A program made the translations under genes and the position numbers. Shown here piece by piece: positions 1 through 64,000 of a stretch of DNA of 64,000 nt. Under the pieces are notes generated by a model. It did not search any database, was not told the origin of the DNA, and was given only the letters and a program-made list of their open reading frames with translations. Positions within the stretch are counted from its first letter, which is position 1. Each line of letters begins with the position of its first letter. This stretch comes from Fulvivirga marina (lineage in GTDB: Bacteria; Bacteroidota; Bacteroidia; Cytophagales; Cyclobacteriaceae), in NCBI RefSeq assembly GCF_016775155.1, contig NZ_JAEUGD010000066.1:842833-906832 (forward strand), given 5' to 3'.

Positions 1-3000
1 CTCAGTGATCAGCTTCACCGTTGCCGGGTCCAGTAAATTGGTATTGTAAAAGAAGTGGGCATTGATCTCTTCAAAAGCACCTATGGTAATATAAAGTGGA
101 TAGTTAGACTGCTCCTGCACATAAACTTCTTCTACCTTCAGCTTCCAGTCCTGCGCATCCAATACTTTGGACAACGGGAAGTTTTGGAATGCCATAATAC
201 TATCAAACAGGTCGCCCTGCACCCCTACCAGCCCCTGGATCTCATTCAAAGACTGGTATTGATAATTCCTTGAGTTAACCTGATCATTCTGAATACCTGT
301 CAACCAGGGCAGAATTTCATCTGACTTTTGCAATGATGAACGTAACGGTAATGTATTGATGTACATACCTACTCTTTTTTCAACCGAAGGAATATCTTCC
401 GGCCTACCCGAGACAACCACACCAAATGTGACATCGCGCTGACCTGTAAATTGATGCAATAAATAGGCCCAGGTTCCCTGCATCAGTGTATTAACCGTAA
501 GTCTGTGACGTCTTGCAAATGACCTGATAGCCTCAGTGGTTTGTTTATCTATGTTCAGATTTATCTCCTTATAGGTTCCTGCTCCTTTGTTACGCAGTGA
601 AGATGATTCGATAAATGGCAACAGTGTACCTACTTCTATCTCTTCCAGATAGCTTTGCCAATATTCGGCGGCTCCTGAATTATCCTGCGACTCTATGAAT
701 CTTATATAATCTTCATATTTATCCTCCTCTTTGATTTGATGGTTTACTCCATTAACGGAGATATCGTAGTAAGTCAAAAACTCCTCCATCAGTATGGGCA
801 GTGACCACCCATCATGCAGCAAGTGGTGAGATGTCCACAACATGCGCGTATGAGTTTCATTTAGTCTTATAAGCGTCACCCTCATCAATGGGGCTTTATC
901 GAAACGAAAACCTTGCTGCAAATCTGCCTCTTCGATCTTCTCAACTCTACCAATCAGCTCATCCTGCTCAAGTGAGGTAAGGTCTATCACCTCGATAGGT
1001 AGTGAAGCTGTTTTATGTACACACTGTACCGGTATACTGAACACATCGTGATGGAAGGTGCTACGGAAAATAGTATGCTTTTGCAACAGGTACTCCCAGG
1101 TCTGCTTGTGGGCCTGTTCATCCAGATTGACGATATCGCATTTCAACTGGTTACGGTAAGTAGCGGCATTCTCATCATAAAGGCTATGAAATAGCATACC
1201 TGATTGTAATGCACTTAGTCTATAACAGCTCTGTATCGACGATCTTCTGGTAGCTCCATTGTCAAGATGGCCATCCAGGAATTCGTCAAAGTCATCGATG
1301 CTAACCTCTTTAGATAGTCCGAAATCTGCCGGACTAAACTGAGGGTCTACCCCTTTCAGGGCAGCAGCATTTGACAAGAAATGTTCGATGCTTGCGGTCA
1401 GCTTATCAGTCAAAGAAGCCATGTCAACCTCTCCATATTTTGCAGGATCGTATAGCAGCTCAAGCTGTAGCTTTTCGCCTTCAATTCTGCATGCAATGAT
1501 AAGCTGCTCATGACCATAGCTTCCAGGTGCGGCATCAAAACAGGCTCTTTCAGACGCCAGACTTACAGGACCTTCCTCCTGTTGGTATGCTCCATAAAAT
1601 TTAAACCTGATATCCCACGGGTTATTTCCGCTACCCTTTTTGTCAGCATAAGCTGAGTAGGTAAGTGCCATTTCCGGGTTCTGCCTGTTAAACGACTTCA
1701 CCAACTTAAGAGCATGTCCAGCATCATTAGCTGTGGTTTTCAGCATAAATGGGTACGCTGAATGAAGTTGTCCCGTTGCTCCTGAGTCGCTCTCAACACC
1801 AATAACCAACTGCTCATCACCTTTCCACTGGCCCAGTGTACCGTAGATAGCTGATAATAGTATCTCGGTGTCGTTTGCATGGTATACCTCTCGATAAAGG
1901 TTTAACGATGTTGACAGATTTTCATCAGCGATAGATTGTTTATATACCTGATAGGTTTTTTCACTTTTCGCCTGACCGGCTTCCTTGCCCTGGATCTGGC
2001 TTTCCCATTGCTCCACCCATTTTCCAAACAATGGCTTTTGTGTTTGCTCTTCAATACCCGTCAGGATTTCTTTATAACTTTTAGGCTCACTTAACTCCTG
2101 CCCGGCAAAAACACGGTTCAAATCATTAATAAAGTCTCTCCAGTTTACGGTGTTCATCAAGAGGTGATGCACAACCAGTATAAGCCTGTTATGTTGTTCT
2201 TCCTCCGGGGTTTCTAACCATGTGGAACTGATCAATTCATTATTATCAAGATCGATCAGGTTATAAAGTTTCTTACGCTCACTCTCCAAAAATGCTGACA
2301 GGTCAGAAATATCCGACGGCACAGTTACAGCTGATAATTCCAACTGCTTTGATATAAGTTTCTGTCTCCACTGTCCATTTTGCCTGATGAATGTTGCCTG
2401 AAGTCCCTGGTATCTTGCAATCATTTGATTCAGACATTGGCTGGCCTGCTCTCTGCTGATCATTTTATTCAAGGCCAGCGTAAAGTCAGGGTAACAGGCA
2501 AATGAAGTGTTGTTGATCAATCGCTTTTGGGAAAGTGTCAATGGCATTGTATCGACCTCACCGGCCTCTTTCCTGATTATTTTTTCATCTTCAATCCGCT
2601 TGCTTACTGCCTGTGAAATACGTGCTATGGTCTGGTAAGTAAACAGATCACCCACTTGTAGCTCAAATCCTAATTTTCGGATTCTGCTCACTACCTGAAT
2701 AGATATGATTGAATCTCCTCCCAGCTCAAAGTAGTTATGCTGACGGCCTACCTGATCCACGGAGAGCAGTTCCTGCCATACTGTGGCAAGGGCTTCCTCC
2801 ATCGCACCTACAGGAGCCTCATATTCTACTTCTCGGATGTCTGCAATTCCTAATTCTTTCAGCTGCTTCTTATCTACTTTACCACTTGGCAACAGTGGTA
2901 TTGACTCTAACTCCACTATAATACCCGGGATCATATATTCAGGAAGCTCGCTTTTTAATGCTTCTTTAATAGCTGCAGGATCAAAAACCCTCTCCATGAC

Positions 3001-5877
3001 GACATATGCCGCAAGCTGAGTGTTCGACGCCTCTTCCACTACCAACACAACGCCTTCCAGTACACCTGGAGCATCCAGCAAGGCTCTTTCTATTTCTGCG
3101 ATCTCAATCCTATACCCTCTGACTTTGAGCTGCTCATCATGTCTTCCTACAAACTCCAGATTCCCATCTGGCAGGAACCTGACCAGATCTCCTGTTTTAT
3201 AAAGTTTTTCAGCAGAGTTATAAGGGTTTTGAACGAAATGAGAAGCCGTGAGGTCTTCGTTGTTCAGGTAACCTCTTGCCACCTGGACACCTCCAATGTG
3301 CAACTCTCCTAAAACACCTGTCGGTACCTGTTGCCCCAACTCATTGAGTACATAAAGATTAGTATTGGCCACCGGCTTACCTATTGGCACTGAGTTCACT
3401 CCCTTTTGAAGATCATTAGCACTGCATTGGTATTCGCAAACGGTAATGGTGGCCTCGGCAGGACCGTATTTATTATAAAACTGACAGTAATTCACCCATT
3501 CTTCGGCAAGCTGCTTATCACAGATCTCACCTCCACAAACTACTCTCCTCAGACCTCCGTATTTGCCAGGGGTCAGTACTTTTAAAAAGCTTGGAGTCGC
3601 GTGCAAATGGGTCAGTTGTTTCTGTTTAAGGAACTGCTCAAAGAGCTCCTTATCCAAACGGTAAGCACCAGGGATCAATACCAGCGTAGCACCCATGGTC
3701 AGCGCCAGGAAAATCTGCTCAATAGAGGCGTCAAATGTGTAATCACTAAACTGAAGTATCCGTTCGCTATCATCTATTTTGAAGAGATCTGTCTGGTTAT
3801 GAATATAGTTGGATATGCCTGAATGTTCTACCATCACACCTTTAGGCTCCCCGGTAGATCCGGATGTAAAGATGACATATGCCAGATCCTGACCAGCGAT
3901 TTGTACATCAGGATTAGAGACGCTTTCGTTAGGGAAAATATCATTTAGTTGCCCTATACTGATCCACTCTACAGTTTCAACTGACGGTTCTACTTCACAT
4001 AAGCCAATGGTCATATTTGCCATACCAACAATTTTCCTGAGCCTTTCTTCAGGATCTTTGTGCCCTAGAGGCACATAGGCACCACCGGCTTTCATAACAG
4101 AAAGTATCGCAATGATCATTTGTGGTGACTTATCAAAATGTATAGGCACCAAAGTACCTTTCTCAACTCCCTTTCCTATCAGATGATTTGCCAGCCTGTT
4201 GGCATATTCGTTCAGTTCCTTATAAGTCAGTTTTGTTTCCAGATATTCCAGGGCAACCTTATCAGGGAAATTCAAGGCTGCTGCCTCGAAAAGTGCTACC
4301 AGATCAGGTTGCGGTTGAGCCTCGCCAGACTTCTCAGCAATAGGGTGTGCCTCAAGTAAATGGAGGTTATTCAATGAGGTATCTCCTTCCTCTACAATAC
4401 TTAACAGCACCTGCTCAAGATGTAATTTGATTAGGTTTATAAACTCTTTAGGCAGGAGCTCCTCTTTATAAATAATCTCTACATTGATCTGTCTACTCAC
4501 GGAGAAACGGATCAAAAGGGGATAATTGGACGACTGTTCCAACCCTTTAAAGTTACTCACTTCCAGTTTCCACTGCGTGGATGAAGTCAGCTCCGAAAGT
4601 GGAAAATTCTGGAATACCATAATGCTGTCAAACAGGTCGCCATGCACACCCGACCACTTCTGGATATCAGCCAAAGCATTATACTGAAACTTTCTTGACG
4701 CTATCTGATCATTCTGAATGCCCTTTAACCAGGTTTTAACATCACTACTTTTATCAAATACAGAAACAAGTGGCAGGGTGTTGATGTACATTCCTACTCT
4801 TCTTTCTACATTTTGCAGGTTTTCAGGTCTGCCGGACACTACCACACCAAATGAAATGGTTTCCTCTCCGGTATACTGGTGCAACAGATACGACCACACT
4901 CCCTGCATCAGAGTATTCACTGTAATTCGGTTACGCTTGGTAAACAACTCAACTTTTTGAGTTACATCCTCATCAAAAACGAGTATTTCTTCATTAAAAT
5001 CAGAAACTGTTCTGGTACGTTCGGCTGAAACCGGGATGAACGGAAGCAAAGTGCTTCCGGTTACAGGTTTGAGGTGCTCTGACCAGTAAGCCTGTGCTTT
5101 TTCTTTGTCCTGGCTATCAATAAACCTGATGTAATCTTCGAACCTGTCAACCTCCCCGTCTTTAATGTCTTCACTGGCTGATAGCTTATCATAGACCTGA
5201 AGAAACTCTTCCATGAGTATGGGTCTTGACCAACCGTCTAACAGGATGTGGTGGGTACTCCACAACATTTTATAGCTATCATCTCCCAGTTTAAGCAGTG
5301 TTACCCGCATCAGTGGTGCCTTCTTAAAATCAAAAGGTTTAGATCGGTCCTCTCGCTCATACTTATCCAAAGCTGTATCAAGATCATGCCCGTTCAGATG
5401 ACTCAGGTCTACAATCTCCAGTGGCATTTCTACGTGGCGATGCACGCATTGTACAGGAATTTTGAAAGCATCATAATGAAAACTGGAACGAAGAATAGTA
5501 TGACTCTTTATTAAGTGATCCCATGCCTGCTTAAAAAGGTTGAGGTCAACTCGTTTAAGGTCACATTTAAGCTGGTTACGATATGCTCCAACCTGCTGAT
5601 CGTACAAGTCATGAAACATCATACCCGCCTGCAAGGGACTCAACTTGTACATCGACTCTATATCCTTCTTCGATTCCTCACTTTTTAAGTTGAGGTGGTC
5701 GATCAATTCCTGCTTATTTTCCTTAATGAATTTAAGTACTTCAGTATTCTGTTTAATGGCTTTAGCCTGCTCCTCGCTTACTTTATTCTTTCTGGCCTTT
5801 AAAACGAGTTTATCCCCATTAGCTTCCAGGAAGAAATTGTTTTTATCAAGCAGGTCAATGCATTCTTTTATATTCAT
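1..5877 (-). CDS. NRPS, C-A-T-E*-C..., partial (runs off left edge)
   Basis: The reading frame is open from an ATG at 5877 to base 1 (1,959 codons), so the C-terminus lies outside the window. Order seen: TubC-like docking segment (about 1-70), C domain (HHILLDG near residue 206), A domain (FTSGSTGEPKG near 664), carrier with LGGDS near 1047, an epimerase-like domain whose core reads HHLLMNTVNW instead of HHxxxDxxSW (near 1234), then a second C domain (HHLLHDG near 1681). Both C domains carry the LQxGMxFH and RVGMYINTLPL motifs of the subtype that usually follows an epimerase. The hand-read A-domain code is DAEHVGKITK, which I cannot match to a substrate. The gene starts 18 bp after the preceding NRPS stop and in the same frame. 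Domain identity is sure; substrate and E* function are not. Confidence 0.95.
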   Translation of the reverse strand, partial: MNIKECIDLLDKNNFFLEANGDKLVLKARKNKVSEEQAKAIKQNTEVLKFIKENKQELIDHLNLKSEESKKDIESMYKLSPLQAGMMFHDLYDQQVGAYRNQLKCDLKRVDLNLFKQAWDHLIKSHTILRSSFHYDAFKIPVQCVHRHVEMPLEIVDLSHLNGHDLDTALDKYEREDRSKPFDFKKAPLMRVTLLKLGDDSYKMLWSTHHILLDGWSRPILMEEFLQVYDKLSASEDIKDGEVDRFEDYIRFIDSQDKEKAQAYWSEHLKPVTGSTLLPFIPVSAERTRTVSDFNEEILVFDEDVTQKVELFTKRNRITVNTLMQGVWSYLLHQYTGEETISFGVVVSGRPENLQNVERRVGMYINTLPLVSVFDKSSDVKTWLKGIQNDQIASRKFQYNALADIQKWSGVHGDLFDSIMVFQNFPLSELTSSTQWKLEVSNFKGLEQSSNYPLLIRFSVSRQINVEIIYKEELLPKEFINLIKLHLEQVLLSIVEEGDTSLNNLHLLEAHPIAEKSGEAQPQPDLVALFEAAALNFPDKVALEYLETKLTYKELNEYANRLANHLIGKGVEKGTLVPIHFDKSPQMIIAILSVMKAGGAYVPLGHKDPEERLRKIVGMANMTIGLCEVEPSVETVEWISIGQLNDIFPNESVSNPDVQIAGQDLAYVIFTSGSTGEPKGVMVEHSGISNYIHNQTDLFKIDDSERILQFSDYTFDASIEQIFLALTMGATLVLIPGAYRLDKELFEQFLKQKQLTHLHATPSFLKVLTPGKYGGLRRVVCGGEICDKQLAEEWVNYCQFYNKYGPAEATITVCEYQCSANDLQKGVNSVPIGKPVANTNLYVLNELGQQVPTGVLGELHIGGVQVARGYLNNEDLTASHFVQNPYNSAEKLYKTGDLVRFLPDGNLEFVGRHDEQLKVRGYRIEIAEIERALLDAPGVLEGVVLVVEEASNTQLAAYVVMERVFDPAAIKEALKSELPEYMIPGIIVELESIPLLPSGKVDKKQLKELGIADIREVEYEAPVGAMEEALATVWQELLSVDQVGRQHNYFELGGDSIISIQVVSRIRKLGFELQVGDLFTYQTIARISQAVSKRIEDEKIIRKEAGEVDTMPLTLSQKRLINNTSFACYPDFTLALNKMISREQASQCLNQMIARYQGLQATFIRQNGQWRQKLISKQLELSAVTVPSDISDLSAFLESERKKLYNLIDLDNNELISSTWLETPEEEQHNRLILVVHHLLMNTVNWRDFINDLNRVFAGQELSEPKSYKEILTGIEEQTQKPLFGKWVEQWESQIQGKEAGQAKSEKTYQVYKQSIADENLSTSLNLYREVYHANDTEILLSAIYGTLGQWKGDEQLVIGVESDSGATGQLHSAYPFMLKTTANDAGHALKLVKSFNRQNPEMALTYSAYADKKGSGNNPWDIRFKFYGAYQQEEGPVSLASERACFDAAPGSYGHEQLIIACRIEGEKLQLELLYDPAKYGEVDMASLTDKLTASIEHFLSNAAALKGVDPQFSPADFGLSKEVSIDDFDEFLDGHLDNGATRRSSIQSCYRLSALQSGMLFHSLYDENAATYRNQLKCDIVNLDEQAHKQTWEYLLQKHTIFRSTFHHDVFSIPVQCVHKTASLPIEVIDLTSLEQDELIGRVEKIEEADLQQGFRFDKAPLMRVTLIRLNETHTRMLWTSHHLLHDGWSLPILMEEFLTYYDISVNGVNHQIKEEDKYEDYIRFIESQDNSGAAEYWQSYLEEIEVGTLLPFIESSSLRNKGAGTYKEINLNIDKQTTEAIRSFARRHRLTVNTLMQGTWAYLLHQFTGQRDVTFGVVVSGRPEDIPSVEKRVGMYINTLPLRSSLQKSDEILPWLTGIQNDQVNSRNYQYQSLNEIQGLVGVQGDLFDSIMAFQNFPLSKVLDAQDWKLKVEEVYVQEQSNYPLYITIGAFEEINAHFFYNTNLLDPATVKLITE

Positions 5878-5895
5878 AGTGGTCTTTGCGCTCAA

Positions 5896-8800
5896 TTAAA
5901 ATTTTATAATATCATCAGATTCTTTTTCAGAGTCCTCGTCATTGAGGAAACTATCCAGCTCTTCATAGCTGATCACTCCGGATAATCCAAAATCGGACGG
6001 AGTGTACTGTCTTTGCCCCAGTTTTTCCTTTTCCAGGCAGTGTTCGAAGATCTCCTTCAGGCTATTTACAAACTCAGCACTGATACGCTGGGTCTGCTCT
6101 CTACCAGTTGCCTCACCAAACGACCACCTCAGCCATAGCTGATCCTGATCAAACCCACAGTCAATGATCACTTCTTCACCGGTTAATGGGAAGTTACTCT
6201 GCAAATAAGCGTTGGATATAACATGCTTTGACAGGTTACTAACACTGGTCATGCCATGGAACCTGAGTTTTATATTCCATGGATTCTTCTCAAACTGAGG
6301 TTCCTTAAGGATATACTTCAGTACTCCGTAACCTAGTCCATGATCTGAGATCTTACTTCTTGACTCTTTAACTTGTTTTATCAGTTCATCCACACACAGC
6401 TCTTTTTCAGCATGCAGCCTGAATGGATAGGTCTGATAAAAATGTCCTACAACTTTATCCGTTCGGCTATTATTTTCGACACCTACTACAATAGCATTGG
6501 CGTCTTCTCTCCGCCTAAGTGACAAGGTAAGAGCACCCAACAAGAAGTCGAGGTTACCGGTCTGATACACAGCATGGGCTGAAGATGCATCAAAGGCGGA
6601 AAGGTCAATCTGTTCGGTAAAGTGCTCATAAGAATCATTCAGCACAGGTATATCCTCCGCCGCGAATCCTTTCCACAGATCTGCCTCTCTCTTGTAACGG
6701 TCTGCCTGATATGATTCATTCAAAGCACCTAATCTGCTTTTATAGGTATCTATATGCTCACCAAGAGATTTCCCGTCCAGAACGGACATGAACTCATCTG
6801 CAATAATGTCCATAGAAGGCAGATCAACCAGTAGGTAGTTTGCATTAAGGATCACTGCATTGCGCTCTACATCTTCATTGGTTTGCACCAGTATAGCTCT
6901 AAAGGCTACATCTTCAGGAAGATGCTGAAGCTTTTGCTGTGCTATCTCTACCTGCAGTCCCTCATGAACTTCTTTACTGGATGAGAAATCAACAACCTCC
7001 AATGGTGTTTGTGCGTCATCAAAGCGTTGCGTCCATTGATCATCCGTTTTTGCAAAGGCTACTCTTAGTGCTGCATGTCGTTTGGCCACCTCGTTAAGTG
7101 CTTGTTGTAGTTTAGCTACACTCAGAGCTTTGTCTACTGACAGTGCCACTGAGAGGTAACCTGATGATGCTGACTCCAGGTATTGAAGCTGATTAGGGGT
7201 TGCCGAAAGGCTTTCCAATGTTTCAAAGCTGATCTCTTTAGCTCTTTTTTCACCCCTTTGTTTCAGCACAGGTACTATATCTGCGATAACCTGATACTCA
7301 AACAGGTCGCTAATTTCCATATCATACCCCAACAGATTTGCTCTGCTCACCATTTGAATGGAAATAATCGAATTACCTCCCAAATCAAAGTAGTTGTCGT
7401 ACCTGCCCACCTGATCAACAGCCAGCAGCTCCATCCATATATTGGCAAGATCCTGCTCTTCCTTCCCTTGAGGTGCTTCATATTCTTGACCGCTCTGCGC
7501 CTGAATATTAATCGCCTGAAGTTGCTTTTTATCTATTTTACCATTTACAGTTACGGGTATTGACTCATGCTCTATGACTACATCGGGAATCATATAGTAT
7601 GGGAGTTGGGCTTTTAAAGTATTCATCAACTCCTTTTGATTGTACTCTGCACCGGGAACAACATGTGCCACTAAAAACTTGAAGCCAGAGGCATTCTCTT
7701 TAGTCATAACCACACATTGTCTCACCATAGGGTTCAGTCTGATCTTGGTCTCAACTTCACCTAATTCAACCCTGTTACCTCTTATTTTTACCTGATCATC
7801 GTTCCTGCCTATAAACTCCATATTGCCATCAGACAGCCATCGGGCCAGGTCTCCTGTTTTATAAAGCCTTTGACCTTTGTGGAAAGGGCTCTGGATGAAC
7901 CTTTCTCCGGTGAGTTGCTCCCGGTTGAGATACTCCTTAGCCAGGGCAACCCCTCCAATATAAAGCTCACCTACCACTCCAATTGGGCAAAGGTTCAAAT
8001 GCTCATCCAGTACATACTGGGTTACATTGCTTATGGCTTTACCGATCGGTGAGTACTTGCGATCTTCAAAATCAGTTTTCTGAACTTCATAGCTGACCAC
8101 AATTTGTGTCTCGGTCGGACCATAATAGTTGAGTAACCTGGCATTGGTCTTATCAAAGAATTGCCTGATGTCTTCATTAAGTATAAGCTGCTCACCAGCA
8201 GTAAATATCGCCTGAATACTCTCCGGGTAAATGTCTGTTCTTACCGCCTGCTCACAAAGGTTCTTCAAAACAATGTATGGAATAAACAAGTGGTTAACTC
8301 CATTCTCTTTGATCAATGCCAGCATTCCCTGCATATCTCTTCGACGGACTTCATCGATCAATACCAGCTTTCCTCCATAGCAAAGTGCAGAGAAAATCTC
8401 CTGGAAACTGGGGTCGAAGTTAAGGCTGGCAAACTGTAGTACGGTTTTCCCTTTTGTTGAGCATGCCTGTTCCTCATGCCATTGCATCAGGTTTATTAAG
8501 GCTGCCTCTTCCATTACTACACCTTTAGGAGTACCGGTAGACCCTGAGGTATAAATTACATAGACCATTTGGTCTTCAACTTCAGGCCTTACGATATTGC
8601 CCTCCTCAAGAAGAGCTATCTGATCCCAATCCTTATCCAGGTTTATAAGCTGAACCTCGTCTTCAATAGTGTCAAACTTACCTGTAGTGTCGTCCTTTGT
8701 CAACACTATGCCAGCGCCAGAATCACTGACCATGAAATGTAATCTTTCATTAGGGTACTCAGGGTCAAGCGGCAAATATGCTGCTCCTGCTTTTAGTATG

Positions 8801-11800
8801 GCAAGTATAGATGTAATCAGGTCTATTGACCTGCCCATACACACGGGTACAATGCTGTTAGGCTGAACACCGGCCTGTACCAGATGTCTGGCCAACTTAT
8901 TCGCTATCTGATTAAGCTCTGCGTATGTCAGACTATCATTATAGAAAGTAATCGCTGTTTCGTCTGGCGACAGCGTGACTTGCTCTTCGAATATTCTGAT
9001 GATAGAACGGCTCTCTGAATATGTTTTTGCTGTGTCGTTGAACCCTTCCAGCAGCTTATGCTCTTCTTCGCTGCTTAACAGTTTTAGTTTTTCGATACTT
9101 TCCTGGCTATTATCAACTACTGCCTGTAGCAAATTCACATAATGTTCTGCCAGCTTAACTATAGTCTCGTTTTTGAAAAGGTCTTTACAATATCCCCAGT
9201 TGATGATCATCTCATCATTACGTTCTGTTACGTTGATGTCGATATCAAACCTTGATAGTGCCGTATCAAAATCTCTGTTTTTCAGGTTTACATCACCGAG
9301 CTTGATATTATCAATCGGTGGTGTATTTTGCATAACGAAGAGTATCTGAAAAATAGGACTATGGCTCATATTTCTATCCACTCCTATAGCCTCAACCACT
9401 CTTTCAAAAGGCGCATCCTGATACTGATAAGCCTCAAGTGTCGTCTTTTTAACTTGCTGCAGATAGTCCTTGAAAGTCATATCTCCTTTCACTGTCGTGC
9501 GCAGTGCCAGGGTGTTAACAAAGAATCCAACCATAGTTTCCAGCTCTGTTTGAGTTCTGTTGGCAATAGGACTACCAATGCATATATCCTGCTGAGCAGT
9601 ATACCTGTGAAGCAATACCTTAAACGCCGCCACCATGGTCATATAAAGCGTAGTCTCCTCATGTTTGGAGAGAGCATACAGCTTATCCGCAAGTGATTTA
9701 TCCAAAGTATGTTGATACATACCTCCGTCTACACCCTGTATATTAGGTCGGGGGTAATCTGTTGGCATCTGCAATGCCGGCACTCCGGTCAGTTTATCTT
9801 TCCAATATTGTATTTGCTTATTGAGTTCCTTTCCTTCAAGATGCTTTCTTTGCCAAAGTGCATAATCAGCATACTGCAACGACAGGTGAGGTACGTGGGC
9901 GGGTCTTTTGTAAAACAACGAGTTGTACAATTCCACCAGTTCTTTAACCAAAACGGAAACTGACCAGCCGTCGAAAGCAATATGATGGAAAACCACAACA
10001 ACAATGTGCTCTTCATCAGATTTCCTGATAACCTCTGCCCTCAGCATAAAGTCTTGGGCCAGGTCAAAAGGCGCTTTGATCAAGTTTGTGATATAGCCTT
10101 CGATATCCTTATTCTCAATCGCACTCCAATCCGTAACCGTCATTTTCCAGCCTTCCGCCGGAAGCACTTTTTGAAAGCCTTTACCATCGCTTTCTTCAAC
10201 TACCGTTCTCAGTATTTCATGCCTATTCACTATTCCTGAAAACGCGGACTCCAGATAGCTTAGGTTCAGGTTACCTTTAACTTCAAATGCCCACGGCATA
10301 TGATATTGCTCACTTCCTCTGAGTTTATCAATAAACCAGAGTCTCTCCTGCGCAAAGGACAAAGGAATATTTCCGTTTTTAGGCTGTACGTATATTTTGG
10401 GCAGGGTACTTTCAGCAGTGGATGTATCCATTCTCGAAGAAAGGTCTGCCACCCGTGGATACATAAAGAAGTCGTTAAGACTAAGGCCTGTGCCCAGCTT
10501 CTTCCTGATCACTGAAACGGCACGGGTAGCCAGAAGTGAATGTCCTCCTATTTCGAAGAAATTATCATGTATACCTACCTGATCAATTTCCAGAATGTCT
10601 TTATAGATCTCGATGAGCTTTTCCTCAACCTCATTTCTGGGCTTGGTAATATTGTTATTGGAAAGCGCCATCCCTTCCACTGCCGGAAGAGCCTTCTTAT
10701 CTACTTTACTGGTTGACGTAAGCGGAATATGATCTATCTCTACAAAGAAGCTAGGCACCATATACTCCGGCAAATGAGCCAGCAAATACTCCTTGGCTTT
10801 TTCCTTCTGATAATTTTCATCTGTCAGCACATAAGCTACCAATCGGTTGTACCCTGCATGATCCTGGCTACCAATTACCACACATTGCTTAATGCCTGAC
10901 GCCTTTTGCAGTACTTTTTCTATTTCAGAAGGTTCAACTCTATATCCTCTTATTTTGATTTGCTCATCAGACCTTCCTAAGAAATCAATATTACCATCGG
11001 GCATCCACCGGGCAAGGTCTCCGGTATGATATAGTCTGTTACCTTTCTCATCTGAAAATTCATCAGGCACAAACTTCTCTCTGGTCAGTTCGGGCATTTG
11101 ATGATAGCCTCTGGCCAGCTGTACTCCACCAATGTACATATCACCAGCTACACCAATAGGTACCATATTCATATTCTTATCAAGTATCCTAACCAGGGTA
11201 TTGGTCACTGGTCTTCCGATGGGTATAGATAAGGCTCGCTCTGTGTCAATTTCGCCATTGCATTTATACTGAGTTGCAGAAATGGCTGTTTCCGTGGGGC
11301 CGTATTTGTTGTAAAAAGTACAGTAGTCTCTCCACTTTTCGTACAACTTCGGAGCGCAAACCTCTCCACCGGCTACAACTCTTCTCAATCCATTGTACTT
11401 ACCCGGCTTAAGGTTATTAAGGAAACCTGGCGTAGCCTGCAAGTGGGTAATGCTAAGGTCGTGCAGGTACTTTTCTACCAGATCATGGTCCCTTCGGGTA
11501 TCATCGGGAATGAGCACGCACACTGCACCATTGATCAATGGCATAAATATTTGCTCTACCGAAGGGTCAAAGCAATAGCTATAAAACTGTAATACTCTGT
11601 CGTCCTCGGCAATTTTAAACTCATTAGACTGATGCAAAATAAAATTAGTCAGAGCTCCATGCTCCTGAAGTACCCCTTTGGGCTGCCCGGTAGACCCGGA
11701 AGTATAGATGATATACATCAGGTCTTTCAGTCTGGTTTCTACCGGTAGTTTTTCTCCCGGTTGTTGCCCTATGGTATCCCAGTCTTTATCCAAACTAACT

Positions 11801-14800
11801 ATGGTAGAAAATACATCAGTATACCTTAACAAATGACGGCACCTTGAATTACTGATCGCTATTTTCGATTCCGTATCTCTCAGTATGTAGGTAATACGCT
11901 CCTGTGGGTATTCTGGATCAATTGGCGCATATGCTGCTCCGGTTTTCAATACTCCCAGGATTCCGATGATCATTTCAAATGAACGATCGAGACATAGGGG
12001 TACTATTTTCCCTTTAGATATACCACGCTCCATCAGATAGCTGGCGAGTTTATTGGATCGTTCATCCAGTTCCTTATAAGTAAGGGTGGTGTCACGCAAG
12101 GCCAATGCTACATTATCAGGAGTCTTTTCGGCTTGTTGATAAAACAAGTCTATCAATGTCTTTTCCTCCTGCGGAAGCGTTATCGTCTGGCTAAAGTCAT
12201 TCATGATCAGAGCCTTCTCCTCTTCATCGAGCAGGTTTATGGTATCAATATGTGATTCAGGATGATCCACAATACTGGTAAGCACATTTACAAAGTGCTT
12301 AAACAGCCTTTCTACGGTGTCGTGCTTGAAAAGATCCAGGCAATAAACTATTTCAAGGTAGATCTCATCCTCAACTTCAGTAAGACTGAAGTTAAGGTCA
12401 AACCTGGAAGTTACCGTGTCATTGTTCTCATGGATCAGCTCTACGTTATCAAACTTCAACTCCTCTGTTTTCGGAGTATTTTGCATGAGGAACTGGATCT
12501 GGAATAAGGCGTTTCTGCTCATGTCCCGTTCAACCCCCAGAGCTTCCACAACTTTTTCAAAAGGTACCTCCTGATTTTCAAAACCAGCCAGCGTAACGCT
12601 TTTTATCTGTTGTACCAGTTCCTTGAATGTACCCTGTCCGTCAACCTGATTGCGTAATACAATAGTATTGATAAAAAAGCCTATCAGACCTTCTATTTCT
12701 TTTTGCTGTCTGCCCGCAGTAGCTGTACCTACAGCTATATCATCCTGACCCGTATAGCGATAAAGCAATACATTAAATGCGGCCAGCATAGTCATATAAA
12801 GGGTTACTCCTTCCTTCTGGCTCAGCTTCATCAGTTTGTCTTTCAATTCTTTGCTGATCGTACCGGATACCTGAGCTCCACGGAAGCTTTGCTGTGGTGG
12901 CCTTCTAAAATCAGTAGGCATATCCAGCGGAGTAAGCCCTTGCAATTGATCCGTCCAATAAGTAAGCTTTTGATTCAATACATCCCCGGCAAGGTATTTT
13001 CTCTGCCACACAGCGTAGTCTGAATACTGAAGTGAAAGAGGCTGTAGTGTAGGAGGTGACTTCCGCAGGAAGCTATTGTAAAGCTCTTTTAACTCATGAA
13101 CAAGGGTAGCCATAGACCAACCGTCAAATGAGATATGGTGTAAAACAGGTACCAGCAAATGTTCTCCCTCTGAAAGGCTAATCAAATGTGCCCTAACCAT
13201 AAAATCGCTGGAAAGGTTAAAGGGTTTCTTTATTTCCTGTTCAACAAAATCATCTATAGATCCAAACTGTTTTTCTATCTCCCCAATATCGTGGCGTTGA
13301 AGGTTCCAATCTTCAACCGGCAGGACTACCTGAGCCGGCGCTTCATTTTCAACTTTGATCACCGTCCTCATTACTTCATGTCTCCTGATCACTCCTCTCA
13401 ATGACTTTTCAAGTACATCGGTATCGAGGTCTCCTTTGAGCCTGAACACCCAGTGCATATGATATTGTACTGTTCCATGAAGATTATCCATAAACCATAG
13501 TCTTTCCTGTGCGAAAGAAAGTGGCACCTCTCCCGTTCGAGGTCTGGGCTTAACGGCCGGCAAAGTCACATTGCTGGTTTGCCCTTGTATAAACTTACAG
13601 AGTGCATGCAACGTGGTATGTTCAAAGAAATCACTCAGGCTTAATTCTACCTGGAGTTCTTTTCTGATCATTGACACTATTCTGGTCGCTAACAGTGAGT
13701 GTCCTCCAATCTGAAAGAAATCATCGTGTAAGCCAATCCTGTTCAGTTCCAACAGGTCTTTCCATATCTCACTCACTCTGATCTCCAGCTCACTTTCCGG
13801 GTCTATATGATTTTTATTATCGAGGCTGCTGTCATTATTAACTTCCGATAAAAACTTCACATCCACCTTACCGTTGCTCGTGGTGGGGAGTTCATCCAAA
13901 GCTACCATCTCCGTTGGCACCATATACTCTGGTATCATCAAGGCCAGCTCATCTCTTACCTCAGCTTGTAGCTTCGCTTTTATTTCTCCATACAAAGGGA
14001 TATTAGTCAGACCTGATCGCCCTGCATTCTGGTGGGACCAGTGGTTCTCCACACTTGAGGGCATGTCTTTAGAAAGCACTATATTCAGCTTGAATGGGTC
14101 TTCATTGACAAGGAAACGGGTGCTGTAGCCCGACTCAGTAGCTTTCTTTATAATTTCTAATGTTGCAGGACTGCTATCACTTACTTTTTCCAGTGACTTC
14201 AGTATGTCATTGACGGTTTCAATATCATTATGCAGAAGACTTTCCAGGAACTGCTGATCTGTTTTAAGCCTTGGGTTAGGTGCATCTTTTATGGTAATCA
14301 ACGAATGACCTTCCTGTAATGCCTTTTCAATACTATCATCACCCCAAACTTTCCAATCTGGTTTCTCAAGGTTGGTATCCTGCCCAATATGCAGTATAAC
14401 CGTGTATCTGTAAAGTGACAATTCATTGATGGCCTCTCCCTGCTTCTCTACAATTTCTACATGGCTGATTTGCGGATATTGGGTCTGCAAATCGTAAAAA
14501 TATTGAGGATGAAGGCAAAGTTCTTCTTCAGCGAGTATTGCTTGTCTAAGCTCCCACTCAAACTCCTTTTTATCCAACGAGCCCATTACATTATTGAGGT
14601 AGAGCCTGCCTTTGAAGGATTTTAGCAACCTGTTATCTCTAACGTCTCCGATGATTATTCTCCCCTTATCGGAGATCATATTCACGCAATTGTCAATAAC
14701 CTTGGAAAGGTATTCCTCTCCTGGAAAGTACTGAATAACAGAGTTGATCAATATGGTATCCAGTGGTTGCTCTGCCGGCAGCTTAACTTCATGCGCCTGA

Positions 14801-16584
14801 CTTCTGAAAAACTCTGTGGCACCATAATCTTTTACTCCTGAGGCTACTCTGGATTTGATATTTTCTATGGCCGATGCAGAAAAATCAGTACCAATATATT
14901 TCTTCAGGTTCCCGGCCAGCTCATAAAACATCAATCCGCTACCACAACCGATCTCAAGAAGGTTTTCAGGTTTATGAGCTTTGATAACATCAATGATGTC
15001 ATTGAGCCACTCCCTCATCTGGTCTTTAGGGATATCCTGTCCCGTGAAGCTATCGCCCCAACCTACAAGGTTAAACTCTACATCTTCCGGTTCATCAGAA
15101 TCACCATATTGTGATTCGTACAGGTCTTGCCAGCTATCCACCTGTTCATAGATAATCTTAGATTCAAGTTCTTCAACGCACTTCTTCTCGGGCACAAAAT
15201 AGGCCGTAAGTTTATTCATTTGCAGCGCATCTTTTTGAGCCACAACAGCATTTTGATGAACCTGACTTATCTGGTTCAGGTTGCTTTCAACCTCTTTCAG
15301 TTCTATTCTATGTCCCCTGATCTTCACCTGATCATCCACACGTCCTAAAAACTGAATATTCCCATCAGGCAACCATTTCACAAGATCGCCGGTTCTATAC
15401 ATTTTTGCCTCTGGCCTATTAGCATACTCATCGTCCATAAACCGATCAGCAGTCAACTGTGGATTGTTGAGGTAGCCTGCCGTGACACCTTCGCCGCCGA
15501 TATAAAGTTCTCCCTCAATACCGATAGGAAGCAACTCTTCATCCTCATCCATAACATAGGCACTAACTCCTTCGAAGGGCCTGCCTATCGGAATATTGTT
15601 ATCAGGGGTTTTCTCTGCTTGTAAGGTATTGAAGGTATACCATGTACAACCGATGGTAGCTTCAGTAGGTCCGTATTCATTGATGATATCAACTGAGATG
15701 TTCCGTTTGGTCAGGAATTCCAGGTGGCTGTAATTCAGTGCCTCACCTCCTACTACAAGTCTTCTTGTAATAGGGTTAACATCATCGATATATAAGTCTT
15801 CAAGCAAGTGCAGCTGCGCCGGAGTAACTTTCAAAAACTGATAGGGAGCATACTTTTTAACCAGATCCGCCTTAAAAAGATCTCCTAGCTTTTGTTTAGA
15901 CATGATCAATGGGTTGCCACTAAGCAGCGGAAGGAATATCGCTGTCAGAGAAGCATCAAAAGAAAAGGACAGACACAGTAAAGTCCCTGAGTTTATCGCC
16001 TTTTCAGGCATGTATGTATCTGCAACATTACTGATATAATGCCACAAATTCTTATCCAGCACTTTTACTCCTTTGGGTACTCCCGAGGTTCCTGAGGTAT
16101 AGATTACATAGGTTAGTGAGTCAGCAGACCTGCCTGCACTTAAATTTGTGCATTCGAAGCCTTCCATGCTTTCTTTATCCTCCGGGATTATGATCTTGAA
16201 GTCCTGTCTGATTGCCTTCAGCATTTCACGATGCTCCGCGCTGCTAATTATAACCTCTGAATCCAGGTCATTAAGCAAAAAGTTGAGGTACTTTTTCGGA
16301 TGCCTGGGATCAACCGGAGAAAATGCGGCCCCTGTTTTTAAAACACCAAGTATACTTACAACGGTTTCTACAGATGGCCCCAGCACAATCGGGATAATAT
16401 GGCCCTGCTTTACGCCATGAGAAACCAACCCGTGGGCAAGTTGATTAGCCCTTTGGTTAAGGTCATCATAGGTCACCTCCAGATGGTCGCATACCAATGC
16501 CAAGGATGTGGCATACTGCTCTGCCACGCTCTCAAACTGATTAATCATATTTTCCTGGTGTATATATTTTGTAGTCTCTTGCAT
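5896..16584 (-). CDS. NRPS, A-MT-T-C-A-T-C-A-T-E*
   Basis: A 3,562-residue synthetase that begins directly with an adenylation domain, with no C domain and no docking segment. A1 (TSGTSGVPKG near residue 158) is split after motif A8 by an N-methyltransferase (EIGCGSGL near 541) and resumes with the GKVD motif. Carrier 1 is near 956, C (HHISFDG) near 1146, A2 near 1626, carrier 2 near 2008, C (HHIAFDG) near 2198, A3 near 2675, carrier 3 (LGGNSI) near 3069. The terminal domain is epimerase-like: it ends with YTPSDFGLS, but its HHxxxD site reads NYLLVD. Hand-read codes: A1 DATKVGEIGK (close to the Asn code DLTKxGEVGK), A2 DPEQVGKISK, A3 DPQFFAYIVK (no match known to me). The missing first C domain sits at the end of the preceding gene. 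N-methyl-Asn at module 1 is inference. Confidence 0.96.
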   Translation of the reverse strand: MQETTKYIHQENMINQFESVAEQYATSLALVCDHLEVTYDDLNQRANQLAHGLVSHGVKQGHIIPIVLGPSVETVVSILGVLKTGAAFSPVDPRHPKKYLNFLLNDLDSEVIISSAEHREMLKAIRQDFKIIIPEDKESMEGFECTNLSAGRSADSLTYVIYTSGTSGVPKGVKVLDKNLWHYISNVADTYMPEKAINSGTLLCLSFSFDASLTAIFLPLLSGNPLIMSKQKLGDLFKADLVKKYAPYQFLKVTPAQLHLLEDLYIDDVNPITRRLVVGGEALNYSHLEFLTKRNISVDIINEYGPTEATIGCTWYTFNTLQAEKTPDNNIPIGRPFEGVSAYVMDEDEELLPIGIEGELYIGGEGVTAGYLNNPQLTADRFMDDEYANRPEAKMYRTGDLVKWLPDGNIQFLGRVDDQVKIRGHRIELKEVESNLNQISQVHQNAVVAQKDALQMNKLTAYFVPEKKCVEELESKIIYEQVDSWQDLYESQYGDSDEPEDVEFNLVGWGDSFTGQDIPKDQMREWLNDIIDVIKAHKPENLLEIGCGSGLMFYELAGNLKKYIGTDFSASAIENIKSRVASGVKDYGATEFFRSQAHEVKLPAEQPLDTILINSVIQYFPGEEYLSKVIDNCVNMISDKGRIIIGDVRDNRLLKSFKGRLYLNNVMGSLDKKEFEWELRQAILAEEELCLHPQYFYDLQTQYPQISHVEIVEKQGEAINELSLYRYTVILHIGQDTNLEKPDWKVWGDDSIEKALQEGHSLITIKDAPNPRLKTDQQFLESLLHNDIETVNDILKSLEKVSDSSPATLEIIKKATESGYSTRFLVNEDPFKLNIVLSKDMPSSVENHWSHQNAGRSGLTNIPLYGEIKAKLQAEVRDELALMIPEYMVPTEMVALDELPTTSNGKVDVKFLSEVNNDSSLDNKNHIDPESELEIRVSEIWKDLLELNRIGLHDDFFQIGGHSLLATRIVSMIRKELQVELSLSDFFEHTTLHALCKFIQGQTSNVTLPAVKPRPRTGEVPLSFAQERLWFMDNLHGTVQYHMHWVFRLKGDLDTDVLEKSLRGVIRRHEVMRTVIKVENEAPAQVVLPVEDWNLQRHDIGEIEKQFGSIDDFVEQEIKKPFNLSSDFMVRAHLISLSEGEHLLVPVLHHISFDGWSMATLVHELKELYNSFLRKSPPTLQPLSLQYSDYAVWQRKYLAGDVLNQKLTYWTDQLQGLTPLDMPTDFRRPPQQSFRGAQVSGTISKELKDKLMKLSQKEGVTLYMTMLAAFNVLLYRYTGQDDIAVGTATAGRQQKEIEGLIGFFINTIVLRNQVDGQGTFKELVQQIKSVTLAGFENQEVPFEKVVEALGVERDMSRNALFQIQFLMQNTPKTEELKFDNVELIHENNDTVTSRFDLNFSLTEVEDEIYLEIVYCLDLFKHDTVERLFKHFVNVLTSIVDHPESHIDTINLLDEEEKALIMNDFSQTITLPQEEKTLIDLFYQQAEKTPDNVALALRDTTLTYKELDERSNKLASYLMERGISKGKIVPLCLDRSFEMIIGILGVLKTGAAYAPIDPEYPQERITYILRDTESKIAISNSRCRHLLRYTDVFSTIVSLDKDWDTIGQQPGEKLPVETRLKDLMYIIYTSGSTGQPKGVLQEHGALTNFILHQSNEFKIAEDDRVLQFYSYCFDPSVEQIFMPLINGAVCVLIPDDTRRDHDLVEKYLHDLSITHLQATPGFLNNLKPGKYNGLRRVVAGGEVCAPKLYEKWRDYCTFYNKYGPTETAISATQYKCNGEIDTERALSIPIGRPVTNTLVRILDKNMNMVPIGVAGDMYIGGVQLARGYHQMPELTREKFVPDEFSDEKGNRLYHTGDLARWMPDGNIDFLGRSDEQIKIRGYRVEPSEIEKVLQKASGIKQCVVIGSQDHAGYNRLVAYVLTDENYQKEKAKEYLLAHLPEYMVPSFFVEIDHIPLTSTSKVDKKALPAVEGMALSNNNITKPRNEVEEKLIEIYKDILEIDQVGIHDNFFEIGGHSLLATRAVSVIRKKLGTGLSLNDFFMYPRVADLSSRMDTSTAESTLPKIYVQPKNGNIPLSFAQERLWFIDKLRGSEQYHMPWAFEVKGNLNLSYLESAFSGIVNRHEILRTVVEESDGKGFQKVLPAEGWKMTVTDWSAIENKDIEGYITNLIKAPFDLAQDFMLRAEVIRKSDEEHIVVVVFHHIAFDGWSVSVLVKELVELYNSLFYKRPAHVPHLSLQYADYALWQRKHLEGKELNKQIQYWKDKLTGVPALQMPTDYPRPNIQGVDGGMYQHTLDKSLADKLYALSKHEETTLYMTMVAAFKVLLHRYTAQQDICIGSPIANRTQTELETMVGFFVNTLALRTTVKGDMTFKDYLQQVKKTTLEAYQYQDAPFERVVEAIGVDRNMSHSPIFQILFVMQNTPPIDNIKLGDVNLKNRDFDTALSRFDIDINVTERNDEMIINWGYCKDLFKNETIVKLAEHYVNLLQAVVDNSQESIEKLKLLSSEEEHKLLEGFNDTAKTYSESRSIIRIFEEQVTLSPDETAITFYNDSLTYAELNQIANKLARHLVQAGVQPNSIVPVCMGRSIDLITSILAILKAGAAYLPLDPEYPNERLHFMVSDSGAGIVLTKDDTTGKFDTIEDEVQLINLDKDWDQIALLEEGNIVRPEVEDQMVYVIYTSGSTGTPKGVVMEEAALINLMQWHEEQACSTKGKTVLQFASLNFDPSFQEIFSALCYGGKLVLIDEVRRRDMQGMLALIKENGVNHLFIPYIVLKNLCEQAVRTDIYPESIQAIFTAGEQLILNEDIRQFFDKTNARLLNYYGPTETQIVVSYEVQKTDFEDRKYSPIGKAISNVTQYVLDEHLNLCPIGVVGELYIGGVALAKEYLNREQLTGERFIQSPFHKGQRLYKTGDLARWLSDGNMEFIGRNDDQVKIRGNRVELGEVETKIRLNPMVRQCVVMTKENASGFKFLVAHVVPGAEYNQKELMNTLKAQLPYYMIPDVVIEHESIPVTVNGKIDKKQLQAINIQAQSGQEYEAPQGKEEQDLANIWMELLAVDQVGRYDNYFDLGGNSIISIQMVSRANLLGYDMEISDLFEYQVIADIVPVLKQRGEKRAKEISFETLESLSATPNQLQYLESASSGYLSVALSVDKALSVAKLQQALNEVAKRHAALRVAFAKTDDQWTQRFDDAQTPLEVVDFSSSKEVHEGLQVEIAQQKLQHLPEDVAFRAILVQTNEDVERNAVILNANYLLVDLPSMDIIADEFMSVLDGKSLGEHIDTYKSRLGALNESYQADRYKREADLWKGFAAEDIPVLNDSYEHFTEQIDLSAFDASSAHAVYQTGNLDFLLGALTLSLRRREDANAIVVGVENNSRTDKVVGHFYQTYPFRLHAEKELCVDELIKQVKESRSKISDHGLGYGVLKYILKEPQFEKNPWNIKLRFHGMTSVSNLSKHVISNAYLQSNFPLTGEEVIIDCGFDQDQLWLRWSFGEATGREQTQRISAEFVNSLKEIFEHCLEKEKLGQRQYTPSDFGLSGVISYEELDSFLNDEDSEKESDDIIKF

Positions 16585-16596
16585 TTTTAAATTTCA

Positions 16597-19500
16597 TTAT
16601 CTGTTAAAACCGGTTAGCATCTGGTGGGCTTCCTGTGCCCCCATCATCTTCATGGATTTTATAGGTTTGTCAATATCAGCTACTACTGATGTCAGCAGTG
16701 TCTTATAGTGGTCAAACATTCTTTTGATAGTATCTGGGTAGAACAGGTCTGAGCAATACTCCACTCTGAACTCTATTCCCTCAGGCTTATCCCTCAGGTC
16801 GTAAGTGATATCAAATTTGGATGTCACATTAGCTGCCACCTCGCTAGTAAGGGATAGGTCCGCAAGCTTCAGATCAGGTACGTCTGGAGTGTTTTGCAAA
16901 ACAAACATGGTCTGGATCAAAGGATTACCGACACTTTTCCGCTTTCCAACTACTGTCTCTATAACTTTTTCAAAAGGGGCATCCTGATATTCATAGGCCT
17001 TCAAAGTGCTGTCCTTAACACGTTCCATGTAGTCTCTGAAAGTCAGCGTTTTCTCTAGTTGAGTCCGTATTACTATTGCATTTACAAAAAAGCCTATCAG
17101 TGGCTCTACCTCTTTTCTTGTTCTGTTGGCTATGGCCACGCCAATGGCCAGATCAGTTTCTCTGGTGTATTTGTACATCATGACTTTGAATACACTCAGC
17201 ATAGTCATAAAGAGGGTTGCACCCTGCTCCAGAGATACTCTCTTCAATTGTTCACTTAATTCCTTATCCAAGTAGAAATATTGAGTATCTCCACGAGTAC
17301 TTTGAACGGTAGGTCTTGGCATATCAGTTGGCAGGTATATAGGCTTTAGACCGTGTAATTGCTCTTTCCAATATCCCAGGAGGTCATCCAGATACTCCCC
17401 TTTAAAGTACTTGTTCTGCCAAATTGAATAGTCTGCATATTGTATCGACAGGTTTGGTAAATCAACAGGTTGCCCGCTATAGCCACTGTCATATATCTTC
17501 ACCAGTTCATCTACAAAGATTCCTATAGACCAGCCATCGAAAGCGATATGATGAAAAACTACAACAAGTGTATGATCCTCAGCACCTCTTTTCATAATAT
17601 CCGCTCGCACCATAAAATCATGGGCCAGGTCAAAAGGAACATTCACCTGCATATTGATGAACTCTTCATATTCCTCCCGGGTCTGCTCTCCGTTAATCTC
17701 GGAAGTACTGATCGTCCAGTCTTCGCTATTCAGAAAATGCTGTCCGACTTCATCCTCTTCTCTGAATACTGTTCTTAGTACACTGTGTCTTTCAATAATT
17801 TGCCTAAAGGCTGATTCAAGCAGGTCGATATTCAAAGGGCCTTTGATATTGAACACCCAAGGCATATTGTACTGTACACTTCCCTGAAGGTTATCAATAA
17901 AATGCAGCCTCTCCTGTGCGAAAGATAAGGGCACAAAATCTTTATCCGGCTCAACAGAAATAGCAGGCAAATCATTGTCCGAAAGCTCATCTTTAATATG
18001 GGCGCTAAGCTCTCCAATAGTTGGATAAAGGAACAAATCCCAAAGCCTGATCTTGATACCGATTGTTTTACTAATAGTTGAAACCACCCTGGTAGCCAGG
18101 AGCGAATGCCCTCCAAGCTCAAAGAAATTATCATTAATACCTATTTGGCTTTTAACCAGAAGCTCCTTCCATATGGTTACCAAGTCCTGCTGAAGTTTGT
18201 TTTCTGGAGCACAATATTGTGTTGGGCTTAGTTCATCTCCCGTTTTTATAGTACTCAGAAACTGTTTATCTGACTTGCCATGACGGGTAAGTGGTATTTC
18301 CTTAATGGTGATAATTTCTGCCGGAACCATATACTCAGGCAGTTGTCCCTGAAGCAGTTCTTTTACTTTTTTCTGAAGTTCCAGGTTTATATTCGCAAAT
18401 AATGGCGAGCTCCATAAATCCTTCTTTTGGTTTGCTCCTGAAGACATAAAGCCATTATCTACATAACCCTCTATAGGATTCACAGATAGTAGAAGATCTA
18501 TTTTTAAGGGGTCTTCATTTAAAAGTAACTTATAATGGCGACCTCTGGCATGAGCCATTCTTAGCAGGTCGGCAACAAGCTGCTCCTCTTCAGATAAGAA
18601 TTGCTCCAGGTGTTGCTGAATATCTATTACCGTATGGATCTCGTCAGAATCAATAGCTTCTAAAAACAACCTTTCTTTGGTCAGCCTTGGGTTAGGCACA
18701 TCTTTGATCGCTATTAGTGGTTGTTTCAAGGTCGATTCAAAATCGCCTTTCTGTCTCCATTCACTCCAGTTTTGCCAGGTCGGTTTTATCTCCTCTTTCT
18801 CCTGAAGGTGAATAATTACGGTATAGCGATAAAGGTTTAGTTCATTGACTTCATCTCCCCTTTTCCAGAATGCTTCAATAAATCGGATCTCTGGGAATCT
18901 GTCTTTCATACCTGCAAAATACCGTGGCGAAATACAAAGCTCTTCTTCATTCCAAACTGCCTGATTGAGGAGCCAGCAATACTCGCGTTTATCCATCCCG
19001 CCTTGATAGTTGCCCAGTGTTAGCCTTCCTTTAAATGGTTTCAAGAGTCTGTTATCACGGATATCTCCTATGATAAGTCTTCCCTGTCCATTGAGCTTTT
19101 CTATAGATTTCTCAATAACCTCAGTCAGGTAGCTTTCAGTCGGGAAGTATTGTATGATCGAATTCAGTATAACCGTATCAACGCTATCGACAGGCACCTC
19201 ACCTACTTCATGAGCCGAGCATACATGAAACTCATTGCTACCATATTCTCTAAGTCCCTTATCGATCCTGTTCTGTATTTGTCTCACCGATGAACCTGAA
19301 AAGTCCGTACCGATGTACTTGTTAACTTTACCGGCCAATGCATAAAAGATCAGTCCTGTACCTGAGCCTATTTCCATTACATTTTGAGGCCGCTCATGGA
19401 AGATGACTTCTGAAATATCATCCAGCCACTCTCTCATCTGATGCGCAGGTATGGGCTCTCCTGTAAAGCTGTCATTCCATCCGATAATGTTGAACTCTTC

Positions 19501-22500
19501 ATCTACAGCAGAGTCATTTTCTGTTTTTCCATATTCTGAGTCATACAGGTTCTTCCAACTTTCTACCTGACTTTGCTGAAGTTGGTTTTCCAGAAGTTGC
19601 ACTTCCTTTTTCTCCGGTACAATGTACGAGAAGATTCTATGCGCTCCTCCGGTTCCTTCCACGGTCACCACACAACTATTCGATACTTCATCAAGCAGGT
19701 TTAATGTATTCTCTATCTCACCCAATTCAATACGATGGCCTCTGATCTTCACCTGGCTATCGTACCTACCTATATATTGCAGGTTGCCATCCGCTCGCCA
19801 GCGCACCAGGTCTCCTGTTTTGTATAATTGTGATGTTCTACCCTCAAATTCGTTGGCCATAAAGCGCTCCTTCGTCAACTCAGGCTTATTATGATAGCCC
19901 ATGCTTACCCCACTGCCACCAACATATAGCTCGCCAATTACACCTACCGGAACAAGGTTAAGGTTGGGGTCCAATACATAAGCGGCTCTACCCGACAAAG
20001 GCCTGCCTATAGGGATGTTCTCCTGTTGATAGTCTGCCGGTATCTCGTAGGTTAGTGAAAACGTAGTGTTTTCAGTAGGGCCGTAACCGTTGACAATACT
20101 CAACTGAGGGTAGGTTGATTTCACTTTATAAATATGTTCTTCTGAAAGTCTCTCTCCCCCGGCCATGACCAGGTCCAGCCCTTCAAGAACATCAATCTGG
20201 GTATCAACAATGTAGTTAAACCAACTTGCGGTAAACCACATTTTATTTACACTAAAACGTTGTATTTCCTTCTTAAGCAGCTCAATCACCAGGAGGTTAT
20301 TTTCTGATGCCATGATCAGATGGCCTCCATTAAGCAGCATGCCCCAATATTCAAACGTTGAAGCATCAAATGATGGTGCTCCTGTGGATAGTAGGACATC
20401 CTTGTCAGAAAGCCTCGCATATGACTGACCTCTTACGAGACTGACAATGTTGTGATTGCTAACCATTACCCCTTTAGGGCGGCCGGTTGTTCCTGATGTG
20501 TATATGATATTAGCCAGATGCTCAGCATCCATATTAACACCCGGATTTTTACTATCACAAACTGATATTTCATCCTTCTGTTCGCTTTGATCAATTATGG
20601 TAATATCACTGTTGTACCCTTTGAGCTTACTTTTAAAACTCTTGTCTGTAATGATGATTTTAGCCTGTATATCATCTAAAAGGAAGTGTACTCTGCCTGC
20701 CGGTAGCTTAACATCAATCGGCACATAAGCTGCTCCTGATTTAAGTATGGCAATAATACCAATGATCAGGTCTGTTGAACGCTCGAGGGCAATGGCAACA
20801 GGCATTTCTTGTGAAACACCCTGATCAATCAGGTATGCACTTAATTTGTTGGCCTTTTCATTAAGCTCCCGGTATGTAAGCGTTTGATCGCCAAAACTCA
20901 AGGCAGGGTTTTCAGCGTATTGCTCTACTTGCTCTTCAAACAGGCTTATGATACTGCTACCCATCTCAGCAGGGTAGTTTTCTCCCTTGCTAAACTGCTC
21001 TATCAATACCTTTTGCTCCTCTGCCGGTATGATATCAAGCATGCCAATAGACTGCTCTCTGTTTTCTATAACGGAGGTCAGCAGTTTTTCATAATGGCTT
21101 ATGAATCGGTTGACTGTATCCTCCTTAAACAGGTCCTCACAGTATCGGAACTCCAGTTTCAATTCTCCGTTGATCTCCTTGAGATCAAAAACAAAATCAA
21201 AAACTGCAGTTCTGTTCTTTAAAGGAATTTCTTCAACCACGACACCTTGTAAGTCAATTTGAGCAAGATCAGGGGTGTTTTGCAGGGCAAACATGATATT
21301 GAAAAGCGGTGTATTATCACTGTTTCGGGAGCCGACAACTTCCTCCACCACTTTCTCAAAAGGAGTATCCTGATTAGCATACGCTTCAAGAGTTACATTT
21401 TCTATCTGTTTTAAAAATGTCTTGAAGGACTGGCTTGCGTCTATCTGGCTTCTCAATGCCAGTGTATTGACAAAAAAACCAATCATATGCTCAAGTTTGC
21501 TGTGTCTCCTGCCTGCAAGCGGGATACCTACACAAATATCATTGACCGTGGTATACTTATTAATCAATACTTTGAAGGCAGCAATCAGCACCATGAAAAG
21601 CGTTACTTGCTCCTCTTTGCAAATTGCCCTTAATCCCTGAATTGTAGCCTCAGAAAAAGTGTGTTTAACAATGGCTCCCTTGTGACTTTTGGTTTCACCT
21701 CTGGGATAGTCTGTCAGCAACATTACGGGCTCCACGTCAGCCAATTGTTCTTTCCAGTAGTTCAGTTGATCATCAATTTCTTTGGAAAGAAGCTCTCTCT
21801 GCCACCAGGCGTAATCTGCATACTGCACTTCCAGGTCTTCACTTTCCAGAGGTAGTCCTTTTGCCATGCTATTATAGATACGCATCAGTTCATCCAACAT
21901 TACAGAGAGTGACCACCCATCAGATGCGATGTGGTGCATAACTACCACCAATATATATTTTGATGTTTCCTGTCTGATGAGTGTGGCTCTGAGCATATAA
22001 TCGCCGGACAGATCAAAGGGCTCATCAATTAATGATCGTATACTCTCCTCTGTCGACTGATCCGCGGATTGTGTATTCATAGCAAGGCTCCACCCTGCCT
22101 CACCCATCACTTGCTGATAGCCAACACCTTCTACTTCAATAATTTTGGTCCGAAGTACTTCATGCCTCTTAAGAATACTTTTGAATGCAAACTCAAGTAT
22201 TTCCGTATCAAGGGTCTCTCCCAACTGGAATACTGCCGGCATGTGGTATTGAATACTGCCGTGGAGCTTATGAATAAACCATAACCGCTCCTGCGCATAT
22301 GACAATGGCATTTTGTCCTGACGCTCTACCGCCTGAATATCCGACAACACTGTTTTCTTCTCTCCGCCCTTGATCAATTGGGCTATTGAAGCAATGGTCG
22401 GCGACAGAAAAATATCTTTAACGCTAATTTCTACCTGTAATTCATTCCTCAAGGACGAAGCCATCCTGGTAACGAGTAATGAGTGTCCTCCTAACTCGAA

Positions 22501-25500
22501 AAAGTTGTCATAGACACTAATATTCTCCTTATTAAGAAGTCTCTCCCATATGTTTAGGATTCCGGCTTCGGTCTCGTTACGAGGCGATATAACTGTTTTT
22601 GCTCCCTCTGTTTCCTTAATTGTGTTTAAAAGTACCGCTTTGTCTATTTTGCCATTAGTAGTTAAGGGCATTTCTTCCACAGCGTGAACAGCAGCCGGTA
22701 ACATATAGGCTGGCAGCTTCCTTCCCAGATAACTTAGGGTACCATCCTTGCTGTAGCCATCAGTAACCACTACAAACCCATGAAGCGTCCGAGTGTCCGG
22801 GTCATCTTCCTTCAAAAGTACAACTGCCTGGGACACACCAGGTGCATCATTTAAAACGCCCTCAATTTCACCTATCTCAATACGATATCCTCTTATTTTG
22901 ACCTGATTATCAGCACGACCAATATATTCAATGTCTCCACTATGTAGCCTTCTGCCCAGATCACCTGATTTGTATAGCCTACCGGCTCCAAAAGGGTTAG
23001 TTACAAATCGTTCAAGAGTTAAGGCTTCACGGTTTAGATATCCCCTGCCCACGCCGTAGCCTCCTACATAAATCTCTCCTACAACTCCATCCGGAGCAAA
23101 ATTCATATTCTTATCCAGAATATAAACAGAGGTAGTAGGTATGGCTCGACCAATATTGCTGCTATGGGACAGTAGGTCTTCCTGCGTAAGTTTCTTGAAG
23201 GTTACATGAACAGTGGTTTCGGTGATACCATACATGTTTACCAATGAACAATCTGGGTACTGTTTACTCCAACCCTTCAACCTTTGCGGGTCTAATGCTT
23301 CCCCACCAAAAATCACATACCTTACATTCAGTCCCCCCGGATTTTGTAGTTCACTCTCCTGAAGAGAATAAAATGCAGATGGCGTTTGGTTGAGTACCGT
23401 TACTTGTTCCTCTCTCAACAATTTAAGAAACAGTACAGGGTCAAGTGTTTGTTCTTTGTTCACTATAACCAACTTCCCGCCTGTCAGTAAAGCACCAAAT
23501 ATCTCCCAAACGGAAAAGTCAAATGCAGTAGAATGAAACAGGGTCCAACTGTCTTTTTCATTAAAGTCAAACAAGGGTTTATCGACCTGTATCAGCCTTA
23601 CAACATTAACATGTTCTATCAATACTCCCTTAGGCTTACCGGTTGAGCCTGAAGTATAAATAACATAAGCCAGGCTATCCGGACCACTAATATTCGCCAG
23701 AGGTTCATTCGTGTATTGTTGACCATTGAAACTATCGACTTCAATGACCTGATATTGATCCGGTTTAAATAAGTCTTTCGTACCCGAAGCAGCTAAAACC
23801 AAAGTGGCTTTGGTATCTTCAAGTATATAATCTATTCTATCTGAAGGATAGGCCGGGTTTATGGGCACATACCCACCCCCTGCTTTTAAAATGGCAAGAA
23901 TGCTGATGATAAACTCAGCAGAGCTCTCCATACAAACGGGTACAAGTTGTTCTGGCTTTAATCCGCTTTCCAGCAAGTACCTTCCCAGCTGGCTGGATTT
24001 TTCATCCAAATCACTATATGTTAATTCCTTGCCCTGGTCGTTAATGGCAATGTATTTAGGGTAAGCCTGCACTTGCCTGTAGAACAGGTCAATAATGGTA
24101 CAATCCTCAGGATAACCTGAAGGAGAATACCCTTGCTCCACCAGATTTGCTGTGGTGGCACCATCAATTATAGTTAACTGATCTAATGTTTTGCTATCGT
24201 CACTGAGTACTTCTTTCAGCAATGTAAGGAAGCTCTCCACTATACTTGCAGCAGTCTCTTGCTTGTACAGATCTTTGTTATAGATCAGCCGAAGCTCTAT
24301 TTCTTCGTCGTTTTCGAAAACGTTAAATTCCAGATCAAAACGAGCTGTATGGTGAGTGCTCTCAACCTGCTGCAAAGCCATACCTCCAAGATCCATCTCG
24401 CCATTGGCAAGTTTACTCTGCATTACAAATATGATCTGAAAAAGAGGATTTCTGCTTACATCACGCTGACCTCCAAATGCCTCCACTATTTTCTCCAAAG
24501 GTAAATCCCGGTTCCCCAAAGCATTGGTCATCGTTTGGCGAACCTTCATTAACAGGGTACTGAAATTATCGGAACCGTCTAACTGAGTACGTATCGGTAG
24601 CGTATTGACAAAAAAGCCTATGAGTTTGTCAAGACCTTTCCGGTTTCTTATATCAACCGGGCTTCCAACACATACATCACCATTATCTGTATACCGGTAT
24701 ATCAAAGCTTTGAATACAGCCAGCATCATAGTTGATGCTGTCACCTGTTGATTACGACAGTAGGATACTACGGCATTGAATATATCATTTGAAAGTGTAT
24801 GTTTTTCAACGGCACCATTGACATTTTGCATTGAAGATCGTGCAAAGTCAGTTGGAAACTCAAGCGGAGTGAGTCCGCGTAGGTTTTCTTTCCAAAACTG
24901 CAGCTGTCCCTCAAAGGCAGCCTCCTCAACACTACGGTTTTGCCATATGGCGAAATCAGCATACTGAGCTTCAGGTGCTGGCATAATACCCACATCAGCA
25001 CTGGTATAATGCTGGTAAAAACTTTGAAGTTCCTGAACCAAAATAGAAGCAGAAAGCCCATCAAAAACCATATGGTGAACGATGACCATGAGCCTGAAGC
25101 TCATAGGTGCTCTCTCAATAAGTACTGCTCTTATCAGCCAGTCATCATACAAATTGATTGGCTTTGATAGCTGATCTTCAATAAAGGCCTCTAAGTCCTG
25201 CCCTTTGGCAACTATCTCATCTTCATTATAATGCTCAAGAGCCCATTCACTGATGGGCCTGAGCTCTTGTCTACAGGTTTCACCGTCTTCAACTATGGCT
25301 GTCCGCAATACCTCATGCCTGGCAATAATTTGTTCAAAAGACTTGTCTAATGCATCCTGGTCAAGTGTTCCGTGAATATCAAACAACCAATGCATGTAAT
25401 AATGTCTGCTTCCCTGCAACTGGTCTATGAACCACAGACTTTTTTGAGCAAATGACAGTGGAACAGGGAGTCCCGGCTCCCTATCCACTTGAAACAATGC

Positions 25501-25695
25501 AATATCTTCTTTTTCTCTTTCTCTCAAGTAAGCTGTGACCTCGTCAAGATTGGACTTTATCCGATCTACAAGCTGACGATCAACCTTCACCTCTTTAGGC
25601 ACTCTGAGCCTAAGCTTACCCTGATCAAAAAAGAATTTAAATCCGTTGTATTCTGCTTCGTTTACTAAGCTGGCAACTGGGGTATTTTTATTCAT
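16597..25695 (-). CDS. NRPS, C-A-T-C-A-MT-T-C (ends in a C domain)
   Basis: A 3,032-residue synthetase. An N-terminal TubC-like docking segment (about 1-75) precedes C1 (HHMVFDG near 206), A1 (TSGSTGKPKG near 675), carrier (GGHSLL near 1068), C2 (HHIASDG near 1252), A2 (TSGTTGRPKG near 1732) interrupted by an N-methyltransferase (EIGSGTGL near 2108), carrier 2 near 2528, and C3 (HHIAFDG near 2715). It stops inside the C-A linker, just after LTGFNR. The A1 code reads DFWNIGMVHK, which is the canonical Thr code. A2 reads DAFFMGGTFK, close to the Val code DAFWIGGTFK, so N-methyl-Val or N-methyl-Ile is likely. All three C-domain His motifs are intact. The next gene supplies the partner A domain 12 bp downstream in the same frame. 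Confidence 0.96.
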   Translation of the reverse strand: MNKNTPVASLVNEAEYNGFKFFFDQGKLRLRVPKEVKVDRQLVDRIKSNLDEVTAYLREREKEDIALFQVDREPGLPVPLSFAQKSLWFIDQLQGSRHYYMHWLFDIHGTLDQDALDKSFEQIIARHEVLRTAIVEDGETCRQELRPISEWALEHYNEDEIVAKGQDLEAFIEDQLSKPINLYDDWLIRAVLIERAPMSFRLMVIVHHMVFDGLSASILVQELQSFYQHYTSADVGIMPAPEAQYADFAIWQNRSVEEAAFEGQLQFWKENLRGLTPLEFPTDFARSSMQNVNGAVEKHTLSNDIFNAVVSYCRNQQVTASTMMLAVFKALIYRYTDNGDVCVGSPVDIRNRKGLDKLIGFFVNTLPIRTQLDGSDNFSTLLMKVRQTMTNALGNRDLPLEKIVEAFGGQRDVSRNPLFQIIFVMQSKLANGEMDLGGMALQQVESTHHTARFDLEFNVFENDEEIELRLIYNKDLYKQETAASIVESFLTLLKEVLSDDSKTLDQLTIIDGATTANLVEQGYSPSGYPEDCTIIDLFYRQVQAYPKYIAINDQGKELTYSDLDEKSSQLGRYLLESGLKPEQLVPVCMESSAEFIISILAILKAGGGYVPINPAYPSDRIDYILEDTKATLVLAASGTKDLFKPDQYQVIEVDSFNGQQYTNEPLANISGPDSLAYVIYTSGSTGKPKGVLIEHVNVVRLIQVDKPLFDFNEKDSWTLFHSTAFDFSVWEIFGALLTGGKLVIVNKEQTLDPVLFLKLLREEQVTVLNQTPSAFYSLQESELQNPGGLNVRYVIFGGEALDPQRLKGWSKQYPDCSLVNMYGITETTVHVTFKKLTQEDLLSHSSNIGRAIPTTSVYILDKNMNFAPDGVVGEIYVGGYGVGRGYLNREALTLERFVTNPFGAGRLYKSGDLGRRLHSGDIEYIGRADNQVKIRGYRIEIGEIEGVLNDAPGVSQAVVLLKEDDPDTRTLHGFVVVTDGYSKDGTLSYLGRKLPAYMLPAAVHAVEEMPLTTNGKIDKAVLLNTIKETEGAKTVISPRNETEAGILNIWERLLNKENISVYDNFFELGGHSLLVTRMASSLRNELQVEISVKDIFLSPTIASIAQLIKGGEKKTVLSDIQAVERQDKMPLSYAQERLWFIHKLHGSIQYHMPAVFQLGETLDTEILEFAFKSILKRHEVLRTKIIEVEGVGYQQVMGEAGWSLAMNTQSADQSTEESIRSLIDEPFDLSGDYMLRATLIRQETSKYILVVVMHHIASDGWSLSVMLDELMRIYNSMAKGLPLESEDLEVQYADYAWWQRELLSKEIDDQLNYWKEQLADVEPVMLLTDYPRGETKSHKGAIVKHTFSEATIQGLRAICKEEQVTLFMVLIAAFKVLINKYTTVNDICVGIPLAGRRHSKLEHMIGFFVNTLALRSQIDASQSFKTFLKQIENVTLEAYANQDTPFEKVVEEVVGSRNSDNTPLFNIMFALQNTPDLAQIDLQGVVVEEIPLKNRTAVFDFVFDLKEINGELKLEFRYCEDLFKEDTVNRFISHYEKLLTSVIENREQSIGMLDIIPAEEQKVLIEQFSKGENYPAEMGSSIISLFEEQVEQYAENPALSFGDQTLTYRELNEKANKLSAYLIDQGVSQEMPVAIALERSTDLIIGIIAILKSGAAYVPIDVKLPAGRVHFLLDDIQAKIIITDKSFKSKLKGYNSDITIIDQSEQKDEISVCDSKNPGVNMDAEHLANIIYTSGTTGRPKGVMVSNHNIVSLVRGQSYARLSDKDVLLSTGAPSFDASTFEYWGMLLNGGHLIMASENNLLVIELLKKEIQRFSVNKMWFTASWFNYIVDTQIDVLEGLDLVMAGGERLSEEHIYKVKSTYPQLSIVNGYGPTENTTFSLTYEIPADYQQENIPIGRPLSGRAAYVLDPNLNLVPVGVIGELYVGGSGVSMGYHNKPELTKERFMANEFEGRTSQLYKTGDLVRWRADGNLQYIGRYDSQVKIRGHRIELGEIENTLNLLDEVSNSCVVTVEGTGGAHRIFSYIVPEKKEVQLLENQLQQSQVESWKNLYDSEYGKTENDSAVDEEFNIIGWNDSFTGEPIPAHQMREWLDDISEVIFHERPQNVMEIGSGTGLIFYALAGKVNKYIGTDFSGSSVRQIQNRIDKGLREYGSNEFHVCSAHEVGEVPVDSVDTVILNSIIQYFPTESYLTEVIEKSIEKLNGQGRLIIGDIRDNRLLKPFKGRLTLGNYQGGMDKREYCWLLNQAVWNEEELCISPRYFAGMKDRFPEIRFIEAFWKRGDEVNELNLYRYTVIIHLQEKEEIKPTWQNWSEWRQKGDFESTLKQPLIAIKDVPNPRLTKERLFLEAIDSDEIHTVIDIQQHLEQFLSEEEQLVADLLRMAHARGRHYKLLLNEDPLKIDLLLSVNPIEGYVDNGFMSSGANQKKDLWSSPLFANINLELQKKVKELLQGQLPEYMVPAEIITIKEIPLTRHGKSDKQFLSTIKTGDELSPTQYCAPENKLQQDLVTIWKELLVKSQIGINDNFFELGGHSLLATRVVSTISKTIGIKIRLWDLFLYPTIGELSAHIKDELSDNDLPAISVEPDKDFVPLSFAQERLHFIDNLQGSVQYNMPWVFNIKGPLNIDLLESAFRQIIERHSVLRTVFREEDEVGQHFLNSEDWTISTSEINGEQTREEYEEFINMQVNVPFDLAHDFMVRADIMKRGAEDHTLVVVFHHIAFDGWSIGIFVDELVKIYDSGYSGQPVDLPNLSIQYADYSIWQNKYFKGEYLDDLLGYWKEQLHGLKPIYLPTDMPRPTVQSTRGDTQYFYLDKELSEQLKRVSLEQGATLFMTMLSVFKVMMYKYTRETDLAIGVAIANRTRKEVEPLIGFFVNAIVIRTQLEKTLTFRDYMERVKDSTLKAYEYQDAPFEKVIETVVGKRKSVGNPLIQTMFVLQNTPDVPDLKLADLSLTSEVAANVTSKFDITYDLRDKPEGIEFRVEYCSDLFYPDTIKRMFDHYKTLLTSVVADIDKPIKSMKMMGAQEAHQMLTGFNR

Positions 25696-25746
25696 ATGAC
25701 GATGGATATCCTGCTTTTAATGCTAAAAATTTATTTCAACCCTGAT

Positions 25747-27357
25747 TTAAAATACCATTTCACGTTCGTAGAGAAGTTCCTTTTCTCCATATAACCTCTC
25801 TGCTGTTTTACCCTGCTCCTGGCATATCTTCACCATTCTATCTGATTGAATAATAGGGTTAGATTCAGCAGTATAGCTGGTACTGGTTATAAACTCGATC
25901 CATGGCTCTTGTCCCATAGCGTATACATAAACTTCCGATGGGTTAAAGATGTCGACCACTGACATACCTCTCTGGCAATCTGAACCTGACAGACGTCTGG
26001 TATTATCCTGATCTCTTGGTAGTTTACTGGTAAGTAAAGGTCCGTATAACCAGGTAAGCGGCGCACCATCACACTCCATACCGAGGAACATCACATCAAT
26101 ATCTCCTACCTGCTTGTGAATGTGCTCATAAAGTTTGGCTTCCATTATACGGGAGTCCGCGAGGAACATTAGTTTAAACTCTCCAATTTGAACGAGGTAG
26201 CAAAGCTTACAGTTGATATTCATATCGCTATGCTCTCCGGTGAATGGCACACCTGTAACAGTGATCTCTTCGTAGTCTACAGTACCCATTTCATCAAGCT
26301 CAACAACGTCTTCGAAACCTATTTTCTTAAACATCAGCCCAAGCTCAGGATCTTCTAGCTTTCCTCCTCTTGTTTTAGGTACTATTACCTTACCAATTTT
26401 GTGTCTAAGGGGAAGCAACGTTTCAAATAGGATATGATCCTGGTGGTTATGCGTGATGATCACATAATCAATGAAATCAGGAAGGTCAGCATCAGAGAAG
26501 TGCTCTACGTCAGAGTGGTATCCGTAATAGCTGATCAAAGGATCTACCAAAATGCTGATCTCTTTTGTTTCAATCAGTATACAGGCGTGCCCGAAGTAAC
26601 GCATTCTGATTTTATCACCATCATACTTCTGATAAGTAGGATGTGCATCTTCAGAGAAGAAGGTCTCAAATAGCGCCTCCTGCTCAGGCTTGATGTTCAA
26701 TAATTTTTTGATCTCATCCAGGTCTCCTCCGTTTCTCTTCATTTTCGCCAGTTCGTCGATAGCCTTATTAGCAAAAGGTATCTCAAGGTGAAGTATGTTT
26801 TCATCATCAAGCCTTGGAGTACTTAAGCAAAACGGACGGTGGTCGTTGTTAGTGATCCATAAGGCTAGGCTTTGAGCTGAATCATCATAAAACTCACTGT
26901 TATATAATAGCGATTCGAAGAACCTGAAACCAGGGTTTCCATATCGGTCGTAATACAACTCCACATAACCTTTCAAAATATCCGGAACCCTCTCATACAG
27001 TGCTTCCAACCCATATCCTTTGGCTTCCTCATTCAACATTCTGTCCAGTTCTGCCACGGCATTTCTAAAAGCGATCATGTTGCTCCTTTTCTCCTCTGTC
27101 TCCTGCTTGAGTTTCTTTACATCCTCAATTCTACTTTCAGGGATGTCCATAAACGGACCTCCAAGTAATTTAGGATTACCTATTGCCTCGGCATGCAGCT
27201 CAGGCGCAGCCAAATAAGATTCTATAATTTCGAGATGTCTCCCTACGATATTCATTGCCGCTGTTGCCGGAGATATCAGATGACTCCACGCATACCACCT
27301 GTCAACAAGTGGTTCGAATACAACATTAGGCTTCAAATACACTTTTTTCTTATCCAT
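25747..27357 (-). CDS. CmlA-type diiron beta-hydroxylase (metallo-beta-lactamase fold)
   Basis: 536 residues, close to the 532 of CmlA, the chloramphenicol-pathway enzyme that beta-hydroxylates an amino acid bound to an NRPS carrier. The N-terminal half (about 1-245) is all-family-specific sequence; the C-terminal half is a metallo-beta-lactamase fold with H303-x-H305-x-D307-H308, then TGEHSD, FLADS, LGMECDG and MGQEPW segments that fit a dinuclear iron site. The family reaction uses O2 and electrons to hydroxylate the beta carbon of an aminoacyl-carrier substrate. It overlaps the thioesterase stop by 8 bp and lies 51 bp before the first large NRPS, so it is co-transcribed with the synthetases. 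Which residue it hydroxylates cannot be read from the sequence. A hydrolase role is less likely given length and N-terminal half. Confidence 0.85.
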   Translation of the reverse strand: MDKKKVYLKPNVVFEPLVDRWYAWSHLISPATAAMNIVGRHLEIIESYLAAPELHAEAIGNPKLLGGPFMDIPESRIEDVKKLKQETEEKRSNMIAFRNAVAELDRMLNEEAKGYGLEALYERVPDILKGYVELYYDRYGNPGFRFFESLLYNSEFYDDSAQSLALWITNNDHRPFCLSTPRLDDENILHLEIPFANKAIDELAKMKRNGGDLDEIKKLLNIKPEQEALFETFFSEDAHPTYQKYDGDKIRMRYFGHACILIETKEISILVDPLISYYGYHSDVEHFSDADLPDFIDYVIITHNHQDHILFETLLPLRHKIGKVIVPKTRGGKLEDPELGLMFKKIGFEDVVELDEMGTVDYEEITVTGVPFTGEHSDMNINCKLCYLVQIGEFKLMFLADSRIMEAKLYEHIHKQVGDIDVMFLGMECDGAPLTWLYGPLLTSKLPRDQDNTRRLSGSDCQRGMSVVDIFNPSEVYVYAMGQEPWIEFITSTSYTAESNPIIQSDRMVKICQEQGKTAERLYGEKELLYEREMVF

Positions 27358-28069
27358 AATAATTAGTTGATTGTTTTGTCGATACTCTTTCTCTTATTGT
27401 ATTAATAATTGTGCTTACATGATCAAAAATGAAGAAATGATGCCCCTCCATTTTCATATATTCTACCGGGAAAACTGTTTCATCGCCCCATAACTTAACT
27501 TCCTGCTCATCGAAAGGCTCACGGGTTCCATTCATCACTGTAATAGGAATGTTCAAGGGTTGTCTTTTTTTATAAGCATAGCTTTCCACTGCCTTAAAAT
27601 CTGCTCTAATGATCGGCTCATAAAAATCAAAGAACTCATCATTATTCAGTATCTCCTCAGGCATACCGTTAAGGTCTTTGAGAATTTTTAAAAGCTCGTC
27701 TTTGGGCAGGTTATGCCAGTTTCGCACTGTCCTGCTGAAAGCTGCCGGGCCTGTTGCGCCACTAACAAAGAGGTGAGCTGGCTGTGGTAATCCTGCATTC
27801 ATCAGGAAATGTACCAGTTCAAACCCCACTGTAGCTCCCATACTGTGCCCATAAACTACATAGTCTTCATTACCTATTAGAGCCTTTGCCTGAGGTAGAA
27901 GGTTATGCGCAATTGCAACCGTCTCTGAAAGGAGTGGCTCTCTCATCCTACCTCCACGGCCAGGATAATCGAGCGTCACAACGTCTATACCCTCGCAGTT
28001 ATAGTCCTCAAACTCCTTAAATGAATATTTACTGCCGCCCGCAAACGGAAGGCAAATAACCTTTGTCAT
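27350..28069 (-). CDS. Type II thioesterase of the NRPS operon
   Basis: 239-residue alpha/beta hydrolase of the GrsT/SrfD family. It shows the PFAGG oxyanion segment near the N-terminus, nucleophile S76 in GHSMG, an acidic residue in the NGTREPFDE segment and the catalytic His in EGHHFF near the C-terminus. Such enzymes remove wrong acyl groups from stalled carrier domains; they do not usually release the final peptide. The gene lies 46 bp after the exporter and overlaps the hydroxylase start, so all are one operon. No integrated thioesterase domain is visible in the NRPSs within this window, so this protein should not be assumed to be the release enzyme. Confidence 0.9.
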   Translation of the reverse strand: MTKVICLPFAGGSKYSFKEFEDYNCEGIDVVTLDYPGRGGRMREPLLSETVAIAHNLLPQAKALIGNEDYVVYGHSMGATVGFELVHFLMNAGLPQPAHLFVSGATGPAAFSRTVRNWHNLPKDELLKILKDLNGMPEEILNNDEFFDFYEPIIRADFKAVESYAYKKRQPLNIPITVMNGTREPFDEQEVKLWGDETVFPVEYMKMEGHHFFIFDHVSTIINTIRERVSTKQSTNYYG

Positions 28070-28115
28070 TTTAAGTACCGTTAATTTTTAATTCCTAAAT
28101 AATAATTCCTTAGAG

Positions 28116-29756
28116 CTAGCAGTCATAGCTCAACTCCTGATTCCTGATATCTTCGGCTACACCACCATTCTTAAACTTGATGATCCTGTCAGCTTTGGCG
28201 TAATGCTCATCATCATGTGTAATTGCCAAAAGCATCCTTCCGCTCGATTTGATATCAAAGATCCATTGACTGTAAAATTCATTCTTATTAAAAGGATCTT
28301 GTTCAGCAGCCCACTCATCAAGTATCACCATTGATTTTTCTTCAAGCAGGCTCAGGATCAGGGCTGTTCTTTTTTGCTGACCTTTCGACAGGTTAACATC
28401 TATCTTGTTACTGTCAACTTTAAAAACCTTCTCCAGATTCTTTTTCTTCACTAACCTGTGGAGTTCTGTATTAGCTTCGCTTAGATCATGCTCATCATAG
28501 TTATGCCTAAACAGGTGATGATCTGAGAAAATAACGGACATATTGTTACAAAACTGGGCATACTGCTGCCAGTCAATTTCATTGTCATCGATAAATATCC
28601 TGCCACTATCAGGTCTATACAGACCCGTTAGAATATTAATGAAGGTAGTTTTGCCACTCCCGTTCCCTCCTGTAATAAAGGTTATCTCATTTCTATTCAG
28701 TGTTAACTCCGGTATTCGCAGTGTAAATGCACCTTGTTCGTTACCCCCATATTGATATGAGATATTCTCAAATCGTATGGTTTGAAAACTGTCATGAACT
28801 GTTTTTTCTAATATCGGTTTAGCATCAACAATAAGCAGTTTTTCGATTCTGTTAATCCTGTTGATGGCAATTTTAAAACGATTATAGCTGGGAATAAATG
28901 TCATTACTTTGCCCAAAGGAGCAATTAAGAAGATAATGGTAGTAACCAGGGTAGTAACCTGTATTATGGTAATACCCAATAACCAAGGTAATATAAATAT
29001 CACTACACCCAAAAGTAAGAACCAGCTGTAGGTACCAAAAAGCTCATTAATAGCATATTTTTGATACAGTCTGGTCTTTATTTGCTTCGTATCATTTCTG
29101 TTCCTGAGCAGATGCTTATTGTAAATGGCATTATTTCTTATGCCTGAGATCTTAATTTGCCTGAATGCCATCAAAAACTCCCTGAGGTGTCCATAATATT
29201 CATCCTGAAGATCTCTAACCTCCTCCATGTTTTGAGCATTCTTACTATCGTTTACGATATATATCACCAGGAAAAGAATCATTAAAACGAATAAAAACAC
29301 TCCGCTCATCGGAGAAGTGAAGAAGATATAGACCAACGCACACACTATGGTGATCACAGCCGTAAATACATTGATTATAGCCCCTGGTATATTACTCACA
29401 ATTTGCGTATCAGCAAAGGCAGAGTATAACTTCTCATAGCCCAGCTTCTCAAAAGATGCATAGGTGGCCTTTCTTACTTTTTGAATAATAGAAAGTTCCA
29501 TTTCACACATTATTTCATTGGTGATGCTTACCAATGACCTCTGGAAGTATGCCGAAGTCGCAAAAGAAACGACTAAAAGCCCAATGAAAGAGGCAATGTA
29601 GTTGACATTAAAATGTTCACCAGTATATTGTTGCCTGATTATATCATTGATCAAAATCAGCAAGCCAATATTGGCAACACTGCTGATGATACTAACTACA
29701 TAGACAATGGCATAAAAATACCGTGACCTTGATTTAAATAAATCCAGTAATTTCAT
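28116..29756 (-). CDS. Cyclic-peptide-type ABC exporter (SyrD/PvdE family)
   Basis: 546 residues: six hydrophobic segments in the first 300 residues, then a nucleotide-binding domain with Walker A GGNGSGKTTF (near 365), signature LSKGQQKRTAL and Walker B MVILDEWAAEQDP. The LDEWAAxQDP variant of Walker B is typical of the half-transporters that export nonribosomal lipopeptides and pyoverdine precursors (SyrD, PvdE). It acts as a homodimer in the inner membrane. Placement between the starter NRPS (22 bp upstream) and the thioesterase (46 bp downstream) argues that it exports this peptide product. Confidence 0.9.
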   Translation of the reverse strand: MKLLDLFKSRSRYFYAIVYVVSIISSVANIGLLILINDIIRQQYTGEHFNVNYIASFIGLLVVSFATSAYFQRSLVSITNEIMCEMELSIIQKVRKATYASFEKLGYEKLYSAFADTQIVSNIPGAIINVFTAVITIVCALVYIFFTSPMSGVFLFVLMILFLVIYIVNDSKNAQNMEEVRDLQDEYYGHLREFLMAFRQIKISGIRNNAIYNKHLLRNRNDTKQIKTRLYQKYAINELFGTYSWFLLLGVVIFILPWLLGITIIQVTTLVTTIIFLIAPLGKVMTFIPSYNRFKIAINRINRIEKLLIVDAKPILEKTVHDSFQTIRFENISYQYGGNEQGAFTLRIPELTLNRNEITFITGGNGSGKTTFINILTGLYRPDSGRIFIDDNEIDWQQYAQFCNNMSVIFSDHHLFRHNYDEHDLSEANTELHRLVKKKNLEKVFKVDSNKIDVNLSKGQQKRTALILSLLEEKSMVILDEWAAEQDPFNKNEFYSQWIFDIKSSGRMLLAITHDDEHYAKADRIIKFKNGGVAEDIRNQELSYDC

Positions 29757-29778
29757 TTACGTTTCTCGTATTTTTCAG

Positions 29779-32700
29779 CTAATCGAGATCTATATACTCA
29801 AAATGCTGATCTTCATATTGTGTTATAAACTGAGCTAACCCTTTTATGGTTGGATGTGAATAGAATTGATTCAGGCTAACATCTAGTTCCAAAACCTCAT
29901 TAATTTTATTCAATACCATAGTAGCTACTAATGAATTGCCCCCTATATGAAAGAAGTTGTCAGTGGTACTGATATCTTTCATATGAATGAACTCTTCCCA
30001 TATATCCTTTATCAATTGTTCATTTTTAGTAGATGGCTGATGCCTTGTTCCAGACTCTGCAACGGTATTCTTCAGATAATGCTTCCTAAGCTTTCTCCTA
30101 TCGGTTTTCCCTTGTATGGTTAAGGGGATATCATATACCTCAATATAGTATGAAGGTATCATATGCTCCGGAAGATGGAGCTCCAGAAACTCCCTCAACA
30201 CCTCAATATCCAAGCTTCTCTTGTTTATCAAAGTATAATAGCAAACCAAGGCCTTCTTTTCAGCCTCATGGGTATGGTCTATCACTACTTCTTCAACAGA
30301 GTCGTATGATTTGATAGCATCGGTGATCTCGTTAACATCGACTCTCATACCTCGAATCTTCAGTTGGTCATCTGACCGGCCAGTATACTCGATTTCCCCT
30401 ACACTGTTTAGCTTTCCGATATCACCTGTTTTGTATAGCTCAGTTCCTGGCTGAAAGGGATTTTCAACAAAACTTGCCCTGGTCGCATCAGGATTATTGA
30501 TATATCCTTTTGCCAAACCAACACCTCCAATATAAATGTCCCCCTCTATACCAATGGGCTGCCAGTTCATGTACTTATCTAAAATGTAAACACTGGTATT
30601 GGCCACTGGTCTCCCTATCGGAATCGTAGATCCGGCCGGTACTACTTTATGGTATGTACAGCAAACGGTAGCCTCGGTAGGTCCATAAGTATTGTAAACA
30701 TCAACCCCGTTTTGGAGATATCCTTTAAAGTGATCAGGCTGCAGTACGTCTCCTCCACTGATAACTGTCCTTAAGCTAGAAAAATCAGGTTTATCTCCCA
30801 GCATTTTCAATACCAGCGGTGTAGTACTTAAAATGGTCACCTTTTCTTCTTCAATAGTCTTTTGCATGAGCTGAACATCTCTTCTTTCTTCAAGAATATG
30901 CACTCTGCCACCTGTAATAAGTATAGGGAATATTTCCTCTACCGAGGTATCAAAACTTACCGAAGCCTGCTGCAAAACCACATCATCCGGCATTAAAGAA
31001 AAGAAACTTTTGAAGTACTGGATATAATTTCCCACGGCCTTATGTGAAACAGCCACTCCCTTCGGATTTCCGGTGGAACCAGAGGTATGCAAAATATAGC
31101 AGGTATCTTCCGGGTCGTATTGCACTTGAGGCAATTCAGGAGCTTCCGTTTGCCCGGCAACTATGTCCTCCAGGTTTACACTACGAACCGTCTCCACCTG
31201 CACCCTGGTTGCCTTACTGACTATCAACAAGTCGCATCCAATATTTTTGAAAAACCTTTCAGATCGCTGAGCGGGGTTACCCGGTTCAACAGGAGTATAT
31301 GTCACCTTTGACATCATACAACCTATCATTCCAATAACCATCATCTCATTTCTAGGCAGCACCAACCCTACTACACTCTCCTTTTTCACAGACTCAGACA
31401 AATAAGATGCTAGCTTTAAAGCCTGATTATTGACCTCCGCATAGGTGAAAGCATGGTTAGCTGTACTTACCACGAGCCTATTAGGGTAGGTTTCAACTGT
31501 TTTCTGCCATAGAGGAATAAAGTGATCATCATTCCATTCAATAACCGGTCCCTTACAAAACCTATCTATGGTTAGATATTCCTCATGGTCGATTAATTGA
31601 ACCTCTTTGCATGGACGAGCATTCTCAGTCAACAGCTCATCTATTAAAACAGAAATACCTGATGATGCAGACCGAATGTCATCTTCTGCGAGGTATTCAC
31701 TGTTATAAACAAATTTGATATCCAGACCGTCATCATTATAATCTCTGATATAAACAGACAGAGGATCATTTTCAGCCTTATTACCCAAGGCGAAGGCCTT
31801 ACTTTCCACATCTCCTAACTTCTGACTAAACTCAAAATGTTCATAAGACACTCTTAAATGATACAGGGGAGCATGGCTCCCTACGCCCAAGTCCATCACC
31901 AGATTACCAAACTGATACTGTTGATGCTTCAATGCTCTGAGTACTTTCTTTTTAACCCATGAAATGGTATCGAGCATACTTTGGCTAAGATCTGGCGTCA
32001 ATGGTAAACAAATTAAATTCATAAAGGCACCAGCAGTATTTTTATACTGTCTGTTAGATCTGTTTGATATAGGAAGTGCAAAAGTGATAGCCTCTTTCCC
32101 ACGAGTACGACAAAAATACACCAGAAATAAGCCTATGACTATATGAAATAATGAAACCTTATGAGATATGGAGAATTGGATCAATTGATTTTTTACCTCT
32201 TCACTCACAGGCATAGTGAATACCTTTGAAGGCAAACCTGTTTTATTATTGTGCAGAGATTTCTCAAAAAGTCCTTCAGGAATAGTCCTAAATTCATTTT
32301 CCCAAAATTCCTGATCTTGTTTAAACTTATCAGATGCGTGGTAATTTTCCTCCTTAAGTGCGTAATCACTATACCTGAAACGAAAATGATCTGGCTGATC
32401 ATCACTATTGTAAAATGAAGCCACTTCATTCAACAATAACATAAATGTCCACCCGTCAGCAATGAGGTGGTGCATTTTTGAGTACCAGATGAACCTATTG
32501 GCAGATAGCCTGAAGAACAAAAACTTAAATAAATAAGAGCCTTCGACATCAAAAGGTGTAGCAAAGTCCTGCTTCATAACGGATAATGCCGACTCTTCAG
32601 GGCTAAGGTCATTTGAAAAATCTATAACATTAAGGGCAAAATCTTCTGAAGCATCTCCCAGCTCATAACACACTCCACCATTTATCTTTTTAAAAATAGC

Positions 32701-32874
32701 CGAGTAAACTTCTTGGGATATTAATATTTTTTTAATTGCAGCTTTAAAGCGCTCTAAATCCAAATTTCCCCGTAAAGTAACATAGCCACCAATATTGTAT
32801 TTATGAGGACTGGAAATACTTTGGTCCAGCCAAATCAATCGTTGGGTAAGGGTAGGTTTACGGTTTTTTATCAT
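29779..32874 (-). CDS. NRPS starter-like module, C-A-T
   Basis: 1,031 residues, first gene of the operon. The C domain (about 1-440) has an intact HHLIADG at 135-141; its neighbourhood (FIWYSKMHHLIADGW, YNIGGYV near 26-32) resembles starter or EntF-type C domains, which take a fatty acyl or aryl donor, so the product may be N-acylated (inference). The A domain carries HTSGSTGNPKG and a hand-read code DTESIGTVCK, not matched to a substrate by me; the Glu at the third position hints at a basic side chain. The carrier (GGNSL near 976) ends the protein; there is no TubC-like segment and no thioesterase. No Bacteroidota-type promoter was recognised upstream in the AT-rich region. Confidence 0.93.
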   Translation of the reverse strand: MIKNRKPTLTQRLIWLDQSISSPHKYNIGGYVTLRGNLDLERFKAAIKKILISQEVYSAIFKKINGGVCYELGDASEDFALNVIDFSNDLSPEESALSVMKQDFATPFDVEGSYLFKFLFFRLSANRFIWYSKMHHLIADGWTFMLLLNEVASFYNSDDQPDHFRFRYSDYALKEENYHASDKFKQDQEFWENEFRTIPEGLFEKSLHNNKTGLPSKVFTMPVSEEVKNQLIQFSISHKVSLFHIVIGLFLVYFCRTRGKEAITFALPISNRSNRQYKNTAGAFMNLICLPLTPDLSQSMLDTISWVKKKVLRALKHQQYQFGNLVMDLGVGSHAPLYHLRVSYEHFEFSQKLGDVESKAFALGNKAENDPLSVYIRDYNDDGLDIKFVYNSEYLAEDDIRSASSGISVLIDELLTENARPCKEVQLIDHEEYLTIDRFCKGPVIEWNDDHFIPLWQKTVETYPNRLVVSTANHAFTYAEVNNQALKLASYLSESVKKESVVGLVLPRNEMMVIGMIGCMMSKVTYTPVEPGNPAQRSERFFKNIGCDLLIVSKATRVQVETVRSVNLEDIVAGQTEAPELPQVQYDPEDTCYILHTSGSTGNPKGVAVSHKAVGNYIQYFKSFFSLMPDDVVLQQASVSFDTSVEEIFPILITGGRVHILEERRDVQLMQKTIEEEKVTILSTTPLVLKMLGDKPDFSSLRTVISGGDVLQPDHFKGYLQNGVDVYNTYGPTEATVCCTYHKVVPAGSTIPIGRPVANTSVYILDKYMNWQPIGIEGDIYIGGVGLAKGYINNPDATRASFVENPFQPGTELYKTGDIGKLNSVGEIEYTGRSDDQLKIRGMRVDVNEITDAIKSYDSVEEVVIDHTHEAEKKALVCYYTLINKRSLDIEVLREFLELHLPEHMIPSYYIEVYDIPLTIQGKTDRRKLRKHYLKNTVAESGTRHQPSTKNEQLIKDIWEEFIHMKDISTTDNFFHIGGNSLVATMVLNKINEVLELDVSLNQFYSHPTIKGLAQFITQYEDQHFEYIDLD

Positions 32875-33402
32875 TTATAGGAAAAAATAGAAGAATTGCG
32901 CATATTATCGTAACTTGTATGGCTCTTCACAAAAAGTTCTAAACTGATTATAATATTAACAGCTAATTAATTTCACTCGAATATCGATCTTTTTATTCTA
33001 ATTCCAAAAAACAATTTATTTAACTCAATTAAATTGCTAAGAAGAAAAATCACCTTAAAAATATTAGAAAAATTATATTTTAATTCATGCCGTTTATTTG
33101 CTGAAATGCATAAAAGGTTAAGGCATCAGCGTCAGCAACTTTACTTATGCTTCATTCATGTTTTACCCATGATCCTGTATTTCCAAGGAAGATGTTTAAG
33201 AAAATATATTGTATAACGTAGCGTCGATTAAAAAAGTGTATCGAAGGGTCATTTTGACCCTAACAATTTGTTTATTAGGCAGATATAAATCATTAAAGAT
33301 ATCCCCTCACAAGAGGATCAATATTTATTTTAATTTATACACATATTAAATATAATTTAAAAATAAATTCAAAATAAAATAAAATATTTAATATAAATAA
33401 AA
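32875..33402. other. AT-rich upstream region of the NRPS operon
   Basis: About 530 bp with no convincing gene. It must hold the NRPS promoter, but I find no clear TAnnTTTG. The part from about 33310 to 33402 is almost pure A/T. A perfect 7-bp inverted repeat lies at 33245-33261 and is listed separately. A 60-codon plus-strand frame at 33034-33216 has no protein-like character and is not called. Confidence 0.6.
33245..33261. promoter_or_regulatory. Perfect inverted repeat upstream of NRPS operon
   Basis: AGGGTCA-TTT-TGACCCT. It is a GC-containing palindrome in strongly AT-rich surroundings, about 370 bp upstream of the starter NRPS. It could be an operator or the hairpin of an old terminator; on the minus strand it is followed 9 bases later by a run of T. 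Function unknown. Confidence 0.3.
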
Positions 33403-34190
33403 CTAATTTAAGTAAATAAAATAACCAAGATTCTTTCTCTTTGACCTGATACTCTGATTCGGATATTTGATTGCGAGTGTCTTTCTTTCCTCTTCAATAA
33501 ATTGCATCTGCTTTGGGGTATCAGGACCCCAGCAGTTTGTAAGAGCATTTAAGCGATGGACAGGTTGCAATGTTCGCGCTGCCATATTGGAATTAAATGC
33601 GACATCGTCCAATGAAGTAGTGTTCAGGTAAGAATTAGCTAGCAGTGATTAATACTTTGCATTTCCAGGAGCCTGTATAATCGCCTGCTATAAGCAGTGC
33701 ATCAATCCGCTTTAAGGGCATAAGCCTGTAGTGCATGGTACACACTTTCAAATGTTATTTAAAGGACTAGCCTAAAGATATATCATCAAGCTCTAAAACC
33801 CTTTTATACTCTAATCATGACCTGTTACCAAAGAAACTTCAGCTTGGACAGGCTGAACTTTCCGGAGAATCAACCCATCCCGTTCATGAATAACAAAAGC
33901 CAACAGGTATTCCTCCATTTGTCTGTAGGTACTGGAAAAATCCTCGACATGTTGTGCTCCTCACCTACTAACGATATAGTGAACTGATCAGCCATATGGC
34001 TCATTTCAATAGAGAAAACATCGGTGATCAGGAATCAATTCTCCTGCCTGAGACAATGCTTCGGCAACAGTACCACTTGTAAGTATCCCTCCCCCACACC
34101 CAAAGCTGACAGCTGCATGGCTTCTCCAAAATGAAGCCCGAACAATTCATCATTTAAAAATTTTACTGCATTACTGCATAGATTATCCAT
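33403..34190 (-). pseudogene. AraC-family regulator remnant (arabinose-binding-type N-domain plus HTH)
   Basis: Pieces of one regulator are legible on the minus strand in different frames. From about 34190: FGLHFGEAMQLSALGVGEG, then in a shifted frame TSGTVAEALSQAGELIPD, then SHMADQFTISLVGEE, then STYRQMEEYLLAF and LILRKVQPVQAEVSLV, ending near 33810. After further stops, the HTH start TTSLDDVAFNSNMAARTLQ and later RKTLAIKYPNQ are read at 33403-33620. This order matches the N-terminal ligand domain of the PF12625 type followed by AraC helix-turn-helix. At least three frameshifts and several stops make it non-functional. It lies directly beside the NRPS operon and could be its lost regulator, which is speculation. 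Confidence 0.6.
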
Positions 34191-34375
34191 CTACATAGCA
34201 AAGATCCTATGAACTATTTTTTAAACTCCATGGTGTTCCAAATATATAAATTAATTCGTTTCCTGAGAACACATTGTCATGTGTTAAGCAATCGAACGCC
34301 AAGCAAAACGTTGAGATTTAATAAAAAAATTAAACAAAATCGTTAGAATCAAATTATCTCAAGCCTTAAAAACTA

Positions 34376-34742
34376 ATGTCCCTATCCTCCTGCATTACTG
34401 GTCTGGAGCCTGTATTGTTTGCCGAAACAGCCGCTACCCTGTTTAAAGTTCAACTTACTACAGCATTTATAGGTATCGGAATTTTGCTTCATTTGTTTAT
34501 TTATAATACTATACAGAAACCAATAAAGGTTAACAAAATCAGACTGATCATCGTCCTGGATACCTTTGAGTAGTTGGGAGCGCTTTAGCTACTTTCATAC
34601 TTACCATGTGGTTTCGTTTCTAGGCACCGCAGTGATCATTGGGGTTGCACTTTGTATTGCCACCATGGCAATACTACAGAACAAAGGACTGGCCTACCTT
34701 CACAATTCTGAGGAATTTGCCTGGCCTCAACTTTCAATATAA
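34376..34742 (+). pseudogene. Membrane protein remnant, frameshifted
   Basis: One frame gives a hydrophobic stretch LTTAFIGIGILLHLFIYNT and ends at TAG 34571-34573; the next frame continues with SYFHTYHVVSFLGTAVIIG and a second hydrophobic helix up to a TAA at 34740-34742. The two halves together look like a small two-to-three-helix membrane protein broken by a stop and a frameshift. Family not recognised. Confidence 0.35.
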
Positions 34743-34935
34743 TCTATAGCTTTATGCCAAGCGACAAAATTCTAACAATAATTCAAAAGCTATTCCAATG
34801 TATGAAGCCCAAAATTTAAATGAGCTTCTGACTCTACTGAAAGTATATGACTACTATAAATACGTCTGCAAACCGAAAAACTCAATCATTTCTTTGGCCA
34901 TGAAAACTTCAAGTCCTTCCGGGTTACCTAACCTA

Positions 34936-35094
34936 TTATAATGAGAGTATAACAGCTGCTTCAGATTTCAACTGAACTTCCTGATCATCAATATATATAG
35001 TTCGTTTCCTCATCAGGTCAGGCAGAAAGTCATCTATATCTGGAAGCATATCAATTCTAATTTCTTTTCCCGATTGTGTCGTGATAGTAAGCAT
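34936..35094 (-). CDS. Small hypothetical protein, 52 residues (may be a remnant)
   Basis: A complete ATG-to-TAA frame of 52 codons starting MLTITTQSGKEIR and rich in Asp, Glu and Lys (LPDIDDFLPDLMRKR). It has amphipathic, protein-like composition in an otherwise decayed area, which is the only support. No family recognised; it may be the surviving 3' end of a longer gene. The remaining bases of 34191-34375 and 34743-34935 show nothing I can name. Confidence 0.3.
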   Translation of the reverse strand: MLTITTQSGKEIRIDMLPDIDDFLPDLMRKRTIYIDDQEVQLKSEAAVILSL

Positions 35095-35319
35095 CAAGCT
35101 ACTTGGTTGAGCAGGAACCTAGAAATGAAGTAACTTGATCTGGCGATATGCTGCGCAAGAGTCCACTCCATAACAATACAATGTTCAAACATAACAAAAT
35201 GCATATCACTATCGTGGAGTAAAGTCTTCCTGTAGATTCATACTGTTTGTTTATTATTGTAGCATAGTCAAAACCCGGAGAGAAAGAGTTACATCCAACT
35301 AACCTAAATTCTATTTTGA

Positions 35320-36102
35320 ATGGCACAAAGAAGCACACTGATCAATATAAATACGCAAGGCCTTTACGTAGAAAGGAATAAAGACTACCCAAGTAGACCG
35401 ACACTGGTATTCTTACACGACTCTCTGGGTTGCGCACAGCTCTGGCGGGATTTCCCAAAAATACTAGCGGAGGCAACTCAATGCAACATACTGGTATACG
35501 ACCGTCTGGGCTATGGCAAATCTGACCCTATGCCTACACCCGAAAGGCCGGTTAACTACATGGAATTAGAGGCTGACATTTTAAATGGTTTGCTGATACA
35601 ATTGGAAATTGATAATGCCATCTTATTTGGACATAGTGATGGCGGCACCATCGCGCTACATGCAGCCAGTAAGTATCCTAAAAGGATCAAAGCTGTAATC
35701 TGCGAGGCTGCACACATCTTTGTTGAAGATGTCACACTCCAGGGGATATATGACGCTATGGAGACATACAAGACCACTAACCTTCCTGAACGTCTGGAAA
35801 AATATCATGGCAACAAGGTGGATACACTGTTTAAAGCCTGGACTGAAACATGGACAAGAAGTGATTACAGAGACTGGAATATTGAGCATTGTCTACCCAA
35901 AATTGGTTGCCCTCTTTTATTTATTCAGGGTGAAGCAGATGAATATGGTTCTTTGCAACAAGTAGAAAAAACGATCAATCAAGTAAGTGGAATATCCGAA
36001 AAATTCATCATTCCTGATGTTGGCCATACACCTCATAAAGAGTGTCCCATAGTTGTACTGAGCCGGTCTGTCGAATTTATCGAGCAGCTTAACAAACTTT
36101 AA
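35320..36102 (+). CDS. Alpha/beta hydrolase
   Basis: 260 residues, complete. The alpha/beta-hydrolase pattern is clear: oxyanion loop FLHDSLGC near residue 31, nucleophile S106 in GHSDGG, acid in IQGEADEYG, and catalytic His in DVGHTPHKE. The GHSDGG elbow and size are typical of small intracellular esterases or hydrolases of the MhpC/BioH-like group. No substrate can be inferred. It stands alone on the plus strand between decayed DNA on both sides, so there is no operon context. Confidence 0.85.
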   Translation: MAQRSTLININTQGLYVERNKDYPSRPTLVFLHDSLGCAQLWRDFPKILAEATQCNILVYDRLGYGKSDPMPTPERPVNYMELEADILNGLLIQLEIDNAILFGHSDGGTIALHAASKYPKRIKAVICEAAHIFVEDVTLQGIYDAMETYKTTNLPERLEKYHGNKVDTLFKAWTETWTRSDYRDWNIEHCLPKIGCPLLFIQGEADEYGSLQQVEKTINQVSGISEKFIIPDVGHTPHKECPIVVLSRSVEFIEQLNKL

Positions 36103-36495
36103 GAGAAAAGCATCCTGATTCTACCAGAACTCAAAGAGAAAGCCTACACTTATGGCTTCACCACCAAGGTTAATTACTTCTTTCATTATGGCAAAGTAAT
36201 ACTAGTAATACTTAACGTTGAAGCTGGGATAATGGTCAAAATTGGGAAATTTAAGTATCTAGCCAAGAGTTATACAGAAGTGAATCTCTACACGGTATAT
36301 TGTGCAATGCAAATGGAAACTTGGAAAGTAATGACAGCTCTGCTTTAGTCAATTTATTTGCCATACTTCCTCCTACAAATTTTCCGCTTTTGTAAAGGTC
36401 TCGGTGTAAATAAAGAAAAGGCGCGGTTAATGGTACCTTTTCTTTATTTTTACAGCTAGAGATCAAATCGGTAACCTGGCAGGTTTCTGATAAAT
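36103..36495. other. Intergenic stretch with possible coding remnant
   Basis: No convincing gene. A minus-strand frame at 36251-36466 contains protein-like text (LYKSGKFVGGSMANKL, SLLSKFPFALHN) that could be the tail of a lost gene, but no family is recognised. Confidence 0.4.
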
Positions 36496-37122
36496 TTAAT
36501 AAGACAAACCTGGTGTTTTATGCAGATACTCATCTGTTTTTAGTTGCTTGAGCATAAAGTCAGCCACATCAGCTCTTGAAATTTTGAGTTTTGTGTTTTT
36601 CTCATCTACTGAAAAACCATGTTTGTAAATTCCAGTTAACGGACCATCCGTAAATGCACCCGGCCTTATGACCGTCCAACCTAGCCGGCTCCCAAAAATA
36701 TAACCTTCCTGGATTTCATGATCTTTAAATGCCTCTTTGAGAAACCACCCAAACATGATGTACTTCCAAAAAAAGTTAAGGTTTGTCCAACTATCACCAG
36801 CACCCAGCGTAGTTTGACATATTAGCCGGTTTACTCCTTCGGCATGCATAGCTTTAATGATATTCCGAGTACCTTCAGCCCTTACTCCACCGTTTCTTCC
36901 TGCTCCCAAAGCACAAAAAACAGCGTCATGCCCTTTTACCGCTTCCTGCACATCATTGAGATGTAATACATCCCCTTCTATAAGAGTCAGGCTGGAGTGT
37001 GGAAGGTCGTTTATCTTTTGAGGGTTTCTGACAAAGGCAGTTACTTCGTACCCCAAGCTTAAGGCTTGGATAACTAACTGATTACCAATGCTACCGGTTG
37101 CTCCAAAAATTACTACTTTCAT
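36496..37122 (-). CDS. NAD(P)-binding atypical SDR reductase
   Basis: 208 residues from the ATG at 37122, chosen because it begins MKVVIFGATGSIGNQ, where the GATGSIG dinucleotide-binding loop must sit at the N-terminus; an in-frame upstream start would add 18 unrelated residues. The pattern GHDAVFCALGAG, then RLICQTTLGAG and WTVIRPGAFTDG, is that of NmrA/YwnB-like NAD(P)H-binding proteins, which are flavin or quinone reductases or redox sensors. It is followed upstream by an AraC regulator on the same strand, 70 bp away, which may control it. Confidence 0.85.
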   Translation of the reverse strand: MKVVIFGATGSIGNQLVIQALSLGYEVTAFVRNPQKINDLPHSSLTLIEGDVLHLNDVQEAVKGHDAVFCALGAGRNGGVRAEGTRNIIKAMHAEGVNRLICQTTLGAGDSWTNLNFFWKYIMFGWFLKEAFKDHEIQEGYIFGSRLGWTVIRPGAFTDGPLTGIYKHGFSVDEKNTKLKISRADVADFMLKQLKTDEYLHKTPGLSY

Positions 37123-37191
37123 AATTTTACCTTTTTCTACAAAGGTGATGGAGAGTGAGTACCAAAAATAGAACAAAAACGACAGCGCTAA

Positions 37192-38010
37192 CTACCTGAC
37201 AGGTTGCGCCAGGTTATCTACTAACTCCTTCGACCTGCGTATGAAATTGTTAGGTGTGAAACCAGAAAATTCCTTAAATGTTCGAATAAAGTGGGATTGA
37301 TCTGAAAATTCAAACTCAAAAGCAACATCTGAGAGCTTGTGATGATTCTGCGATTTCAAATACCTGAGCGACGACTGGAACTGACATAACCTGGAAAAAA
37401 GTTTCGGTGTAATTCCAATATTCTCCCGAAATTTTCTTTCTATAGTTCTCTCTGACAGATTCATGTTTTTACTCAGTTCTCGTAGAGACAGCCGCCCATG
37501 AGATGCTAATATTTCAGAAATCGCAAAAGAGACATTTACATCAATATTGCTTTCATGATCAGCGCGCAACTTCTGCAAAGCGGATAACATCAAGTTGAGT
37601 CTGTCCTCAATTGACTCGGCATTCAAAAGCTTTTCAACCAGGCTCCTGCTTTTTACATGGGTCATGGTATCTATATCCATGCATGTATCAGTAAGCTGTT
37701 CAGCCTTCAAACCAAAAACTGTCTTCAGCGCATCTGGATAAAAGAAAATACCCATGGCTTTAAAACTCCCTTCTAACTGAAGAGTTCCAAATTTGGTAGA
37801 TGGGCCAAAAACAAATGCAGCAGGCAGCTGCTTACCTTCCCGAAAAAAGTTACCAAAATCGGCATGCTGAAAAATAAGCCCGGGACTGCTATCTGCTATC
37901 AACTGAAAAGACTGAAAATGATCTCTTCTATGTTCATCATCTTCCAACTTCCATATTGACTGTATGAATGTTTCAAGGGCAGGTGGTATGGGGATTTGCT
38001 CGTATTTCAA
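37192..38010 (-). CDS. AraC-family transcriptional regulator
   Basis: 272 residues. The N-terminal 140 residues resemble the small sensor domain common in Bacteroidota AraC proteins (QLIADSSPGLIFQH near 40, FGPSTKF near 67). The C-terminal 100 residues are a double helix-turn-helix: LSLRELSKNMNLSERTIERKF, followed by LSDVAFEFEFSDQSHFIRTF. The annotated start at 38010 is TTG (residues MKYEQIP); no better ATG is seen upstream. It precedes the NAD(P)-binding reductase on the same strand with 69 bp between them, so auto- and co-regulation is plausible. Ligand unknown. Confidence 0.85.
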   Translation of the reverse strand: MKYEQIPIPPALETFIQSIWKLEDDEHRRDHFQSFQLIADSSPGLIFQHADFGNFFREGKQLPAAFVFGPSTKFGTLQLEGSFKAMGIFFYPDALKTVFGLKAEQLTDTCMDIDTMTHVKSRSLVEKLLNAESIEDRLNLMLSALQKLRADHESNIDVNVSFAISEILASHGRLSLRELSKNMNLSERTIERKFRENIGITPKLFSRLCQFQSSLRYLKSQNHHKLSDVAFEFEFSDQSHFIRTFKEFSGFTPNNFIRRSKELVDNLAQPVR

Positions 38011-38079
38011 TGCTATCAGGGCTTACCTAAGCAAACGTGGCTAAACAAAAATAGTTCTAAAACTCCTACAAACATTATT

Positions 38080-39132
38080 TCAAGCGCCTTTACGCTCATG
38101 GTCGAGTAGCCACCTTTTCCTTTCCAATCCTCCTCCATACCCCGTAAGGCTTCCATCTTTACCAATCACTCTATGACATGGTACAATAATAGAAATCCTG
38201 TTATGTCCATTGGCCGAGGCTATAGCTCGTGCTGCCTTGGGTTTGTACAACCTTTCTGCCTGTTGCTGATATGTTGAGGTAGTGCCATACGGAATCTTTA
38301 GCAAAGCATTCCAGACTTGCTGCTGGAAGTCTGTGCCTGGTGTATGCAAGCTCACGTTAAACTCTTTTCTTGTTCCTTGGAAATATTCATGAAGCTCTGT
38401 TTTGAGCTGCTTTAAATAGACATTTTCTCCCGCCAATATATTGGCGTCAAGTCTCTTTTGGAGGTCTCTAAATTCAGTTTCGAGCATTCTTCTGTCAGTA
38501 AACTCCAGTAAGCAAATGCCTCTATCCGTGGCACAGGCATACATTGGACCTAGTGGAGTAGTCAGCCGGGTCATTAGTATTACATCTCTATCCTTGCTTT
38601 CATCAGGTGACCTTCCTACCAGACTTTTAAAGGTGTAACCAAACCCACTCAATGATTCATAACCGGAATCAAAGGCAGAACTGGTAACGCTTTTACCATT
38701 TTTAAGCTCCTGAAAAGCTGTATTGATCCTTACCATTCTTTGATATGCCTGAAAAGTCATATTATGATGCTTTTTAAACCACCTTCTGATATTATCAGGG
38801 CTTAAACCTCTCTGTCTAAGGTCAAAATCTGAAATTTTCACTTTAGGCTGCTCTTCCAACCACTCCAGAGCTGCTAATACTTCGGTTGGAGGTTGCCCAA
38901 AATTTTCTGTAGGTTTACATATCTTGCATGGTCTGTAACCATTCCGAAGCAAGTCCTTTGAGTCAGTATAAAACTCTACATTTTCAAGTTTGGGTTTTCT
39001 GGCCCTGCAGGTCGCTATGCAAAACACCCCAGTAGTTTTAACTCCTACATAAAACACGCCCACAAACTGTTGATCCCTGGAGATCAGTGCATCGTAATAT
39101 TTTTGTATTTCTTTATCGGAAGTTACCAGCAT
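38080..39132 (-). CDS. ada: Ada: methylphosphotriester/O6-alkylguanine DNA methyltransferase and activator
   Basis: 350 residues with the full Ada architecture. The N-terminal zinc domain shows FCIATCRARKP and YRPCKICKP, giving four Cys, one of which accepts methyl from phosphotriesters. An AraC helix-turn-helix follows (RQRGLSPDNIRRWFKKHHN). The C-terminal transferase has the active-site IIVPCHRVIGKDGSLTGY and the helix-turn-helix-like arm AARAIASANGHNR. It repairs alkylated DNA and, when methylated, activates transcription. Length agrees with E. coli Ada (354). Its first codons overlap the 3' end of a decayed PEP-mutase-like gene. Confidence 0.95.
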   Translation of the reverse strand: MLVTSDKEIQKYYDALISRDQQFVGVFYVGVKTTGVFCIATCRARKPKLENVEFYTDSKDLLRNGYRPCKICKPTENFGQPPTEVLAALEWLEEQPKVKISDFDLRQRGLSPDNIRRWFKKHHNMTFQAYQRMVRINTAFQELKNGKSVTSSAFDSGYESLSGFGYTFKSLVGRSPDESKDRDVILMTRLTTPLGPMYACATDRGICLLEFTDRRMLETEFRDLQKRLDANILAGENVYLKQLKTELHEYFQGTRKEFNVSLHTPGTDFQQQVWNALLKIPYGTTSTYQQQAERLYKPKAARAIASANGHNRISIIVPCHRVIGKDGSLTGYGGGLERKRWLLDHERKGA

Positions 39133-39545
39133 ACTTTAAAATAGGTAATCTGCCTAAGGTCTCTTTCAAAGCATTGTCAGTACCCAAGAGAAATGCATCC
39201 GTTCTAATATTTACAAACAGTTCGCTTGTTGTCTTATCCTTATACTTGGAAATCGCTGATATAATTTCGCTAAATGTATGCAGTTCAAGCAACTGCCTAT
39301 CACAATTAGTATCAATAACTGAATCTTCAATGTTAATGCCGGCAATACCTAAACGGTGTAGCGCCTCAACATTCTCAATAACTTTAGCTGCTTTATGGCT
39401 ATACCCGTTTTCAAGGTCAACAGAGACAGGTAAAGATGTGGTGCAAACTATACGACTGACAAAATATTTCAACTCGGTAAATGGAATTTACTCTCCATTA
39501 CTATACCCCAACATATCCGCTATAGCTGCGCTTGAGGTTATGCAA
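39113..39545 (-). pseudogene. Isocitrate lyase/PEP mutase family remnant
   Basis: The legible part reads, in order, ITSSAAIADMLGYSNGE, a TAA stop near 39489, then LPVSVDLENGYS, HRLGIAGINIEDSV and LFVNIRTDAFLLG, ending at a stop at 39113. These are the consecutive core motifs of the PEP mutase/isocitrate lyase superfamily (the VDLENGYG metal-binding strand and the NIED strand). Only about 140 of some 260 family residues remain: the N-terminus and the C-terminal third are gone and there is an internal stop. Not functional. Confidence 0.7.
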
Positions 39546-39610
39546 AAAAAGAGCAATAGATTTCTACTGACAACCGAAAAATTGACAAGTATTTTTTAGT
39601 GCGGTAGGGG

Positions 39611-39796
39611 CTACTCAGCCTTTACTTTCACGACAAGCTTTACTTCCTTTCCTTTTTCACCATATGCATGGTTTGTTTTCGACATCCAATTCCCCTCAAA
39701 GGCACTTCTTCCCATAAAATGATCAGAACCGAATAAAGTATTATACCTGTCTCCTATCCGGTGAAATGGCCCGCTTCTTTGTCTTAAAAGTATCAT
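39611..39796 (-). pseudogene. Truncated tandem copy of Hsp20
   Basis: 61 codons. The first 42 (RQRSGPFHRIGDRYNTLFGS, then HFMGRSAFEGNW) match the N-terminus of the intact Hsp20 gene 134 bp upstream almost residue for residue. The alpha-crystallin core is deleted and the frame ends with GKEVKLVVKVKAE. It is a tandem duplicate that lost its central domain. Whether the short peptide is made is unknown. An inverted repeat CTTTATGT/ACATAAAG lies 28-51 bp upstream. Confidence 0.7.
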
Positions 39797-39929
39797 AATT
39801 ACGCAGCGTTAAGTTTGGTATTTCTTTATGTATATTAGAACATAAAGTTGCTCCGCATAGTTGCATGATAGAACGAGCGATACCATCATAGCCTCATTTA
39901 TATACATGCACCTGTCCTAATATAATAGA

Positions 39930-40361
39930 TCAGGACACCTCTATAGTTTTAGTCTTTTTACCGTTGATGGCCTGAGGTATCTCTAATCTGAGAATGCCAT
40001 TAATAAGCCTTGCTGATATTTTGCTTTGATCTATGTTAGGTTTTATATCTACCACCCGGCTAAATATTTGTGTTGGCACTTCCTTCTTAACATAGTTTGC
40101 CTTATCACTATCACCCTTTTTTTTGGCTGATATATAAAGTGCATCATTTTTTACTTCCAGGTTGATCTCATCTTTATTGAAACCTGGAATGGCTATTTCA
40201 AAAATAGTTACATCTCCCTGCTCCTTGACATTGGCTGGTGGTTTCACCATCCAACTGTCCTCAAAAGCACTTCTTCCCAAGAAATGATCAGAATCAAATA
40301 AAGTGGCATACCTGTCACCAATTCTATGGAAAGGGCCGGTTCTCTGCCTTAATAGTCCCAT
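39930..40361 (-). CDS. Small heat-shock protein, Hsp20 family
   Basis: 143 residues. The alpha-crystallin domain spans about 45-140: IFEIAIPGFNKDEINLEV, LYISAKK and the closing strand GILRLEIPQ, a variant of the conserved GVLxxxxP. The N-terminal 40 residues (RQRTGPFHRIGDRY) replace the usual variable arm. Such proteins are ATP-independent holdases in the cytoplasm. A TGA-N6-TCA box and a TAATTTTA -7-like element lie upstream, which places it with the uspA, CoA-transferase and cco units. Confidence 0.93.
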   Translation of the reverse strand: MGLLRQRTGPFHRIGDRYATLFDSDHFLGRSAFEDSWMVKPPANVKEQGDVTIFEIAIPGFNKDEINLEVKNDALYISAKKKGDSDKANYVKKEVPTQIFSRVVDIKPNIDQSKISARLINGILRLEIPQAINGKKTKTIEVS

Positions 40362-40384
40362 GGTAATTCAAATTTTGATTTACT

Positions 40385-40449
40385 TAAAATTACCTTTTCC
40401 AAAGGTTGAAATGAGAGACCTGCATCATGGTTGAGGATGATTTTGGTCA
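40385..40449 (-). promoter_or_regulatory. hsp20 promoter with CRP/FNR-type box (TGATTTTGGTCA, 40438-40449)
   Basis: Palindromic TGA-N6-TCA centred at 40443.5, 82 bp before the hsp20 start. A TAATTTTA element (40385-40392), one base from TAnnTTTG, begins 51.5 bp from the box centre. The uspA and cco promoters show the same box-to-element spacing to within 1 bp. Inference: class I activator site. Confidence 0.55.
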
Positions 40450-40574
40450 TGTCCCTAAACTCCACATGCTCTTAATCGCTAACTTGGAAGATGTTGAAAT
40501 AATTCAAATTTTCATCTTTACAGAAATGAGATCAATGTTGACAATTCTTGTCGTAAAATTCCAAAGCTTCCTGA

Positions 40575-40775
40575 TCAGAAATCTTTAATTAACAATAAGC
40601 CCTTGCAGACCTCATCGATCTGATCCAGTTTAACAAGCACCATTGCCCTGTTAAAATAGTAATCCAGCTGGGTCGGATCTTTTTCTATGGCCTTTGTAAA
40701 CTGATCGAGAGCTTTATCAAGTTTGCCTTCATGATAAAAATTAATGCCTCTTGTAAAGTTACTGACGGCATATGA
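40575..40775 (-). pseudogene. TPR protein remnant
   Basis: A minus-strand frame without a start codon reads NFTRGINFYHEGKLDKALDQ, then FTKAIEKDP and YYFNRAMVLVKLDQIDE: one and a half tetratricopeptide repeats, ending KDF-stop at 40575. Upstream the text continues in another frame (KCDCLNIPENKDHMPSV), so a frameshift separates the parts. A short intact TPR protein cannot be excluded, but no start codon fits. From 40362 to 40574 there is otherwise only the hsp20 promoter. Confidence 0.5.
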
Positions 40776-40820
40776 TCTTTATTTTCAGGTATGTTCAAGC
40801 AGTCACATTTTTCTAAACCT

Positions 40821-42026
40821 TCATTTTTTATTCCACCTCTCCTCACTATATTCATCATTTCTTGAGGCTACCTCTCTGCTTTTCATTATTATATGATCTT
40901 TATCAATATATTTACCTCTGTACCCCAATAGGTGAAACAAGTCTCTTGCAAAGAAACGAGCTATTTTTTTATTGACGGCCAGGGTATCCTTAAAAGGCGA
41001 GCCCCAACTGATACCTGGTAAAAGTGTAAGGAGTTTATCCAACCGCACTTTTCTAAATACAGTAGACAACGTCAGAAACACTTTAGGAATTTTCCTTATG
41101 CAAAAGAAACCGTCATCACCCTGGTTTTGGTACAGCGGCATAAATATCAGACTGGTCTTTTTAGCCGGCACTATTTTTCCATTGCTAAGCGCTAACTCGG
41201 TACCTTTCTTTACAGTTTGAAAATTTTTAAATCCGGCTTTCATTTTAAAAGACTCCTGCTCTTCAATCTGATAACGGTAGAAAATCTCATAAAACTCATC
41301 TCTATCTCCAGACAGCGCAGTCAGCTTCTGATAATGCTTATCAAATTCAATATCAGCAGGATTAATACATCCGGAAAACGCTAGCGACAAATAAATGAAA
41401 GATTCATGATTTTCAATTGCATCTAAAGCGTCGTGTTGCCCACCCTCATAGCCAAAAGCCACATACCCCAACTCATTAATATAGTTAAGTAACGGTCCTA
41501 CCAGATATTCCTCTATCCCCAATATGATCGGTAAAGGATATTGCGAAGTATACTTCCTATTCAGGATGGTATCATTTACTGTTAAAAACGGCTTGGTTTC
41601 ACACGAGGTGGTGTGAAGGTCCATAAAATAAAAAGGACCTTTCTCTGATTTTAGTATGTCCTTAATGGTATGGTATATGTCCAATTGCTGAAGGGAATCG
41701 TCATCATGGGCATATGGTCTTTCACTTAGAAGCTTATGGAGTATTTTTTTGGTCCATAGCCTGTTCAAATCATGATTGATATACCTCTCACCCTTTTGAA
41801 GAGCTGTAAGATTACCACTAAGTGCATAAATGCTGCCTCTTAACTTAACATTCTTCCTTCTTAATTCACCAAGCACATTGTACAAAGCAAATATACCAGA
41901 AGGCTCATTGCCGTGAATCCCAGCAGAAAAAACCAAAGTAGGCCCATGCATCTCTCCCCTGATATGACCGATAATACGATCAACCTCTATATATCGGGCC
42001 AGAGCTTTGCTATAAACCTTAACCAT
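40821..42026 (-). CDS. Succinylglutamate desuccinylase/aspartoacylase family zinc hydrolase
   Basis: 401 residues from the ATG at 42026 (a GTG four codons upstream is possible). Zinc ligands of the M14-like AstE/AspA family are visible: H38-x-x-E41 in GIHGNEPSG and a later His in MDLHTTS near 134, with the NHDLNR segment in between. The family removes acyl groups from N-acyl amino acids. This protein is longer than AstE (about 320) and has a poorly conserved C-terminal 120 residues. Its start overlaps the stop of the GCS2/CBS gene by 8 bp, so the two are translationally coupled and probably act in one pathway. Substrate unknown. Confidence 0.82.
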   Translation of the reverse strand: MVKVYSKALARYIEVDRIIGHIRGEMHGPTLVFSAGIHGNEPSGIFALYNVLGELRRKNVKLRGSIYALSGNLTALQKGERYINHDLNRLWTKKILHKLLSERPYAHDDDSLQQLDIYHTIKDILKSEKGPFYFMDLHTTSCETKPFLTVNDTILNRKYTSQYPLPIILGIEEYLVGPLLNYINELGYVAFGYEGGQHDALDAIENHESFIYLSLAFSGCINPADIEFDKHYQKLTALSGDRDEFYEIFYRYQIEEQESFKMKAGFKNFQTVKKGTELALSNGKIVPAKKTSLIFMPLYQNQGDDGFFCIRKIPKVFLTLSTVFRKVRLDKLLTLLPGISWGSPFKDTLAVNKKIARFFARDLFHLLGYRGKYIDKDHIIMKSREVASRNDEYSEERWNKK

Positions 42027-43884
42027 GGTCAAATGCACTTACATCCTTTAAAGTAACAATGCCTACCAAGTCTTCTCCACATACTACAGGCAAACATCCA
42101 ATTTGATTCTTCCTCATGATACGAATGGCATTATTTATATCTGTTTGGGGTTGCACTGTAATAACTTTTGTTTCCATTATATCTGCTACCGTTCGCTTAT
42201 CATCACTCTTTCTTTCTTTATTTACCAACATATGAGTCCAAGTAAGCAAACCGCTTAACCTCCCTCGATTATCAGTTACAGGCATATGATGAATATTCTT
42301 CCATTCCATAATATTGATTGCCAGGTCAGCCGGGTCATTTTCATCAATTACAAACAATTGTGTAGACATAATGTGTTTCACCATACTGGCAGCTTCATGC
42401 ACCGGCCCTGAAACATTTAGTACCGGCCATTGAGCTACAGGAAAATCCTTATTTTGGTTATTGTGAATAGCCTTGGTTAATGCCAACAAGGCATCATCTG
42501 TTTTCATAAGTTTTCGCATATTCCTGTAGCTTCTTACCTGCCACTGTGCCCCTGTAAGCCTTGAAATTCGCTCGTCAATGACTTTAAGTAACTTCTCGAC
42601 ATCCTCTTTGTCTATCCCTTGCTCCAAAAGCCCTATATATGCCATGGGTAAAAGTTCTTTATTTAACAGGTCTCTTAAAAAAACATCTTCTCCCATCCAG
42701 TGCATTACAGATTCTTTTCCCGTTCTTGCTGCTTTAATAAAATTGGCTTTAACGTCACGGAAATCCATGTATGATGACATGTCATTGTATTTCTCCGGAC
42801 GCCCCATCATCAGTCCCGTCCAAAAAGCAAAATTTGCCATCTCATCCAATATAGTTGGGCCTGCAGGAAGGTACCTGTTTTCAATCCGTAAGTGTGCTTT
42901 ACCCTTAAAAACACCATAGCAGGGTCTGTTCCATCTATAAATGGAGCCGTTATGTAAGTTAATGGCTTCCAATTTTGGAGTTCTTCCTTTCTCCAACTCT
43001 GCCAGAGAATCCTTTTTAATGTCCTTGGCCAGGATTACCTTATAATTAGCAATATCATCCTTATAAATATTAGCGACTGACCCAAACTCCCAATGACTTC
43101 CAAAGGCGACCCTTGCCTGCTGATCTTTAAGTGCATAGGAAGAGGTTCTGGTATCCATGCTTTGCAAAAACAAAGCTATTCTAGTTTCACTCCATAGCTC
43201 ACGTCCCAACAATAGTGGAGAATTAGTGCAAAGCCCAAGAACCGGACCAGCTATAGCCTGCGCCCAATTGTAGCTATTAATATAATCCTTAGGACTGATT
43301 TGCAAATGCAACTGAAAACTAGTATTGCATGCTTCGAAAAGTACCGAATCGTGTGTAACAGCCAACTCGTCTACTCCCGTCATGTGCAATACAAAATCAG
43401 AATCGCGCTGAGTCCTTGTCATCTCATTAAGTGCCTTGTACCTTATACCTGGCGTTATAAACTCAAGGGTCAGCTCATCTTTGCTTATAGTTGGCAAAAT
43501 ACCTGTAACCAAAGTCTTGCTTTGGTGCTTTCTTGCAATGATGTCCGCCTTAGACATTAATGATTTTAGCTGATACTGCATTTGAGAAAAGCAGTCACCT
43601 GTAAGCTCTAAGGGATCGAGATTAATTTCGAGGTTATAACGGGCCAGTTCAGTAGTAAAATGCTCGTCATCCAACTCCTTAAGTATTATATCAGACTTGA
43701 CAGATGGCCTCCAGTTATTATCCACCAGACAAAACTCCTGTTCAGCACCTATCCTGACTATCCCCTTTTCAAAGCTATCCTTTTCAAGCATGATCTCCAG
43801 CGCCCTGATGTCACTCAGTAGGTGCCTGATAAATTTAGCCCTTATTTCACGGCTATCTGCCTTGGTTGCCAAATGATCTCCCAT
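42019..43884 (-). CDS. GCS2-type carboxylate-amine ligase fused to tandem CBS domains
   Basis: 621 residues. The first 480 are a glutamate-cysteine ligase of the GCS2 type (IGAEQEFCLVD near 45, LEINLDPLELTG near 105, HLQISPKDY, LRIENRYLPAGPT). The last 130 form two CBS motifs (IMSTQLFVIDENDPADLAI, then IMETKVITVQPQTDINNAI). GCS2 enzymes join Glu or a similar acid to an amine using ATP; CBS pairs sense adenine nucleotides, so activity may follow energy state (inference). It sits between uspA (65 bp) and the desuccinylase (8-bp overlap). True glutathione synthesis is not implied: no glutathione synthetase is near. Confidence 0.85.
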   Translation of the reverse strand: MGDHLATKADSREIRAKFIRHLLSDIRALEIMLEKDSFEKGIVRIGAEQEFCLVDNNWRPSVKSDIILKELDDEHFTTELARYNLEINLDPLELTGDCFSQMQYQLKSLMSKADIIARKHQSKTLVTGILPTISKDELTLEFITPGIRYKALNEMTRTQRDSDFVLHMTGVDELAVTHDSVLFEACNTSFQLHLQISPKDYINSYNWAQAIAGPVLGLCTNSPLLLGRELWSETRIALFLQSMDTRTSSYALKDQQARVAFGSHWEFGSVANIYKDDIANYKVILAKDIKKDSLAELEKGRTPKLEAINLHNGSIYRWNRPCYGVFKGKAHLRIENRYLPAGPTILDEMANFAFWTGLMMGRPEKYNDMSSYMDFRDVKANFIKAARTGKESVMHWMGEDVFLRDLLNKELLPMAYIGLLEQGIDKEDVEKLLKVIDERISRLTGAQWQVRSYRNMRKLMKTDDALLALTKAIHNNQNKDFPVAQWPVLNVSGPVHEAASMVKHIMSTQLFVIDENDPADLAINIMEWKNIHHMPVTDNRGRLSGLLTWTHMLVNKERKSDDKRTVADIMETKVITVQPQTDINNAIRIMRKNQIGCLPVVCGEDLVGIVTLKDVSAFDHG

Positions 43885-43949
43885 AATGATACATTTTAAA
43901 GATTTTGACCGGCTGGCTTCCTGAGTAAATTAAGGCCATAGGCAATATT

Positions 43950-44414
43950 CTAGCCTGAGCCAATGGCTGTTTCCTCTCTTACCTCCTTGGAGGGTATAAG
44001 CAATACCGGACAATTAAATCTTGCAAGTACACTTTCATCGCCATCCTCCCACCTCTCTTTTAAGCGCATCTTAATGTTCTCTGTTAGGACTATCAGGTCC
44101 ACATTATACTTTTCAATAGCCATGGCCAAACGATCATTAATAAAACCCACCTCTGCAAGGAATGTATGCCTGACCTGTTCAAATTCCGGGAAGCGCTTCT
44201 TTAGTTCTTCTATCCTTTTATTGGCGATTTCCTCTTGTTGCCTCTTTAGTGAGATCCTATTGGCACCAGCTTTATCATCGGTACCCGAAATCAATCTATA
44301 CGTATATAGTACGACTAATTCGCTTTGGTTGGATTGGGCAATATCCAAGGCAAATGACAGGGCATTAGCAGAGGACTCTGAGAAGTCAACCGGACAAATT
44401 ATACTTTTAAACAT
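43950..44414 (-). CDS. Universal stress protein, UspA family
   Basis: 154 residues from ATG 44414; the in-frame upstream extension is rejected because MFKSIICPVDFSESS is the normal N-terminus of the fold. The C-terminal nucleotide loop is of degenerate type (ARFNCPVLLIPS after a shortened glycine loop). First gene of the usp-GCS2/CBS-desuccinylase operon and divergent from the histidine kinase. Cytoplasmic stress protein; binding of ATP or AMP is not assured. Confidence 0.9.
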   Translation of the reverse strand: MFKSIICPVDFSESSANALSFALDIAQSNQSELVVLYTYRLISGTDDKAGANRISLKRQQEEIANKRIEELKKRFPEFEQVRHTFLAEVGFINDRLAMAIEKYNVDLIVLTENIKMRLKERWEDGDESVLARFNCPVLLIPSKEVREETAIGSG

Positions 44415-44448
44415 GGCTATTGATATAGATATCTCGTTTATTTTTGTA

Positions 44449-44514
44449 CTAAAGTAGCAAGCTGACCATTGTATCATCATGAATACCTGTCATGGGTATT
44501 ACTGATTTTTATCA
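44449..44514 (-). promoter_or_regulatory. uspA promoter with CRP/FNR-type box (TGATTTTTATCA, 44503-44514)
   Basis: TGA-N6-TCA centred at 44508.5, 94 bp before uspA. TACTTTAG (44449-44456), one base from TAnnTTTG, begins 52.5 bp from the box centre. The box also lies 48 bp before the GTG start chosen for the divergent kinase, so one site may serve both genes. A second inverted repeat, AATACC/GGTATT (44482-44500), lies between box and element. Confidence 0.55.
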
Positions 44515-44561
44515 TATTTTTAAATTCAAAAGAAATTGCTAGCATTAAACAAATTTTTAGG

Positions 44562-45836
44562 GTGACAAAAGAACATCAGGATACGTACAAATCAATATTT
44601 GAAGCCTGTGAAGAGGGAATTTTAGTAGTTAATAAAGGCGGCACAATAGTAATGGCCAATACGGCATGTAATAATCTGTTTGGGTATAAACCTGGCGAAA
44701 TGATAGGCCTGAAAGTAGAAGATCTGGTACCACCCAATGTAAAAATCTCTCATATAAAAGACCGTAAAAATTACGAAAAACACCCTTCACCACGCCAAAT
44801 GGGGAAAGGTCGTCATCTTTCCGGACACAAAAAAAATGGGGATGAATTTCCTGTCGAAATAAGCTTGAATCGGGCTCAGATTGACGGTATAGATCATACC
44901 GTAGCTTTCATAATAGACATTACAGAAAGAAAAAAAATAGAAGAAGCTCTTAAGAGAAGTGAGGAACAACTGATTGTATATGCAGCTGAACTAGAAAAAA
45001 GAGTAACACAGCGAACTAAAGAACTTGACTTCACCATAAGCAAGCTTGAAAGAACCAATGCCGAGCTTGAAGAGCAGGTTACTATTAGGAAAAAGGCTGA
45101 GGAAGAAACCCAATTAGCTCTGAGCCGGGAGCGGGAGCTCAATGAACTTAAGACAAGATTTGTATCTATGGCTTCTCATGAATTTCGAACTCCCCTAAGC
45201 ACCATACTTTCATCTGCCTCGCTTATTGAGCGATATGTTGATGTCGGAACGGAGGAAAAAAGACAGAAACATGTCGACAAAATAAAATCTTCGATAAGCA
45301 ACCTCACTGCTATACTCAATGACTTCCTTTCTGTATCCAAACTTGAGGAAGGCAGAGTAGAACTCCATAAGGAAGTCATTAACCTGAATGAGATGCTATT
45401 GGACATTATTGATGAGATGTCCGCAATAGCTAAAGAGGGGCAGGAGATCAAGTTGATTTTCGATAATGATCGATACTATTTATATTCGGACAAAAAAATA
45501 CTGAAAAATATACTGATCAACCTACTGAGTAATGCAATAAAATACTCTGAACCTGGTAAAACCGTAGATTTGATCGTTGAGGAAAAAAAGGAAGGAGTAT
45601 TGTTAAAAGTATCTGATAAAGGTATGGGTATCCCTGAACAAGAACAAAAACATATGTTTGAAAGATTCTTCAGGGCCTCAAATGCTACCAACATTCAGGG
45701 GACAGGGCTTGGACTGAATATTGTAAAAAAATATGTAGATATGCTGGAAGGTAGCATTTCATTTGCTAGCAAACTAGGAGCTGGAACTACAGTAAGTATT
45801 GATCTTCCAAATAATGAACCGGAGACCACTCCTTAA
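44562..45836 (+). CDS. PAS-domain sensor histidine kinase
   Basis: 424 residues from GTG 44562. An alternative TTG at 44469 would run through the regulatory box and add a hydrophobic leader (YLSWVLLIFIIFL), so membrane anchoring cannot be wholly excluded. PAS domain about 8-120 (FEACEEGILVVNKGG, HLSGHKKNGDEFPVEISL), coiled coil about 125-190, H-box MASHEFRTP with phosphoacceptor H206, N-box NLLSNAIKYS, and G-boxes DKGMGIP and GTGLGLN. No haem or Fe-S ligand is evident in the PAS. It is followed after 23 bp by the REC-CRP regulator, its likely partner. Confidence 0.92.
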   Translation: MTKEHQDTYKSIFEACEEGILVVNKGGTIVMANTACNNLFGYKPGEMIGLKVEDLVPPNVKISHIKDRKNYEKHPSPRQMGKGRHLSGHKKNGDEFPVEISLNRAQIDGIDHTVAFIIDITERKKIEEALKRSEEQLIVYAAELEKRVTQRTKELDFTISKLERTNAELEEQVTIRKKAEEETQLALSRERELNELKTRFVSMASHEFRTPLSTILSSASLIERYVDVGTEEKRQKHVDKIKSSISNLTAILNDFLSVSKLEEGRVELHKEVINLNEMLLDIIDEMSAIAKEGQEIKLIFDNDRYYLYSDKKILKNILINLLSNAIKYSEPGKTVDLIVEEKKEGVLLKVSDKGMGIPEQEQKHMFERFFRASNATNIQGTGLGLNIVKKYVDMLEGSISFASKLGAGTTVSIDLPNNEPETTP

Positions 45837-45859
45837 ATAATATTAAACTAACTGTGTAT

Positions 45860-46933
45860 ATGAAAAAGATACTGATCATAGAAGATAACAAAGAGATCCG
45901 GGAAAATATCGCCGAAATTCTTGAACTGGACGGATATGAAACCATTCAGGCTGGAAATGGCAAGGAAGGGGTACAAAAAGCCCTGGAGGAAATGCCTGAC
46001 CTCATCGTCTGTGATATTATGATGCCCGAGCTAGATGGGTATGGTGTTCTTCACATCCTCGCCAAAAAAGAAGAAACTGCAAGCATACCCTTTATATTCC
46101 TTACAGCTAAAGCCGAAAGAAGCGATGTAAGAAAGGGTATGAAACTGGGTGCTGATGATTACCTGACTAAGCCTTTTGAAGATACTGAGCTTTTGGATGC
46201 TATTGAAATAAGGTTTAAAAAGGCCGAGGTACTCAAGAAGAATTACAATGGCAGCACCGAAGGTTTTAATGAATTCATCAAGGATGCAAAAGACCTGCAC
46301 GACCTCTCTCATCTACATGCCGACAAAAAACCCCGCCCTTACAAGAAAAAACATGACATCTACCGCGAAGGTGAGTATGCCAACTATATGTATTTTGTTG
46401 CCTCAGGAAAAGTTAAAAGCATACGTACTAATGAAGATGGCAAGGAGCTTATCACCGGTATTTATACTGAGGGTGACTTTTTCGGTTATGAAGCCTTGCT
46501 TGAGAGTAAAGAACACGCGGATAGTGCTGAAACCATGGAGAAATCAGAGATTGTATTCATTCCTGCCGAGGAATTTTATGAACTGATCTATACCAATAGA
46601 GAGGTCTCCAAAAAGTTTATTGAAATGCTATCTAACAAAGTTTCTGAAAAAGAGTCAAAACTACTGAACCTCGCCTATAACTCGGTACGCCAGCGTACTG
46701 CCGAGGCGCTGATCACGGTAAGTGAAAAGTTTAACCCTGATAATGTAGAAAGCTTTGAGTTGAGTGTATCCCGTGATGATCTGGCTAATATCGTTGGTAC
46801 TGCCACAGAATCTGTCATAAGGGTAATTTCAGATTTGAAGGAAGAAGGTATACTCGAAACACGATCTGGTAAAATAGTGATTCTCCGAAAGGATAAACTT
46901 CAGCAGATTCAGAGGTGGCACTTTGCCAAGTAG
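45860..46933 (+). CDS. Response regulator with REC, cNMP-binding and CRP-type HTH domains
   Basis: 358 codons including stop, from ATG 45860 (a GTG two codons upstream is less likely). REC domain 1-120 with acidic pocket IIEDN, phosphoacceptor D52 in CDIMMPE, and conserved Lys in YLTKPFE. A CRP/FNR cyclic-nucleotide-type barrel follows (about 145-255: YREGEYANYMYFVASGKVKS, EGDFFGYEALL). The C-terminal HTH is SRDDLANIVGTATESVIRVI. No N-terminal Fe-S Cys cluster is present, so oxygen would be sensed through the kinase, not as in FNR. The HTH belongs to the family that reads TGA-N6-TCA half-sites, which occur upstream of hsp20, uspA, the CoA-transferase and ccoNO. Confidence 0.93.
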   Translation: MKKILIIEDNKEIRENIAEILELDGYETIQAGNGKEGVQKALEEMPDLIVCDIMMPELDGYGVLHILAKKEETASIPFIFLTAKAERSDVRKGMKLGADDYLTKPFEDTELLDAIEIRFKKAEVLKKNYNGSTEGFNEFIKDAKDLHDLSHLHADKKPRPYKKKHDIYREGEYANYMYFVASGKVKSIRTNEDGKELITGIYTEGDFFGYEALLESKEHADSAETMEKSEIVFIPAEEFYELIYTNREVSKKFIEMLSNKVSEKESKLLNLAYNSVRQRTAEALITVSEKFNPDNVESFELSVSRDDLANIVGTATESVIRVISDLKEEGILETRSGKIVILRKDKLQQIQRWHFAK

Positions 46934-46966
46934 AAGTAAAAAACTAAAAGCCCCGTAATTTGAACT

Positions 46967-47006
46967 GCACCCCAAAAGTTAGACATAACCTTTGGGGTGC
47001 TTTTTT
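46967..47006. terminator. Rho-independent terminator, probably bidirectional
   Basis: Stem GCACCCCAAAAGTT (46967-46980) pairs with AACCTTTGGGGTGC (46987-47000) with one mismatch and a 6-base loop, followed by six T on the plus strand. It ends the kinase-regulator operon and faces the convergent CoA-transferase stop at 47036. The ACCCCAAAAGTT text resembles terminal repeats of some IS3-family elements. Confidence 0.85.
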
Positions 47007-47035
47007 AGTCTATATTAATACCTCAATCCAAAAAA

Positions 47036-48319
47036 TTAAACCTTAGCCATAAACCGGTCATAAGCCGCTCGCTCCAGTTCCTCTCTATGATCCGGGTGGG
47101 CGATAGATATCAGAGCCTGAGCTCTCTGCTTTAGATTTTTCCCAAAAAGATCAACCACTCCATATTCTGTAACAATATAATGAACGTGTGCTCTGGTAGT
47201 AGTTACCCCTGCACCCTGTTTTAGAAATGGAACAATCTTAGAAATACCTTTAGAAGTTACAGATGGTAAAGCTATAATGGCCTTGCCTCCGGGGGACAAA
47301 GATGCTCCACGGATAAAGTCCATCTGCCCCCCAACACCAGAATACTGGTACTTACCAATGGTATCAGCACAAACCTGACCGGTAAGATCTATTTCTATAG
47401 CACTGTTAATGGCCGTTACTTTCGGGTTTTGCCTGATTAGCGCTGTATCATTGGTATAAGCCGCTTCCTTCATATGAACAAGAGGATTGTCGTCCATAAA
47501 ATTGTACAACTTTTGAGAACCTACCGCAAAACAACTTACAACCTTGTTTGGCTTTACCTTCTTTTCTTCTCCCGTAATTACACCTGATTCCACAAGGGGT
47601 AAGATTCCGTCAGAAAACATTTCCGTATGAATACCTAACCTTCGGTGATTTTTTAAATTTGCCAAAACCACGTTAGGAATAGCACCAATACCCATCTGCA
47701 AAGTGGCTCCATTCTCTACCAGACCGGCCACATGTTGTCCTATGAGCCTTTCCTGTTCATTTGGCTCTGCTATGGCTGAGGTGTATATAGGCAAGTTTAC
47801 ATCAATAGCACAGTGGATTTTACTTACATGAATTATCCCATCTCCATGTGTTCGGGGCACCATAGGATTTATTTGAGCTATAACGGTCTTGGCAGATTCA
47901 ATGGCAGGAATAGCTACATCAATTGAGGTACCCAATGAACAAAAACCATGTTTATCCGGCATTGAAACCTGGATGAATGCCACATCAAGAGGTAGAATAT
48001 TTTGTCTGAACAACAAGTGTACTTCACTGAGGAATATAGGAATGTAATCTCCATTTCCTGCGTTAACAGCTTCTCTTACATTACCTCCTACAAAGCAGCT
48101 ATTAACCCTGAACGACTGGCAATAAGGCTCTTGGGCATAAAGTGCTTTCCCCTCTGTATGTAGATGAAGTAGTTCCACATTTTCCAGTTCCTGATAGCGA
48201 TTGCATAACGCCTCAACCAAAACAGTTGGCGTCATGGCTGCGCCCTGAATAAAGACTCTGTTACCTGATTTTATATTGGCCACTGCCTCCTCGGCAGATA
48301 CTATTTTTAAATCATTCAT
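47036..48319 (-). CDS. Acetyl-CoA hydrolase/4-hydroxybutyrate-type CoA-transferase
   Basis: 427 residues of the Cat1/Cat2 family. Visible signatures are LQMGIGAIPNVVLANL, YSGVGGQMDFIRGA and the C-terminal EYGVVDLFGKNLKQRAQAL, with HPDHREELE as usual close. Family members move CoA between acetyl-CoA and a short organic acid, often in fermentative or low-oxygen metabolism. Acid specificity is not readable. It is a single-gene unit with a TAGCTTTG -7 element and a TGA-N6-TCA box upstream, and it shares a terminator with the convergent regulator. Confidence 0.9.
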   Translation of the reverse strand: MNDLKIVSAEEAVANIKSGNRVFIQGAAMTPTVLVEALCNRYQELENVELLHLHTEGKALYAQEPYCQSFRVNSCFVGGNVREAVNAGNGDYIPIFLSEVHLLFRQNILPLDVAFIQVSMPDKHGFCSLGTSIDVAIPAIESAKTVIAQINPMVPRTHGDGIIHVSKIHCAIDVNLPIYTSAIAEPNEQERLIGQHVAGLVENGATLQMGIGAIPNVVLANLKNHRRLGIHTEMFSDGILPLVESGVITGEEKKVKPNKVVSCFAVGSQKLYNFMDDNPLVHMKEAAYTNDTALIRQNPKVTAINSAIEIDLTGQVCADTIGKYQYSGVGGQMDFIRGASLSPGGKAIIALPSVTSKGISKIVPFLKQGAGVTTTRAHVHYIVTEYGVVDLFGKNLKQRAQALISIAHPDHREELERAAYDRFMAKV

Positions 48320-48363
48320 AATTAACCTTATTTATGGTTCAATTGATCTCCTAATTGTTACTC

Positions 48364-48406
48364 CAAAGCTACATGTCAGTACATCTTTACAATATGACCT
48401 TTGTCA
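48364..48406 (-). promoter_or_regulatory. CoA-transferase promoter with CRP/FNR-type box (TGACCTTTGTCA, 48395-48406)
   Basis: TAGCTTTG (48364-48371) is a perfect TAnnTTTG, 45 bp before the start codon. The TGA-N6-TCA box is centred 29.5 bp from its first base, about position -41, the class II activator position. The other three boxes lie 22 bp (two helical turns) further out. Confidence 0.6.
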
Positions 48407-48790
48407 CAACTAATACTGAAAAGGATCACTTTCGTACACCGTCAAATAAGAAGAAAAACACTCAAATTGTTAATCATATTTTGATAAAATTTCATTACAT
48501 GCGAAAGAGGAATACCGAGGACTGCCCTTGCGACAGGTAATTCGGACTATTTTGAAGCCACATTTTTGTCCAACCCTAAAAATGATGCCAGGGACAGGAA
48601 ATGGGCAAGGCTCCTGACAAACTGGACTTTAAAATAATGTAGTTTGAAAAACTGAGCCCGGATGAGAGGATAAACACCGTCTGTAACTTTTTGATCAAAC
48701 TAGAAGTGCTCCCCCTTAAACAAAGAGGACATCAAAAGTTTTAAAAACTTCCGATGTCCAAATATCAAGCCTTCACCAAGAGTACTTACT
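48407..48790. other. Intergenic region with coding remnant and hairpin
   Basis: No intact gene. Around 48648-48735 a plus-strand frame reads FEKLSPDERINTVCNFLIKL after a stop codon, suggesting a decayed gene. A strong hairpin, GGACATC (48727-48733) with GATGTCC (48753-48759) and AAGTTTT/AAAACTT inside, lies 30 bp beyond the stop of the SafE-like gene and probably ends the cco operon, although it lacks a T run. Confidence 0.5.
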
Positions 48791-49492
48791 CTAAGGCGCA
48801 CCACATGTTGTGATACCCAAATCCCAGCCAACTGCAGTCATAACAGGGCTTACATAGGGAATATCAAGCGCCATACCCCTGAGTATCAACAAAGTGCCCA
48901 TAATGATAGCTAAGGAGGTTATAACATGTTGATAAGAAAAGGCTTGTTTACTTTTGAAAAACTGAATTACACCAGCAAGCCCTAACATAACCGGGGATGT
49001 CCCTAAACCAAATCCTGTCATTACCAATACAGAACCAGCCACGCTACCAGAAGCCACCGACAATGATAGCCCCATATACACAAGCCCACATGGTAGCAAG
49101 CCATTTAGCACACCTATTAAAAATACGGACGATAGCTTCTGCCCATCAATCAAACCACTCAACAGCCGTCTCATAGGAATAATAACCTTAGTATGCCAGG
49201 CTGATTGCAGCAGTTTGTGTTGAAAGCGTGGATAAAGTGTTAGAATAATAATTGTAACACCCATAATCACCGAAAGTACCTGCTGCGAACCAAATATGGC
49301 CAGCCCCTGCCCTACCATGCCAAATACAACTCCCAGAATAACGTAGGTTGTCAATCTTCCTACGTTATATGCAACCTGCCTTGAATACGAGCTTTTTGAG
49401 TAAACAGCTATAGCAAGTGGTCCACACATGGTAGCACAGTGCAAGCTACCCACCATCCCCGTCATCAAACCGGTGATAAATAAGGCATTCAT
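48791..49492 (-). CDS. SafE/TauE-like membrane protein of the cco cluster
   Basis: 233 residues with about six hydrophobic segments and the signature GSLHCATMCGPLA near residue 15. This family of UreH/SafE-like proteins is often encoded at the end of cbb3 oxidase operons in Bacteroidota, where a metal (copper) or assembly role is assumed but not proven. The Cys-x-x-x-Cys of HCATMC could bind metal. It follows the fixH-like gene by 3 bp. Confidence 0.85.
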   Translation of the reverse strand: MNALFITGLMTGMVGSLHCATMCGPLAIAVYSKSSYSRQVAYNVGRLTTYVILGVVFGMVGQGLAIFGSQQVLSVIMGVTIIILTLYPRFQHKLLQSAWHTKVIIPMRRLLSGLIDGQKLSSVFLIGVLNGLLPCGLVYMGLSLSVASGSVAGSVLVMTGFGLGTSPVMLGLAGVIQFFKSKQAFSYQHVITSLAIIMGTLLILRGMALDIPYVSPVMTAVGWDLGITTCGAP

Positions 49493-49495
49493 AAA

Positions 49496-49930
49496 TTAGA
49501 TTATCAGAGTTTTCTCCTCATAATACTCCCGATCATTTTCATGCCAGCTTATTTTGACTCTCCAAAGACCTTTCTTAAAATCACTGGCATGAAAATGTTG
49601 ATACCCTTCGGCATCAGGCTTTAGTACATACCGAGCATCCAGCGAAGCATCAGATGGCCGGAAGAAGTGAACCTCCCCTTTTCCGGCATAGCTTTTAGGA
49701 AGTATTAAAACAATCTTATCGGTCTGTACTTCATACTTCAACTTCACCTGATTGTCCCCCAAACCCTTATAATTTTTGATCCTTTCTATTTGATCCTGAT
49801 AGGCAATCTCCTGCACATAATAATCCTTGGCGACGAGACTTACATCCTGCCGCATGCTTATGATTACCATGGTGGCAATTAACCCTACAAAAAGGATAAA
49901 AGACACGACTATTTTTGTTCCCCAGTTCAT
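49496..49930 (-). CDS. ccoH: FixH/CcoH family cbb3 oxidase assembly protein
   Basis: 144 residues: one N-terminal membrane helix (KIVVSFILFVGLIATMVII), then a periplasmic beta domain with YYVQEIAYQDQIERIKN and a closing GLWRVKISW strand, as in FixH. It helps assembly of cbb3-type cytochrome oxidase. It sits between ccoG (34 bp) and the SafE-like gene (3 bp). Confidence 0.9.
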   Translation of the reverse strand: MNWGTKIVVSFILFVGLIATMVIISMRQDVSLVAKDYYVQEIAYQDQIERIKNYKGLGDNQVKLKYEVQTDKIVLILPKSYAGKGEVHFFRPSDASLDARYVLKPDAEGYQHFHASDFKKGLWRVKISWHENDREYYEEKTLII

Positions 49931-49964
49931 TTTGATTCCATTTTAAAGTTATACAACAAAGCAC

Positions 49965-51395
49965 CTAGTCGGTTGATACCGGTCCTAAAAACTTGGTTGT
50001 TGTTTTATCTATGCGTTTTCCATCGGCATAAACACCAATGGTCAATGTTGTTTTTGCCGATTTAACCAATTCCTTAGGCATACTTACAAAAAACACCCCT
50101 TCAGTCAAGCCATTGGCAGGTACAACCGTCTCTCCTTCACCTACTTTTGTGATGGTTACCTCCGGAGCATTTTCTATTCTCAACTCCAGACTGACCTCTT
50201 CAAAAGTCTTATTTACAAATTGCACATTATATAAATTTGTAATATTACCGTCTTCAGTTCTCTGATAAAGCTGCCCCGGTACTTTAAGTACAGTAGCTTC
50301 AATATCCGAACGTGTAGCCAGAGAAAAAACAAAAATAACTACCAGCAGTGTCAGTACCACCGTATATGCCGCTACACGGGGTGTGAAAAGCTTTTGCTTT
50401 CCTTGTTTTATAGCATCATGAGATGAATACCTGATCAGGCCCTTGGGCTTATTGACCTTCTCCATCACATCATCGCATGCATCAATACATGCAGTACAGT
50501 TCACACACTCTAACTGCGTACCATTACGTATATCAATTCCCGTAGGGCAGGCATGAACACATAGCTTACAATCAATACAATCTCCTTTCTCATCCTGCAC
50601 ATTGCCCTTTTTCAGCTTGCCTCTTGGTTCACCTCTGAGCCAGTCATACATTACAGCTATAGATTTTTTATCCAGCAACACACCTTGCAACCTTCCATAA
50701 GGACAAACAGCTATACAGGCCTGCTCTCTAAACCAGGAAAACACCCAATAAAAAATACCAGTAAATGCCATTAGCCCTAGAAAACCCGCCCAATGCTCAG
50801 AAGGTGCCTGACTTACAATCTTCTGAACCTCATCTATTCCTATCAGGTAAGCCATTACGGTATGAGATATCAGCAGGGAGATGACGATAAAAATCAAATG
50901 CTTAGCTGCTCTTTTCTTTATCTTATCAAAGTTCCATGGACTTTTGTCCAGCCTCCTTTGCTGATTAGCATCACCTTCTATCCAGTATTCAATCTTTCTG
51001 AATACCATTTCCATAAAAAGTGTTTGAGGACAGGCCCAGCCGCACCAGACCCTACCAAACACTACTGTAAACAAAATGATGAACACAAAAAAGGTGATTA
51101 ACAAAAGTGCTAACAAGAAAAAGTCCTGGGGCCAGAATGCCTGTCCCAGGATCACAAACTTACGTTCAAAAATATTCAGTAACAGAAAAGGACGACCCCC
51201 TATCTTGATAAACGGACCGGCAAAAAGAATACCTAACAACACTACAGTAACCAGTATGCGCAACTTATGAAACCTTCCCGAGGGCTTTTTAGGGTACACC
51301 CATACCCGCTTTCCTTCTTCATCTACCGTAGCTATGGTATTCTTAAACTCCTGATCAAACTGATACAATTCCTCCATGTCTCTTCGCTCACTCAT
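49965..51395 (-). CDS. ccoG: CcoG (FixG/RdxA) Fe-S assembly protein for cbb3 oxidase
   Basis: 476 residues. Five hydrophobic segments, a CGWACPQTLFMEMVF motif, and two 4Fe-4S motifs (CIDCKLCVHACPTG, CVNCTACIDACDD) near residues 270-310, then a C-terminal Ig-like periplasmic domain. CcoG reduces copper during cbb3 biogenesis in studied bacteria. Located directly after ccoP. Confidence 0.95.
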   Translation of the reverse strand: MSERRDMEELYQFDQEFKNTIATVDEEGKRVWVYPKKPSGRFHKLRILVTVVLLGILFAGPFIKIGGRPFLLLNIFERKFVILGQAFWPQDFFLLALLLITFFVFIILFTVVFGRVWCGWACPQTLFMEMVFRKIEYWIEGDANQQRRLDKSPWNFDKIKKRAAKHLIFIVISLLISHTVMAYLIGIDEVQKIVSQAPSEHWAGFLGLMAFTGIFYWVFSWFREQACIAVCPYGRLQGVLLDKKSIAVMYDWLRGEPRGKLKKGNVQDEKGDCIDCKLCVHACPTGIDIRNGTQLECVNCTACIDACDDVMEKVNKPKGLIRYSSHDAIKQGKQKLFTPRVAAYTVVLTLLVVIFVFSLATRSDIEATVLKVPGQLYQRTEDGNITNLYNVQFVNKTFEEVSLELRIENAPEVTITKVGEGETVVPANGLTEGVFFVSMPKELVKSAKTTLTIGVYADGKRIDKTTTKFLGPVSTD

Positions 51396-51417
51396 GATAT
51401 CTTCACCATTTTTCTTG

Positions 51418-52362
51418 TTACATACTTGCTTCTACTACTTTAACACTATCGGTTGGAGTTGGTTCCTCTACTCCTTTTTCTAGTTCAGGTTCATATAATT
51501 CCCCCTGAGGTCCTTTAGCGTTTGGCGGGTTGGTACCTGCCAGGCTCATCACAAATGAAGATACATTTTGCATTTCATCAGGAGATAGCAATGGCTCCCA
51601 GGAAATCATACCTTTTTCGGGCACACCCTGCTTGATAGTTTTGAATATACTTTTGATGTCTCCTCCATGGATCCAATATTTATCAGTAAGGTTTGGCCCT
51701 ATACCACCAGCTCCATCTTCCTTATGACAGGGTGCACAATTACTAATAAATACTTCACGGCCGTTATCTAATAGCGCCTGATCTGTAACTCGTTCCACAT
51801 TTTCCTCATTGATATCACTGACCGGAGTGTCAGCCTTTCTTGCCAACGCCACCTTTTCAGCTTGCGCCACTTCTGACTGATACTCTTCAAGTTGTAAGGG
51901 CATCGTTCCAAACACGTGATATCCCGCCAGGTAAACAACTGCAAAGGCAATGGTTCCATAAAACAACCATTTCCACCATGGTGGCAAGTGATTGTCGAGT
52001 TCACGGATGCCATCATAGTTATGATCCAGCATAATAGTCTCTTCACTCTCAACAGGCACTGCATCGTTAGCTTCTGTCAGGAACTTAGACCACCAGCTCC
52101 TTTGAGGAGCCTCCTCATATACTTCACCTCTGGCTTCCGCCTCTTTACGTGTCTGCAATTTAACCATCAGCCTCAACAGCTTAAGGATAACCACTGCAAC
52201 AGCCAGCACTACAAGGGCTGTAACAAACACAAAACCCATTACGATATAAAATTCGATACTGCCTGCGGTCGATGCTTCCCCGGATTGCGCCCAGGTACTC
52301 CCCGTCAACATTAGTAAGGTAATTAAGCCGAGTGCTTTTAAATATTTATTTATACTATTCAT
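51418..52362 (-). CDS. ccoP: CcoP, cbb3 oxidase cytochrome c subunit with one haem
   Basis: 314 residues: N-terminal signal-like helix, a second helix (IEFYIVMGFVFVTALVVLA), the conserved cbb3 N-domain (LDNHLPPWWKWLFYGTIAF), and a single cytochrome c domain with CAPCH near 208 and distal Met in GMISWEPLL. Proteobacterial CcoP carries two haems; here there is one CxxCH only. Its start overlaps ccoQ by 4 bp (ATGA). Confidence 0.94.
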   Translation of the reverse strand: MNSINKYLKALGLITLLMLTGSTWAQSGEASTAGSIEFYIVMGFVFVTALVVLAVAVVILKLLRLMVKLQTRKEAEARGEVYEEAPQRSWWSKFLTEANDAVPVESEETIMLDHNYDGIRELDNHLPPWWKWLFYGTIAFAVVYLAGYHVFGTMPLQLEEYQSEVAQAEKVALARKADTPVSDINEENVERVTDQALLDNGREVFISNCAPCHKEDGAGGIGPNLTDKYWIHGGDIKSIFKTIKQGVPEKGMISWEPLLSPDEMQNVSSFVMSLAGTNPPNAKGPQGELYEPELEKGVEEPTPTDSVKVVEASM

Positions 52363-52556
52363 GATCTTTCTGTTTTGACGGTTGACAATGTATTTCCCTC
52401 CTCACTTACAGGCAGGTTCTTCATCTTACTTACATAGCCTTTGTCCATCTTTACTACCCAAAGGAGAAGCCCTACAAAGAAGATGAAGAAAATAGACAGA
52501 GAAATTATAGGCCAGACCTCCACCTGATGTATTTGTTCAAAATAATGCTTAAACAT
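52359..52556 (-). CDS. ccoQ: CcoQ/FixQ-like small cbb3 subunit
   Basis: 65 residues with one membrane helix (PIISLSIFFIFFVGLLLWVV) followed by a charged tail. Position between ccoNO (4 bp) and ccoP (4-bp overlap), size and topology identify it as CcoQ, which stabilises the oxidase. Confidence 0.85.
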   Translation of the reverse strand: MFKHYFEQIHQVEVWPIISLSIFFIFFVGLLLWVVKMDKGYVSKMKNLPVSEEGNTLSTVKTERS

Positions 52557-52560
52557 GATC

Positions 52561-54711
52561 TTATTGGTTTGATGATTCTAACTTAGAACTCTGTGATTCT
52601 GTCTTCACTTTAATATCTGTTCCTAATCGCTGTAAATAAGCAATTAAGGCTACGATCTCTGTTTCAGGCATAACTTCAATACCATCCTGCTCTTTCAGGT
52701 TTTTGGCTATCTGCTGCGCCTGAGCCATCAACTCCTCATTAGCTATCTCTTCATACCCCTCTTCATATGGTACTCCCAGTATTCTCATGGCACTCACCTT
52801 ATCGGCGGTGGTCTGTATATCTATAACACTTTCAAACAACCATGGGTATGGAGGCATAATTGAACCGGCAGAAACTGCTGCGGGGTCCAGCATATGATAG
52901 TAGTGCCAGCTATCAGGATACTTACCTCCCACTCTGTGCAAATCAGGACCGGTACGTTTTGATCCCCAAAGGAATGGGTGATCATATACAAACTCTCCAG
53001 CTTTTGAATATTCACCATAGCGCTCAGTCTCCGATCTAAAAGGTCTGATCATTTGTGAGTGACAACTCACACAACCCTCTCTGACGTACAGGTCTCGACC
53101 ATGGAGTTCCAAAGGAGAGTATGGTTTAACACTGCTTATAGTTGGCACATTGCTCTTGATCAGGAATGTAGGCACCATTTCAATTACACCACCTATTACA
53201 ATAGCTACTGTAGTAAATATTGTGAAGAGTACAGGTTTTCTTTCCAACACACTATGCCAGTGGCCACCCACATGTTTTTTGTGTTTTTCCAATGGAGCTG
53301 CTTCAGCGGCCTCATTAGCCTCAAAACTTCCACTTTTAGCAGTCTTAACGAGGTTGTAGGTCATAATAAACACACCCGTGAGATAAAGAGACCCACCAAC
53401 AGCTCTCAACATATACATAGGTAAAATCTGTACTACTGTTTCCAGGAAATTTTTATACTCAAGGAAACCTTCTGGATTAAATTCTTTCCACATCAAGCTT
53501 TGAGTAATACCCGCCACGTATAGTGGTAATGCATAGAAAATGATCCCCAGAGTACCAATCCAGAAGTGGATATTGGCAAGCCTAACAGAGTGTAGTTTTG
53601 TATTCCACATTCTTGGTACCATCCAGTAAAGCATACCAAAAGTAAGGAAACCATTCCAACCCAACCCACCAACGTGTACGTGTGCCACAATCCAGTCGGT
53701 AAAATGAGCAATGGCATTGACATTCTTCAATGAAAGCATAGGGCCTTCGAAGGTAGACATACCATATGCAGTAACTGCCACTACCATGAATTTCAAAATA
53801 GGATCTTCACGAACCTTATCCCAGGCACCTCTAAGGGTAAGTAATCCATTAAGCATCCCCCCCCAGCTTGGAGCAATTAGCATAACAGAAAATACAACAC
53901 CTAATGACTGCGCCCAGTCAGGGAGTGCAGAATAAAGCAAGTGGTGAGGTCCGGCCCATATATATATGAAGATCAATGACCAGAAGTGAATAATGGATAA
54001 TTTATATGAGTAAACTGGTCGGTTAGCAGCTTTAGGAAGAAAATAATACATTAAACCCAAAAACGGCGTAGTAAGGAAGAAAGCTACAGCATTGTGCCCA
54101 TACCACCATTGAACCAACGCATCCTGTACACCTGCATACCAACTGTAACTCTTCATAAAACTAACAGGTAGTTCAAAAGAGTTAACAACATGCAGCACGG
54201 CTACTGTTACAAAGGTAGCTATGTAAAACCAAATGGCCACATACATGTGCTTCTCTCTACGTTTCAGTATAGTACCGATCATGTTGATACCAAAAACCAC
54301 CCATATTAATGTGATGGCAATATCGATTGGCCACTCCAGCTCTGCATACTCCTTGGACGTGGTAAAACCCATAGGAAGGGAGATCGCTGCCGCTAGTATG
54401 ATCAGTTGCCATCCCCAAAAATTAATCCAGCTTAGGGCATCCGAGAACATTCTTGTCTTCAACAAGCGCTGCATCGAATAATATACCCCTGCGAAAATGG
54501 CGTTACCAACAAAGGCAAATATGACCGCATTGGTATGAAGTGGACGAATACGACCAAAAGTGGTATAAGCCGTATCAAAATTAAAAATGGGGTAAAAAAG
54601 TTGAATGGCTGCCGTTAGTCCTACTAACATACCAACCACTCCGAAAATAACTGTAGCTATGATAAAATACTTTACGATCTTATTGTCATAGCTGAATTTT
54701 TCGAGTTCCAT
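52561..54711 (-). CDS. ccoN: CcoNO, fused catalytic and mono-haem subunits of cbb3 oxidase
   Basis: 716 residues. The CcoN part (about 1-480) has twelve hydrophobic segments with the haem-copper His pattern (RPLHTNAVIFAF, WWYGHNAVAFFL, IWAGPHHLLY, VAHVHVGGLGWNG). The CcoO part (about 500-715) has a membrane helix and one c-haem (CVSCHSQMIRPF near 545). Separate genes in Proteobacteria, fused here as in many Bacteroidota. Terminal oxidase with high oxygen affinity, inner membrane. A CRP/FNR-type box lies upstream. ccoS and ccoI are not in the neighbourhood. Confidence 0.96.
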   Translation of the reverse strand: MELEKFSYDNKIVKYFIIATVIFGVVGMLVGLTAAIQLFYPIFNFDTAYTTFGRIRPLHTNAVIFAFVGNAIFAGVYYSMQRLLKTRMFSDALSWINFWGWQLIILAAAISLPMGFTTSKEYAELEWPIDIAITLIWVVFGINMIGTILKRREKHMYVAIWFYIATFVTVAVLHVVNSFELPVSFMKSYSWYAGVQDALVQWWYGHNAVAFFLTTPFLGLMYYFLPKAANRPVYSYKLSIIHFWSLIFIYIWAGPHHLLYSALPDWAQSLGVVFSVMLIAPSWGGMLNGLLTLRGAWDKVREDPILKFMVVAVTAYGMSTFEGPMLSLKNVNAIAHFTDWIVAHVHVGGLGWNGFLTFGMLYWMVPRMWNTKLHSVRLANIHFWIGTLGIIFYALPLYVAGITQSLMWKEFNPEGFLEYKNFLETVVQILPMYMLRAVGGSLYLTGVFIMTYNLVKTAKSGSFEANEAAEAAPLEKHKKHVGGHWHSVLERKPVLFTIFTTVAIVIGGVIEMVPTFLIKSNVPTISSVKPYSPLELHGRDLYVREGCVSCHSQMIRPFRSETERYGEYSKAGEFVYDHPFLWGSKRTGPDLHRVGGKYPDSWHYYHMLDPAAVSAGSIMPPYPWLFESVIDIQTTADKVSAMRILGVPYEEGYEEIANEELMAQAQQIAKNLKEQDGIEVMPETEIVALIAYLQRLGTDIKVKTESQSSKLESSNQ

Positions 54712-54743
54712 AAGCTATCTGGTTATAAATTAATTATCAATCA

Positions 54744-54809
54744 CGAAGGTACCTATAGCCTCTCCTGAGCAACATGATGAGAATTAGCGAGAAAACTGAT
54801 TTATGTCAG
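54744..54809 (-). promoter_or_regulatory. cco operon promoter with CRP/FNR-type box (54796-54809)
   Basis: CTGATTTATGTCAG is a palindromic extended TGA-N6-TCA site centred at 54802.5. TACCTTCG (54744-54751), one base from TAnnTTTG, begins 51.5 bp from the centre, matching hsp20 and uspA. The rest of 54712-55033 shows no gene. Confidence 0.6.
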
Positions 54810-55033
54810 GTTATCAGGCAGGCCGATTTTGGGAGTGAGATATTGCAAGACTATTGATGCAGAGTGGCTCTACAATATTCTAAGTTTTCAATCGTAATGT
54901 TTACCCATTGGCACCATGAATCTGGGCCTACTTTAACCGAAAAAGCTTTGTAAAGACTATCTTATACCCCAATCCGCTATCAGCAAGAGAAGTTTAATTG
55001 ACATTATGCCTGATATTAAGAACTTTATACAGT

Positions 55034-55457
55034 ATGAAAAGCCTGAAAACACTTGTTTATGTTTCCATGATCACTTTTTTATCCTGTTGTAATAACAGAG
55101 ATGATCCTGATAGTTTTATTGCAGAAGACTTTAAAGCCTTTAATGATAGAATATCCCAAGGCTTAGAGGCACAAATGAGCTGGACAAATGATCCGGTCTC
55201 CATCGTAAGAACACTATTTCCTTTTCACCAAACCGAAGGTTCATCAAGGCTGGTCATTGAACAGGTCAAGAGTTCAGAAGGTTTTATTACTAGTTTTAAC
55301 CCACGAAGGAACCCTTGACGATTCCGTTTCCTGGGAAAAAAGAATCATAGAACTCAAAAAACTGAATGGTCATTGGAAAATTGTAAATATTAAAATAGGG
55401 TTTAAATGCTGGGAAGACAGGGGACACACTTACTATTCCGGAAAGACCTGCAGCTAA
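55034..55457 (+). pseudogene. Small lipoprotein, frameshifted
   Basis: Starts at ATG 55034 with a lipoprotein signal (MKSLKTLVYVSMITFLSCC, lipobox Cys). The frame runs to a stop at 55318, but the protein-like text switches frame near 55285-55300 (EQVKSSEGFIT in one frame, LTHEGTLDDSVSWEKRIIEL in the next) and ends GHTYYSGKTCS at 55457. Together about 140 residues of an unknown outer-membrane or periplasmic lipoprotein. One base change restores it, so a sequencing error is possible. Confidence 0.6.
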
Positions 55458-55470
55458 ATGCAACAAAAAA

Positions 55471-55495
55471 CCGCCTCCAGAAAACTTGGAGACGG
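55471..55495. terminator. Bidirectional terminator between lipoprotein and tectonin-like gene
   Basis: CCGCCTCCA (55471-55479) pairs with TGGAGACGG (55487-55495) with one mismatch. On the minus strand it is followed by six T, which suits the end of the tectonin-like gene at 55517; on the plus strand a weaker TCTTT follows. Confidence 0.8.
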
Positions 55496-55516
55496 TCTTT
55501 GCAATTCAATATTTTA

Positions 55517-56275
55517 TTATAGGGCAAACCCGGCATCCAATATTACAGCACCGCCTTCTACATCCTGCCAGGCTCCTCCACCGGCAGGTTGGTAAGAAAC
55601 TTTATTTCCTCCATCCTCAGAGGGTTCATTGCTAACTATCCAGATAGAGCCATCAGGCGCTACGCTAACTTCCTTTGCAAAACCATCACCAGTCATTTGC
55701 TCAAAACCACCATCTTTAGTTACAGTAGCGATCATGCCATTAACATTCACAATCAGTGCTTTCCCATCGGGTGTGCCGGTAATTTTGCTACCTCCTATCT
55801 CTCCTGGCACCTTAATCCAATGATCACCATCAAGATACTGCACTAATCCCCCCCCATGTACAGGTTCATTACTTATCACCCATACGGTACCATCAGCACC
55901 TGAACTGATCTCTCTGGCAAAACCCTCGCCGGCCAACTGTTTTGGCTCTTTCTTGATTTCCAACTGCCACACCTCCCCTTTATTATTAATGATGTAAGCC
56001 TTTGACCCGCTTGGTCCACCATCAATTTTAGTAGCTCCGCCTGATTCCAGTGTAATCCATTTTTTACCTTTAGGTTCTTTGTATTTTACTACTCCTCCTC
56101 CTCCAGCTTCTTGCTCTGTAGCCAGAGGGTCGAGAGTAACAGCCCACATGGTTCCATTGGCACTTATACTTACATCCCATACATTTTCCTCCATTTCCTT
56201 ACCAACCCCTTCGGGATTTATAGTCCTGACAGAATTAGCAGCTGTAAGGCTTAGGATTGTCGATTGTTTGCTCAT
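55517..56275 (-). CDS. Tectonin-like beta-propeller repeat protein
   Basis: 252 residues without a signal peptide. Repeats of about 40-45 residues recur: VSISANGTMWAVTLDP, ISSGADGTVWVISNEPVHGG and VSVAPDGSIWIVSNEPSEDG, each followed by a short WI-K or AWQ-V strand. The pattern of a Ser/Ala-x-x-x-Asp/Asn-Gly-x-hydrophobic-Trp strand is that of tectonin or related propeller lectins. Sugar or surface binding is possible but not shown. It lies next to a tail-collar gene and a surface adhesin, which hints at a surface role. Family assignment is moderate. Confidence 0.65.
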   Translation of the reverse strand: MSKQSTILSLTAANSVRTINPEGVGKEMEENVWDVSISANGTMWAVTLDPLATEQEAGGGGVVKYKEPKGKKWITLESGGATKIDGGPSGSKAYIINNKGEVWQLEIKKEPKQLAGEGFAREISSGADGTVWVISNEPVHGGGLVQYLDGDHWIKVPGEIGGSKITGTPDGKALIVNVNGMIATVTKDGGFEQMTGDGFAKEVSVAPDGSIWIVSNEPSEDGGNKVSYQPAGGGAWQDVEGGAVILDAGFAL

Positions 56276-56694
56276 GATGTTAATGGTTTAATTTTTCAGT
56301 TTCAAATTTCACTTTTCAATTATATTTTGATGACCTGCATCGAATTACCATCTGTAATTCGGGTTAATAATTCTTAATTAATACTTCAAGACTTTAACAA
56401 TACCCCAAATTTCTTACACAAATTCCAACTTCTTCTACTACTCAATAAATCACATACCAACTGACAATCAAATAAATACACCTAACCACCAACACTAAAA
56501 CACATTATTTATTACATATGAACTATTACTAAATTTAATAAAAAATAGTAATAAGTAGTGATGCCAATTGTTAATTTTAACTATATTTAGTCAATTAGAA
56601 TTAATAGTTGTGCTTTCATTGAACCTTTATTTGACCAAAAATGGGCCAGCTATTTTTAACCTGATGGTGTTCATTGAAATAGTCATTATTCTCG
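56276..56694. other. AT-rich intergenic region
   Basis: About 420 bp, strongly AT-rich, upstream of the tectonin-like gene. No gene and no clear promoter element seen. Confidence 0.6.
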
Positions 56695-56985
56695 TCAAGG
56701 ATTAAATTCTTTAAATCCCAGGTAAGATTGGGCTATCGTCTGACCGGTATAACCGTTTTTGTACAGATGAGCATATACAAAAGCATGTAAAAAGAATTCT
56801 TTTTTCCATACCTCATACACTGGCTCGCTTCCCTTATAACTTATGAGAGACCTATCATAAACCAATGGGTTACCTGCCCAGGATTCACAGATTCCATCTA
56901 GCAGAGGCTTATTGGGCGCCCAGGTTTCAAGATCCTCAAGAATTATTTTCTTGACAGTTTCATAATGAGAAAATATTTTATTCAT
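56695..56985 (-). CDS. Hypothetical protein, 96 residues
   Basis: Complete frame from ATG 56985, preceded by an A-rich stretch. Sequence is globular and mixed: KKIILEDLETWAPNKP, then AFVYAHLYKNGYTGQTIAQ near the end. No signal peptide, no helix-turn-helix, no family recognised. It is divergent from the tail-collar gene across an 83-bp region holding the palindrome TTTGATATCAAA. Confidence 0.6.
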   Translation of the reverse strand: MNKIFSHYETVKKIILEDLETWAPNKPLLDGICESWAGNPLVYDRSLISYKGSEPVYEVWKKEFFLHAFVYAHLYKNGYTGQTIAQSYLGFKEFNP

Positions 56986-56996
56986 TTTATATTAAT

Positions 56997-57008
56997 TTTG
57001 ATATCAAA
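56997..57008. promoter_or_regulatory. Perfect 12-bp palindrome in divergent promoter region
   Basis: TTTGATATCAAA lies between the 96-residue gene and the tail-collar gene. It overlaps TAATTTTG (56993-57000), a perfect TAnnTTTG for the plus-strand gene, 69 bp before its start. An operator overlapping the promoter would explain both. Confidence 0.4.
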
Positions 57009-57068
57009 TTAAAATAAAAAAATATATAAGACCAATTTTTAAAACAATTTCAACTAAAAACAAAAACT

Positions 57069-57665
57069 ATGGAAGGTACTATTTCAGAGATTCGTTATTT
57101 CGGACCAACCTGGTCTCCCAGAAACTGGTTCCCTTGTGACGGAAGACTACTGGCTATTTCTCAATTCACCGCTTTCTTTTCTTTGATAGGAACTCTTTAC
57201 GGTGGTGATGGCAGAACCACTTTTGCACTACCTGACCTTAGAGGACGTGTTCCCATTGGCGCAGGATATGGCCCTGGGTTAACTCCTCGGTCTAACGGAC
57301 AAAAAGGTGGCGCACAAACCGTAACATTAAACATACTTGAGATACCAAGTCATAACCATACTGCTATTACAAGCAACCCAACGGTGAATAGTGCAACAGC
57401 AACTGTAAGAGTTAACGCCAATTCCTCTAGCGGGACCAACCCTTCTGGTAATTATTTAGGGGTTGATCAGGCTGCTCCTATTTACGAATCTAGTGCCAAC
57501 GGAACTATGGCAAGCGATGCCGTACAAATAACCGGAATCAATTTCAATCCGATAAATACAACTATCGGAAACACTGGCGGAAATCTATCTCATGAAAATA
57601 TGCAACCATGGGCATGTATTTTACCTATAATTTGCTATCAGGGAATATTTCCATCAAGAAATTAA
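57069..57665 (+). CDS. Tail-collar domain protein (microcystin-dependent-protein type)
   Basis: 198 residues. The N-terminal collar motif is intact: PRNWFPCDGRLLAISQFTA, LIGTLYGGDGRTTFALPDLR, GRVPIGAG. A threonine/serine/asparagine-rich middle (about 100-165) and the closing NMQPWACILPIICYQG complete the family. Such proteins resemble phage short-tail-fibre collars but are common in bacterial genomes without phage genes, usually with unknown function. No phage structural gene is near, so this is not prophage. It is followed by a hairpin and T run at 57756-57778. Confidence 0.88.
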   Translation: MEGTISEIRYFGPTWSPRNWFPCDGRLLAISQFTAFFSLIGTLYGGDGRTTFALPDLRGRVPIGAGYGPGLTPRSNGQKGGAQTVTLNILEIPSHNHTAITSNPTVNSATATVRVNANSSSGTNPSGNYLGVDQAAPIYESSANGTMASDAVQITGINFNPINTTIGNTGGNLSHENMQPWACILPIICYQGIFPSRN

Positions 57666-57755
57666 TGCTTTCTTAATTATGTGGCTATGACCTTCACAGG
57701 TTCTAGCCATATAACTAAATTATAACTGAAATCATTAATAAGAGAAATACAAATA

Positions 57756-57778
57756 AGGTTAGTTTCTGGCCTTTTTTT
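57756..57778 (+). terminator. Terminator after tail-collar gene
   Basis: AGGTTAG (57756-57762), TTT loop, CTGGCCT (57766-57772) with two G-T pairs, then a run of T. Weak but well placed. It lies 22 bp before the next gene, so some read-through is likely. Confidence 0.5.
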
Positions 57779-57800
57779 GTATTTATAAATATTGACTTTA

Positions 57801-58934
57801 ATGTTAGAAAAAAAGGAAAGTCAAAAGTCTATAAAAGTGGGGGTATTAATGCCTCAATCCACAGAATATCCAAAAGCAAGGATTAATTTTGTAAATGGTA
57901 TTAAGCTCTATTTCACACTTTTTGAAAACAAATTTCAGCGAGGCAAAGTTGAGCTGATCATAGAAGATATTGGCTTTGGCACAAACACCTTGGTCAATGA
58001 AAAAGCACATAAGCTCTTGGTTGAGGATCAGGTCAACCTCATTGTCGGCCACATGGGATCATCCACTGCCGTAGAACTGGCCCAAATGCTAAGTCAGGTA
58101 GAAATACCGGTTTTAATTTCGAACCTGGGGGAAGGCGCCATTAAAACAGACTCCATTCCAGAAAATCTCTATTTCAATACCTTTCAGTTTTGGCAATCCT
58201 ACTTTCATCTAGGACAATATCTTGCCAGCAATTTCAAGAGGGACTGGATACTTATATCCTCTTTATATGACAGTGGTTATGACCCGTTAAGAGCTTTTAG
58301 AGTGGGCCTTCAGACCAATGGTGCCCATATCAACAATGAAATTTATCTTAATGCTCATGAAGTCGGGGATCTCATTATTGAATTTAAGAGCCGCATCAAA
58401 AGTCTGGAAGGACTAACTCCTGCCCTATTTCTGCCACCATCACTGTTAAATCAATTTGTGGATACGCTGGATTCGAGTATCGATGAAATGGTAATCACCC
58501 CCTTTTATAACCACGACAACCCTGCAAACAAATACTGGGCATTTCCCGGAGGGACTCTCACACCTTCCGATCCGTCATTTATAAATGGCGTACAGGAGTA
58601 CCTCGATACCACTCCGGATCTTTTTCATGTACTGGGCTATCGCTCCGGAGCTATGGTCTATGAAGCAGCCCAAAAGCTAAACGCTCCAAAGGACGATAGC
58701 ATTAATATACTGAATGCATGGAAGGGGTTTACATTCCAGCTGGGTGATGAATTTTTCAGCGTAGATCAATACACCCATGAACTTATGGGTAATATAAAAA
58801 TATTTAAAGGGCAATCCTCTACAAAACAATCTGAGGTATGCTCTACTGTAGATGCAAATGACATCCCGAAAGAAATAATAGAGGAAATGACTATGACAAA
58901 AGCAGCATTTACAAATCCATACATGTTCTACTAA
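57801..58934 (+). CDS. Periplasmic-binding-fold protein without a signal peptide
   Basis: 377 residues from ATG 57801 (a TTG three codons upstream is less likely). It follows the type I binding-protein fold of branched-chain amino acid receptors: KVGVLMPQSTEYPKARINF at the N-terminus, then VNLIVGHMGSSTAVELAQML and a second lobe (KRDWILISSLYDSGYDP). Secreted members start with a signal peptide; here the fold begins at residue 11 after a charged MLEKKESQKS, so the protein should be cytoplasmic. No permease or ATPase is adjacent. It is 30 bp upstream of the formyltransferase, suggesting a shared operon. Ligand unknown. Confidence 0.75.
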   Translation: MLEKKESQKSIKVGVLMPQSTEYPKARINFVNGIKLYFTLFENKFQRGKVELIIEDIGFGTNTLVNEKAHKLLVEDQVNLIVGHMGSSTAVELAQMLSQVEIPVLISNLGEGAIKTDSIPENLYFNTFQFWQSYFHLGQYLASNFKRDWILISSLYDSGYDPLRAFRVGLQTNGAHINNEIYLNAHEVGDLIIEFKSRIKSLEGLTPALFLPPSLLNQFVDTLDSSIDEMVITPFYNHDNPANKYWAFPGGTLTPSDPSFINGVQEYLDTTPDLFHVLGYRSGAMVYEAAQKLNAPKDDSINILNAWKGFTFQLGDEFFSVDQYTHELMGNIKIFKGQSSTKQSEVCSTVDANDIPKEIIEEMTMTKAAFTNPYMFY

Positions 58935-58964
58935 AAATGAAGAAGAAAGAAAAAAGATAGTGTA

Positions 58965-59933
58965 ATGAAGATAGTGGTATTTACAAATAGCTCTTGGGGT
59001 ATACCCTTGCTGCTGGAACTCACCAAAACCAATAAACTCCAGGGTATTATCATACCTTCTGTAGTTCATCATGAAAATGAAAATATCGAAGCTTTTGCCA
59101 TAGAAAACAAAATTCCTATAATCCGTGTTAGAAAAGAAGAGCTGCGAAGCACTCTTAAAGACTGGCTCAATGAGTTATCCCCTGACCTGGCTTTTTGCAT
59201 GACTTTTCCCTACCTGTTGCCTGAAGAAATACTGACTATACCCAGTAAAGGGGTTGTCAATTTCCACTTTGGACAACTTCCTGATTATGGTGGTGCAGAT
59301 CCACTTTTTTGGGTTCTCAAAGAACAGCAGACTGTAGCCCATATTACAGCCCACCTGATGGCAGAGTCTTTTGACAAAGGCTATCAGGTATATCAGGAGC
59401 AAGTACCGATCTACCCAGGTGAGAACTGGGGTCTGCTCGGGGCTAGGTTGAGCTTGGTATCAGCCTCTTTAGCAGACAAAATCATAACCTTACTTAATCT
59501 GCCAGAATCCAACTTTAAAAAAATACCAGAAGGGCAAAGCAAGAAAAAACCCGACATTAAGGACCTGACGATCAACTGGGCCAATCAAACTGCCGATAGT
59601 ATAGAAGCCCTTGTTAACGCCAGTAACCCCAAATATGGAGGTGCCATAACCTATTTTAGAGGGTCTATGGTAAGGATTCTTGAAGTAAGCCCGGCTGATG
59701 TTTCTAATGCAGCTTTACTCTCACCGGGAAGTATAGTACATGCGGATGGTCAAAATGGCATATTTGTGCTTTGCTCAGACTACCGTTTTTTAAGGATCAA
59801 TATTTTGAGAACACCGGAAGCATACATTACTGGTCATAAGCTGGCAGCATTGGGAGTTAAATCCAATGAAAAATTTAACTCCAATTATCAAATAGAGAAA
59901 AAAGAAAAAGCAGAAAGTAGTTTGATTCTGTGA
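58965..59933 (+). CDS. Formyltransferase family protein (Fmt-like, accessory)
   Basis: 322 residues. The catalytic triad of folate-dependent formyltransferases is present: Asn and His in VVNFHFGQLPDYGGADP and Asp in ESFDKGYQVYQ. A C-terminal OB-like domain follows (INWANQTADSIEALV, SNPKYGGAITY), as in methionyl-tRNA formyltransferase. The usual HASLLP is changed to HFGQLP and the N-terminus differs, so it is probably not the housekeeping Fmt but an enzyme that formylates a sugar amine, peptide or other amine. It is co-oriented with the binding-fold protein upstream (30 bp) and the adhesin downstream (32 bp). Confidence 0.8.
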   Translation: MKIVVFTNSSWGIPLLLELTKTNKLQGIIIPSVVHHENENIEAFAIENKIPIIRVRKEELRSTLKDWLNELSPDLAFCMTFPYLLPEEILTIPSKGVVNFHFGQLPDYGGADPLFWVLKEQQTVAHITAHLMAESFDKGYQVYQEQVPIYPGENWGLLGARLSLVSASLADKIITLLNLPESNFKKIPEGQSKKKPDIKDLTINWANQTADSIEALVNASNPKYGGAITYFRGSMVRILEVSPADVSNAALLSPGSIVHADGQNGIFVLCSDYRFLRINILRTPEAYITGHKLAALGVKSNEKFNSNYQIEKKEKAESSLIL

Positions 59934-59965
59934 AGAAATTAATTGAGGAAATAACCCATACATCA

Positions 59966-62900
59966 ATGAAGGAAAATTTTACTAAAAGTTTGATAATTAT
60001 AACATGCTTGGTCGCTGTCAATGTATCTTTTTTGATGGCCCAACCTGTTATTGGCATTACGACCTTTGATGGTGCAAATGTCAATATTGCCCCCTTTGGC
60101 GCGCTACCTCGTAGTGGTACTGTCGCGGGCTGGAATTTTTTCATCAATGGAACAGGAAGCGGGTCTATTAACCATAATGGTGCCAGTGCGCCCAGTAATG
60201 TTAATATGTTCGTTCAGGCAACCAGCACTATCAATATCAGCAGCAATGATGGCTCGGAGTTCAATTTTGAAAACTATCGGGTACAGTTTTTCTCGTTCGC
60301 TGGTACTTATACCATTACGAGTTACAGAGATGGCACACCGATAGGATCTGTTAATGCAACAGCCAGCTCTACATACACCACAGTAGACCTGTCGGCAAAT
60401 ACAAACTTTGATAATATCGATGAGATCAGACTTAGCGGTTTTGGTGGCAGCAATGTAACCTTAAATGTTGATGAGATCCTGATTGCAGCCGCCTCATCGC
60501 CCAATGCAGCTCCTACTGCATCAAGTTTTACTGCCGCCAACGGCCCCTATGAAAACTTAACCTATACCTTCTCCACCGCAGACTTTGGGTACTCAGATAG
60601 CGATGGAGATGTTTTATCCCACGTTCTCATAGAATCAATACCCGGTTCGGGAACTCTTTATGTAGATGCTGATAATGATGATCTCTACGATGCCGGTGAA
60701 GAAGTTTCAGTCAGCGACCAGATAAGTAAAGCTGATTTGGACGCAGGCAATCTCCAATACATTCAAAACGGTTCAACCAACACCTCCTTCCAATTTGAGG
60801 TTAATGACGGAACAGAAAACAGCACTGGCAACTACATCGCCACTTTAAACGTCAGCGCTGTACCTACGGTAACATTGGGAATTAGCCCAACAAGTAAATC
60901 AGAAGCCATAACAACTGCCACAATGGTTTCAGCGACACTTTCCAATGCTTATGGAGTCAATACAATTATAAACCTGGGATTTAGCGGCACTGCTACAAAC
61001 AGTGTAGACTACACCACTAGCAGCTCGACTATAACCGTAACAGCCGGATCAACGACAGGCACAATTGCATTAAATAATATTAACGACGCATTTTATGAGA
61101 GCAACGAAACGGTTATAATAGACATTGCCAATGTACCCAGCGGAGGGGTTGAGAATGGCACTCAGCAGGTCACCTATACTATTACAAACGACGATGCTCA
61201 ACCAACAGCCTCACTCCTGTTAAGGCCTGCATATAACCCCATAGCTGATGAAAGTGGCGGACAGGCATATATTATAGGCGAGATCAGTGCCGTGGCCGGA
61301 GTTACTGTCAGCATACCCTTGCTTTTCAGTGGAACAGCCATGGGGGGTGGTACTGACTACTCAATTACCGGATCAGTTATTACACTAAGCCCGGGAGAAT
61401 TAAGAGATAGTATTAGAGTAACTTCAATGTTTGATGGTATTGAAGAAGGAGATGAAACAGTTATTATAGACATGAATCCCCCTACAAATGCAACTGAAGA
61501 TGGGGTTCAACAAGTAACTTTGACCATTACGGATGAAGATGCTGCTCCTCCGACCGGCTACTCAGTATCTATAGACCAAAACCCAATTAACACGGGTAAT
61601 GAATCAGCCATCAGTTTTACTTTTGCAGGAGCAGAAGTAGGTGCTACATACAATTATACATTTAGCAGTAGTGGCGGAGGTACTAATGTGACCGGATCAG
61701 GTACCATAGCTACCGCCACTGATCAAATCTCAGGGATCGATCTCAGCGGTCTTGGTGATGGCACGATAACACTCTCTGTTACCCTCACCGACGTATTTGG
61801 GAATACAGGTTCCCCGGCAACCGATACTGGAATTAAAGATACCACAGCCCCTACAGGCTATACAGTATCCATCGATCAGGCAGGTATTAACCTAGGCAAT
61901 GAAAATGCAGTAAGTTTCACCTTTGCCGGTGCAGAAGTGGGCACTACTTACAATTATACATTTAGCAGCAGTGGAGGTGGTACTAATGTTACAGGCTCAG
62001 GCACCATTACTACGGCTACTGATCAAATCACAGGCATCAACCTCAGCGGACTGGGTGATGGTACAATAACCTTATCAATAACACTTACTGACGCTGCCGG
62101 GAATACAGGAAGCCCAGCAACCGATACAGAAACCAAAGATACTACGGTACCTTCAGGCTATTCGGTAACTATAGATCAAAGCCCCATAAACTCGGGCAAT
62201 CAAAATGCGGTAAGTTTCACTTTTGCAGGAGCGGAAACAGGTACTACTTACAATTACACTTTCAGCAGTTCAGGTGGTGGTACCAACGTAACAGGATCAG
62301 GAACGATAGTAACCGCAACAGACCAGATCACCGGAATTAACCTGAGTGGGCTTGGCGATGGTACTATAACACTCTCTGTTACCCTCACCGATGGAGGCGG
62401 CAATACAGGAAGCCCGGCTACGGATACGGAGATAAAGGACAGTACTGCTCCCTCCGGTTACTCTGCAGCTATAGACCAATCCACGATCAATCAGACTAAT
62501 GAGACCGCAGTAAGCTTCACTTTTGCCGGAGCTGAAACAGGAGCTACTTATAACTACACCTTAAGCAGTTCAGGCGGTGGTACGAACGTAACAGGATCCG
62601 GCACCATTGTAACTGCCACAGATCAAATCTTAGGAATTGATCTTAGCGGACTGGGCGATGGTACCATAACCTTATCAGTAACGCTCACTGACACTAATAG
62701 CAATACAGGAAGTCCTGCCACCGATACCAAAACAAAAGACACAGCAGCACCGTCAGGATATTCAGTCACTATAGATCAAAGCCCAATCAACTCGGGCAAC
62801 GAAACCGCTGTAAGCTTTACTTTTGCAGGTGCAGAAACAGGTACTACTTACAACTATACCTTCAGCAGCTCTGGCGGTGGTACTAACGTAGCCGGGTCAG

Positions 62901-64000
62901 GGACTATAGTTACAGCTACTGACCAGATCACCGGTATTAACCTCAGCGGACTCGGTGATGGTACAATAACCTTATCAGTAACCCTAACCGATGCCATTGG
63001 AAATATTGGAAGCCCTGCTACTGATACAGAAACAAAAGAAACTGTACCTCCTACCGGATATTCTGTAGTGATAGATCAAAGCCCGATCAATAATGCTAAC
63101 CAAAGTGCTGTAAGCTTCACTTTTACCGGAGCTGAAGTGGGCGCTACATATAACTATACGTTCAGCAGTTCAGGGGGTGGTACGAACGTAACCGGTTCAG
63201 GTACCATAGCTACCGCCACTGACCAGATCACGGGTATTAACCTCAGCGGACTCGGTGACGGTACTATAACGTTATCCGTAACACTTACCGATACTAATGG
63301 CAATACGGGAACCCCTACTACAGATACTGAAACTAAAGACACCTCAGCTCCTGTCGGATATTCTGTAGTGATAGATCAAAGCCCGATTAATAATGCTAAC
63401 CAAAGTACTGTAAGCTTCACTTTTGCCGGGGCAGAAGTGGGTGCTACATATAACTACACGTTCAGCAGTTCAGGCGGTGGCACGAATGTAACCGGTTCAG
63501 GTACCATAGCTACAGCCACTGACCAGATCACGGGTGTTAATCTTAGCGGATTAGGAGACGGAACCGTTACCCTGACCATAACTCTAACAGACACTAACGG
63601 CAATACAGGAAGTGCTGCAACTGACACTGAGACTAAAGATACTGTTGCTCCTACCGGATATTCAGTAGTAATAGACCAAAGTCCTATAAACTCTGTTAAC
63701 CAAACCGCTGTCAGCTATACTTTTTCCGGGGCAGAAATAGGAGCCACCTATAACTACACATTTAGCAGTTCTGGTGGCGGCACTAACGTAACCGGTTCAG
63801 GCACTATTGCAACAGCGATTGACCAGATCTCCGGAATTGACCTCAGTGGACTAGGTGACGGTACTATAACACTTACAGTAACACTTACTGACAGCAATGG
63901 CAATACAGGTAGTGCTGCCACTGATACAGAGACTAAAGAAACCGTACCTCCTACCGGATATTCAGTAGTGATAGACCAAAGCCCCATAAATACTACGAAC
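59966..64000 (+). CDS. Giant secreted repeat adhesin, N-terminal part
   Basis: Open from ATG 59966 to the window end (1,345 codons, no stop). A signal peptide (KSLIIITCLVAVNVSFLMA) is cut near residue 25. Residues about 30-175 form an N-terminal beta domain; 180-300 a cadherin-like segment (FTAANGPYENLTYTFSTAD, YSDSDGDVLSH); about 300-395 and 405-525 are two Calx-beta domains (ESNETVIIDI, EGDETVIIDM, ending in TITNDDA and TITDEDA); from about 529 on, 100-residue Ig-like repeats. Sequence is rich in Thr, Ser, Gly and Asp and nearly Cys-free, as expected for calcium-stabilised surface adhesins. A C-terminal sorting domain (type 9 secretion) would lie outside the window. Confidence 0.88.
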   Translation, partial: MKENFTKSLIIITCLVAVNVSFLMAQPVIGITTFDGANVNIAPFGALPRSGTVAGWNFFINGTGSGSINHNGASAPSNVNMFVQATSTINISSNDGSEFNFENYRVQFFSFAGTYTITSYRDGTPIGSVNATASSTYTTVDLSANTNFDNIDEIRLSGFGGSNVTLNVDEILIAAASSPNAAPTASSFTAANGPYENLTYTFSTADFGYSDSDGDVLSHVLIESIPGSGTLYVDADNDDLYDAGEEVSVSDQISKADLDAGNLQYIQNGSTNTSFQFEVNDGTENSTGNYIATLNVSAVPTVTLGISPTSKSEAITTATMVSATLSNAYGVNTIINLGFSGTATNSVDYTTSSSTITVTAGSTTGTIALNNINDAFYESNETVIIDIANVPSGGVENGTQQVTYTITNDDAQPTASLLLRPAYNPIADESGGQAYIIGEISAVAGVTVSIPLLFSGTAMGGGTDYSITGSVITLSPGELRDSIRVTSMFDGIEEGDETVIIDMNPPTNATEDGVQQVTLTITDEDAAPPTGYSVSIDQNPINTGNESAISFTFAGAEVGATYNYTFSSSGGGTNVTGSGTIATATDQISGIDLSGLGDGTITLSVTLTDVFGNTGSPATDTGIKDTTAPTGYTVSIDQAGINLGNENAVSFTFAGAEVGTTYNYTFSSSGGGTNVTGSGTITTATDQITGINLSGLGDGTITLSITLTDAAGNTGSPATDTETKDTTVPSGYSVTIDQSPINSGNQNAVSFTFAGAETGTTYNYTFSSSGGGTNVTGSGTIVTATDQITGINLSGLGDGTITLSVTLTDGGGNTGSPATDTEIKDSTAPSGYSAAIDQSTINQTNETAVSFTFAGAETGATYNYTLSSSGGGTNVTGSGTIVTATDQILGIDLSGLGDGTITLSVTLTDTNSNTGSPATDTKTKDTAAPSGYSVTIDQSPINSGNETAVSFTFAGAETGTTYNYTFSSSGGGTNVAGSGTIVTATDQITGINLSGLGDGTITLSVTLTDAIGNIGSPATDTETKETVPPTGYSVVIDQSPINNANQSAVSFTFTGAEVGATYNYTFSSSGGGTNVTGSGTIATATDQITGINLSGLGDGTITLSVTLTDTNGNTGTPTTDTETKDTSAPVGYSVVIDQSPINNANQSTVSFTFAGAEVGATYNYTFSSSGGGTNVTGSGTIATATDQITGVNLSGLGDGTVTLTITLTDTNGNTGSAATDTETKDTVAPTGYSVVIDQSPINSVNQTAVSYTFSGAEIGATYNYTFSSSGGGTNVTGSGTIATAIDQISGIDLSGLGDGTITLTVTLTDSNGNTGSAATDTETKETVPPTGYSVVIDQSPINTTN
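61551..64000 (+). repeat. Tandem 300-bp repeats (at least eight full units) in the adhesin
   Basis: Units begin at about 61551, 61851, 62151, 62451, 62751, 63051, 63351, 63651 and 63951, exactly 300 bp apart with no indel. Each encodes GYSVxIDQSPIN, then VSFTFAGAE-GATYNYTFSSS, GGGTNVTGSGTI, ATDQITGINLSGLGDGTITL and SVTLTD, closing with TDTETKD. Differences cluster in the linker and at third codon positions. The ninth unit is cut by the window edge. Confidence 0.97.

Follow-up and report, generated by a model that had tools for sequence, protein, structure and literature searches.

A probable low-oxygen and stress regulon with shared tandem operators in Fulvivirga marina and its relatives

Analysis of a 64,000-nucleotide stretch of Fulvivirga marina DNA (the whole stretch is hereafter called the window) indicates that four of its promoters probably form one low-oxygen/stress regulon, with shared tandem operators and a shared -7 element, a REC-CRP protein as reader and a heme-PAS kinase as input. 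Through this shared switch, genes for low-oxygen respiration and stress are most likely activated by a two-protein relay that senses oxygen, and many related bacteria have the same switch. Judged from its domains, the regulator is best read as an FNR-type activator carrying a phosphorylation receiver instead of an iron-sulphur sensor. The boxes, their pairing, spacing and conservation, their clustering around REC-CRP genes and the domain make-up of the regulator are established.

Paired boxes at four promoters of the window

The original prediction described one TGA-N6-TCA box at each of the four promoters (hsp20, usp, CoA-transferase and cco), with 51.5, 52.5, 29.5 and 51.5 bp, respectively, between the box centre and the first base of a TAnnTTTG-like element. 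All four boxes and all four distances were recovered, reading on the minus strand; the TAnnTTTG-like element is exact solely at the CoA-transferase gene, and has one mismatch at the other three promoters. A second site, absent from the prediction, lies 22 bp from the first at every promoter.

The hsp20 promoter (40385..40449, minus strand) comprises the distal box TGACCAAAATCA (40438-40449), the proximal box TGATGCAGGTCT with one mismatch (40416-40427) and the -7 element TAATTTTA, also with one mismatch (40385-40392), and shows a competing -7 candidate at spacing 36.5; its target is the hsp20 gene (39930..40361, minus strand). In the usp promoter (44449..44514, minus strand) the distal box TGATAAAAATCA (44503-44514), perfect at the same position in all 9 relatives compared, is followed by the proximal site TGACAGGTATTCA (44480-44492), a TGA-N7-TCA one base longer than the 12 bp box, and by the -7 element TACTTTAG (44449-44456, one mismatch). 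The target is a universal stress protein gene (43950..44414, minus strand) whose start was reassigned to the ATG at 44414. A plus-strand promoter for the kinase, reading from this pair of sites (44503), was looked for and not found. For the CoA-transferase promoter (48364..48428, minus strand) the box described before is the proximal one, TGACAAAGGTCA (48395-48406), and a perfect distal box, TGATCCTTTTCA (48417-48428), had been overlooked; with the exact -7 element TAGCTTTG (48364-48371) they precede an acetyl-CoA hydrolase/transferase gene (47036..48319, minus strand). The cco promoter (54744..54808, minus strand) carries the distal box TGACATAAATCA (54797-54808), and the proximal box TAATTCTCATCA (54775-54786) and -7 element TACCTTCG (54744-54751) with one mismatch each; the first gene after it encodes the ccoNO fusion of the cbb3 oxidase (52561..54711, minus strand).

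The box alone is weak evidence, because TGA-N6-TCA is common in the window (40 observed versus 23.9 expected, a number that none of 100 shuffles reached). The combination of box, spacing and partner box is far beyond chance. A 65-column matrix was built from 100 promoters, leaving out the closest relatives (loci L001-L005 and L015), and the four highest matrix scores of the window belong to these four promoters, with 37.3, 32.3, 29.3 and 10.6 bits. The top score among 200 Markov-shuffled windows was 15.9, which the usp promoter exceeds only when one base is dropped from its longer proximal box (39.3).

Tandem architecture in related loci

To describe the spacing, we used 231 intergenic sites, not selected for spacing, from 80 related loci and the window; counts across related genomes are not independent of one another. 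TGAYN4RTCA boxes sit 29.5 or 51.5 bp before TAnnTTTG and seldom elsewhere, with 33 exact -7 elements at 29.5 and 35 at 51.5 compared to an overall mean of 0.86 per position. These two spacings are favoured because the boxes are paired exactly 22 bp apart, a distance at which 91 perfect partner boxes were found against a background of 0.57. The boxes are conserved in related genomes, as the original prediction required. A perfect distal box precedes 125 of the -7 elements, and 103 of these also show, at the class II position, a proximal box that is perfect or has a single mismatch (about 2.5% expected from control places); the proximal box emerges, unselected, in 95 promoters picked for the 51.5 spacing. 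A third box still further upstream showed no excess over background.

We place the tandem operator at about -41.5 and -63.5 relative to predicted start sites, and since the two operators are 22 bp apart they lie on nearly the same DNA face. A class II site at -41.5 is consistent with these boxes provided that the -7 element covers -12 to -5, as it does in Flavobacterium psychrophilum (PMC9723704).

Two separate promoter classes, a CRP-like class I at about -63.5 and a class II at -41.5, had been proposed from the 22 bp difference, and now seem most improbable. At 116 of 178 -7 elements neither box has more than one mismatch, and both sites are present at every window promoter, in usp with an extra base; a class I promoter should have a single site near -61.5 and none at -41.5, and all four window promoters have the proximal site, perfect or degenerate. 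What speaks for the two classes is that one box is perfect and the other has two or more mismatches in 22 (distal perfect) and 40 (the reverse) of the 178 elements, some of which may act as single-box promoters, and that a lone class II box stands at cco in 9 of 42 FNR-only genomes. The 22 bp difference is better explained by tandem boxes.

The REC-CRP regulator and its neighbouring kinase

The proposed reader of the tandem boxes is the REC-CRP regulator (45860-46933, plus strand), which has receiver, cNMP-binding-like and Crp-type HTH domains (Pfam Response_reg 8.9e-29, cNMP_binding 6.5e-22, HTH_Crp_2 1.5e-15), the last two of which place it in the CRP/FNR family. The receiver has both the acceptor Asp and the Lys in 80/80 proteins and a histidine kinase is encoded beside it, as in response regulators, so that phosphorylation is predicted. 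The recognition helix carries Glu in 80/80, Ile in 79/80 and Arg in 80/80 proteins, and the stand-alone FNR-type proteins, with the same three residues in 29/29, have a nearly identical helix. The Ile occupies what we take to be the place of FNR Ser212; one aligned REC-CRP paralog has Asn instead of it, as does the other paralog by eye. The Glu and Arg of the helix, together with the TGAY-N4-RTCA palindrome, make the operator, the putative binding site of REC-CRP, FNR-like. CxxC was found in none of the 80 REC-CRP proteins and in 28 of the 29 stand-alone FNR-type proteins, and REC-CRP lacks the N-terminal cysteines that hold the iron-sulphur cluster of FNR proper. In a tree with FNR, REC-CRP takes one change, which does not establish a single origin given the support (45/0) and the long branches.

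The PAS histidine kinase gene (44562..45836, plus strand, GTG start uncertain) adjoins the REC-CRP gene, and a PAS kinase lies immediately upstream of REC-CRP in 55 of 81 loci, window included. Putative counterparts of the proximal His and distal Arg that hold heme in FixL are found in 54/55 and 50/55 of these kinases, respectively, and the nearest solved structures to the PAS domain are the heme sensors FixL and DosP (13 of 17 PDB matches). We consider it rather unlikely that the regulon is real and read by REC-CRP while the PAS domain of the kinase, lacking heme, responds to redox state, nitric oxide or a different signal. The heme is predicted from sequence, and the PAS His by itself does not show heme, since by eye it is also present in another kinase of this genome without the Arg. 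In addition, the kinase that comes after one REC-CRP paralog has another kind of sensor part, which by eye seems to be membrane-bound, and the targets in relatives include HemA, Rrf2 and iron-centre repair proteins, the last of which point to nitric oxide. Against such a signal stand the similarity to FixL and DosP, five loci with a still more FixL-like PAS at the same place (by eye) and ccoNO, which is a target in 18 loci.

Genome-wide matches and the probable reader of the boxes

A list drawn from the whole genome with the gapless pattern TGAYWWWWRTCA (93 sites versus 60 in the reversed control) was rejected as mostly chance, with a perfect partner and promoter-like spacing in 4 of the 50 matches listed; for this reason the genome was scanned with the 65-column model. 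At an E limit of 0.05 the model gives 16 matches, of which nine are no more than 30 kb away from any of the three REC-CRP genes, where 0.43 would be expected, and without the window's region the numbers are 5/12 and 0.22. The cco promoter is the best-scoring match of the genome, and one REC-CRP paralog has a tandem operator ahead of its own gene; of the REC-CRP operons compared, 48/77, below two thirds, show an upstream site. According to Pfam, the targets include the cbb3 oxidase, hsp20, universal stress proteins, cytochrome c, OsmC, FtsH, PEP synthase and a P-type ATPase. The low-oxygen or stress regulon of the original prediction is retained, but not as a purely local one: the genome has further copies outside the window, albeit concentrated around the three REC-CRP genes. 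The same clustering supports its choice of REC-CRP as the likely regulator.

A second sample, the ccoN promoters of 100 genomes, was evaluated with a composite score; Markov controls attained a value of at least 3 at rates of about 0.4% and 0%. The pair is present in 14/18 genomes with both REC-CRP and an FNR-type protein, 23/42 with the FNR-type only, 2/6 with neither and 0/4 of unclear FNR status. It is present in 28/30 REC-CRP genomes without a listed FNR-type match, in a survey that covered REC-CRP and FNR-type proteins. No operator at all was found at cco in 2/30 REC-CRP-only genomes and in 2/18 with both regulators. A stand-alone FNR-type protein occurs in 42 of the 52 genomes that have cco and lack REC-CRP. 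A box specific to REC-CRP is rejected by these data, as FNR-only genomes carry both box and pair. Of 247 genomes sampled from the class Bacteroidia, 118 have a REC-CRP match (E up to 1e-40); a strict either/or of the two regulators is also rejected, as at least 38 of the 118 have an FNR-type match too, a lower bound given that such matches were listed down to E 1.6e-48.

A different CRP-family protein, of the L086 type, appears very unlikely as the reader, with REC-CRP merely a neighbour or target. The L086 protein of this genome does have Glu-x-x-Ile-Arg in its recognition helix, and its gene is about 0.6 kb from a tandem operator. However, the matches cluster around all three REC-CRP genes, the GTATE part of the helix brings REC-CRP closer to FNR-type proteins than L086 is, and the pair is nearly constant in the REC-CRP-only genomes surveyed above. 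Against REC-CRP as reader count the Asn of its paralogs, the REC-CRP operons without an upstream site, the pair in FNR-only genomes and the few REC-CRP genomes that have no operator at cco. The reader is most likely the REC-CRP protein.

Proposed mechanism and significance

For the scheme below we infer binding, signal, phosphorylation and start sites. The operators are two adjacent 12 bp TGAY-N4-RTCA boxes before the TAnnTTTG -7 element, and their centres would lie some 41.5 and 63.5 bp ahead of the start. The neighbouring kinase would sense oxygen via its FixL-like heme PAS domain and, at low oxygen, phosphorylate the receiver of REC-CRP, whose acceptor aspartate is invariant. Judging by the pattern of boxes, phosphorylated dimers would occupy both boxes side by side, the strong one helping the partner dimer onto the often degenerate second box, and from its position the dimer at -41.5 would contact RNA polymerase as a class II activator. 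At about even odds, we further propose that across the class Bacteroidia an FNR lineage gave up oxygen sensing by an iron-sulphur cluster and acquired a receiver that takes its input from a heme-PAS kinase, in effect a fused FixJ and FixK, while operator and targets were kept; that an adjacent pair of dimers acts on tandem operators with a 22 bp phase, of which one occupies the class II position; and that divergent genes can share one pair, the nearer box being the class II site of each gene. We know of no adjacent-dimer activation on 22 bp tandem operators for either CRP or FNR.

To our knowledge, little is known about low-oxygen control in Bacteroidota, and neither a REC-CRP regulator nor tandem FNR boxes in this phylum were found in titles or abstract openings of the open-access literature. 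The present results supply an operator, a spacing rule, a widespread regulator (in nearly half of the genomes sampled) and a target list. They also offer a natural experiment, in which one DNA code seemingly has an iron-sulphur sensor as its reader in some species and a receiver fed by a kinase in others. This seeming exchange of sensors in Bacteroidia parallels a proposal for Caulobacterales, in which FixLJ-FixK took over from FnrN (PMC4999443).

Comparison with known systems

The FixL-FixJ-FixK system of Alphaproteobacteria is similar in having a heme-PAS kinase on top (the heme being predicted here), cco as a core target, a CRP/FNR-family activator without an iron-sulphur cluster and the operator core TGA-N6-TCA (the FnrN/FixK consensus is TTGANCNNGATCAANG in PMC4999443). 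It differs in that here the operators are paired, and a single protein combines the receiver with the CRP/FNR part, which leaves out the intermediate step, FixJ activating fixK. With FNR and FnrN, REC-CRP shares the helix Glu and Arg, an FNR-like operator core and similar targets; it has a receiver where FNR has the cysteine segment, with no change of recognition helix type or operator. In E. coli, class II sites of CRP are centred at about -41.5, and class I and class II are alternative sites; the proximal box centre would likewise be at about -41.5, whereas the distal box, 22 bp from it, is a second, adjacent copy in tandem and not an alternative site. The DosS-DosR dormancy regulon of mycobacteria has a heme kinase and includes universal stress proteins and hsp20 among its targets, as does the regulon described here with its putative heme kinase, although the regulator family and the operator are different.

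Tandem architecture of the operators

Re-measurement of the four minus-strand promoters, upstream of hsp20 (40385..40449), usp (44449..44514), a CoA-transferase gene (48364..48428) and cco (54744..54808), gave the same four TGA-N6-TCA boxes and the same four distances to the -7 element (TAnnTTTG) as the original prediction. By itself the box occurs often, with 40 copies in the window versus 23.9 expected, and the question is therefore whether its spacing and its neighbours carry any meaning. Using as query the REC-CRP protein (receiver, cNMP-binding-like and Crp-type HTH domains; 45860..46933, plus strand), we fetched 80 loci with up to 10 kb per side, and genes in these loci and the window were called with a simple purpose-made gene caller. 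The density of TGA-N6-TCA was fivefold higher between genes than within them (2.10 versus 0.42 per kb), and the intergenic boxes were strongly skewed to TGAY-N4-RTCA. We tallied how far each of the 231 intergenic TGAYN4RTCA sites, those of the window among them, lies from every exact TAnnTTTG on both sides: 33 distances fell at 29.5 bp, 35 at 51.5 bp and four each at 30.5 and 52.5 bp, the mean over all positions being 0.86. Many of the surveyed genomes are akin, so the counts are non-independent events. The two peaks correspond exactly to the distances first noted in the window.

When the 95 promoters with the 51.5 spacing were aligned, a second, unselected TGA-N6-TCA appeared at the 29.5 position, precisely 22 bp further downstream. 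When promoters were ignored, the 231 sites had 91 perfect partners at 22 bp (with two entries for any pair in which both members belong to the set) versus a mean of 0.57 at other distances. Both sites are present in all four window promoters: the CoA-transferase promoter has a perfect distal box at 48417, the proximal boxes of hsp20 and cco carry one mismatch each, and an additional base in the proximal site of usp explains the spacing of 52.5 rather than 51.5 bp there. These 22-bp partners and the paired sites in the window replace the earlier idea of separate CRP-like class I (51.5 bp) and class II (29.5 bp) promoters with a single tandem architecture. Of the 178 -7 elements for which a perfect box stands at one or both class distances, 116 combine two boxes of no more than one mismatch each; in 40 the proximal box is perfect and the distal one has at least two mismatches, and in 22 the reverse holds.

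Nine relatives were compared over the region that separates the kinase gene from the divergently transcribed gene next to it (Usp by Pfam in locus L001, the one of nine checked): all keep a perfect distal box, and all show one to three mismatches in the proximal one. Eleven tandem pairs of the aligned set, among them L002:6507-6602 and L023:6074-6169 in relatives, are common to two divergent promoters; each promoter has a separate -7 element, for which the nearer box is at the class II place. If the -7 element covers -12 to -5, as PMC9723704 gives for Flavobacterium psychrophilum, the predicted box centres would be -41.5 and -63.5.

Model scores in the window

A sequence-only model of 107 tandem promoters, none from the window, ranked the four window promoters first in the 64 kb (25.4, 21.7, 21.3 and 17.6 bits). 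The host genome (6.78 Mb) is a near relative of that of Fulvivirga kasyanovii, with 96% identity between the REC-CRP proteins. The CoA-transferase promoter of F. kasyanovii is one of the training sequences, and the test was therefore repeated without loci L001-L005 and L015. With the 100 sequences left, the four promoters were again on top; three scored 29 to 37 bits versus a best of 15.9 in 200 Markov windows, and usp scored 10.6 bits unaltered, inside the chance range, and 39.3 with one base omitted.

Elsewhere in the window, at 5896-25695, the minus strand encodes two giant non-ribosomal peptide synthetases (3562 and 3032 aa), which have condensation, AMP-binding and carrier domains.

REC-CRP as candidate reader and its predicted targets

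For the F. marina genome, 150 of 4251 first-look candidates were scored with the model. Of the 16 matches at E 0.05 or below, nine lie no more than 30 kb from one of the three REC-CRP genes (0.43 expected); without the window's region, five of 12 do so (0.22 expected, P 1.3e-6). A predicted tandem operator precedes the gene of one REC-CRP paralog. Across relatives and the window, a site was found upstream of 48 of 77 REC-CRP operons, the other 29 having none, versus 165 of 466 other upstream regions in the same loci. The acceptor Asp of the receiver is present in all 80 REC-CRP proteins, and the recognition helix has Glu and Arg in 80/80 and Ile in 79/80.

Further predicted targets in the F. 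marina genome are YceI, cytochrome c, FtsH, OsmC, a universal stress protein, PEP synthase, a LolA-like protein, an Mrr/ATP-cone protein and a CcoI-like P-type ATPase. Several of these matches have a poor -7 element or a low score, above all those at the P-type ATPase (E 0.14) and at HemA (E 0.15, a name given by eye). In relatives the predicted targets include universal stress proteins, cytochrome c, Rrf2, P-type ATPase, iron-centre repair protein, hsp20, HemA, CoA-transferase and ccoNO, the last at 18 genes, all with a perfect distal box. This profile is that of a predicted low-oxygen and nitrosative stress regulon. Together with the clustering of matches round REC-CRP genes, it supports the original prediction of a low-oxygen or stress regulon with REC-CRP as its probable regulator, the whole case, from operators to reader and targets, being built on comparative sequence.

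A second island surrounds a REC-CRP paralog of the same genome (G000:C62:13000-61000); predicted tandem operators stand in front of the paralog itself and of the genes for OsmC and PEP synthase, with weaker matches at other places. The neighbouring kinase looks membrane-bound, so the island's operators, the same as the window's, may answer to another signal.

The PAS domain of the window kinase (44562..45836, plus strand), which adjoins REC-CRP, matches FixL (E 3.4e-14) and DosP. Thirteen of the 17 PDB sequences among the matches listed are of the FixL or DosP kind, counting two, named heme PAS sensor protein and yddU, that we take to be DosP. The FixL heme His is found in 54 of 55 PAS kinases directly before REC-CRP (window's included), with a gap in the other row, and the FixL Arg in 50. 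The His alone proves little, since one kinase of the F. marina genome has, by eye, the His and lacks the Arg. We infer heme and oxygen sensing by the window kinase. Another protein, L305, begins with a globin-like stretch, has three PAS stretches that carry FixL-like His and Arg, and is apparently an Aer2-like chemoreceptor (named by eye).

Distribution of the composite at ccoN and FNR-type proteins

The survey of the class covered 247 genomes; REC-CRP matched in 118 of them at E 1e-40 or below, ccoNO in 145, and both in 91. We extracted the sequence upstream of ccoN from 48 of the 90 REC-CRP genomes other than F. marina, in the order of ccoN similarity to F. marina, and from 52 of 54 genomes without REC-CRP. 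The composite was defined as two boxes plus the -7 element, allowing up to three mismatches over the whole and no more than two of them in the boxes. With FNR status assigned by alignment start instead of the cysteines of each match, it was present in 28/30 genomes with REC-CRP only, 14/18 with REC-CRP and an FNR-type protein (one box in two more), 23/42 with an FNR-type protein only (nine more with one box, ten with none), 2/6 with neither regulator and 0/4 of ambiguous FNR status (one box in two). The two positive genomes with neither regulator are 93-95% complete assemblies, so an overlooked regulator is possible. The composite was absent at cco in the three REC-CRP-negative genomes of the same family, all with an FNR-type protein. 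A contig filed as Bacteriovoracaceae (L036) carries Bacteroidota-like REC-CRP and cco genes, and is possibly a mis-binned assembly.

The best-matching stand-alone protein was inspected in 29 REC-CRP-negative genomes. These proteins are mostly about 235 residues long, 28 of the 29 have a CxxC near the N-terminus (versus 0/80 REC-CRP proteins), and 12 are encoded within 12 kb of ccoNO. The recognition helix of one of them, REDIANIVGTATETAIR, is nearly that of REC-CRP, RDDLANIVGTATESVIR. In a tree, REC-CRP and FNR-type proteins grouped to the exclusion of two of the three further CRP proteins of F. marina, but the split between the two groups had no support. Our reading is that REC-CRP and FNR-type proteins probably share one DNA code and differ through an exchange of their sensor inputs. 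Such an exchange in Bacteroidota would have a parallel in Alphaproteobacteria, where, according to PMC4999443, loss of FnrN and takeover of existing FnrN sites by FixLJ-FixK were proposed for the Caulobacterales.
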